Source of the DNA: Sphingomonadaceae bacterium
Lineage (GTDB): Bacteria > Pseudomonadota > Alphaproteobacteria > Sphingomonadales > Sphingomonadaceae
DNA length: 36,207 bases
Assembly (NCBI GenBank): GCA_019239915.1
Contig: JAFAZF010000073.1
Location: 1 to 36,207, forward strand
Direction of reading: 5' to 3'
Positions 1-36,207 of the stretch are shown in pieces. Made by a program: the position numbers and the translations under genes. The notes beneath the pieces were generated by a model. It was not told the origin of the DNA. It did not search any database and was given only the letters and a program-made list of their open reading frames with translations. How positions within the stretch are numbered: position 1 is the stretch's first letter; every line of letters starts with the position of its first letter.

Positions 1-1
1 G

Positions 2-208
2 GCGCCGCGCCGACGTGGACGGCCGCCGCTGCCCGACGCCGAGCTCGTCGCCACGATCCGTGTGCTGATCGCCGATCTGCCGACCTACGGCTATCGGCGC
101 GTGCATGCGCTGCTCCGCCGTCAGGCCGAAGAAAACGGGCGCGCAGCCCCTCCGCCTGCTTTCCAACGATGCTTCGCATCGCCGGAACCTTGGCAGGCTC
201 CGCTGTGA
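2..208 (+). pseudogene. IS3-family transposase OrfB fragment
   Basis: The frame is open from the window edge to a TGA at 206-208. It contains LIADLPTYGYRRVHALLRRQ, which is typical of the region before the DDE core in IS3-family OrfB proteins of the IS2 type. Similarity ends near position 150, after the residues NGRAAP, where the expected continuation (a KRVYRVM-like stretch) is replaced by unrelated sequence. No DDE catalytic residues are present, so the copy cannot be active. Because the 5' part lies outside the window, it is unclear whether this is a scar or the broken end of a longer element. Confidence 0.7.
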
Positions 209-229
209 ACGCCGCCCCGCGTAATCGCG

Positions 230-463
230 CTACCAGCAGCGCTTCACACGATGATGATGGCGCCAAACCGAGCGGCAACGCGCATGGTGATGACGCATGT
301 CGGGGCCAGCTGCCGGTCCGCGTGCGCCCGGCGGAACGTCGTGATTTGACTGGGGCGCTGCCCGCTGGTCGGGCGTCGGCTGCATCGGATCGATCTGGGC
401 AATTGCCGAACCGGAGAGAGCCGCCGCCAGAGCGGCGCCCAAGATCGCTTTTGTAAGTTTCAT
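230..463 (-). CDS. small exported protein, function unknown
   Basis: This 77-residue protein starts MKLTKAILGAALAAALSG and has an apparent signal peptide ending near AIAQ, about residue 23. The mature part is rich in Pro and Gln, then in His and Arg, and ends RHHHRVKRCW with two Cys in the last 15 residues. The ATG at 463-461 is preceded by GGGAG at a 7-nt distance, which decides the start over a TTG two codons upstream. I recognise no domain. Export to the periplasm is inferred from the N-terminus. It is divergent from the phasin-like gene to its right. Confidence 0.5.
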   Translation of the reverse strand: MKLTKAILGAALAAALSGSAIAQIDPMQPTPDQRAAPQSNHDVPPGARGPAAGPDMRHHHARCRSVWRHHHRVKRCW

Positions 464-688
464 GCACAATCTCCCGGCGCTCAGGGCTCGAGCACCATCG
501 CACCAGTTCGCAGATAACTATATCGTTTCTGCGACATGCGAGGAGCGGCTGATGCCCATAAGAGGGTCACCTGGTCCTCGACGGTGGCAGCGATCGAGAC
601 GGATACGATCAGGCCCGCCAGGCGATCGCAGTCCCGATCCAGCGCAGCTACACGGCGCCGGCATGACCGAGCACAAGGAAATCTGACC

Positions 689-1120
689 ATGTTCTGGACC
701 AACGCGTGGAAGCTCGGCGCCTCGATCTGGGAGAATGCCCTCGCGCTTCAGGAGACAGCGATCGCGGCGAGCGGTGTGATCGAACATCGCAGCGGCCTCA
801 TCGGTAAAGCGCTTCGCAATCCCCTCGACGCCGACCTTGCCGAGCTCGGTCGCATGGTGCCCGAGAAGGTTACGGCGTTCGGCAAAGCGTATCAGGCGAT
901 GGCTGACGACCTGGTCGCGCTGCAGGCCGATATGGTCGCGCAAAGCTGGGACATGGTGGCCATGCTCGGTGGCGGCACTGCTGCGAACGCCGCGACCGAT
1001 CGGATGAGTCAGCGCGGTGCCCGGCTATCCACCGCACTCAGCCTGGCCGGCGGCCGAGCGCTCAAGCCGGTTCACGCCACCGCCACGGCCAATCATCGCC
1101 GTTTGAAGCGCGCTAGATAG
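689..1120 (+). CDS. phasin-like protein
   Basis: This is a 143-residue, mostly alpha-helical, amphipathic protein without a signal peptide or membrane segment. The pattern around residues 14-70 (LALQETAIAASGVIEHRSG followed by ELGRMVPEKVTAFGKA) resembles phasin-family proteins that coat polyhydroxyalkanoate granules. The C-terminal tail is basic. The ATG at 689 is preceded by AAGGAA at 675-680, so I prefer it to an open frame that extends further upstream without coding character. No polyhydroxyalkanoate synthesis gene is nearby, so the granule role is inferred only from sequence resemblance. Confidence 0.55.
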   Translation: MFWTNAWKLGASIWENALALQETAIAASGVIEHRSGLIGKALRNPLDADLAELGRMVPEKVTAFGKAYQAMADDLVALQADMVAQSWDMVAMLGGGTAANAATDRMSQRGARLSTALSLAGGRALKPVHATATANHRRLKRAR

Positions 1121-1752
1121 AGCGGCGGCAGGCCGCATAACGCAGGCACGGCTGACGGGTCGCTGACATCTTCCGGAAACATCCGAGGCTCAGGATCATG
1201 CGATCAGGAGTCGCAGGTGCACGATGATCCAGCCGCATGACCGGTCTGGCGACGGCCGCTATTCGCCTTCAACGATGAACGCAGCAATTGCGCTGTACGG
1301 CAGCGCCGCACGTCGTTGCTTCAGCTGTCGGCGCGTCGGCTCGTGCAGGGCCTCGCCGGGCGGCATCGGTTGTCTGTTCCAGGCCGAGCATTCCCCTCCC
1401 CCGAAGCGCGCGTTTTCGGTTGCTCCGCATGATTGAAACGGCAGGCGCCGGGCGTCTGGCGATGGTCCGCGCCCCTCGAACTCTAGCAGCGGAGCGGTGA
1501 GGCAGCTCAGCGCCCGATCACGGCCGTGCGGTTTTAAATGAACGAAAGACCGCTTTCGAGATCATCGGTCAGCGGCTGGAATAACCGCCTAGGGACGCTT
1601 AGCCGTCGATCCCTGCCAACCGACCATAAGCGGCTGATTCCAAAGGCGAGCTTCCCTTTTAACAAGCGGGATTTCGGTCGAGCAGTGACATGGGGCGAGG
1701 CCGGAAATTTTGGTTTAACCAGAGTTATATGCCGGGTTGAGCTGGAGCTTCC
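1121..1752. other. 632-bp region without a convincing gene
   Basis: Short open frames here lack ribosome-binding sites and show no recognisable protein features. The stretch probably contains the promoter for the MFS/ArsB pair that begins at 1753. I saw no clear hairpin terminator or repeat. Confidence 0.4.
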
Positions 1753-3045
1753 ATGGCAACGAGCACCGTCGCGGCGGCATCAGGCCCAGCCGCACTAAAT
1801 GACGGCGACCTTTCGCGTTCCAGATTAGCGCTCCAATCACTGAACTTCTTCATGGCGGACATGCAGGCCGGCATCGGCCCGTTCCTCGGCGTCTTTCTGC
1901 AGCAGCGCGGCTGGATCTCTGGCCCGGTCGGGACGGTGATGACCGCCGGCGGCGTCGCTGGCATGCTGATGACGGCACCCGCCGGCGCGTTCATCGACCA
2001 TACGACCAAGAAGCGCTGGGTGGTGGTCGTCACCGGCATCTGCACGGTGTTGGCGTCGTTCCTCATCCTCTGGTCTCAGTCTTGGCAGGTCGTAACCACG
2101 AGCCAGATCGCGACTGCGATCGCCGGCGCCGCCATCGGCCCCGCCGTCTCCGGCATGACGCTCGGCATCTTCCGACAACATGGCTTCAACGAACAGAACG
2201 GCCGGAATCAGGCCTACAACCACGCTGGCAACATGGTGGGCGCTGGACTCGCCGGCTGGCTCGGCATGACGTTCGGCATTCCCGCCATCTTCTGGCTGGC
2301 CGCCGGCTTCGGCGTCGTCGCCATCGCGTCGGTTCTTTCCATCCGGGAGCGCGTGATCGACCACCAGGCCGCCCGCGGTCTGGAGAGTGGGCAGAAGGGA
2401 GACGAGACTGGCAAGGCCGAAGGCTTCAAGGTCCTGGCGCGCAACAAGCCGATGCTCATCCTCGCAGCCGCGCTCGCCTGCTTCCATCTCGGCAATGGCG
2501 CGATGCTGCCGCTCTACGGTCTCGCCGTCGTCGGCGCGGGCAAGGGCAACGCGGCCGCCTTCACCGCCACCACCGTCGTTGTCGCCCAGGCGGTCATGAT
2601 CGTCGCCAGCATCGCGGCTATGAAGATCGCTGCCGGTCGCGGCTACTGGCTGGCCTTGCTCGTCTCCTTCGCCGCGCTCCCGGTCCGCGGGCTCCTTGCG
2701 GGCACGTTCATCGAGCATTGGGGCGTATGGCCGGTGCAGGCACTGGATGGCATCGGCGCGGGCGTACAGAGCGTAGCCGTGCCGGGCCTGGTCGCCTGCC
2801 TGCTGAACGGAACCGGCCGAGTCAATGTCGGCCAAGGTGCGGTTATGACCGTACAGGGCGTCGGCGCCAGCCTCTCGCCGGCGATCGGCGGCTGGCTCGC
2901 GCAGGAGCTGGGCTACCACGCCGCGTTCTACATCCTCGGCAGCTTCGCGCTCGGCAGCGTTGCGCTGTGGGTCGGTTTCGCTGGCACGCTCCGGTCCGCC
3001 TGCGATGGGACCAACGCAGAAGACGGGTCGAGCGCCGCCGGATGA
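1753..3045 (+). CDS. MFS transporter
   Basis: This is a 430-residue polytopic membrane protein with about 12 hydrophobic segments. They fall in two halves separated by a charged loop around residues 197-230, as in the major facilitator superfamily. A TM2-3 loop with a basic cluster (IDHTTKKR, about residues 77-84) occupies the position of the MFS A-motif, though the canonical GxxxDRxGRR is not intact. GGAG lies 5 nt before the ATG. The stop codon overlaps the start of the downstream ArsB-type gene (ATGA), so the two are probably translationally coupled and work on related substrates. The substrate is unknown. Confidence 0.85.
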   Translation: MATSTVAAASGPAALNDGDLSRSRLALQSLNFFMADMQAGIGPFLGVFLQQRGWISGPVGTVMTAGGVAGMLMTAPAGAFIDHTTKKRWVVVVTGICTVLASFLILWSQSWQVVTTSQIATAIAGAAIGPAVSGMTLGIFRQHGFNEQNGRNQAYNHAGNMVGAGLAGWLGMTFGIPAIFWLAAGFGVVAIASVLSIRERVIDHQAARGLESGQKGDETGKAEGFKVLARNKPMLILAAALACFHLGNGAMLPLYGLAVVGAGKGNAAAFTATTVVVAQAVMIVASIAAMKIAAGRGYWLALLVSFAALPVRGLLAGTFIEHWGVWPVQALDGIGAGVQSVAVPGLVACLLNGTGRVNVGQGAVMTVQGVGASLSPAIGGWLAQELGYHAAFYILGSFALGSVALWVGFAGTLRSACDGTNAEDGSSAAG

Positions 3046-4292
3046 CCGCTGCGATCGGCGTCACGTGGGCCATCGCCGGGCTGTCAACGGTAGGCGTCAT
3101 CGGCCGCCCGCTGCGGTGTCCAGAGTGGATTTGGGCGGTGGCGGGCGCCGCCTTGCTCGTCAGCGCGGGGCTGATGCCGGCGTCGGCTGCCGGCGCTGCG
3201 ATCGCCAAAGGGTTGGACGTCTACCTCTTCCTCACCGGCATGATGCTGCTGAGCGAGACCGCGCACGAACATGGCGTGTTCGACTGGGTCGCCGCGACGG
3301 CGGTGAACCAAGCGAACCGGTCGACTGGCCGCCTGTTCCTGCTCGTCTACCTAGCCGGCATCGTCGTCACGGTGTTCATGTCCAACGACGCCACCGCCGT
3401 CGTGCTCACGCCCGCTGTCTTCGTCGCAGCCAAGAAGGCAAAGGCCGATCCACTGCCACTCCTCCTCGCCTGCGCGCTGATCGCCAACGCAGCGAGCTTC
3501 GTGCTCCCGATCTCGAACCCGGCGAACCTCGTGCTCTATGGCTCGCAGATGCCATCGCTCGGGCAGTGGCTCGCATCGTTCGCGATCCCGTCGCTCGCCT
3601 CGGTCGCGGTGACGTTTGTGACGCTCCGCCTGATTGAGCGGCAGCGGATCGACGGAAGCTGCGAGTGCGACGTGGAGCGGGAGCCCCTGACCTTCGGAGG
3701 CAGGCTCGCCCTCGCGGGCATTCTGCTGACGGCCGCAGTCCTGATCCTGGCGTCCGCCTTCGGCTTGCAGCTCGGCCTACCGACGATCATTGCCGGGACG
3801 ACGACAGCCGTCACCGTCAGCCTGCTTCAGCAGCAATCACCGATCGCGCTGATGCGATCCGTGTCGTGGGGCGTGCTACCGCTCGTGGCGGGACTGTTCG
3901 TTCTCGTCCAGGCCCTCGACCGCACCGGGGTCATAGCCCTCATATCCGACCGACTGAAAGGGCTCGCCCAGGATCCGATAAAGACGGCCGCGGTTGCCGG
4001 CACGGCGCTCGCATTCGCCTCCAACCTGATCAACAATCTCCCGGCCGGGCTGATAGCGAGCACCGCGGCCGCTCAGGCGCGTCCGCCGCACATCGTCACA
4101 GACGCCTTGCTGATAGGAGTCGATCTCGGTCCAAATCTGTCCGTCACTGGCTCGCTGGCGACGATCCTGTGGCTTCAGGCGATCCGGCGCGAGGGCGAGG
4201 ACGTGGGCTTCCTGCGCTTCCTCACGGTCGGCGCCGTGACTATGCCGACTGCCCTCGCCGCCGCACTCACAGCGCGGTTGCTGATCACCTGA
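3042..4292 (+). CDS. ArsB-type anion permease
   Basis: This is a 416-residue membrane protein with about 10-12 hydrophobic segments. MSNDATAVVLTP (from residue 113), PISNPANLVLYG (around N159) and NLINNLPAG (328-336) match the paired intramembrane motifs of the ArsB/SLC13 ion transporter superfamily. Length is normal for ArsB, about 430 residues. The start is the ATG overlapping the MFS stop codon. The same frame is open far upstream, but that part is the shadow of the MFS gene. Arsenite export is the best-known role of the family. No arsR, arsC or arsA is in the window, so the substrate may be another oxyanion or organic anion. Confidence 0.8.
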   Translation: MTAAIGVTWAIAGLSTVGVIGRPLRCPEWIWAVAGAALLVSAGLMPASAAGAAIAKGLDVYLFLTGMMLLSETAHEHGVFDWVAATAVNQANRSTGRLFLLVYLAGIVVTVFMSNDATAVVLTPAVFVAAKKAKADPLPLLLACALIANAASFVLPISNPANLVLYGSQMPSLGQWLASFAIPSLASVAVTFVTLRLIERQRIDGSCECDVEREPLTFGGRLALAGILLTAAVLILASAFGLQLGLPTIIAGTTTAVTVSLLQQQSPIALMRSVSWGVLPLVAGLFVLVQALDRTGVIALISDRLKGLAQDPIKTAAVAGTALAFASNLINNLPAGLIASTAAAQARPPHIVTDALLIGVDLGPNLSVTGSLATILWLQAIRREGEDVGFLRFLTVGAVTMPTALAAALTARLLIT

Positions 4293-4623
4293 GATCGAAG
4301 CGATCGCTGGCGTGAACGTACAGCTTCCGTATGAGGCGACAGAGACAGGTCCAACCAAGTGATGTCGCTGTGTCGGTGGTGAGGCGGGAATGCGGATTCG
4401 CTGAGCGAGCGGCAAGTTTGAGGCTGCAGCGATGCGAAGCCCTGTGACCACATTGGGGCGCAGAGCGGCCTGCGAAGCCAGCGTTATGCAACGACGTTGA
4501 GGTTCTCAGGCGTGCGCACTTCCTATATGTCGCAGGCTGTGCGGAGGATCACTCCAGCACCAGGAGCCGCTAATCTGTCGCGCGAGGTCGGTCGCAGGAT
4601 AGCGGCGTCGGTGGCGATCATGA
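4293..4623. other. 331-bp region without a convincing gene
   Basis: The stretch lies between the convergent ArsB-type permease and PRC-barrel genes. It has short open frames on both strands but none with a ribosome-binding site and recognisable protein features. I see nothing further in it. Confidence 0.35.
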
Positions 4624-4651
4624 AAGGGGGCGGCGATTCGGATCGCCGCCC
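4624..4651 (-). terminator. rho-independent terminator of the PRC-barrel gene
   Basis: Read leftward, there is a perfect 10-bp stem (GGGCGGCGAT and its complement, 4628-4637 and 4642-4651) with a 4-nt loop, followed by a short CCTTTC stretch. It lies 8 bp past the stop codon of the PRC-barrel gene. The T-tract is weak, but stem quality and position support the call. Confidence 0.65.
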
Positions 4652-4659
4652 AGACGTTG

Positions 4660-5034
4660 TTACTCGCCATCGTACTCCAGGCCATAATGGCTGTAGACCT
4701 GCTCGCCGTAGGCTCGGTCGAAGCTGGGCTCCTGACCGGCGCTGTAACGCGGCGCGTCCTGAAGCTGCTCCTTGCCGATCTCTACCACATATCCTCCCTG
4801 GTCTTCGTCGTAGGAGAGCGTTTCCCAGGGCAGCGGGTAATAATCCGTGCCGAGGCCGAATAGGCCGCCAAATGAGAGCACCGCGTACTCGACCTGGCCG
4901 CTGCGCTTGTCGACCATGAAGTTGTAGATCGTGCCGAGCTTCTCACCGTCCCGGTCGTAGACCGCCGTGCCCTCGACCTTGTTGGATGCGATCAGCTCCG
5001 CCGTCTCATCCGTCTCAATGTTGGTGTCCGCCAT
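4660..5034 (-). CDS. PRC-barrel domain protein
   Basis: This is a 124-residue soluble acidic protein. Residues 15-80 (NKVEGTAVYDRDGEKLGTI, then a conserved run through LPWETLSY) match the PRC-barrel domain found in photosynthetic reaction centre H subunits, RimM and many stand-alone alphaproteobacterial stress proteins. The C-terminal 40 residues are rich in Tyr, Gln and Glu. AGGAG lies 7 nt before the ATG. It is monocistronic and ends at a strong hairpin. Stand-alone members are often linked to stress or envelope functions, but nothing in the sequence fixes the role. Confidence 0.85.
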   Translation of the reverse strand: MADTNIETDETAELIASNKVEGTAVYDRDGEKLGTIYNFMVDKRSGQVEYAVLSFGGLFGLGTDYYPLPWETLSYDEDQGGYVVEIGKEQLQDAPRYSAGQEPSFDRAYGEQVYSHYGLEYDGE

Positions 5035-5162
5035 GTGGGTCTCCTGAGAGCCCCCCGCCGTGGCTCTCGCTATTCATTAAAGGCTACAATGACATGACGA
5101 TCGGAGGCGTGATTGGCGCCATTGGTCTTCCTCACGCTAGCCCTTGGCTCGAAAGATTGATG

Positions 5163-5270
5163 TCGGTCTCAGCGTATTTCCCTGAGCGGAGCTCGACCGC
5201 CCGCTTCGGCAATGATCGCCTTCATCGACCGTCACCGCGAAGACAAGCGGGCGATCAGGACCGTCGGGAG
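5163..5270 (+). pseudogene. scar of an IS3-family element (OrfA/OrfB junction)
   Basis: A stretch encoding VSAYFPERSSTARFG resembles the OrfA C-terminus (typically a KASAYFAQAELDRRF-like sequence). It is followed by an ATG reading MIAFIDRHRED, close to the usual OrfB N-terminus MIAFIDDHRE. Similarity stops abruptly around 5260. Both sides are truncated, so only about 100 bp of the element remains. No flanking inverted repeats or target duplication were recognised. Confidence 0.5.
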
Positions 5271-5385
5271 CGATGTCGCTGAGCCAAGCATCGGAAGACT
5301 CGTCGGCTGAACAGCCACTTACGAACAACGTCGATCCGTATTCAACTTAACCTTTGTAGAGGGCTGCCGTTTTTCAGGAGCAGCC

Positions 5386-5565
5386 ATGTTGTTCAAAAAG
5401 CCGAACGGCCACCGCCGGCCCTGGTCCCCGGATGAGGACGATGAGCTACGCCGCCGCTGCGCAGCCGGTGAGACCTTGCCACAGATTGCAAGAGCCTTCG
5501 GTCGCACTCAAGAAGCGTGCCGAACTCGCGCGAACAAGCTGGGTATCGCCTGCCGCTCAAGCTGA
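5386..5565 (+). CDS. 59-aa SANT/Myb-like helix-turn-helix protein
   Basis: This small protein reads MLFKKPNGHRRPWSPDEDDE at its start and continues with LRRRCAAGETLPQIARAFGR and TQEACRTRANKLGI. The pattern W-S-P-D-E-D-D-E-L followed by two helices and a third with regularly spaced Arg resembles SANT/Myb-like or GcrA-like DNA-binding domains common in alphaproteobacteria. GGAG lies 6 nt before the ATG. The whole protein is essentially the DNA-binding domain. Targets are unknown. A nuclease-like or phage-derived regulator is an alternative. Confidence 0.6.
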   Translation: MLFKKPNGHRRPWSPDEDDELRRRCAAGETLPQIARAFGRTQEACRTRANKLGIACRSS

Positions 5566-5579
5566 CGCTCAGGCTGGTG

Positions 5580-5761
5580 TCAGATCAGCCGTTGGGCCAG
5601 ATTGCGCTTTCGGTAAGCAGGATCATGAGTGACTTCCTCGCCCACCCATAGCGGCAGCTCAATCTCTTCGTCGGCTGAGTTCAGTTCGGTTTCGGCGATC
5701 GTCAGGATGAGCGCCATTCCTCGCTCGCCAGAAGGAACTTTTGCTCGTGCTCAATGGCCAC
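5580..5761 (-). pseudogene. internally deleted CYTH-domain gene
   Basis: Read leftward from a GTG at 5761-5759, the sequence encodes MAIEHEQKFLLASEEWR, a typical CYTH N-terminus with an ExExKF-type motif in which the second Glu-x-Glu is EHE. Immediately after this, in a shifted frame, comes LILTIAETELNSADEEIEL then PLWVGEEVTHDPAYRKRNLA. That resembles the C-terminal part of CYTH domains, which act on triphosphorylated substrates. The central part of the domain, roughly 100 residues, is missing, so the remnant cannot encode an active enzyme. The stop is TGA at 5582-5580. Confidence 0.6.
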
Positions 5762-5940
5762 TGGAGAACGCCCAGGTTGTGACCGCGTCGTGACAATCGC
5801 TAGCCCTCTCCGAGCTCTGGTGCCAGCGGTTAGCTAACCGCTACTCGGCGGCGTATGATCGCGCCCGCGAGCTCAATGATGTCATCAGTCTGTAACTGAA
5901 ACCTAAGCTGGCCTTTACCACTTCTCGCTAACCCGCTGCG

Positions 5941-7236
5941 ATGTCCACTCGAAAGCTGGCCGCCGATATGCAATCCCTGATTGAAACAGGTGTTCCTGCT
6001 CTGGTCCTGGGCGATCGTTTAGCCCGCGCGATCGAGCTATTTAGCGGCAACGAGAATATTCGGCTGGTTGCCGTCACCGCACCGGACGGGCGGCCGATCG
6101 GCGCTCTGTATGAGCGTGACATCCGAAGGATCCTCTTCACCCCTTATGGCCATGCTCTGTTCCAGAATTCGGCCTTCGACAGCGCCCTCCCGCGGCTCGT
6201 GCGCGAATGCCCGATCGCCGAGGCAGATCGATCTATCACCGCGCTCGTCGAAGCTTACGCTGCTAGCGGAGGCTCGGAGGGCATGATCCTCACCACCAAC
6301 GGGCGCTATTCAGGTCTGCTTTCGACATCCAGCTTGATGAAGCTGGCCGCGCAGCGCGAGCTGGAGTTAGCGAAAAACGATGCAGAGCGATTCTCCCGTT
6401 TCGATTCGACCGCAAACCGATTCCATTCGGAGGCCGCCGAGCTTGCGGCAGCGCTTCGCCAGGCCGCAGACATCTTGTCGCGCTCCGCGGCAGAATCGCG
6501 ACACAATGCCGCTCAGATTAGCGAACGGGGCGTTGCTGCGGCCCAAACCGCTGAGGAAGCAATCACTGGAATGGTATCGATGGCGCGGAACGGCCGATCG
6601 CTCGCCGACGAGCTTGAGCAATTGCTGAGCACAATAGAGGCGGCGCGACGATCGCGTGCTCACGCTTTCGCGCTGATCACCAAAGGCGTCGAGCGGGCGC
6701 GTTCGCTGACGTCGGCGGCAAACGAGATCGCGGATGTCAGCACCTTCATTCAGGACGTGTCCAAGCGCGTAAATCTGCTCGCGCTGAACGCGACGATCGA
6801 GGCGGCTCGTGCCGGGGAAGCCGGCCGCGGCTTCAGCGTCGTCGCAGGGGAGGTCAAGGCACTTGCCGGCCAAACCCGAGCGGCGGCCCTTGGCATCGCC
6901 GATCGCATCGATCACATCCGCGGCTCCGTCGCCCTGATGCTCGGTAGTCACGAGGGCATGGAGGCGGTGATCGGAGAGGTTGACGAACTCTCCCTCTCGA
7001 TCGAGCGAGCGATCGCGGACCAGACTGGCAACGCCCGTGCCATGGCGTGCCGCGTCGATGAGGTGACAGAAGCCAGCGCGCAGATCCGAGCCGATGCCAA
7101 CCTGATCGAGCAAAGCGCCGCGGCGACAATCGGCAGTGTAGATGAGCTGAATGGCGTCGCTGGCGAGCTGGGAGCACGAGCGGCTCGGTTGCACGACCGT
7201 GTTGGGGAATTTGTGAGCGCGTTGCGGGCTGCTTGA
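5941..7236 (+). CDS. soluble methyl-accepting chemotaxis-type protein with CBS-like N-terminus
   Basis: This 431-residue protein has no signal peptide and no transmembrane segment. Residues 12-135 look like a CBS-domain pair ([20 protein letters not shown], then a second unit ending [16 protein letters not shown]), followed by a long coiled coil. Residues about 265-310 carry the conserved chemoreceptor hairpin tip, including [20 protein letters not shown] from residue 278 and [13 protein letters not shown]. This part contacts CheA and CheW in receptor arrays. No other chemotaxis gene is nearby, so it is an orphan, probably cytoplasmic, receptor. No clear ribosome-binding site precedes the ATG. 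Confidence 0.85.
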
Positions 7237-7393
7237 GAACCACTCTCAGTTGTTCAATAGCATTCGGTGTGGCTACCAGTGACACGGAAAAGGATGGCGG
7301 CGAGAACCGTTTCGTCCAAGTCTGGACCCGACGCCGACAGCAAGGCGAGGCCGGTTTACGCGGGGCCCGCCCGTAGCTGTCTTCGCTTCCGGA

Positions 7394-7558
7394 TCAAGCC
7401 TGCCTGAATACCGGCCGCGTGCGTAGAAGGTTGGCCGTGGCATTAACAGCGGACCGTTGCGCTGCCGCGGCCATCGCGCCCGACGGCGGGACGAACGCGA
7501 TGGCGCCCGCGGTCGATACAAAGCAATTGCGGTAGGTAGCCGAGAGCAGACGGCTCAT
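7394..7558 (-). CDS. possible 54-aa protein with hydrophobic N-terminus
   Basis: The frame starts MSRLLSATYRNCFVSTAGAI and ends NLLRTRPVFRQA. The ATG is preceded by GGAG at 7 nt, an unusually good ribosome-binding site in an otherwise gene-free stretch. Residues 10-33 are hydrophobic and could form a signal peptide or membrane anchor. I recognise no family. The small size and lack of any recognised homologue make this tentative. Confidence 0.3.
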   Translation of the reverse strand: MSRLLSATYRNCFVSTAGAIAFVPPSGAMAAAAQRSAVNATANLLRTRPVFRQA

Positions 7559-7808
7559 ACTTCGTCTCCATTTGAAGATTGTCGAGCGAAAGACCTACGA
7601 GCGGTCGCGAAGAGGCGGCGGCCCGCGGATTCGGTAGTCTACCTATCGGTTGTCGATAAGGGCGCAGCGATATGCTGCGGTCCGAGGAGGTCGGAGGCGG
7701 GCTTCTATTTGCACGGCTGTCCGATCTCGTGGGCCTAGCGGCCGTTACAATCGGTTGAATGCCGCACGCACGGAAGCCTATTGCGAGTCAGTCGCTCGAG
7801 GGCCGCCG

Positions 7809-8354
7809 ATGCCGGAAAACAGAATCAACAAGCTAACCCAACGACAGCGTGAATGCCTGCGGCTCGTGCTGACCGGACGCGGTGCAAAGGAAATCGGCGG
7901 CGCGCTGGGCATCTCCCCTCAAACGGTGGAAGCCCATCTAAAGGCCGCGAGAAAGCTGCTCGGCGTCGGCGATAGCGGTCTCGCGGCCCGCATGTTGGGC
8001 GCACACGAACAGACGACTACCCAGAATTTGGGTACCCAATCGGAACCTCTTCCCGAAGGCCAATTGGGCGGTCAACACGCTGCTCACCAGCACGGGATCG
8101 AGCATCAATCGGACAACCAGCCGGTGCTCTTGCGAGAGTATCGGCAGCCTTTTGATGCGCCGCGGGAGCCGCCTGCATCGCGTGATTGGGTCATCCGAAG
8201 GAGGGGCCAGCGGCACAATGAACTCAACCGTAAACACCGGCTGATCGCCATCGGAGCGATCACCTTGGCGCTGACAATCGATGCAGCGCTCTTCGTCCTA
8301 GCTGCCGTCTCACTCATGCACTTCCTCATCGAGGTAAGCCGGCACGGCGGCTGA
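7809..8354 (+). CDS. LuxR-type HTH protein with C-terminal membrane anchor
   Basis: This 181-residue protein begins with a GerE/LuxR-type helix-turn-helix at residues 9-52 (LTQRQRECLRLVLTGRGAKE then IGGALGISPQTVEAHLKAAR). A polar linker rich in Gln and Glu follows, then one hydrophobic segment at about 144-175. There is no receiver or ligand-binding domain. GAGGG lies 6 nt before the ATG at 7809. The same frame is open further upstream, but that part has no coding character. It heads a same-strand run with an unknown protein, a membrane protein, RadC and PilZ. Membrane tethering suggests that it reports an envelope signal, which is inference. Confidence 0.75.
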   Translation: MPENRINKLTQRQRECLRLVLTGRGAKEIGGALGISPQTVEAHLKAARKLLGVGDSGLAARMLGAHEQTTTQNLGTQSEPLPEGQLGGQHAAHQHGIEHQSDNQPVLLREYRQPFDAPREPPASRDWVIRRRGQRHNELNRKHRLIAIGAITLALTIDAALFVLAAVSLMHFLIEVSRHGG

Positions 8355-8409
8355 ACTATCATTACCAACCCTATCGCCTTGCAGGTCGCCTGCGAGGATG
8401 GAGACGCTT

Positions 8410-8766
8410 GTGAACAAGGAAACCGCAAAGACCGCGCTCAATGTCCGCCACGCGATCGTGCCGGCAGAGGATGGTACCGACGCCGTCCTCGGCCAACTGG
8501 GCCTCCTCCTGCATCGCGCTTGCGAAGCGCGCCACGAGCTTGGCATTTCAGCGGAGAGCGCGCAGGAGGTCTTCGAGATGATCGTCGCCGCTGCCGGCCA
8601 GCAGGTCGCGGCGCGGAGCACCACCTTGAAGATTCATGCCAAGATGGGAGCCATCTTGCGCGATCTGATGCCGGAGGTCGCCTCGGGCGACAATGGCTGC
8701 CCTCCGCAGGCTGTTCTCGAAGCGCTGGCGGGTACGCCCACCCACTTGGCGGCTGTCGCCGCTTGA
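8410..8766 (+). CDS. conserved-looking protein of unknown function
   Basis: This protein has 118 residues when started at the GTG at 8410, which has GGAG 6 nt upstream. An in-frame ATG at 8398 would add four residues but has no usable ribosome-binding site. It is soluble and helical, with a stretch around residues 35-75 (LLHRACEARHELGISAESAQ onward) and two Cys. I recognise no domain. It lies 55 bp after the LuxR-type regulator on the same strand, so co-transcription is likely. Confidence 0.6.
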   Translation: MNKETAKTALNVRHAIVPAEDGTDAVLGQLGLLLHRACEARHELGISAESAQEVFEMIVAAAGQQVAARSTTLKIHAKMGAILRDLMPEVASGDNGCPPQAVLEALAGTPTHLAAVAA

Positions 8767-8799
8767 CCGTTCAGGTGCGTTCGCCGACATGATGTCGGT

Positions 8800-9285
8800 G
8801 TGACGCACCTGATCGTCTCTCGCGGATTGCTGCTAATCTGCTGCGGTTATGCGCTTCTTCGGGGCGGTGCCCCGGAGCGGATCATTGCCGCAGCCTACCT
8901 CGTCAGTGTTCCCGCCACGGTCTATGCGCTCGGCCCACTGATCGGCCGCTTCCGAGGCTTTGAGCTCGGAGCCTTTCTGATCGATTTTGCCTTGTTCATA
9001 ATCTTCGTGGCGATCGCGCTAAGGGCGGATCGGTATTGGACGTTATGGGTAAGTGCTATGCAAGCGAGCTCACTGCTCGGCTATTTTCTCGGTCTGCTGG
9101 GTACAAGCAAGCTCAACCTCGCGAGCGCCATTTTAGTCCAGATGTGGTTCTATCCGATCATGGTCACGCTGGGGATCGCGACGTTCCGTCACCGGCTACG
9201 GAAGAGACGGTACGGAATCGACAGCTCCTGGTTCGACTTCTCACGCCTTTCGATCCGGCCGCCGATGAGTGTGCCGATCGGCTGA
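8800..9285 (+). CDS. integral membrane protein, function unknown
   Basis: This 161-residue protein has about five hydrophobic segments (near residues 5-21, 27-48, 55-74, 82-103 and 108-127) followed by a basic C-terminal tail. The start is a GTG at 8800 with no obvious ribosome-binding site. The last ~47 codons overlap the frame of the downstream radC-like gene. Either the two overlap heavily or the C-terminus here is an extension produced by an old frameshift. No domain is recognised. Confidence 0.6.
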   Translation: MTHLIVSRGLLLICCGYALLRGGAPERIIAAAYLVSVPATVYALGPLIGRFRGFELGAFLIDFALFIIFVAIALRADRYWTLWVSAMQASSLLGYFLGLLGTSKLNLASAILVQMWFYPIMVTLGIATFRHRLRKRRYGIDSSWFDFSRLSIRPPMSVPIG

Positions 9286-9809
9286 TTGCCGAATTTCACA
9301 ATCTCGATTCGTCATTGTCATGGTCGGATGCGCGGATCAACCGCGCTCTCGCCGACTTCCCGCATGTTGCTGAATATCTGACCCTGATCCGTGAGCTGAT
9401 CTCCCGCGTGCTTCGGCAACGTGCGGAGGATCGCTTGATGCTAGGGTCTTCCGATCGCGTGCAAGACTATTTGCGGGCGATCATGGGCCACTTACCAGTC
9501 GAACAAATTCGCGTTCTTTTCTTGACGAGCGCAAACCGGCTAATCGCGGACGAGGTCTTTTGCCGCGGTACGGTTGATGCAGCCACCTTATGCTCGCGAG
9601 AGATACTGCGAGCGGGTCTCGAGTTCGGAGCGGCCGGCTTCATCCTGGTGCACAACCACCCATCTGGAGATCCTGCTCCGAGCGAGAGCGACATTTCTGC
9701 GACGCGGCGGCTCGCACGGACCGCCTCCGAGCTGGATATCTCGCTGTTGGATCATATCATTGTCGCGCGTTCGGGCACGTCCAGCTTCCGCGCGCTGGGG
9801 CTGATCTGA
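9144..9809 (+). CDS. RadC-family JAB/MPN domain protein
   Basis: RadC-like proteins carry a JAB/MPN fold resembling zinc-dependent deubiquitinase-type metalloproteases, but their reaction is not established. The C-terminal domain holds the signature HNHPSGDPAPSESD and the upstream Glu in DEVFCRGTVDA. The N-terminal part has the helix-hairpin-helix-like region starting near RQLLVRLLTPFDP. The start is uncertain. The GTG at 9144 gives 221 residues, but it has no ribosome-binding site and lies inside the upstream membrane protein gene. The stop codon overlaps the ATG of the PilZ gene (TGATG), which indicates coupling. Confidence 0.75.
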   Translation: MVLSDHGHAGDRDVPSPATEETVRNRQLLVRLLTPFDPAADECADRLIAEFHNLDSSLSWSDARINRALADFPHVAEYLTLIRELISRVLRQRAEDRLMLGSSDRVQDYLRAIMGHLPVEQIRVLFLTSANRLIADEVFCRGTVDAATLCSREILRAGLEFGAAGFILVHNHPSGDPAPSESDISATRRLARTASELDISLLDHIIVARSGTSSFRALGLI

Positions 9810-10147
9810 TGTCCCGCTTGTGGCGCCTAACGCGACCGCTCCTCGATCGGCGGAAGAGCAAACGACAAAAGGTGTTTGAACCTGCGATCTTGCACGACGG
9901 CCAAACTGAACGCGAAGCGCACATACTCGATCTATCTGTCGATGGCGCCCTGCTGCACGCCCATCAGCCGCCCCGCAACGGCATCGGGATCACGCTCCGC
10001 TTCGGCAGGACGACGGCGCTCGGTCGAGTTGCCTGGATCGCTGGAAACCACCTTGGCGTCGCCTTCCTCAATCCTCTACCCGTGACAACCGTCGAGGAGA
10101 TGGTCGATAGAGGCCATGAGCGAAGCGGTCCGAGCAATAGATCGTAG
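9809..10147 (+). CDS. PilZ-domain protein
   Basis: This 112-residue protein consists almost only of a PilZ domain. The R-x3-R motif is present at R15-R19 (RKSKR), and the second motif reads DLSVDG at 41-46, matching (D/N)xSxxG. These motifs bind cyclic di-GMP in known members, so binding is likely. The start overlaps the RadC stop codon. It has no output domain, so it would act through a partner protein. It is the last gene of the LuxR-type regulator to PilZ run and converges with the XRE gene. Confidence 0.8.
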   Translation: MSRLWRLTRPLLDRRKSKRQKVFEPAILHDGQTEREAHILDLSVDGALLHAHQPPRNGIGITLRFGRTTALGRVAWIAGNHLGVAFLNPLPVTTVEEMVDRGHERSGPSNRS

Positions 10148-10186
10148 ACCGAGCCCGCAGGCTGCTCTGCTCAGGCAGTTCAATGC

Positions 10187-10390
10187 CTAATCCAGCAGCC
10201 TCCCCGCCCCTACTCCTAACGGCTTGGCGAGCTTCTCGACGACCGTGATCGTGGGGTTGCGCGCACCACGCTCTATGTCGCTGACATAGGTGCGGTGAAC
10301 GCCGGCCTCATCGGCAAACTGCTCCTGGCTCCAGCCCTTCTCGTTGCGAAGCTGGCGCAGATTGCGGGCGAGGCGCTGACGGACATCCAC
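10187..10390 (-). CDS. XRE-family transcriptional regulator
   Basis: This 67-residue protein is almost entirely a lambda-repressor-like helix-turn-helix (residues 8-62, with LRQLRNEKGWSQEQFADEAG and YVSDIERGARNPT). Such minimal XRE proteins include the C proteins that control restriction-modification genes, and also many prophage and toxin-antitoxin regulators. It starts at a GTG at 10390-10388. It is divergent from an Mrr-like nuclease gene that begins about 110 bp away, so it may control that gene and itself. That role is inference from position. Confidence 0.8.
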   Translation of the reverse strand: MDVRQRLARNLRQLRNEKGWSQEQFADEAGVHRTYVSDIERGARNPTITVVEKLAKPLGVGAGRLLD

Positions 10391-10503
10391 GCTGCGCCAA
10401 CAGCGCGCCTGTCGCCGATCGATCTACAGACGATCAGTGACATTCGCCTTGACTTGCCGCCGCGGCGGAGCGTGTGTCGCCTTCACTCATAGGCGACATA
10501 GAC

Positions 10504-11481
10504 ATGGCTGTTCTCGACCGCGGCGTGGATATTTCGGCCGATGCTGCCGCTCGGTTGGCGGCACCGAGCGCGGTCCGCTATATCAAGCTGGGCCAGAACG
10601 GCCGCTGGGCCCCGCATGCGTTCGAGACCGGCACTCTGCCCTTCGGCTTCACGCAGGTCGATCACAACCTCTGTGCGGCCGCCGATTGGGCTGACGTCCG
10701 CGCGGCGCTGGTCGCGGACGGTCGAAGCCCGAGCGGCGCGAGCCAGGGCGTGCGCGAGCTCCGCGACTTCTACGAGCTTGATGACAGTGCGTTGTGGATC
10801 ACCTTCGCCGACGGCCATCTTTGGTGGGCGTTCGCCGCGCCCGATGTTGCGCCTCTCCCGAACGGTGGCGACGGCGCTCCACGCCGGTCTCGCAAGACAC
10901 TTGACGGCTGGCATCACCATGCTCTCGACGGCGAGCCGCTCACCATCCGGTCGTTGAGCTCGGCGCTGACGCGGGTCGCCTCGTTCCGGATGACGCTCTG
11001 CAAGGTCGAGCGCGAAGCCTATCTGCTGCGTCGGCTGCGCGGCGAGCCGGAACCGCTACATGCCGAGGCAACGGCCGCACGAACGTCATTGCAGGTGGTG
11101 GCGCGGCAAATGATCGGCATGCTTGACTGGCGCGACTTCGAGATCCTGGTCGACCTTATCTTCGCGCGCGGCGGCTGGCAGCGCAGCTCCGCGGTCGGCG
11201 ATGGCGAGGTCGATGTCGATCTCGTCCTTGAAAGCCCGGTGACGCGCGAGACGGCGTGGGCGCAGGTGAAGTCTCGCGCTAATCAGGCTGTGCTCGACGA
11301 TTATCTCGAGCGCTTTCGCTGCGACGGCAGCTGCCAGCATTTCTTTTTTGCGGTGCACGAGAGCGCGACGTCGCTCACGCTCCCGCCGGAGCGCGGCCTG
11401 CATCTTTGGCAGGGCGACGCCCTCGCCGCAGCCGCGCTGCGCGCTGGCTTGTTCGACTGGCTAATCCAGCGCACGCGGTGA
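10504..11481 (+). CDS. Mrr-like restriction endonuclease
   Basis: Started at the ATG at 10504 this has 325 residues. An upstream in-frame GTG at 10474 with GGAG only 3 nt away is possible. Residues 205-260 match the Mrr-type PD-(D/E)xK nuclease core: E213 in RDFEILVDLIFARGGW, D237 and D239 in GEVDVDL, and Q254-x-K256 in AWAQVKSRA. The N-terminal 130 residues contain an aromatic beta-rich region (LWITFADGHLWWAFA) that could be a recognition module. A role in defence against modified or foreign DNA is inferred from the fold. The 3' end overlaps the end of the convergent terminase gene by 21 bp. Confidence 0.75.
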   Translation: MAVLDRGVDISADAAARLAAPSAVRYIKLGQNGRWAPHAFETGTLPFGFTQVDHNLCAAADWADVRAALVADGRSPSGASQGVRELRDFYELDDSALWITFADGHLWWAFAAPDVAPLPNGGDGAPRRSRKTLDGWHHHALDGEPLTIRSLSSALTRVASFRMTLCKVEREAYLLRRLRGEPEPLHAEATAARTSLQVVARQMIGMLDWRDFEILVDLIFARGGWQRSSAVGDGEVDVDLVLESPVTRETAWAQVKSRANQAVLDDYLERFRCDGSCQHFFFAVHESATSLTLPPERGLHLWQGDALAAAALRAGLFDWLIQRTR

Positions 11482-13089
11482 TCGAGCTTTAGCGTGGGGC
11501 TCGCTAAGGCGCTTCCAACCCATGTTGATGAGCGGCTTCGCGTTCATCTCGGAAACCGTGATCACGCGATCCTCCGGCACCGACACCGAAACGCCGTCGA
11601 GCAAGCTGACATGGCTCGTACCCTGCGGTACTTCGATGCGGACGGTCGGCTCCTCCCTTGCGCGCCGCTCGCGCTCGTCGCGCTCCTTATAATAGCGGCC
11701 GATGCTGGAGACTGATGAATTCTCCTTCATCCAGTTGATCGCGTGCGCAAATGCGTCGGCCATGTCGTCGTTGCGGCCGAGAGGAAACGCGCAGATCTCG
11801 TCCACGAATTCTTCGACGCCATCGCCGGCCTCCGGCAGCTCGATCAGCTCATCAGCCATCATGGAGGTCGCAGCGCGGAACCGAAGCTCCTTACTTTGGC
11901 GAGCCGGTGCCTCGACCAAGCGAAAGCGCTGGCCGCGCAGTTCCGTCAGCAACGCCGTGCCGAGGCCGGCGTCCTCGATGATCATGACGTCGACCTTGAA
12001 TCGACGGGCGCGCGCGAGTGCCGTTTCACGTAAACCCTTGAACTCGAGGTGCGCGCGAAACACGTCGAGCAAATAGGCGCGGTCGCCGATCCTGCCGAGG
12101 GTGACGAACGCGTGGAAGTCATTGGTCTCGTCCGGCTTCAGCGCCGTGTCGACCGCCATGATGATCTGCTCGAACGTCTCAGGCGGGGTGAGAAACCGCG
12201 GAAACCAATGGCGTTTGGCGATATTGCCTTCCGCCGGCAGCGGGTTCTGCTGGTACTGCGCCTCCCAGTCCATCGGCGCCATCTCGCGGCGGCGCTGCGC
12301 GTAGGCCTCGAGCGAATCGCGCTCGGGGTGCAGGGCCTCGCCGATGGCGCGATGATGGGTCTGCGGCCCCAGAAACGTTCGATAGTGAAAGGTCTCGTCC
12401 GTAGTCGCTATCGCGGGCAGCACGAGATGCTCCCAACCGCCCTGGCTCAGGAACAGCCCCGTCGGGTCTTCTTCATGGAGGCGCTGCTGGACGAGCAAGA
12501 TACGGCAATCGCTGATGCTGTTGGTGCGCGAGATGAGCGTGTTGCTGATCCGCGCGTTGAGCCGCTTGCGACCGGATTCGGAGGCGGCCTGATCAGGCGG
12601 GGTCAGATCGTCGAAAATCAGATAGTCGCCACCTCGACCCGTGACGGCGCCACCCGCCGACCGCGCGAGCCGCTTGCCGCCGCGCGTCGTGTCGAACGCA
12701 TCGGCGGCCGACTGGATCGGCGATATGCGCGTCTTGGTGATCGCCTTGTACGCGCGCGACTGCATGATCTCGCGCGTGCCCCGCGACAGCTCGACCGCGA
12801 GCGTCTCCTCGTAGCTGATTCCGAACACGTGGATGGTCGGATCTCGCGCCAGCAGCCAGGCAGGGTACACCTTCGAGCAGATCTCACTCTTCAGCGACCG
12901 CGGCGGCGCGTTGACGATCAAGCGCATGATAACGCCCTCCGCCAGCTGCATCAGCCGATCGCACAGCAGATCGTGATGCCAATTCCATTCGATTTTACGG
13001 CCGCTGGTTTCGCTGATGAAGCGATAGGCGAACATCCCGAGGTCGTTGAGGTAAAGGTCAGCAAGCTCCGCGACATCATTCTCCGCCAT
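11461..13089 (-). CDS. phage terminase large subunit
   Basis: This 542-residue protein has the two domains of a DNA-packaging motor. The N-terminal ATPase has a Walker A-type APPRSLKS (61-68) and a Walker B YLIFDD (156-161). The C-terminal RNase H-like nuclease has acidic residues D314, E372/D373 and D441/D442/D445. The ATG at 13089 has GAGGAG 7 nt upstream and overlaps the 3' end of the DUF5681 gene by 14 bp, indicating an operon. No portal, capsid or tail gene is present here, so packaging by this locus alone is impossible. All key motifs look intact. The tail after residue 450 is charged. Confidence 0.85.
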   Translation of the reverse strand: MAENDVAELADLYLNDLGMFAYRFISETSGRKIEWNWHHDLLCDRLMQLAEGVIMRLIVNAPPRSLKSEICSKVYPAWLLARDPTIHVFGISYEETLAVELSRGTREIMQSRAYKAITKTRISPIQSAADAFDTTRGGKRLARSAGGAVTGRGGDYLIFDDLTPPDQAASESGRKRLNARISNTLISRTNSISDCRILLVQQRLHEEDPTGLFLSQGGWEHLVLPAIATTDETFHYRTFLGPQTHHRAIGEALHPERDSLEAYAQRRREMAPMDWEAQYQQNPLPAEGNIAKRHWFPRFLTPPETFEQIIMAVDTALKPDETNDFHAFVTLGRIGDRAYLLDVFRAHLEFKGLRETALARARRFKVDVMIIEDAGLGTALLTELRGQRFRLVEAPARQSKELRFRAATSMMADELIELPEAGDGVEEFVDEICAFPLGRNDDMADAFAHAINWMKENSSVSSIGRYYKERDERERRAREEPTVRIEVPQGTSHVSLLDGVSVSVPEDRVITVSEMNAKPLINMGWKRLSEPHAKARSPRALD

Positions 13090-13564
13090 CGCTGCTCTCC
13101 TCGTTCTCCTGTCCACGTTTTGCCTCATCCGCCTCCCGCTCGGCGAGGCGCTTTCGCAACAGCTCGAGCATGGCCAGATCAGCCGGTGCGAGCGGCACAT
13201 TAGGCACTTGCGCGGCCTCCTTCGCCTCGAGGGCAAGGCCGAGCTCGATGGTTCTGATCAGCGCGGGAACATTTAGCTTCTTAAGGCCGAGCAAACTTAG
13301 CTGCTCGATGTTCGCCTCGAGCCGCGACATCGTCTTCATGCCGTCCTTGGAGGGGAATTGCATGAGCTGGAACAGCACCTTTTTTGCGAGAGTCGAGGCA
13401 TTGAGGCTGCCCTTGGGCCGCCCTTTCGGATTACCTGACTCATTATCCGCGAACGTGCCGAAATTCGTCCGGCCGTCCCCACGATCGGCACCATCTTCCG
13501 GCGAGGGGTCCTCCCCCTGCCGGCGCAGACGCGGCGGCTTCGGCTCGCGCTTCGAATTACCCAT
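13076..13564 (-). CDS. DUF5681-domain protein, possible terminase partner
   Basis: This 162-residue protein has a charged, low-complexity N-terminus. It then carries the hallmark GNPKGRPKGS (residues 44-53) of the DUF5681 family, followed by a helical region. Members are usually encoded directly upstream of a large terminase and may act as a small terminase-like DNA-recognition subunit. That role is inferred from position rather than proven. GGGAGG lies 6 nt before the ATG at 13564, which fixes the start over an upstream in-frame one. The gene overlaps the terminase gene start. Confidence 0.75.
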   Translation of the reverse strand: MGNSKREPKPPRLRRQGEDPSPEDGADRGDGRTNFGTFADNESGNPKGRPKGSLNASTLAKKVLFQLMQFPSKDGMKTMSRLEANIEQLSLLGLKKLNVPALIRTIELGLALEAKEAAQVPNVPLAPADLAMLELLRKRLAEREADEAKRGQENEESSDGGE

Positions 13565-13666
13565 GTAAACCTCCCGACCCAACGTTCGAATCATCGATCG
13601 CAGGGCAAAAATGTGCGGAGCAAGCGAAGCAGGCGGGCGTCGCGCCGGCGGCGCCCGCCCCGCCCC

Positions 13667-15040
13667 TCAGCCCTTGGCGAGCACCTCGCGCTCGATGTCG
13701 TCGAACAAGCGACCGCTCTGCTCATGGACCGCCTGGAGGCCGGTCCAGCGCTGGAGGCGACGGATGGAGGCGTCGACATAGAGCGGGTCGAGATCCATGC
13801 CATAGCCGATCCGAGCAACCTTGGCGGCGGCAATTAGCGTCGTGCCCGAGCCGAGAAACGGATCGAGCACGATCTCGCCGCGCGCGGTGCTGTCGAGAAT
13901 CGCGTCCGCGACGAGATCGATCGGCTTCGGGGTGGCGTGAATGGCGAGCGGGCTTGCCTTGCCCTCGCCATGGCTGAAGCTCAGCGCCGCCGGATATTCC
14001 CAGACATTGGTCCGGTGGCGACCGCCGGCACCGAGCATGACGTTATTGCGGCGCTTGCCGCCCGGCCTGGCGAAGATCAGCACCAGCTCGTGCGCGCTCC
14101 TGTAGAACGAGCCCATGCCGGCGCGATCCTTGACCCAGACCGCGAGGTTAATGAGCGGCCCGAAGGTCTTTTTGGCCGCGCGCTCGAGCCAGCCAAAGCC
14201 GCGCCAGTCCATGCAAATGTAGATGATCGCGCCGGGCTTGCAGGCACTGGCAATCGCGGCCGAATAGCTCTCCGCGAACGCCTCGAGCTCAGCCTTGTCC
14301 ATATCGCCCGAACCCATCACGAACTCGCGCCGGTTGCGTCGGGTGCTGGCGAACCCAGCAATCTTGCAGCCATAAGGCGGGTCGGTGAACACCGCCGACG
14401 CCGAGACGCCGGCCATTAGCCGGGCATAGGCCGAGAGATCGGTCGCGTCGCCGCAGCCGATGCGATTGTCGCCAATCTGGAAGACGTCGCCCAACTTCGC
14501 GACGGCGGGAAGGTCCTTGTCAGGCCCGCCCTCATCCTCAACCTCAACCCGATCCGGCTCGGCAAGGATGAGATCGATCTCGCTGGCATCGAGCGCCAAG
14601 CACTCGAGGTCGAAGTTCGGCATCTCCTCCTGCACCTCGAGCAGCAAGCTACGCTGCTTCGCGCGATCGACCTTACCGAGCGAGTTGATCTTGCTGAGCG
14701 CTTCGGACAGCATTCGCTCCTGGAGCGGCGTCAGGTTGGTGACGTCGATCACGGGGACGTAGGGGATTCCGACTGCCTTGGCGGCGAGCGCAATCAGCTG
14801 CCCCGAAATCACTGTACCATGTCGCCCGATCAACACCGGAAGGTGGATGTCGAGCGCCAGCAGCGTGCGCCCGGCGCGCTTCACGTCACGCGGGCTGAAA
14901 TCTCGGCAGTCGTCCGGGTGCAGCACGAGGCTCTCCGACGCGACATGGCGGATCTTGGGCGCCAGATTGTCGCCAATTGACGGCAACGGGACGACGGGGG
15001 GCGCGTCGAGCGCCGGCATATTCGAGATAGGCTTGTTCAT
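13667..15040 (-). CDS. ParB-domain DNA methyltransferase (N4/N6 type)
   Basis: This 457-residue protein fuses a ParB/sulfiredoxin-like N-terminal domain (about residues 35-165, with RHGTVISGQLIALAAKAVG) to an amino-methyltransferase. Motif IV is DPPYG at 220-224. Motif I, DPFLGSGTT at 393-401, follows it, giving the motif order of the beta class. Such proteins add methyl groups to exocyclic amino groups of DNA using S-adenosylmethionine. GGAGGA lies 7 nt before the ATG. The gene is 100 bp upstream of DUF5681 on the same strand. In phage settings these enzymes usually protect or mark phage DNA. Confidence 0.85.
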   Translation of the reverse strand: MNKPISNMPALDAPPVVPLPSIGDNLAPKIRHVASESLVLHPDDCRDFSPRDVKRAGRTLLALDIHLPVLIGRHGTVISGQLIALAAKAVGIPYVPVIDVTNLTPLQERMLSEALSKINSLGKVDRAKQRSLLLEVQEEMPNFDLECLALDASEIDLILAEPDRVEVEDEGGPDKDLPAVAKLGDVFQIGDNRIGCGDATDLSAYARLMAGVSASAVFTDPPYGCKIAGFASTRRNRREFVMGSGDMDKAELEAFAESYSAAIASACKPGAIIYICMDWRGFGWLERAAKKTFGPLINLAVWVKDRAGMGSFYRSAHELVLIFARPGGKRRNNVMLGAGGRHRTNVWEYPAALSFSHGEGKASPLAIHATPKPIDLVADAILDSTARGEIVLDPFLGSGTTLIAAAKVARIGYGMDLDPLYVDASIRRLQRWTGLQAVHEQSGRLFDDIEREVLAKG

Positions 15041-15102
15041 TGCATGTCCTCCGGTTGTGGGAGGACAGCTCATTCAACCCCGAAAATTGTGCGAGGCGAG
15101 GA

Positions 15103-15498
15103 TTATCTGCGGGACGCACCTCGCGGTCGACCGCACTTCAGCGGCTCGATCGGGTCGAATGAAGGAAGGAGCCCCCTGGGATCTTCCCCGTATGGCAGTG
15201 CCGGTTCGACCGAGATGATCGTCTTTTGTGCAGCTCGGAGCGATGCCGGCACAACGGTCCGTAACGGATCCAGGTGGCCCCCCGCATATTCTCGCCACTC
15301 GTAATAACGCCTCCGCCAAGTCTCCTTACGCTGCTTAAACTTCCGCGCAGTTTCGTCACCCTCCATCCATTTCTCTAGCGCTTCATCGAGGGTCAAACCG
15401 ACGTCCAGCATGTTGGTGACGGCCCAGATGAAGCATATCCGGTATTGCCCGTCATGAAGCATGCCCATCATGGACGGCGAGCCATCGCGAAGCGCCAC
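15103..15498 (-). CDS. protein of unknown function in the phage cassette
   Basis: This is about 131 residues, soluble, with a basic, Trp- and Tyr-rich central part (ARKFKQRKETWRRRYYEWRE around residues 55-75). The start is probably the GTG at 15498, which has GGGAG 6 nt upstream. The ATG two codons earlier sits directly on that ribosome-binding site. It is the first gene of the leftward cassette, 63 bp before the methyltransferase gene. I recognise no domain. A DNA-binding or accessory role would fit its charge but is a guess. Confidence 0.55.
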   Translation of the reverse strand: MALRDGSPSMMGMLHDGQYRICFIWAVTNMLDVGLTLDEALEKWMEGDETARKFKQRKETWRRRYYEWREYAGGHLDPLRTVVPASLRAAQKTIISVEPALPYGEDPRGLLPSFDPIEPLKCGRPRGASRR

Positions 15499-15504
15499 GA
15501 GCAT

Positions 15505-15893
15505 CTCCCGGTTAGTAGCTCTCTATAACACAGCGGAGATCCACCGTCGCTGGCTCAGTCGCAACGCAGATCATCCTCCACTGCAAAACGACCTCTTTTC
15601 ACCTGTTTTCAGACGCGGACACGCACGCCGTCAGACGCAGAAATCTGCCGATCATGAGAAAGATGAGTGCCCGCGAACCTGTATTTTACCCGTAATTCAC
15701 CTGTAAATCCGGGGCAAAACAGGTGGAGACGGGTTCGCTGTGGACTGGGTGGCGCACCGCGCAGTCAGGTCTCGCCTGCCAGCGGGCCAGTCTCAGCCAG
15801 GAGCGGAGATTATCTCCGAACTTCCGGGGCTTTGCAGATCGCACTTCTCCGGCCGCAGGCACAGAGACCATTTTTTCGCGCGGAGGCGCCCAT
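15505..15893. other. 389-bp non-coding region with repeats upstream of the phage cassette
   Basis: The region lies between the unknown protein gene and the recombinase remnant. It holds three tandem 11-bp units (described separately) and two further CACCTGTTTT copies at 15600-15609 and, inverted, at 15716-15725. The rest shows no supported gene on either strand. Confidence 0.45.
15672..15704. repeat. three tandem 11-bp repeats (ACCTGT type)
   Basis: The units end in ACCTGT, ACCCGT and ACCTGT and are spaced exactly 11 bp apart (15672-15682, 15683-15693, 15694-15704). One unit per DNA turn places each copy on the same face of the helix, a common layout for cooperative protein binding. Related single copies flank the array at 15600 and 15716. 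It may be an operator for the cassette, or a recombinase or terminase recognition site. Confidence 0.5.
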
Positions 15894-16653
15894 TTACGGC
15901 GCAAAATATCTGCGCGACGAAAAGTGTCCTGCGGGCCAAAAGGCGCCGCGGGAGATGCAGCTACCGAAGATGGAAATGAGGAAGGGCGCGACCTCTCGGT
16001 GCTGAGGAGCGATCGCGCCGCGCCGTGCATCCCAGCAGAGCGGTAGGTCCGCCGCGCGCAACAGCGAGCGCGCGGTCAACTGCACTGGCTGCGATCCGTT
16101 CATGATGGCGCTCACGATATCGGGCGCGAGGAACTTGAGCTTAGCGAGCCGCAGCAGATGGTCACGCTTCGACTTCTCCACCGCGACGCCGGAGCAAAGC
16201 TCGGTCCAGGCAAGCTCTGCCTTCGCGAGCAGACCGAGCAGCTTCGGGCCGCGCCGGGTCGGTGCAGCCCGATCCATCATTTGGATACGAGATCCGCAGC
16301 TCCATCCTCTTGCGCACCAGCTTCGCCGCGGAGGTGATGGTGACCTCGGTTGCGTGGTCGGCGTCTGAGCCCAATCCGAGCAGTCGGTGGATCGAGAAAC
16401 TGAGCGCCACCACTTCGCTCCTCAATCGGACGCTGGCGCCGGCGAGGAGCAGCATCTCGCGAAGCTCGCCGCTCGACGCCGACTCCATCTGCGTCGCGCG
16501 GTCGCCGCACATCTGCAGCAGCTTCGAGAGCTGGGGATCACCATCGGCGGGTAGGCCCGAAACAACAGCGTTGCGATCCGCGAACCAGATTGCGAGCCTG
16601 GTCCGGACGAGCAACTCGATATCGCCCGCCGGCACACGCAAGGCATCCGCAAT
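15894..16653 (-). pseudogene. serine recombinase C-terminal remnant, frameshifted
   Basis: Read leftward from 16653, the frame encodes ADALRVPAGDIELLVRTRLA then KRMELRISYPNDG. It shifts frame near 16,265 and continues with LAKLKFLAPDIVSAIMNGSQ and PVQLTARSLLRAADLPL. These two parts match the C-terminal region of large serine recombinases that carry a zinc ribbon and a recombinase domain. The catalytic resolvase-like N-terminus is absent. A stop codon at 16656-16654 lies in the same frame directly upstream, so the gene is cut at this point. It cannot be active. Confidence 0.65.
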
Positions 16654-16661
16654 TTACCATT

Positions 16662-18698
16662 CTAAGCCTGGATGAGGTGTTCAGTCTGCCGCTCTGTCCC
16701 AACGATTAATGCGTCCACCGCAACGGTCCCTTGCGCACCGAGCAGTAGCGGATTGATGTCGACCGCAGTGATCGCGCCGTCGCGAGCCAGCGCCAGCCGT
16801 TGGACCGCGAGAAGGATGTCGATCAGCTCTCTCCAACTGGATGAAAGGCGCCAGCGCGGGCCGCGCACGATGCGCCCCAGCGTACTGAGCGCAAGCTTGC
16901 GCTCAATCTCAGCTGAGCTCGCCGGGATTGACCATATCGCGTAATCGTCGATCGTCTCGGCATGGACGCCACCGAGGCCTGCGATTAGCAGCGGTCCGAC
17001 ATCAGGCGATACCGTCACGCCAACGATCGCCTCAAGTTCGCCCCGCAGCATCGGTTGGACCAATGCCCGTCCGTCGACCGCGGCGCAGGCGGTGCGCACG
17101 GCGTCCGCATCACCGAGGTTCAGATGGACGAGGCCGGCATCTGACTTGTGCGCGACCCCTTCGACCACGCCTTTGACGACGACCGGATAGCCGATCTCGT
17201 TCGCCGCCTTCACCGCCGCGTCGGCATTATCGCAGACCACGGCCGTCACGACCGGCACGCCGAACCGTGCGAGCAGGGCCAGACTCTCCGCTTCGCCGAG
17301 CGGTCCCGGCTTTAGAGAACCGAGCGTCGCCTCAACTTCATCCGCCACGCTGCCTGACGGCGAGAGAAACGCCACGACCGCCTCCAGGCAGCAGTCGGTC
17401 TCGGCGAAACACATCAGGCCTTCCGCTTCGAACGCGGCGCGCCCGGCCTTGTCGAGGCCCGCCGGCGCCAGGATCAGATGCGGCTTGCCGCTCGCGCGCT
17501 GCGCGGCGCCATAGGCCTTTGCCAACTCCCCGCGCGATACCGGCGCCAGCGTCGGAAGGAAGCCAACGACAATGCCGACGCTTGGATCGGCGGCAACCGC
17601 ATGGGCGATCTCGCCGATCGCCACAAAGCTCCCGAACACGCCGACGTCGATCGGGTTGACGGCACGCGAGAAGCGCGTGTGGCGATCAAGCACCGCCTGT
17701 GTCTCGGACGTGAAGTCCGCCATCACGATGCCGCGTGCCGCGGCGAGATCGGCCATCAGCGCGCCGCCGGCGCCGGATGTCGACAGGACCGCCGCACCGC
17801 CCGCTCCACGCCCGTGGCGCGAGACGAGCGCCGCGCTCGCGATCAGCCCTTCGACCGTGCTCGCCAGTGGAATTCCGCAGGCCTCCAGCAGCGCCCGATA
17901 TGCGCGGCCGCCACTGGTCATGCGGCTCGAATGCGCAATCGCCGCCGCCTCGCCGCGCTCCGACAAGCCGACCTTGAGCGCCACGATCGACTTTCCCGCA
18001 GCGTCGGCCGCACGCGCCAGCCGACGCAGCCGGCGTCCGTCGGCGATACCGTCGAGCACAAGCGCGATCACCTGCGTCGCCTCGTCAGCGATGCAATGTT
18101 CGAGGTAGTCGAGCACGTCGAGGTCGGCCTCGTTGCCCGCCGACACGAACAGCGACAGCCCGGCGCCGAAGTCCATCAGGCGCCGCGCGAACACATCGAA
18201 CAGCGCGCCGCTGTGCGAGAGGATCGCGACATCGCCCGGCGTGATCGGGAGCGCATGGCCGACGTTGAAGCCCACCGACACTGGCAGCCGCGCGTTGTAG
18301 ATGCCGTTGCAGTTGGGGCCGACGATGCGCGTCCCGTACGCCCGCCCGATCGCGGCAATCTCAGCCTGCCGAGCGGCGCCCGCCTCGCCGCTCTCGGCAT
18401 AGCCCGCCGAGCCGACGATCACCGCACCCATGCCCGCCGCCGCGCAGGCACGCACCGCATCGGGCGCTGCCTCAGCCGGCACCGCGAGGAAGGCGAGATC
18501 GATGCCGGACGGCAGTTCGTCGATCCGCGCGGCGCAATGCACGCCTTCGATCGGCGCGCCGCGCGTTACTGCGAAGATGTCGCCCTCGAAACCGCTCGCG
18601 CGAAGGTTGGCGAGCACCATCCCGCCGATCCGCGACGGGTCGGCCGACGCGCCGATCACCGCGACGCTGCGCGGCCGGAACAACCTGTCCAACACCAT
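16662..18698 (-). CDS. acyl-CoA synthetase, NDP-forming (acetate-CoA ligase family)
   Basis: This 678-residue fused enzyme forms an acyl-CoA from a carboxylic acid, CoA and ATP through a phosphohistidine intermediate, or runs in reverse. The order is a CoA-binding Rossmann domain (SVAVIGAS at 11-18), two ligase domains including GPNCNG (128-133) and AHSSRM, whose H256 sits where the phosphorylated His lies in archaeal acetyl-CoA synthetases. A C-terminal ATP-grasp domain contains VAHKSDAG. The ATG at 18698 starts 2 bp after the stop of the enoyl-CoA hydratase gene. The acid substrate is unknown. Confidence 0.85.
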   Translation of the reverse strand: MVLDRLFRPRSVAVIGASADPSRIGGMVLANLRASGFEGDIFAVTRGAPIEGVHCAARIDELPSGIDLAFLAVPAEAAPDAVRACAAAGMGAVIVGSAGYAESGEAGAARQAEIAAIGRAYGTRIVGPNCNGIYNARLPVSVGFNVGHALPITPGDVAILSHSGALFDVFARRLMDFGAGLSLFVSAGNEADLDVLDYLEHCIADEATQVIALVLDGIADGRRLRRLARAADAAGKSIVALKVGLSERGEAAAIAHSSRMTSGGRAYRALLEACGIPLASTVEGLIASAALVSRHGRGAGGAAVLSTSGAGGALMADLAAARGIVMADFTSETQAVLDRHTRFSRAVNPIDVGVFGSFVAIGEIAHAVAADPSVGIVVGFLPTLAPVSRGELAKAYGAAQRASGKPHLILAPAGLDKAGRAAFEAEGLMCFAETDCCLEAVVAFLSPSGSVADEVEATLGSLKPGPLGEAESLALLARFGVPVVTAVVCDNADAAVKAANEIGYPVVVKGVVEGVAHKSDAGLVHLNLGDADAVRTACAAVDGRALVQPMLRGELEAIVGVTVSPDVGPLLIAGLGGVHAETIDDYAIWSIPASSAEIERKLALSTLGRIVRGPRWRLSSSWRELIDILLAVQRLALARDGAITAVDINPLLLGAQGTVAVDALIVGTERQTEHLIQA

Positions 18699-18700
18699 CG

Positions 18701-19489
18701 TCACCGCCCTTTCCACTCGGGCTTGCGCTTCTCGACGAAGGCGCGGAAGCCTTCGACCCGATCCTCGCTGGTGTAGGGGCTCACGCCTTCGTTGAGCCGA
18801 AGCCCGGCCGCGATCGGCAAGCCCCACGCCTTGTACGCGGTCTCCTTCATGCGCCGCAGCGTGATCGGCGCGTTCGCGGCGATGCCCCGGGCAAGCTCCA
18901 TCGCCTCGGCGACGACGGAGCCCGGCGCGCTGATCGCGCTCACCAGGCGGATGCGCAGCGCCTCGTCGGCATCGATCGGTTCGCCAGTGAACATCATCCG
19001 CAACGCGTCTGAGCGCGCGATGAGCCGCGGCAGGACGACGCTGGCGAAATGCGCACCCATGCCCCGCTTCGCCTCAGGAAGCGCGAAGCGCGCCGCCGGA
19101 TCGCAGAGGCGGATGTCGCAAGCCAACGCCAGCTCCATGCCACCGCCGTAGGCCGCGCCGTTGACCGCCGCGATGGTCGGCTTCCAGGTCTCGAGCAGCA
19201 TCTCGTGCAGCGCCCGGCCAGTGCCCATCATCGGCCCGCGCATCGGCGGCGCGCCGGGCGCCTGATAATCCTTGATATCCGCGCCCGCGCAAAATGCCTC
19301 AGCACCCGCTCCGGTGACGACCAGCGCACCGACATCGGGATCGAACAGCGCATCGTCGAGCGTGCGCAATAGAGCTTCGTGCAGTGCGGGACTGATAGCG
19401 TTGCGGCGTGCCGGCCGGTTGATGGTGAGGAGGCGCACGCCATCGCGCGTCTCGATCAGCAGGTCGTCAGGCACCGGGGCGTCGGTCAT
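18701..19489 (-). CDS. enoyl-CoA hydratase/isomerase family protein
   Basis: This 262-residue crotonase-fold protein has an oxyanion-hole region AFCAGADIKDY (65-75) and GGGMELALACD (115-125). E119 and E139 (in LPEAKRG) are 20 residues apart, which matches the catalytic Glu pair of true enoyl-CoA hydratases. Hydration of a 2-enoyl-CoA in a beta-oxidation-like sequence is therefore likely. It sits between the MFS permease, whose stop overlaps its ATG (ATGA), and the acyl-CoA ligase. The three form one tight leftward operon. Confidence 0.85.
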   Translation of the reverse strand: MTDAPVPDDLLIETRDGVRLLTINRPARRNAISPALHEALLRTLDDALFDPDVGALVVTGAGAEAFCAGADIKDYQAPGAPPMRGPMMGTGRALHEMLLETWKPTIAAVNGAAYGGGMELALACDIRLCDPAARFALPEAKRGMGAHFASVVLPRLIARSDALRMMFTGEPIDADEALRIRLVSAISAPGSVVAEAMELARGIAANAPITLRRMKETAYKAWGLPIAAGLRLNEGVSPYTSEDRVEGFRAFVEKRKPEWKGR

Positions 19490-20775
19490 TCGACGGGATC
19501 CTCAGGAATGGCGAAAGGGACGAAGCTGGGATAGCGCCCGAGCGTCGCCAGCAGCGCGATCGCCACGAGCAGCGCACCGGCGAACGCCAGCCATGCGACA
19601 CGGTACGAGCCGGTCGCATCGAACACCACGCCCGCCAGAAACGGCCCGGCGCCATAGCCCAGGCCGTAAAGGCCCAGCAGCATGCCATAGATCTTGCCGT
19701 AGTGGCGAAGCCCGAAATAACGGCTGGCCAGGAACGCGAGCGTGTCGCCCTCAGTGCCGAGCGCGAAACCGACGAACAGCGCAACGGTGACACCGAACGC
19801 CATCGAATGGCCGGGCAGCAGCATCAGGACGCAGGCAAAGAACGGCAGCACCAGTGTCGCCGCAGCGACGAAGGGCGCGAACAGCAGATCGAGCAGCGAT
19901 CCGCCGATGATCCGACCGGCGACCGTGCCCGGTCCCATTGCGCCAAGCACGATCGCGGCATCACGCGGGCTCATGCCGCGATCGGTCAGCATCGCTACGA
20001 AATGGACGCTGAACATGCCGCACACGCCGGCGGCGATGATCAGGCTGATCGTCAGCCGCCAGAAGCGCGACCCGCGCAGCGCCTCGCCGAAGCCGATGCC
20101 CGCTTCCTCGGCGGCCGCGGCCGAGACCGTCTCGGCACGCCGCTCGCCCGCAGCCGCGGCGCGCGCACGCAAATCCCTGGCGTCGTAGAAGAACAGCCAC
20201 GCAAGCGGAAACGCGATGAGAAACGCGTAGGCGCCGAGCCCCGCCCACAGCAATCTCAGTCCCAGCCGTTCGAACGCGATCGTCACGATCAACGGCGTCG
20301 CGGTGCCGACCGCAGAGATGCCAGCCATGGCGACACCCAGCGCGAGGCCGCGCTGCCTGTAGAAGCGACTCGCGACGCCGAGGCTCCAGGTCATCGGTCC
20401 CACCGCCGGACCGATCATCGCGGTGATCGCGAACAGGGAATAGAAGAGTGAGAGGTTGCCGCCGGCAATCCCGAGCGATGCCAGCGCGAGCGAAAAGATC
20501 GGAACACCGACAAGGACGATCCGGCGCGCCCCCCACTGATCGACCGCCGACCCCAGCAGCGGTGCCATGATCAGCGTGCCGAAGCTGAGCAGCAGCGACG
20601 TTCCGGATATCTGGGTGCGGGTCCAGCCATAGGCGGCGGTCAGCGGCTTCATCAGCACGCCGATCGCGCCCAACTCGAGCGCCGCTATGCCGACGCCGAG
20701 GAACGCTGCGGCCACAAGGCCTGCACCCTCCCGCCATTCGCTGCGCCCCGCATCGCCGGGAGTCTCCGGTCGCAC
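19486..20775 (-). CDS. MFS transporter of the catabolic operon
   Basis: This 429-residue protein has about 12 hydrophobic segments. It begins with a short polar N-terminus and an Ala-rich first helix, and a charged loop at about residues 202-225 separates the two halves. The pattern resembles the monocarboxylate/oxalate-type branch of the major facilitator superfamily, which would suit import of an organic acid. The start is a GTG at 20775-20773 with GGGAGG about 10 nt upstream. It is the first gene of an operon with an enoyl-CoA hydratase and an acyl-CoA ligase, so import followed by CoA activation is the natural inference. Confidence 0.8.
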   Translation of the reverse strand: MRPETPGDAGRSEWREGAGLVAAAFLGVGIAALELGAIGVLMKPLTAAYGWTRTQISGTSLLLSFGTLIMAPLLGSAVDQWGARRIVLVGVPIFSLALASLGIAGGNLSLFYSLFAITAMIGPAVGPMTWSLGVASRFYRQRGLALGVAMAGISAVGTATPLIVTIAFERLGLRLLWAGLGAYAFLIAFPLAWLFFYDARDLRARAAAAGERRAETVSAAAAEEAGIGFGEALRGSRFWRLTISLIIAAGVCGMFSVHFVAMLTDRGMSPRDAAIVLGAMGPGTVAGRIIGGSLLDLLFAPFVAAATLVLPFFACVLMLLPGHSMAFGVTVALFVGFALGTEGDTLAFLASRYFGLRHYGKIYGMLLGLYGLGYGAGPFLAGVVFDATGSYRVAWLAFAGALLVAIALLATLGRYPSFVPFAIPEDPVE

Positions 20776-20847
20776 CGCCAGCCAGCCTCCCGCACGCGAG
20801 GCTCATCCCCGTCGTCAGAGCGGCTATTTATATTCCTGGGAAAATAG

Positions 20848-20859
20848 TTCAAGCTTGAA
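20848..20859. promoter_or_regulatory. 12-bp palindrome before the MFS operon
   Basis: TTCAAGCTTGAA is a perfect palindrome, 5 bp past the MarR stop codon and about 70 bp before the MFS start on the same strand. On the leftward strand, TTGAAC and a TATAAA-like element lie just beyond it. It is a plausible operator, perhaps for the adjacent MarR protein. Confidence 0.45.
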
Positions 20860-20863
20860 GCGA

Positions 20864-21385
20864 TCAGCTGTTCGCGTCACGCTCGCTCTGTTTGCCGATC
20901 CGGCTGAGCATGCGATCGAGGCGCTCCCATTCGCCCGGCGACAGCGCGCCGAGCACTACCGATCGGCTCAGCGTGCGCGCGCGGCGCGCGCGATCCAACC
21001 CCTGCTCGGTCGGCGCGATGCGGCACGCCCGCCGGTCATCCTGCGACCACAGACGCTCGATCAGACCGCCCGACTCGAGCCGATCGACGCGCTTCGAGAT
21101 GCCGCCCGGTGTCACCGCCAGGATCGCAGCGAGATCAGTGATGCGCGGCCTGTTTTCCGCAGTGCTGCGCTGGAGCAGATAGAGAATGTCGAGATCGCCG
21201 ACCTGCAGTCCGACCCGTTCGGAGACTTCGACCTGATGACGCCGCATCCGGCTGACCAAGCGGACCATCCGACTGAGCGCCACGATCGCGGGCGCCTCGT
21301 CGGGGCCGACGATGTCCTTCGAATCCCCGATAAACCGCCGCAGGCCCGCCAGTTCATCGCGCCCGTCATCGTCCTCACCGCTCAC
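20864..21385 (-). CDS. MarR-family transcriptional regulator
   Basis: This 173-residue protein carries a winged helix at about residues 70-130 (ITDLAAILAVTPGGISKRVD and RLESGGLIERL). The wing contains SQDDRRACR. MarR proteins usually repress catabolic or efflux genes and release DNA on binding an aromatic or acyl ligand. It starts with a GTG that overlaps the stop of the thioesterase gene (GTGA), so they share a transcript. Only 88 bp separates its stop codon from the start of the MFS operon, making that operon a likely target. Confidence 0.85.
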   Translation of the reverse strand: MSGEDDDGRDELAGLRRFIGDSKDIVGPDEAPAIVALSRMVRLVSRMRRHQVEVSERVGLQVGDLDILYLLQRSTAENRPRITDLAAILAVTPGGISKRVDRLESGGLIERLWSQDDRRACRIAPTEQGLDRARRARTLSRSVVLGALSPGEWERLDRMLSRIGKQSERDANS

Positions 21386-21873
21386 GCCGACGCCCGCTCT
21401 CGCGCGAGACCGATCCGACGGCCGACCGTATCCGGCTGCGGCAGCGCGCCGTGCGCCGCTGCGATGTCCTGCAGCCGTTCAACCCATTGTGCCGGCATCG
21501 GCGCGGACCGGCGCGTCGAGCGATCGACGTGGATGGTCATCAACTCGACTGTCGCGGCCCGCACGCCCGTCGCCTCGTTCACGATCTCGTGAAGATGGTG
21601 GATGCGCTTGCCGTCGGCGCCGATTAGCCAGCTCCGCACGATCACCGGGTCGCCGAGCCGCAGTTCGCGCGCGTAGACAATATGCATCTCGAGCTGGAAC
21701 AGCGTGCTGCCGGCGGCTTCGAGTGTTTCGCGCGTGATCCCGGCGTGGGCGAGGAGTGCCTGCGTCCCGCCATCGGCAGCACGCTTATATTCGATCGAGT
21801 CCATATGTTCGTTCTCATCGACCCAATCCGATGGAACGCTAAATCGGTAACCACAGAAGGGTGCGTCTTGCAT
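21382..21873 (-). CDS. thioesterase-like hot-dog fold protein
   Basis: This 163-residue protein fits the 4HBT hot-dog fold family. The N-terminal DWVDENEHMDSIEYKR (from residue 17) holds a D/E-x-N-x-H-M pattern close to that in 4-hydroxybenzoyl-CoA thioesterases. The central strand YARELRLGDPVIVRSWLIG is typical. It probably hydrolyses an acyl-CoA or releases a dead-end CoA ester in the pathway. GAGG lies 7 nt before the ATG. Co-transcription with the MarR regulator is expected from the 4-bp overlap. Confidence 0.75.
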   Translation of the reverse strand: MQDAPFCGYRFSVPSDWVDENEHMDSIEYKRAADGGTQALLAHAGITRETLEAAGSTLFQLEMHIVYARELRLGDPVIVRSWLIGADGKRIHHLHEIVNEATGVRAATVELMTIHVDRSTRRSAPMPAQWVERLQDIAAAHGALPQPDTVGRRIGLARERASA

Positions 21874-22376
21874 TGCGGTACCTCGGATTATGATCAGTGC
21901 AGGCTGATCCGGCGGTGCCGTGTTGCCGAGCGCGGTAATCCGCGATGATCGACGACGACTGCGGATGGCTGCTAACGGATTTCCCTATGAAGGGAAGCGT
22001 GTTGAAAAACCCGGTCGAGCCTAGCGAAACGCCACCGCCTTATTGGAGCGGGCAGGATGATGGAATCCGACGTGATCTGGTTTGGCGATTTCGCCTCAGC
22101 GGCAGACGATCACAGTCAACGCTTGAAGCACTTCTTTCGATGGTGGAGTTAGAGGACGATCATGTGCTCGAGAGGCAGGTTGTTCCGACGGCTCGCGCGC
22201 AGGCGTTCGACGTCCAATTGTGGCCAGCCATTTCCAGTATCAGTCCGCTGACGAGCGTCCGCGGAAGCTGCGGATCGTCACGCGCAATCGCGCCTGCCTA
22301 TAGCCTGGGAGGGTATTCGGGAGCCGCTGTGGATAGCGAGCGACTGGTTGTGAAAGTACGGCAGAGCTGATCCGGG
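21874..22376. other. 503-bp region without a supported gene
   Basis: A 141-codon open frame from 21945 to 22370 on the plus strand lacks a ribosome-binding site, and its translation shows no recognisable domain. The region may be an eroded gene. I see no terminator or repeat in it. Confidence 0.35.
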
Positions 22377-22853
22377 TCATAGGGGCCCTGGTGCGATGCG
22401 ATCCCAGGTAAGCTTGAGGGTGACGGGGCCGTCCGGGTGCGGCATCGGCAGGCTGCTCAACGTGAGATAGCGCCCCTCGATTCCGATCTTGCGGACATAG
22501 TCGGTGCCGGTGTCGTTCTCGAAGAACGAGACCTCGAGATGATGGACGAGCGTGTCGCCGTCGCGGTCATAGGGTCCGCAATAGGCGTGGAAGGTCTTGG
22601 CGGCAGCGATGCGCTCGACATCGGTCATGGCGCGGCGATCATCCGACGCGGTGCGCGGGCGGCCACCGTCGGCGTTGAGGAACGCCATGCGCTGGCCGGG
22701 CAGATAGTGGATGAACGCGACCGGATCGCGGCCCGAGAAATAGGCATTGATGCACTGACCATCACGCCACAGTTCGTTCGACACGAGCTTCCAAGTGCCG
22801 TTCAGGTCGATCGTCTCCGGTGTCACCTCCGCAGTCGTTTCGGCTTCTCGCAT
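22377..22853 (-). CDS. lipocalin-like domain protein
   Basis: This 158-residue soluble protein contains GTWKLVSNELW near residue 19, followed by a run with FIHYLPGQRMAF and later FHAYCGPYD. This matches a lipocalin-like beta-barrel family (GTW at the start of strand A, then a Y-x-P-x-G-x-M pattern) that often occurs in catabolic clusters and binds small hydrophobic molecules. I use the ATG at 22853, with AAAGG 8 nt upstream. A GTG three codons earlier is possible. It is divergent from the truncated amidohydrolase gene. Confidence 0.7.
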   Translation of the reverse strand: MREAETTAEVTPETIDLNGTWKLVSNELWRDGQCINAYFSGRDPVAFIHYLPGQRMAFLNADGGRPRTASDDRRAMTDVERIAAAKTFHAYCGPYDRDGDTLVHHLEVSFFENDTGTDYVRKIGIEGRYLTLSSLPMPHPDGPVTLKLTWDRIAPGPL

Positions 22854-22927
22854 GCTCTCCACCTTTCATGTTCCGCCCCGCTGACCGTTTGCCGGGGATT
22901 GCACGGCCGTCCCGAACCATTGTATTA

Positions 22928-22941
22928 ACTTCCATGGAAGT
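22928..22941. promoter_or_regulatory. 14-bp perfect palindrome in a divergent promoter region
   Basis: ACTTCCATGGAAGT reads identically on both strands. It lies between the lipocalin-like gene (leftward) and the amidohydrolase remnant (rightward), about 25 bp before the latter's ATG. This is a typical operator position for a dimeric regulator such as one of the MarR or FadR proteins in the window. Confidence 0.5.
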
Positions 22942-22964
22942 CAAATTGAGATCGAGAGGTTGCC

Positions 22965-23454
22965 ATGGACGCCCAATATGATCTGGTCATCCGCAACGGC
23001 TCGATCCTGGATGGATCAGGCAAAGACGCTTTTATGGGCGGCGTCGCCATTGCCGAGGGGCGGATCGTCGCGGTTGGCGTGGTCGAAGGGCGCGGGCGCG
23101 CGGAAATCGATGCCGCCGGGCTGACCGTCACGCCGGGCTTCATCGACATCCACACCCATTATGACGGCCATGTCACTTGGGAGGAGCGTTCCGTGCCCTC
23201 CGGCGAGCATGGCGTCACCACCGTCGTCACCGGCAATTGCGGCGTCGGCTTCGCGCCGGTGCGCGCGCCCGACCGGGAGCGACTGGTCTCGCTGATGGCC
23301 GGCGTCGAGGACATCCCGGAGGTCGCGGACGGCGCTTCATGTGGAAGCGCAGCCGCGTTTCGGCGACCTGCTGAGCGCGCGCGAATGGTCGCAGCTCAAT
23401 CAGCTGCGCGATCGGCTGGTCGACTATGCGGTAGCGGTGGACGCGCAGGTATAA
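22965..23454 (+). pseudogene. amidohydrolase (D-aminoacylase type) N-terminus joined to a foreign 3' end
   Basis: The protein starts [20 protein letters not shown] and carries the metal-binding [14 protein letters not shown], as in N-acyl-D-amino-acid deacylase-type amidohydrolases. It stays in register to GVEDIPEV near residue 119, codons before the rest of the 500-residue enzyme should follow. From about 23,330 the sequence reads, in another frame, [20 protein letters not shown] then [18 protein letters not shown] and a stop at 23452-23454, apparently the C-terminus of an unrelated protein. More than two thirds of the enzyme is gone. GAGAGG precedes the ATG, so the fragment may still be translated. 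Confidence 0.65.
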
Positions 23455-23581
23455 GCAGCGATCAAGCGCACTCCATTTCGGCCGGAGCGGGAACCAACAT
23501 GATGCACGCGCCCGCCCCCACCCAAATTGTCCGCCGCTTGGTCGCCGCGATGGCGCACGCCGGGCCAGTCTGACGGGGCGC

Positions 23582-24349
23582 TCAGCTGTCGTAGCCGGGT
23601 AGCTGACGATCGAGGCGGCGCAGCATGGCTGGCCAGAGATACTTCGCGGCGTAATCCGGCGAGGAGACCTCCATGAACGTGTTCGCCTTGGCGATCGCAG
23701 CAGGAGGCGCCGGATGCAGCGGCAGGTTCATCCCGCAAGTCCGCACCTGCACGGAGCAGGAACGCTCGAAGAAATACATCTTGTTGAAGCAGTCCGCGAT
23801 GTCCCGCCCGACGGCGAGGGTGCCGTGGTTGCGCAACAGCATGAGATCCTTGGTTCCGAGATCGCGCGCGAGCCGCTGCCGCTCGTCCGTGTCGACGGCG
23901 ACGCCCTCGAACTCGTGGAAGGCGACTTGCGCGTTGATGAGCATGGCCGTCTGGTTGAGCGGCAGCAGACCGCCCTCGACGCCCGATACCGCGACACCAT
24001 CGAGCGTATGAAGATGCATCACGCATCCGGCATCCGCGCGTGCCATATGCACGGCGCTGTGGATGACGAAGCCGGCGCGGTTCACCTTGTGAACCGAATC
24101 TCCGACGATCTCGCCGGCGGCGTCGATCTTCACGAGGCTCGAGGCGGTGATCTCCTCGAACAGCCAACCATAGGGATTGAGCAGGAACAGCTCGCGGCCA
24201 TCCTCGTCCGGCAGTCGTGCCGATATATGCGTGGCGAGCAGATCGTCCCACCCCATCATCGCCACGAGGCGATAGCAGGCGGCAAGATCGCAGCGCGTCT
24301 GCCATTCGGCGTCGCTCATCGCATAGGGCGCGGAACGGACTGCCTTCAT
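23582..24349 (-). CDS. class II aldolase/adducin family protein
   Basis: This 255-residue protein keeps the metal-binding histidines of the family: H112 and H114 in MHLHT and H175 in RNHGTLAVG. NPYGWLFEEITASSLVKID (59-77) is the substrate-loop region. Family members do retro-aldol cleavage or decarboxylation, and many catabolic-cluster members act on non-sugar substrates. GGGAGA lies about 7 nt before the ATG at 24349, so longer open frames upstream are not used. In this setting it might cleave a hydroxylated intermediate, but the substrate is unknown. Confidence 0.8.
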   Translation of the reverse strand: MKAVRSAPYAMSDAEWQTRCDLAACYRLVAMMGWDDLLATHISARLPDEDGRELFLLNPYGWLFEEITASSLVKIDAAGEIVGDSVHKVNRAGFVIHSAVHMARADAGCVMHLHTLDGVAVSGVEGGLLPLNQTAMLINAQVAFHEFEGVAVDTDERQRLARDLGTKDLMLLRNHGTLAVGRDIADCFNKMYFFERSCSVQVRTCGMNLPLHPAPPAAIAKANTFMEVSSPDYAAKYLWPAMLRRLDRQLPGYDS

Positions 24350-24652
24350 CGCTATCTCTCCCTTGCCGGCCGAACCGACGGATGGCCGTCTCATTCGGCC
24401 TCCCGCTACAGCATAGCGCCGGGGAGGCAGGATAGAAATCGGTGACTCATTTCGTACGGTCGCAAATGCCGTACACGACGCGGCTAACAGCGCCGAACCT
24501 GGCGCAATGATGGTCGACGATGGCAATGCCAAAGCCCAAGGCATGGCTCGGACGATTTGGACAAGAAGTCTGCAGAATCGCGATCCACTGGTTCCGGCGT
24601 CACTGGGCCGGGATTAGAGCCGGTCGTCATCTGAGAAGCAGAGAGGTGTGAC
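24350..24652. promoter_or_regulatory. 303-bp divergent promoter region with inverted repeat
   Basis: This region lies between the class II aldolase gene (leftward) and the VOC gene (rightward). GTACGG at 24454-24459 and CCGTAC at 24469-24474 form an inverted repeat with a 9-nt spacer, a plausible operator. No open frame in the region is supported. Confidence 0.35.
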
Positions 24653-25138
24653 ATGTCCGGAACAGCGATCAACGGCATCCACCATGTCGGCATGTCCGTG
24701 CCCAGCCTCGAGCGCGCCCGCGCCTTCTACGTCGATCTGCTCGGCATGACCGAGCTCGGCGCCCACGGCGGCTGGAGGGACTCGGCGCAAATGGATCGAC
24801 TCACGCGCCTGCAAGGGACGGCTGCGCGGATGATGTTCCTCGCTGCAGGCAATCTCTTTCTCGAGATGTTCGAATATAGCGCGCCTCCCCCTCCGCCGAT
24901 CATTCACGAGCGCGGGGTTCACGAATATGGCTTCACGCACCTGTGCATCGACGTGAATGACACCGATGCGATCCACGCGCGGCTCACTGCGGCAGGCATG
25001 GATTTCCATTGCGATCCGATCTCCGCCTCGGGCGTGCGGACAGTCTATGGCCGCGATCCGTTCGGCAACGTGATCGAGTTGCAGCAGATCGTCACCGAGG
25101 ACGTGGTGAAGCGGGTGCCGGCCCTCGCAGGCCGCTAG
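24653..25138 (+). CDS. VOC-family (glyoxalase/extradiol dioxygenase-like) protein
   Basis: This 161-residue single-unit VOC protein has metal-ligand candidates H11 (INGIHHVGMSV), E71 or E74 (FLEMFEYS), H96 (YGFTHLCIDVND) and E142 (GNVIELQQ). That is the His/Glu/His/Glu pattern of the fold. The DPFGNVIEL motif is a family hallmark. Such proteins act as isomerases, epimerases, lyases or dioxygenases, and the sequence does not decide which. GAGAGG lies 6 nt before the ATG. It is followed by a MarR regulator on the same strand. Confidence 0.8.
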   Translation: MSGTAINGIHHVGMSVPSLERARAFYVDLLGMTELGAHGGWRDSAQMDRLTRLQGTAARMMFLAAGNLFLEMFEYSAPPPPPIIHERGVHEYGFTHLCIDVNDTDAIHARLTAAGMDFHCDPISASGVRTVYGRDPFGNVIELQQIVTEDVVKRVPALAGR

Positions 25139-25236
25139 CCGTCGCGCGCGATCATGGTGCGACACCACCGCCGAGGCGGGGGGGGAGGCCTGTCATTGCC
25201 CCGTCAATGGCATCGCGCCTACGATCCAGAGTTCTG

Positions 25237-25848
25237 ATGGCGTCGTCGATCGGAGGATCGAGCGCCGAGCAGGTGATTTCGGGAGCGATCGAGCATGCCG
25301 CCATGGTAGGTCCACGCATCGAAGAAGCGGACCTGGACGCCAGCGATCCCGATTATCCGACATCGCTGCCTGCGCGTTTCTATGCCGCGATCCGCGGCCT
25401 CGACGATCACTCCGGCGAACAACGCCTCCGGCGGCAGGCGATGGGTCTGCTGCAGGACATCTCCACGAGGCTGCAGCAGATTGCCGCGGACACCGCCGCC
25501 ACTGCCGAGATCCATCGCAGCGATCTGCTCGTGCTCGCCCTGCTCTACCGGGCGAACACCGCGCGGACCGTCAAGGCGTCGGCGATCCAGCGCGGCCTAG
25601 GTTTCACCGCAGGCGGCGTGACGCGGCGGCTCGATGCAATGGAGGCAAAACAGCTGATCGAGCGCGTGCGTGACCCTGCCGACGGACGGGCGTGGCTCGT
25701 TCGCCTCACGGCGAAGGGCGCCGAGTTGGCGGCGCGGATCCTCGAACGAAGCGATGCGCGCAACCGCCGGTTGCTCGAGGAATTCTCCGACGCGGAATGG
25801 GCGACGATGATCGCGCTCCTGCGCCGCGTGAACGGCGCGCTGCTCTGA
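25237..25848 (+). CDS. MarR-family transcriptional regulator
   Basis: This protein has about 203 residues from the ATG at 25237. Starts at 25207 and 25303 are also possible, and none has a good ribosome-binding site. A G8 run and GGAGG at 25178-25187 precede an in-frame ATT at 25195, so a rare ATT start cannot be excluded. The winged helix covers about residues 100-160 (KASAIQRGLGFTAGGVTRRL then DAMEAKQLIERVRD), with a DGRAW wing. The N-terminal extension of about 60 residues is longer than usual. It probably controls the neighbouring VOC or crotonase genes. Confidence 0.75.
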   Translation: MASSIGGSSAEQVISGAIEHAAMVGPRIEEADLDASDPDYPTSLPARFYAAIRGLDDHSGEQRLRRQAMGLLQDISTRLQQIAADTAATAEIHRSDLLVLALLYRANTARTVKASAIQRGLGFTAGGVTRRLDAMEAKQLIERVRDPADGRAWLVRLTAKGAELAARILERSDARNRRLLEEFSDAEWATMIALLRRVNGALL

Positions 25849-25863
25849 TCGACGATAGGTGTC

Positions 25864-26616
25864 TCAACCGACCTGGCATAGCGCTTCGACCGCGAGCCCG
25901 AGCTCGAGTTCGTCGCGCATTCGGTGCCGCAGCGATCGTATGAGCACGCGTCGGGTGTGGCGCAGCATCTCGCTGCTGTTCTTGGCGAGACCGTGCGCGA
26001 GCTCGCGCGCGCGCCGCAGCACGTCGGCTGCCGGCAGCACTTCGCCGACGATGCCAAGCTGCTTCGCCTCTATCGCGGAGATCCGCTCGCCGGTGAGCAG
26101 AAAATAGCGGCCGCGGTTGGGGCCGAGCAGTGCAAGCCAGACCGCCTGCACGCCGTCGCCCGGCACCACGCCGCCGGGGACATGCGCGACGTCCGCGAAT
26201 TCGGCATGATCGGCGGCGATCACGATATCGCTCAGCACCGCGAGCTCCGCGTGGATCAGCGCGGGACCGTTCACCGCCGCGATCACCGGCACCGGGATGG
26301 CGAGCAGGTTCTCTAGCAATGCGACGCCCTCACGAAAGATGCGTCGCCAGATCGCCGGAGCATCCGTCTCGGGCGGGCGCGTCTCCGCATCCATCGCCGC
26401 GATGAAATTGGCGCCCGTGCCGGTCAACAGCACGACCTTGTTGTCGATGTCGCGCGCGATATCGGCGAATGCGAAACCGAGTTCGGCGTGCAGGCTCTGC
26501 TCCGTTATGCCCCACACGGCTTCGCCGCCGCGCGTGTGCATGGTGACCTCGAGCACGCCGCCCTCGCGCGAGAAACGCAGGCTCTCGTAGCGACCGGCAT
26601 AGTCGGACAACTGCAT
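25864..26616 (-). CDS. 6-oxocamphor hydrolase-like crotonase (retro-Claisen C-C hydrolase)
   Basis: This 250-residue crotonase-fold protein lacks the Glu pair of enoyl-CoA hydratases. It carries H43, H122 (ALIHAELAV), H145 and D154 (AHVPGGVVPGD) and E244. These match the active-site residues I recall for 6-oxocamphor hydrolase (His45, His122, His145, Asp154, Glu244), with the last four at the same numbers. Stretches such as DNKVVLLTGTG and GRYFLLTGE also resemble that enzyme. The family hydrolyses a C-C bond of non-CoA cyclic beta-diketones. GAGGAG lies 8 nt before the ATG. It converges with the MarR gene 16 bp away. Confidence 0.75.
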   Translation of the reverse strand: MQLSDYAGRYESLRFSREGGVLEVTMHTRGGEAVWGITEQSLHAELGFAFADIARDIDNKVVLLTGTGANFIAAMDAETRPPETDAPAIWRRIFREGVALLENLLAIPVPVIAAVNGPALIHAELAVLSDIVIAADHAEFADVAHVPGGVVPGDGVQAVWLALLGPNRGRYFLLTGERISAIEAKQLGIVGEVLPAADVLRRARELAHGLAKNSSEMLRHTRRVLIRSLRHRMRDELELGLAVEALCQVG

Positions 26617-26799
26617 TCCGCGATCTCCTCATCCGTGCGCTTGTGGCGCCATGTACCGGCGGCGCTTGATATCCGCTGCCTATTCGGGAGGGATATATGG
26701 ACAGTGCCGAGAGCCTTCCTCTAGGGGGCGGACAAGCGGATTACCACCGATCGCGACGAACTCCGCGCCGCTCCCCTCGTTCACCCCATGGAGGCCGAC

Positions 26800-27624
26800 A
26801 TGACCGACGAAGCTCAAGGACACGACTATTCAAACTACACGTCGCTGAAGCTGTCGCTCGCCAACGGGATCATGACCGTGATGCTGTCTAACCCCGGCCG
26901 TCGCAACGCAATGACGCCTGGCATGAGCAACGAACTGACCACGATCTGGGACGACCTGTTGATCGATCCGGAGGTGAAGGTGATCATCCTCACCGGCGAA
27001 GGAAACGATTTCAGTTCCGGCGCTGATCTCTCGGCAATGTCGAAGAGCCAGCAGCTCGCGCCGGTCAGCCGACCGGTCAACACCGTTTCCCGCGCGGCGC
27101 GGCGCCACATCCTCTCGCTGCTCGATTGCGAGAAGCCGATCATCGCGAAGGTGCGTGGCGTCGCCTATGGGCTCGGCGTCAGCCTCGCGCTGGGTTCGGA
27201 CATGGTGTTCGCGGCCGAAGGCGCACGCTTCTGCGACTCACATGTGAAGGCGGGGATGGTCGCGGGTGACGGCGGCGTGCTCATCTGGCCGCTGCTCGTC
27301 GGCATGAATCGCGCCAAGGAGTATCTGATGACGGGTGAGCCGGTGTATGCGGACGTCGCCGAGCGCATCGGCCTGATCAACCGCTGCCTGCCCGACGACC
27401 AGCTCGACGCGCACGTGCAGATGATGGCGGAGAAGCTGCGCGATCTGCCGCCGCACGCGGTGAATTACACCAAGGCGTCGCTCAACCAGGCCTTGCGCAA
27501 CATGACCGGCGCGGCGTTCGAAACCTCGCTCGCCTACGAAATCTATTCGATGGGCATGGACGACTGCAAGGAAGCGACCCGCGCCTTTGTCGAGAAGCGC
27601 AAGGGCAACTTCAAGGGCATCTAG
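26800..27624 (+). CDS. crotonase-fold protein with a His/Asp active site
   Basis: This 274-residue protein has the oxyanion-hole region FSSGADLSAM (71-80) and the usual C-terminal RAFVEKRKGNFKGI. At the first catalytic Glu position it has GLGVSLALGSD, with Ser or Val instead of Glu, and at the second it has SHVKAG. H148 and D157 (SHVKAGMVAGD) have the same 9-residue spacing as the His-Asp pair of the crotonase at 25,864. It is unlikely to be an ordinary hydratase. GGAGG precedes the ATG at 26800 by 5 nt, so the ATG 12 bp upstream is not preferred. It is convergent with the CoA transferase gene. Confidence 0.75.
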   Translation: MTDEAQGHDYSNYTSLKLSLANGIMTVMLSNPGRRNAMTPGMSNELTTIWDDLLIDPEVKVIILTGEGNDFSSGADLSAMSKSQQLAPVSRPVNTVSRAARRHILSLLDCEKPIIAKVRGVAYGLGVSLALGSDMVFAAEGARFCDSHVKAGMVAGDGGVLIWPLLVGMNRAKEYLMTGEPVYADVAERIGLINRCLPDDQLDAHVQMMAEKLRDLPPHAVNYTKASLNQALRNMTGAAFETSLAYEIYSMGMDDCKEATRAFVEKRKGNFKGI

Positions 27625-27667
27625 GAGGGGGCATGGCGGCGGTGGCCCGGCGCGGGCGCACTGCCGC

Positions 27668-28843
27668 TCAGGCGGGTAAGGTGCCGTTCGCGCGCATCCG
27701 TTCGATCTCTTCCGCGTGGAATCCGAGTTCGGCCAGGATCGGCTCGGCATGCTCGTTGAGCCGCGGCGGCGAGTCATAGTGGTGGGGTACGGGGAGGCCG
27801 TCGCGCATCTCGATGCAGGGCGATGCGACCTGCCGGAACGGGGCGCCCTCTCGCTTCGCCTCGACGATGCGATGCGTCGCCGCCACCTGCGGATCAGCGA
27901 CGACGTCCGCGAGCGCCTGCACCGGTTCGAACTTCACCCCACCCGCGTTCAGCCGGCCGGCGAGATCGGCATAGTCGAGAGCGCCGATCGCCTGATCGAT
28001 GGCATCGACCAGTGCGGCGCGCACCTCGCGCGGCAGGCGCGGCTCGGCAAAGCGCGGATCGGCAGCGATGTCGCGCCGGTCGATCGCCGCGGCCACTTCG
28101 GGCAGTTCGGCCTGCAGCTGAACCCAGCGGCCGTCCCGCGTGCGGAAATAGTTGGCGAGCGGCATCACGGCATTGTGCCGATCTCGGCTGGGAACCGCGC
28201 GGCCGAGGTTGAGCAGGTTCGAGAAGTCGGTGGCGAACGCCCACATGCCCGCGCCCATCAGCGCAGTGTCGATCCAGCGGCCGACGCCGGTCTGCCGCGC
28301 GTCCAGCAGCGCCGCCAGCATGCCGATGCACGCGCACATGCCGGTCACGCGATCGCCCACCGCCTGGCGAATCGGAAGCGGATCGCTGCCCTCGACCGTG
28401 AGCAAGCCGGTGCCGCCGCCCCGTGCCCAAAAACCGAGATTGTCGCTGGCGCCGCGATCGGCATCGGGGCCCGCGCGCCCGAAGCTCGACACCGAGCCAT
28501 AGACCATGCGCGGATTGATCGCATGCAGGCTGTCATAGTCGAGCGCCAGCTTCTTGAGCCTTTCGGGCAGCACGTTGGTGATGAAGATGTCGGCATCGCG
28601 CACCAGCCGCAGGATGATCTCGCGCGTGTCCGGCGCGGAGGTATCGAGCGCGATCGAGCGCTTGCCGCGGTTGTGCAGATCATAGTTGGCGCTGCCGAGC
28701 GGGCTGCCTGGCCGCGCGCGCATGCGATCGCCCTCATGAGGTTCGATCTTGATCACGTCGGCGCCCCAATCGGCCATCATGCCCGCCGCGGCCGGTGCCG
28801 CGACCATGGAAGCGAACTCGACCACTCGCAGACCGTGCAGCAT
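27668..28843 (-). CDS. CaiB/BaiF-type (family III) CoA transferase
   Basis: This 391-residue protein begins MLHGLRVVEFASMVAAPAAA and continues with WGADVIKIEPHEGDRMR, the standard start of family III CoA transferases. GDRVTGM near residue 160 contains the Asp that forms the acyl-anhydride intermediate in formyl-CoA transferase. The enzyme moves CoA from an acyl-CoA to a free acid without ATP. An in-frame ATG at 28855 also exists, but GGGAGG lies 4 nt before the chosen start. It is divergent from the second VOC gene at 28994, with 150 bp between them. Confidence 0.8.
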   Translation of the reverse strand: MLHGLRVVEFASMVAAPAAAGMMADWGADVIKIEPHEGDRMRARPGSPLGSANYDLHNRGKRSIALDTSAPDTREIILRLVRDADIFITNVLPERLKKLALDYDSLHAINPRMVYGSVSSFGRAGPDADRGASDNLGFWARGGGTGLLTVEGSDPLPIRQAVGDRVTGMCACIGMLAALLDARQTGVGRWIDTALMGAGMWAFATDFSNLLNLGRAVPSRDRHNAVMPLANYFRTRDGRWVQLQAELPEVAAAIDRRDIAADPRFAEPRLPREVRAALVDAIDQAIGALDYADLAGRLNAGGVKFEPVQALADVVADPQVAATHRIVEAKREGAPFRQVASPCIEMRDGLPVPHHYDSPPRLNEHAEPILAELGFHAEEIERMRANGTLPA

Positions 28844-28993
28844 CGAACCTCCCATCGCTTTTCGGGACCGAACGGCTGTTGATCGAACCGGGCTTGCCTG
28901 GCAATCCCCCGATGATCGGAATGCCGCACGCTTGACAGAAAGCGCATACCGAATGATGAGCCTGTTACCTTCGGGCCGGAGCTACCAGGGCGC

Positions 28994-29887
28994 ATGACCA
29001 CGCCGAACGTCCGCTGGACTTTTCATGGCACCGTATTGGTGCACGACTATGATGCCGCGCTCGCCTGGCTGAACCGGATGACCGGGTGCACCGCGCTCGA
29101 ATTCAGCGACGCGGGGCCGCCCGTCTCGCGCCGCGGCGGCTGTTGCTCGCTTGGCGACAATCTCCTCGAATTGATGGAGCCGAACGATCCGGCAAGCCCG
29201 GGCGGCCGCTATCTCGAGCGGTTCGGGCCCGGGCTGTTCAACATCGCGCTGCAGGTCGACGACATCCAGGCGATGAGCGACCATCTCGGCGCGCACGGCG
29301 CGCCCGTCGCGTTTCCGCCCGAGCAAGGCTTCACCTTCACGCGCCCGCGCGACACCTGCGGCATCCAGTTCGAGTGGGCCGATATCCAGGGCGAATGGGA
29401 CCCGCGCTTCGGCGGCGCATGGCCCTCCGCCCGCGGTTTGATCGAGACGCCGCGGATCGCGTGGTGGGGGGCGCTGGTGAGCGACCCGGGTGAGGCCGTT
29501 CGCAGGCTGAACGCGCTATGGCCGGCGCCGGTTCTTCACCTCGATCCTTCCGCGCCGCCTGACCGCATCGCAGCAGCGCTGTCGCTCGGCGACGGCGTGC
29601 TGGCACTCTACCGGCTCCCGGAGACGCTCGAGGAGGAGCGTGCGCTGTGGGGCGTGGCCACCGGGAAGGCGCGTACACACCTGATCGCGCTGCGCGTCAC
29701 TTCGCTCGCTGATGCCTGCGTGACATTAACCGCCGAAGGCGTCCGCTTGCTGCGCGAGAGTGCGGACGAGATCGTCACGCGACCCGAGGATTGCCACGGG
29801 CTCGTAATCTCCTGGACCGAGCGCGACCTGTCCGGCGATCCCCGTGGCCCGCTTCGGCCGATCGGCGCGACGACCGGATCAAGGTAG
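28994..29887 (+). CDS. VOC-superfamily protein, two-module
   Basis: This 297-residue protein has two VOC-like halves. The first (residues 5-130) starts VRWTFHGTVLVHDYDAALAW and ends TCGIQFEWADI. The second half is degenerate, from about residue 150 (WWGALVSDPGEAVRRLNALW) to 280. The last metal-ligand Glu is present in the first half (FEWAD), but the others are hard to place. Two-module VOC proteins include extradiol dioxygenases and methylmalonyl-CoA epimerase-like forms. No strong ribosome-binding site is seen. It may act on an intermediate of the same pathway as its neighbours. Confidence 0.65.
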   Translation: MTTPNVRWTFHGTVLVHDYDAALAWLNRMTGCTALEFSDAGPPVSRRGGCCSLGDNLLELMEPNDPASPGGRYLERFGPGLFNIALQVDDIQAMSDHLGAHGAPVAFPPEQGFTFTRPRDTCGIQFEWADIQGEWDPRFGGAWPSARGLIETPRIAWWGALVSDPGEAVRRLNALWPAPVLHLDPSAPPDRIAAALSLGDGVLALYRLPETLEEERALWGVATGKARTHLIALRVTSLADACVTLTAEGVRLLRESADEIVTRPEDCHGLVISWTERDLSGDPRGPLRPIGATTGSR

Positions 29888-30205
29888 CGGGCATCACCAT
29901 TTTGTATCTACTAGGCTAAGCGCGGGAGGTCCGCCGATCTTCCCGCAGTGCTAGTCCCATCATCCAAGCGAATACCCGTATAGTGCGCATGCGTAATGTA
30001 CGCCTATTCAGGATTACTGTGCCTACCGTTGCCAACGCTGCGTAGCCTGAGCTTGCTGACAGTGCCGGCATCGGGTTTCACAATCATATCGATAGTCACA
30101 CTATATGACTCCTTGCGTTGCTGATCGGATTGGTGCACTCATGCGACGCACGGCAGGCAACAATGCCGGCGACATTGCGACGACCAAAGAACAAGAGGGG
30201 AAAGC
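29888..30205 (+). promoter_or_regulatory. 318-bp promoter region of the TonB receptor
   Basis: This region precedes the TonB receptor gene. ATAGT-CAC-ACTAT (30092-30104) is a 13-bp inverted repeat in an AT-rich patch, suited to an operator or promoter. A weak hairpin (GCGGGA at 29922-29927 and TCCCGC at 29941-29946) follows the VOC gene. No open frame here is supported. Confidence 0.35.
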
Positions 30206-32821
30206 ATGAGAATCGTGAAATCGGGCTTGCTCTGCGGAGCGGCCGCGCTCGCATTTGGCGTGTCTCCGGCGCATGCACAGTCGCCGACAGGCACCGGGCC
30301 GGGAGGAGCGGACAAGCCGGACACCGCGGCGGCGCCTGCGGCTATCCAGACATCCTCACCGGACATCATCGTCACCGCGCGTCGTACCAACGAGCGCCTG
30401 GTCGACGTGCCGGTCGCCGTCTCGGTGGTCACGCCATCGACGATCGCGACCAAGGGCGTGTTCACGCCGGTCGACATCGCCGAGAGCGCGCCGGGCCTGA
30501 CCGTTACGGCTACAACGTCGGATCGCAACAACCTCACCTACACGATCCGCGGCCAGGGCTTCTCCTACGGCACGATTTTTCCGGCGGTGATCACCTATTT
30601 CGATGAAGTTCCGATCACGCAGCTGACCACCGGCCAGTTCTTCGACCTTGCCAATGTCCAGGTGCTGCGTGGTCCGCAGGGCGTCAACTTCGGCCGCGTT
30701 ACCGACGGCGGCAACGTCATGGTCTCGCCGCAGGAGCCGAAGAACGAGTTCGGCGGCTATCTCTCGGTCAAGCTCGGCGACTACAACCTCAAGACGGTCG
30801 ATGCCGCGCTCAACGTGCCGATCGTCGAGGACAAGATCCTCGCACGCGGTGCGCTCGAGATCGGTCGTCGCGACGGCTTCACCAAGAACATCTACAATGG
30901 TCAGGATCTCGATAACGTCGATTACGAGTCCTATCGCTTCGGCCTGACGCTGAAGCCGACCGAGACGCTGACCAACACCACCATCGTTGCTTACCAGCAC
31001 ACGCACGACAACGGCACCGCGGTCATTCTGGCGGGCCTCAACGATCCCGTGATTGCTGGCGAGATCGGCGGCTTTGCCTTGTTCGGCGGCGGATATGGCA
31101 TCAACGCGCGCGGCGATGTTGTCGCTGCTGGAACGCCGGGCTCGGTCCCCTTCAACGCGGCCAACTATGTCGCCGCTCAGAACGCTCAGCTCGCGGAGCA
31201 GCAGGCGCTCGGGCCGCGCAGGGTCGACCACACCGACCCGAGCTTCGATCGGCGTAATAACCTATACGTCGTCAACACCACGACGGCGCAGCTGAGCGAT
31301 AACATCCAGCTCAAGAACATCTTCGGCTACGTCAATGTGAAAGATGTCGAAGCATCAAACTTCGCGGCGGGCAACGGCAACCTGATCCTGACCTGCCATT
31401 CGGCCTGCGGTCAGGGTGGCACGCTACCGTTCAACTCTCAAGAGCAGCTCAGCGAGGAGCTAAGGCTCTCGGGCAAATCGTTCGACAACAAGCTGACTTG
31501 GGCAATCGGTGGCTACGCCGATCGGCAGAAGCCAGGCGAAGCGTTCGAGAACGACACGATCAACGTTGCGATCCTCGAGCGCGACAACGTGCAATATGCA
31601 ACCACCAAATCGCGCGCCGGTTACGCGTCGGCCGAGTACGACCTGGGGGACTTGGTACAGGGGCTGAAGGTAAACGGCGGCGTTCGCTACACGCACGATA
31701 CTGTCGTATCGAGTAACGCCACTTATCTTCGCTTAATCAACTCTCCGACGGGCGCGTCATCGCTAGCGGCGGCGCTTACGCCGGTTCTCGAAGGGGAAGG
31801 CCTGCCGCCAGCCACAGCAGCCGCAGCCGCAGCCGCAGCCGCAGCAGGAACCTATCAACCGGTGCCACATGGCCAGTGCACCAGCTATGGAGCGGCCTCG
31901 CTCCTCGGCGCGGTGAATTGCATCACCTACAGAAGCGCGTTCAACGCCTTCACCTATACGGCGGGCGCTTCGTATAAGGTGCAGGGCGGTCCGCTGCTCT
32001 ACGCCAAGGTGAGCAAAGGCTATCGCCCCGGCGGTGTGAACGGCTCGGCGCCTGCGGGCTCGGATCCCACTTACAAGCCGGAGCATGACCTCTCCGTGGA
32101 AATCGGCTTGAAGGGCGAGTTCCATCTCGGCGGCGAGGCTTTGCTGCGCACCGAGATCGCGGCCTATCACGATCATTATACCGGCATCCTCAAGAACGTG
32201 GTCGTGCCGGGACCGGTGCCGGTCTCGCTCGAGCGCAACGTGGACGACGGCACGATCCAGGGCGTTGAGCTCGAGGCCACGCTGATTCCTTTCCGCGGCC
32301 TGAGCTTCGGCGGCACCTTCGCTTACACCGATGCCAAGTTCAACAAGCACGAGAACTATGCGGCCGGGTCATGCGACCCGACTGCATCGAATACGGTCAA
32401 TCCGGCGGACCCATCACAGGTCGGCTTCTGCCCCTTCAACCGCTTCAACGCGGTGCCGAAGGTACAGTTCTCGCTGACGGCCGATTATTCGCTGCCGCTT
32501 GATCCAGATTATGGGCGGGTCACACTTGGCGGCAAATATTACCATCAGTCGAGCACGGCACTCACCGATACCAGCGTGCTCAATCCGAACGCGATCGAGA
32601 AAGCCTACGGCACGCTCGATCTCAACGTGACGTGGGAAAACGTCATGCGGAACCCGATCGATCTGAGCTTCTTCATGACCAATGTTACCGACAAGCTCTA
32701 CCGGATCGGCTCGAACGATCTGTTGCAGAACAGCTCGGTCGGCGTGCGCGGCAACATCTACGGCGCACCCCGCATGTTCGGTTTCGGCCTGAAATATCGC
32801 TTCGGCGCCGACGCGCGCTGA
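30206..32821 (+). CDS. TonB-dependent outer membrane receptor
   Basis: This 871-residue protein has a signal peptide (MRIVKSGLLCGAAALAFG, cleavage near AHA-QS at 24), a TonB-box-like DIIVTA (53-58), a plug domain to about residue 175 and a 22-strand-type barrel with many Gly/Tyr alternations. It ends with an aromatic-rich strand (FGFGLKYRFGADAR), where outer membrane proteins usually have their BamA-recognised terminus. It would import a substrate too large or scarce for porins. A run of ten Ala at residues 538-547 comes from a hexanucleotide repeat. GAGGGG precedes the ATG. A strong terminator lies about 65 bp after the gene. Confidence 0.9.
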   Translation: MRIVKSGLLCGAAALAFGVSPAHAQSPTGTGPGGADKPDTAAAPAAIQTSSPDIIVTARRTNERLVDVPVAVSVVTPSTIATKGVFTPVDIAESAPGLTVTATTSDRNNLTYTIRGQGFSYGTIFPAVITYFDEVPITQLTTGQFFDLANVQVLRGPQGVNFGRVTDGGNVMVSPQEPKNEFGGYLSVKLGDYNLKTVDAALNVPIVEDKILARGALEIGRRDGFTKNIYNGQDLDNVDYESYRFGLTLKPTETLTNTTIVAYQHTHDNGTAVILAGLNDPVIAGEIGGFALFGGGYGINARGDVVAAGTPGSVPFNAANYVAAQNAQLAEQQALGPRRVDHTDPSFDRRNNLYVVNTTTAQLSDNIQLKNIFGYVNVKDVEASNFAAGNGNLILTCHSACGQGGTLPFNSQEQLSEELRLSGKSFDNKLTWAIGGYADRQKPGEAFENDTINVAILERDNVQYATTKSRAGYASAEYDLGDLVQGLKVNGGVRYTHDTVVSSNATYLRLINSPTGASSLAAALTPVLEGEGLPPATAAAAAAAAAAGTYQPVPHGQCTSYGAASLLGAVNCITYRSAFNAFTYTAGASYKVQGGPLLYAKVSKGYRPGGVNGSAPAGSDPTYKPEHDLSVEIGLKGEFHLGGEALLRTEIAAYHDHYTGILKNVVVPGPVPVSLERNVDDGTIQGVELEATLIPFRGLSFGGTFAYTDAKFNKHENYAAGSCDPTASNTVNPADPSQVGFCPFNRFNAVPKVQFSLTADYSLPLDPDYGRVTLGGKYYHQSSTALTDTSVLNPNAIEKAYGTLDLNVTWENVMRNPIDLSFFMTNVTDKLYRIGSNDLLQNSSVGVRGNIYGAPRMFGFGLKYRFGADAR
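31817..31846 (+). repeat. GCAGCC hexanucleotide repeat in the TonB receptor gene
   Basis: Four exact GCAGCC units followed by GCAGCA encode ten alanines in an extracellular-loop-like part of the receptor. Because the unit is 6 bp, gain or loss of units would change loop length by two residues without breaking the frame. Confidence 0.7.
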
Positions 32822-32886
32822 GGTCATCGGCGGGCGGCGGCGCATGCCCTGCCCGCCACCTGACCCTACGACAAGCCATCGACTTT

Positions 32887-32928
32887 GCGGGCGGGCGATC
32901 TCCAGATCGGCCCGCCCGCTCTTTGTTG
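32887..32928 (+). terminator. rho-independent terminator of the TonB receptor gene
   Basis: GCGGGCGGGCGATCT (32887-32901) pairs with AGATCGGCCCGCCCGC (32904-32919) across a 2-nt loop with one bulged base, followed by TCTTTGTTG. It lies about 65 bp downstream of the TonB receptor stop codon. Confidence 0.75.
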
Positions 32929-33026
32929 ACGCGGCCAAGGTTTGCGACGACCGAACCGCCGGGCCTGCGTTTGACTCAAGTCTTCTCTATGCTCAGCGCC
33001 CGAGCTCATATTAACGGGAATCAGCA

Positions 33027-33956
33027 TTGTTCGAGACGCTCGCCCTGCCCCTGATGTGCGCGCCGATGAGCTTCGCATCCTCCGTACCGCTCGCCGTCGC
33101 CTGCTGCACCGCGGGCGTCCTCGGCGGCTGGCAGGGTGGCCGGATCACGCACCTCGAGCCGTTCGCGCGCTATCTCGAGGCGCTTCAGGAGATCGGAGGC
33201 GCGCCACCGATCGTGAACTTGCCCGCGCGTATCGCCACCGATCCCGACGGCGAGGCCAAGCTGGCGCTGCTCGAACGCGCGCAAGCGCCGCTGGTACTCT
33301 CCAGCGTCGGGGATCCCGCCATGCTGGTTGGACGCGTCCATGGCTGGGGCGGACGCATCATCCAGGACGTCACGACGCTGCGCCATGCCGAAAAGGCGAT
33401 CGCCGCCGGTGTCGACGGGCTGATGGTGACCTGCGCAGGCGCCGGTGGGCAGACCGGGTTCCTCTCCCCCTTCGCCTTCGTGCCGGCGGTGCGGCGCCGT
33501 TGGGAAGGTTTGCTGATCGTCGGCGGCGGGATCGCCGATGCGCGCGGCATCGCGTCCGTTCTCGCGCTCGGCGGTGATATCGCCTGCATGGGCACACGCT
33601 TCATTGCGACGCCCGAGAGTGCGGTTGCGGCAACGCATCGCGAGATGATCGCCAACGCCTCAATCGACGGCATCGTCGTCTCGGCGGCGATGAACGGAGT
33701 GCCCGGCAACTGGATCCGGGAGTCGCTCATTGCGGTCGGGCTCGATCCGGCCGCGCTGCCGGACCATCGCATCGAGATGCCCGAGGGCGTACGCCCCTGG
33801 CGCGACATTTACAGCGCCGGGCACAGCGTCGGCTTGATCGACGGTGTCGAGGCAGTCCGGGACCTCGTCGCCCGGCTCAGGAACGAGTTCGATGCCCTTG
33901 TGCCCTCTGCCGGCTGGCGCACACGGCTTGCTGCAATAGAGACCGAGTGGCGGTAA
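33027..33956 (+). CDS. nitronate monooxygenase-like FMN oxidoreductase
   Basis: This 309-residue TIM-barrel flavoprotein of the 2-nitropropane dioxygenase family starts PLMCAPMSFASS at 8-19. FMN-phosphate binding regions are GGGIADA (167-173) and ACMGTRF (186-192). The catalytic His in the AGGH motif of true nitronate monooxygenases is replaced by Gln: GAGGQTGFLSPF, Q142. Some relatives act as enoyl reductases or NAD(P)H-dependent flavin oxidoreductases, so nitronate oxidation should not be assumed. The start is a TTG with GGGA about 7 nt upstream; an in-frame ATG at 33054 would drop nine residues. Confidence 0.75.
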   Translation: MFETLALPLMCAPMSFASSVPLAVACCTAGVLGGWQGGRITHLEPFARYLEALQEIGGAPPIVNLPARIATDPDGEAKLALLERAQAPLVLSSVGDPAMLVGRVHGWGGRIIQDVTTLRHAEKAIAAGVDGLMVTCAGAGGQTGFLSPFAFVPAVRRRWEGLLIVGGGIADARGIASVLALGGDIACMGTRFIATPESAVAATHREMIANASIDGIVVSAAMNGVPGNWIRESLIAVGLDPAALPDHRIEMPEGVRPWRDIYSAGHSVGLIDGVEAVRDLVARLRNEFDALVPSAGWRTRLAAIETEWR

Positions 33957-34065
33957 GCACCCGACGGTGCGGCGTAGATGACGGATCGGCTAGGCTTTTG
34001 CCGCAATCCCGTTTAGCAATCATCCCGTTTCGCGGCCTCGGCCGTATGGCGAGCGAGGGCATCAA

Positions 34066-34860
34066 TTGGCAGACGCGCAGGCGCTGGGCAGGGTAGCGAT
34101 GATCCCCAACGAAGGCGGCGTCCGGGTGCAGAAGGCGGCGGAACTGGTCGCCGATCAGATTCGCCGCGCGATCATTCGCGGAACGCTGCGCGACGGCGAC
34201 AGCCTTCCCGCGGAAGCGCATCTCATCGCCGAATATCAGGTATCGCGCCCAACGATCCGCGAGGCTATCCGCATCCTGGAATCGGAAGGTCTCATCGCCG
34301 TCTCCCGCGGCGCGCGCGGCGGCGCCCGCATCAGTTCGCCGACCTTTGCCTTGGTCGCGCGCGCGGCCGGCGTCACGCTGCAGAGCAAGGGCGCAACGCT
34401 CGGAGACATTTACGAAGCGCGCACGATCATCGAGCCACCCGCGGCGCGGCTCGTGGCGATGCGCGGCGGAGCCGATGCGGTCGCCACGCTGCGCCGGCAG
34501 CTCGATCATGAGCTCACGCTGGTAGGCGACCGCATCGCCGCTTCGCTAGCGATCGCGGACTTCCACCGTATCCTCGTCGAGCTCTGCGGCAACGTGACGC
34601 TCACGATGCTCGCCCACTCGCTGCAGGACCTGGTGGAGCGGCATCTCGCCCTTTCACAGCGACGCGAGACCTCACGCGACGAAGCCGCGCTGGCGAAACG
34701 TATGCGCTTTGGGCTGCGCAGCCACGCCAAGCTTATCGAATATGTCGAGAAGGGCGACGGCGAAGGCGCAGAACTCCACTGGCACAACCACATGCGTGCC
34801 GCCGGCGTCTATTGGCTGCAGTCGGTCGCGCCGACGAGCGTGGTCGAGCTGCTCGAATAG
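34066..34860 (+). CDS. FadR-type GntR-family regulator
   Basis: This protein has 264 residues from a TTG at 34066, which has GAGGG 6 nt upstream. An ATG at 34099 is a credible alternative. The winged helix (residues 20-90) includes LPAEAHLIAEYQVSRPTIRE and AIRILESEGLIAVSRG. The C-terminal part is an FCD-type ligand-binding domain (about 112-245, starting LGDIYEARTIIEPPAARLVA) that often binds metal and organic acids. It lies 140 bp before the Rieske oxygenase gene on the same strand, so the oxygenase is a likely target. Confidence 0.8.
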   Translation: MADAQALGRVAMIPNEGGVRVQKAAELVADQIRRAIIRGTLRDGDSLPAEAHLIAEYQVSRPTIREAIRILESEGLIAVSRGARGGARISSPTFALVARAAGVTLQSKGATLGDIYEARTIIEPPAARLVAMRGGADAVATLRRQLDHELTLVGDRIAASLAIADFHRILVELCGNVTLTMLAHSLQDLVERHLALSQRRETSRDEAALAKRMRFGLRSHAKLIEYVEKGDGEGAELHWHNHMRAAGVYWLQSVAPTSVVELLE

Positions 34861-34943
34861 GCCTGCGGCATGGTCCCCGGGCCGGCGACAGGAATCGCGG
34901 CTTGTCAGTGCCGGGGAGCTATCGCTAAATCATCTAAAGCGTT

Positions 34944-34977
34944 GCACGCCGCGCGCTTTGCGGGCTGCCTGGCGTGC
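34944..34977 (+). promoter_or_regulatory. inverted repeat before the Rieske oxygenase gene
   Basis: GCACGCC (34944-34950) and GGCGTGC (34971-34977) form a 7-bp inverted repeat with a 20-nt loop, 24 bp before the oxygenase ATG. It may be an operator or an mRNA hairpin that limits translation. Confidence 0.35.
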
Positions 34978-35000
34978 GGCACCTCGACGGAGAAGTTTCC

Positions 35001-36207
35001 ATGAACATCCATGCGCCCGGCAAGCTTCAGGCTCACACCGCCAGCGGGATCGTCCCGGCCGAAAACTATATTTCGGAGGATTTCGCGAAGCGCGAGGCGA
35101 CCGACCTGTGGCTGCGCGTCTGGCAGATGGCGTGCCGCGAAGAGGAGATTCCTAACGTCGGCGACTATTACACCTACGATATCGTCGACCAGTCGGTGAT
35201 CGTGATCCGCGTCTCCGCCGACGAGGTCAAAGCCTATCACAATGTCTGCCCGCACCGGGGCCGCACGATCACGGAGGGCTGCGGCCACGCGGCGCGTCTG
35301 ATGTGCCGCTATCATGGCTGGGCGTGGGAGATCAGCGGCAAAATCGCCCGTGTGGTCGATCGTCACGAGTGGCCCGAAGCGGAACTGACCGACGACGATG
35401 TGGATCTGGTGCCCGTCAAGGTCGGCCGCTGGGGCGGCTGGATCTATATCAATCTCGACCCCGACAGCATCAGCCTGGAGGAGCATCTCGAGCCCGCCAA
35501 GGCCTATCTCGATCCCTATGATCTCGGCGGCCTTCGCTATCACTGGCGCAAGTCGGCGATCATCGATTGCAACTGGAAGACCGCGCTGGAGGCCTTCAAC
35601 GAGGGCTACCACGTCCAGACCACACACAACCAGATGCTGCGCTATTTCGATGACTGGACGCAGAGCTACGCGCGCGGCCGGCATGCGCATTTCGGCTATT
35701 GGGAATCGATGCCGATGGGTTCGCGTTCGCCGCGGCTCACCGGCGGCAAGCCGACCGAGGACATCCGGCCCGGCATCCGCGACTATATGGAGGACATGGC
35801 GGCGACGCTGAACGCCGGCTCATCGGTGCAGACCGTGTTCGCCGCCCAGCGTGTTGAACAGGAGGTGCCCCCTGGCACGCCGCACATGGAGGTTCTCCAG
35901 AAGTTCGGTCAGTTCATCTACGAGAACGCGATTGCGCAGGGCCAGCAATGGCCGAACATCACGCCCGAGCAGATGTATGCCGCGGGCGTAGACTGGCACC
36001 TCTTCCCCAACCAGATCATGCTGATGGGTCCGACCGGCCTGCTCGGCTATCGCGCGCGCCCCTATGGCACCGACCCGAACAAGTGCGTCTGGAACGTCTA
36101 TTCGCTCCAGCGCTACGCGCCCGGCACCGAGCCCAAGGTCGAGGAGGAATGGAACCAGGATCTCACTGACGAGAGCTTCTGGGGCAAGATCCTCACCCAA
36201 GACTATG
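35001..36207 (+). CDS. Rieske-type aromatic-ring-hydroxylating oxygenase, alpha subunit (partial)
   Basis: The gene runs off the window; 402 codons are visible. The Rieske [2Fe-2S] site has C83-P-H85 (CPHRGRTITEG) and C102-R-Y-H105 (CRYHGWAWE). The catalytic domain shows H204 and H209 in EGYHVQTTH, the His pair of the mononuclear iron site, with a further acidic ligand expected later. Such subunits hydroxylate or cleave aromatic or alicyclic substrates using electrons from a reductase, which is not in the window. GGAG lies about 8 nt before the ATG. The FadR-type regulator is directly upstream. Confidence 0.85.
   Translation, partial: MNIHAPGKLQAHTASGIVPAENYISEDFAKREATDLWLRVWQMACREEEIPNVGDYYTYDIVDQSVIVIRVSADEVKAYHNVCPHRGRTITEGCGHAARLMCRYHGWAWEISGKIARVVDRHEWPEAELTDDDVDLVPVKVGRWGGWIYINLDPDSISLEEHLEPAKAYLDPYDLGGLRYHWRKSAIIDCNWKTALEAFNEGYHVQTTHNQMLRYFDDWTQSYARGRHAHFGYWESMPMGSRSPRLTGGKPTEDIRPGIRDYMEDMAATLNAGSSVQTVFAAQRVEQEVPPGTPHMEVLQKFGQFIYENAIAQGQQWPNITPEQMYAAGVDWHLFPNQIMLMGPTGLLGYRARPYGTDPNKCVWNVYSLQRYAPGTEPKVEEEWNQDLTDESFWGKILTQDY

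Follow-up and report, generated by a model that had tools for sequence, protein, structure and literature searches.

To our knowledge, characterised retro-Claisen C–C hydrolases with a crotonase fold are very few. The nearest to the gene described here are 6-oxocamphor hydrolase (OCH; PDB 1o8u and 1szo), whose functional residues we take to be His45, His122, His145, Asp154, and Glu244, and ABDH of Anabaena (Alr4455; PDB 2j5g and 2j5s). The 1szo structure is that of the His122Ala mutant of OCH, and position 122 is therefore alanine in that entry. ABDH is CoA-independent according to the title of its paper, which is a reference in PMC3584854, and the portion of PMC3584854 that deals with the enzyme gives its catalytic set as D153, H144, E243, and H43, a set without an equivalent of His122. 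In the same portion, His44, His146, Asp155, and Glu244 of the EchA15-type protein 3q1t are matched to His43, His144, Asp153, and Glu243 of ABDH by local-site comparison, and 3q1t is proposed from this residue match to be a beta-diketone hydrolase.

The stretch of DNA analysed (the window) is 36,207 nucleotides long and is a whole contig of a Sphingomonadaceae genome. The target gene is an ORF of 250 codons (250 amino acids) on the minus strand that starts with ATG; it is a real gene with a good ribosome-binding site. The gene and the codons discussed below, which were read directly and placed by alignment, are as follows.

25864..26616, minus strand: target gene, putative OCH/ABDH-type beta-diketone hydrolase (ORF, phmmer, and tree)
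26625..26630, minus strand: ribosome-binding site GAGGAG, 8 nt upstream of the target ATG (sequence read)
26512..26514, minus strand: codon of Trp35, in the column of OCH Trp40
26488..26514, minus strand: segment from Trp35 to His43, candidate substrate-specificity loop (alignment)
26488..26490, minus strand: codon of His43, equivalent to OCH His45
26251..26253, minus strand: codon of His122, the diagnostic residue
26245..26247, minus strand: codon of Glu124, in the first hydratase glutamate column
26182..26184, minus strand: codon of His145, in the second hydratase glutamate column
26155..26157, minus strand: codon of Asp154, dyad partner of His145
25885..25887, minus strand: codon of Glu244

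In a phmmer search of all PDB chains, the product of this gene matched OCH (1o8u, E = 3.2e-66; 1szo, E = 7.9e-65) and ABDH (2j5g, E = 2.6e-56) best, and the next match was the EchA15 structure 3qk8 (E = 6.7e-23). BLAST identities to OCH, ABDH, and 3qk8 are 50% (122/243), 43% (105/243), and 33% (72/218), respectively. The only Pfam model above its cut-off is ECH_1 (E = 2.7e-29) and none of the best 25 of 66 NCBIfam models reached its cut-off, so that the protein would receive the default label of enoyl-CoA hydratase. The label 'enoyl-CoA hydratase/isomerase family protein' is also carried by 17 of the 20 plasmid homologues listed (20 of 43 matched). This annotation would make the protein a normal enoyl-CoA hydratase or isomerase, which is nevertheless most improbable: it shares with these enzymes the fold, the ECH_1 match, and one glutamate column (Glu124), but the second glutamate column is occupied by His145, the CoA motif is lost, and diketone hydrolases lead all other solved relatives by >100 bits. 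The original prediction had regarded the hydratase glutamate pair as absent; the pair is indeed broken by His145, but its first column is kept as Glu124.

The relationship to the two described enzymes was examined using an IQ-TREE phylogeny of 59 rows, comprising 45 OCH-like proteins and 14 other crotonases, in which the branch separating the two sets has a support of 100/100. OCH and a Rhodococcus plasmid protein (65% identity) are sister rows (100/98) within a six-row clade (99/97), whereas the sister row of the target is L004 (99/96), within five-row (99/90) and seven-row (100/99) clades, the latter consisting of the target, four Sphingomonadaceae metagenome-assembled genomes (MAGs), and two more genomes of the same family. 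Judging by the make-up of this clade, the host would be a sphingomonad. ABDH belongs to a third, separate subclade (97/98) that also holds relatives from two other genomes of the host's own genus (40–41% identity), with ABDH itself joining at 94/66. By its position in the tree, the target thus appears as an added member of the known OCH/ABDH hydrolases with a subclade of its own. We know of no characterised member or activity in this subclade. Because OCH and the target sit in separate subclades, the target is a paralogous relative and not an orthologue of OCH, and the substrate of OCH should not be transferred to it. A true 6-oxocamphor hydrolase in a camphor-degrading host might be suggested by the 50% identity over 243 residues, the crotonase fold family, the five shared residues, and the alignment of Trp35 with OCH Trp40. 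However, in addition to lying outside the OCH clade, the target is longer than OCH by three residues in the stretch from Trp35 to His43 and by two at residues 81–82, and no P450 gene was found within 5 kb of it, which together make this reading very unlikely.

The original prediction listed H43, H122, H145, D154, and E244 in the protein and equated the last four with OCH residues of the same numbers. All five are present, and the phmmer alignment with OCH places them at His45, His122, His145, Asp154, and Glu244, with the last four indeed bearing the same numbers; the same five are shared by ABDH, in which Phe replaces the Trp of the target and OCH. The conservation of these positions was assessed in an alignment of the 45 OCH-like proteins (the target, OCH, ABDH, and 42 homologues) and the 14 other crotonases, 10 of which come from the target's own genome; both numbers are those remaining after removal of identical or contained fragments and of frames with a stop. 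His122 is found in 44 of the 45 OCH-like proteins (Leu in L075) and in none of the 14 others, all of which have Gly. In contrast, His145 (44/45, with Trp in L032) and Asp154 (45/45) each occur in 7 of the 14 other crotonases as well, with Glu at column 145 in 5 of them. His43 is present in 41 OCH-like proteins, the exceptions being Gln in L041 and L042, Gly in L035, and L068_2043, which does not extend to this column, versus 5 of the 14 others (four gaps). Glu244 is likewise present in 41 (Gln in L004, which is the sister row of the target, and in L056 and L036; L028 does not extend to the column), versus 3 of 14 (eight gaps). Glu124 is Glu in 44/45 and 6/14, respectively, and the Trp35 column of the OCH-like proteins contains 28 Trp, 8 Phe, 7 Tyr, 1 Asn, and 1 gap. 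Since His145, Asp154, and His43 occur also in other crotonases, only His122 is diagnostic of the OCH-like group in this alignment. The His145/Asp154 pair does not mark the family, as each residue is found in half of the other crotonases (7/14), including the neighbouring gene product at 26788–27624. A chance match of the five residues is contradicted by the 50% identity to OCH over 243 residues together with the distribution of His122 (44/45 versus 0/14).

The L075 gene (9001–9723 on plasmid pLA3 of Novosphingobium pentaromativorans US6-1), in which Leu replaces the near-invariant His122, lies directly after a gene for a molybdopterin-dependent oxidoreductase.

The EchA15-type proteins (3q1t, 3qk8, and 7m3w) are look-alikes at the level of single residues, in which the His/Asp pair occurs as well, but 3qk8, the one compared here (33% identity), has Gly in the His122 column and lies outside the OCH/ABDH clade. 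We know of no assay of an EchA15-type protein. The combination of His122, located in a loop that is one residue shorter, with His145/Asp154 separates the OCH-like group from these proteins and serves as a simple marker. Genes of retro-Claisen crotonases lie hidden under the 'enoyl-CoA hydratase' label, and with this marker such members could be given a new annotation and examined for ring-opening catalysis. A second variable feature is the spacing between the Trp35 and His43 columns: seven residues in 13 of the 45 OCH-like proteins (the target and 12 other rows), four in 28 (OCH, ABDH, and 26 other rows), and six in 3, with one fragment not covering the segment.

The correspondence between target and OCH residues rests on the sequences, i.e. 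on 50% identity with short indels. An AlphaFold2 model computed from five sequences (the target and L001–L004) was a weak one from a shallow alignment (mean pLDDT 59.4), with pLDDT <50 at residues 30–44, 67–83, 119–123, 143–176, and 242–250, which include active-site residues. In a Foldseek search of the PDB with this weak model, the first 12 matches were all OCH or ABDH chains, followed by PaaG with an E-value weaker by some four orders of magnitude; this ranking agrees with the sequence result.

The target lacks the usual crotonase motif AG(A/G)D(I/L)K. All 14 other crotonases have Gly at column 74, where the target has Ala (Glu, Ala, Asp, Arg, or Ser in 35 of the 45 OCH-like proteins and Gly in one), and column 78 is Lys in 11 of the 14 and Glu in the target. 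This loss of a CoA-binding motif would fit CoA independence, and it bears on a further reading, in which the protein depends on CoA. It would then be a hydrolase of the ring-opening or beta-ketoacyl-CoA type, comparable to BadI or EchA20/ScdY, with a cyclic diketone or ketone bearing a CoA thioester as its substrate. According to PMC6678751, EchA20 is a crotonase whose substrate is a CoA-linked steroid residue, of which it opens ring D. The same window contains genes for a CaiB/BaiF CoA-transferase, an EchA15-like crotonase, and an ADP-forming acyl-CoA synthetase, as such an enzyme might have around it. Nevertheless, the OCH/ABDH clade includes the target at 100/100 (in a tree built without EchA20 or BadI sequences), the CoA motif is lost, and the neighbourhoods of OCH-like genes are poor in beta-oxidation genes (see below); we therefore regard a CoA-dependent hydrolase as unlikely, though less so than a hydratase or a true OCH.

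Several points count against reading the target as a C–C hydrolase of the OCH/ABDH kind: Glu124 is kept, most of the residue set is also found in EchA15-type proteins, the structure model is poor at active-site residues, and the surroundings of the target within 5 kb contain CoA-type genes and none of the oxidising enzymes sought. CoA-transferase and Rieske genes, both of which the window has, are no commoner near OCH-like genes than near control crotonases (see below). The best explanation, in which we place considerable confidence on sequence grounds, is still that the target encodes a CoA-independent retro-Claisen C–C hydrolase of the OCH/ABDH kind. The proposal that such an enzyme had defaulted to an enoyl-CoA hydratase label has good support from the sequence matches, the clade, and the conserved residues. 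From the family, an alicyclic 1,3-diketone is a likely substrate, although the locus does not prove it.

By analogy with OCH and ABDH, we infer that Asp154 and His145 would activate a water molecule, which would attack one carbonyl of a probably cyclic beta-diketone, and that the bond between the attacked carbonyl and the middle carbon would then break (retro-Claisen cleavage). His122, together with Trp35, would hold the diketone or the product, Glu244 would support His43, and the enol or enolate would be protonated so that a keto acid leaves. This acid could pass to the CoA-transferase encoded at 27668–28843 and to the hydratases encoded in the window.

The genes surrounding the target are the following.

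23582..24349, minus strand: class II aldolase (match to NF005451/PRK07044, above cut-off), neighbour only
24653..25138, plus strand: VOC/glyoxalase-fold protein, neighbour only
25237..25848, plus strand: MarR-type regulator, convergent with the target gene
26788..27624, plus strand: EchA15-like crotonase, divergent neighbour, with the His/Asp pair and the Glu244 equivalent and without His43 or His122 (alignment)
27668..28843, minus strand: family III CoA-transferase (CaiB/BaiF; Pfam CoA_transf_3, E = 1.8e-85)

The CoA-transferase could activate the ring-opened acid, and the EchA15-like crotonase may act in the same pathway as the target. Further genes in the window encode a second VOC protein and a TonB receptor, followed by an FMN/NMO-type protein, a GntR regulator, and a Rieske oxygenase, the last of which is cut by the contig end (36207). 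CoA-type genes are present near the target, and a search for genes of oxidising enzymes, including P450, found none within 5 kb of it. The genes flanking the target alternate in strand. Among the 11 intergenic regions compared (55 pairs), no shared operator-like word was found, and the matches were at the level of letter-shuffled sequences: the best pair (15/18 letters), from two regions neither of which adjoins the target, was equalled by 2 of 50 shuffles, which is unremarkable given 55 pairs. For the 17 other window proteins tested, which are encoded from position 16662 onwards, no separate match was found near the four closest homologues, L001–L004 (59–69% identity); the crotonase hits at those loci are the homologues themselves. 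Because of the alternating strands and the lack of a shared operator and of synteny, we do not claim that the target and its neighbours form one pathway. The argument that a position in the middle of a CoA-linked cluster implies an alicyclic substrate does not follow; it fails on these same three grounds and on the description of ABDH as CoA-independent.

Several other features of the window were observed. The region 16662–21873 contains genes for an acyl-CoA synthetase, a hydratase, an MFS protein, a MarR regulator, and a thioesterase. We take this block to resemble the sphingomonad ferulate genes FerA/FerB/FerC. The segment 16688–21837 is duplicated at 1437–6588 of L126, on another contig of the same genome (G000:C32), with 79% DNA identity, and the TonB receptor encoded on C32 is 58% identical to that in the window. 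The VOC protein gene at 28994–29887 (297 aa) also has a second copy (75% identity), at 2259–3122 of L129 (G000:C41), and in a sample of 397 genomes of the family matches at E = 1e-30 were found in its own genome only, so that the gene set of the window was not traced to other genomes. The amidohydrolase gene at 22965–23573 (plus strand) encodes only an N-terminal part (Amidohydro_3 on residues 47–119), ends just short of the convergent aldolase gene, and looks like a remnant. Between this gene and a divergent lipocalin-like gene lies a near-palindrome, TTAACTTCCATGGAAGTCAA (22925–22944), which is perhaps a MarR-type operator. Phage terminase and DNA methylase genes at 11461–15073 likely represent a prophage remnant, which is adjoined by a possible restriction endonuclease gene (10504–11481; Mrr_cat just below cut-off).

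The neighbourhoods of OCH-like genes were compared by counting gene families within 5 kb of 21 OCH-like loci, each from a different genome, and of 41 control crotonases from the same genomes, the controls being the two best listed matches per genome to the window gene 18701–19489 (one for G262). Five of the 21 OCH-like loci come from one genus, some loci of both sets are cut by contig ends, and 18 further OCH-like loci (on plasmids, in MAGs, from another class search, or second copies) stand outside the count. A gene for a P450 or for a GMC, short-chain, KstD-like, or zinc alcohol dehydrogenase is present at 18/21 OCH-like and 15/41 control loci (p = 3.5e-4), whereas a gene for an acyl-CoA dehydrogenase, thiolase, or aldehyde dehydrogenase is present at 5/21 and 30/41, respectively (p = 3.4e-4), where the p values are from Fisher tests uncorrected for 22 comparisons and both enzyme classes were formed after the loci had been seen. 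When OCH-like loci and controls were counted by genus, the oxidising class was found in 12/15 versus 9/15 and the beta-oxidation class in 5/15 versus 15/15, and the shortage of beta-oxidation genes is therefore firmer than the excess of oxidising enzymes. P450 genes alone were found at 6/21 versus 0/41 loci and old yellow enzyme genes at 8/21 versus 1/41. There was no difference within 5 kb for CoA-transferases (4/21 versus 9/41), Rieske genes (3/21 versus 5/41), or AMP-binding ligases (6/21 versus 11/41); the amidohydrolase, DUF2889, and SnoaL families were also counted, and no result from them is used. The target locus shows neither family pattern within 5 kb.

Individual loci illustrate these arrangements. 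An OCH-like gene on a plasmid of Paraburkholderia sprentiae comes after genes for a P450 and a GMC oxidoreductase. The OCH-like gene of Rhodococcus sp. 008 is followed immediately by one for an AMP-binding ligase, with a set of P450, ferredoxin, and short-chain dehydrogenase genes located ∼4–7 kb upstream. In Pseudonocardia sp. EC080619-01 (L071, 8162–9750), a gene for a 'cyclase family protein' directly precedes the OCH-like gene; this family is stated in the pertinent part of PMC10470551 to include a retro-Claisen hydrolase of dihydrophloroglucinol.

Matches to the target at E = 1e-40 or better were found in 23 genomes of a family sample of 397 (its own genome included) and in 5 of 385 genomes of the class sample; in the genus sample, 3 of 10 genomes contain a match at E = 1e-35. 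The nearest relatives (59–69% identity) are in Novosphingobium and Sphingomonadaceae MAGs. Such a patchy distribution of the subclade suggests horizontal spread. Among the papers listed in our search of the open literature, we found no report of a diketone hydrolase of the OCH or crotonase type from a sphingomonad. We tentatively suggest, as a possibility on which we would not yet rely, that the target subclade is a distinct, horizontally scattered group of CoA-independent ring-opening hydrolases with an enlarged Trp–His43 loop, that this group has adapted to alicyclic diketones of greater bulk (terpenoid- or steroid-like) supplied by P450s or by GMC-type or short-chain dehydrogenases, and that it has been joined at the present locus to a CoA-transferase route.

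OCH-like genes occur more than once in some genomes: two are adjacent in G422 (L081/L068), and G017 (L056) has several copies (three matches). The OCH-like product of L062 (8450–9358, in G055) has an apparent N-terminal signal peptide, judged by eye and with the start taken from the gene caller, which, if true, would place an OCH-like member outside the cytoplasm.
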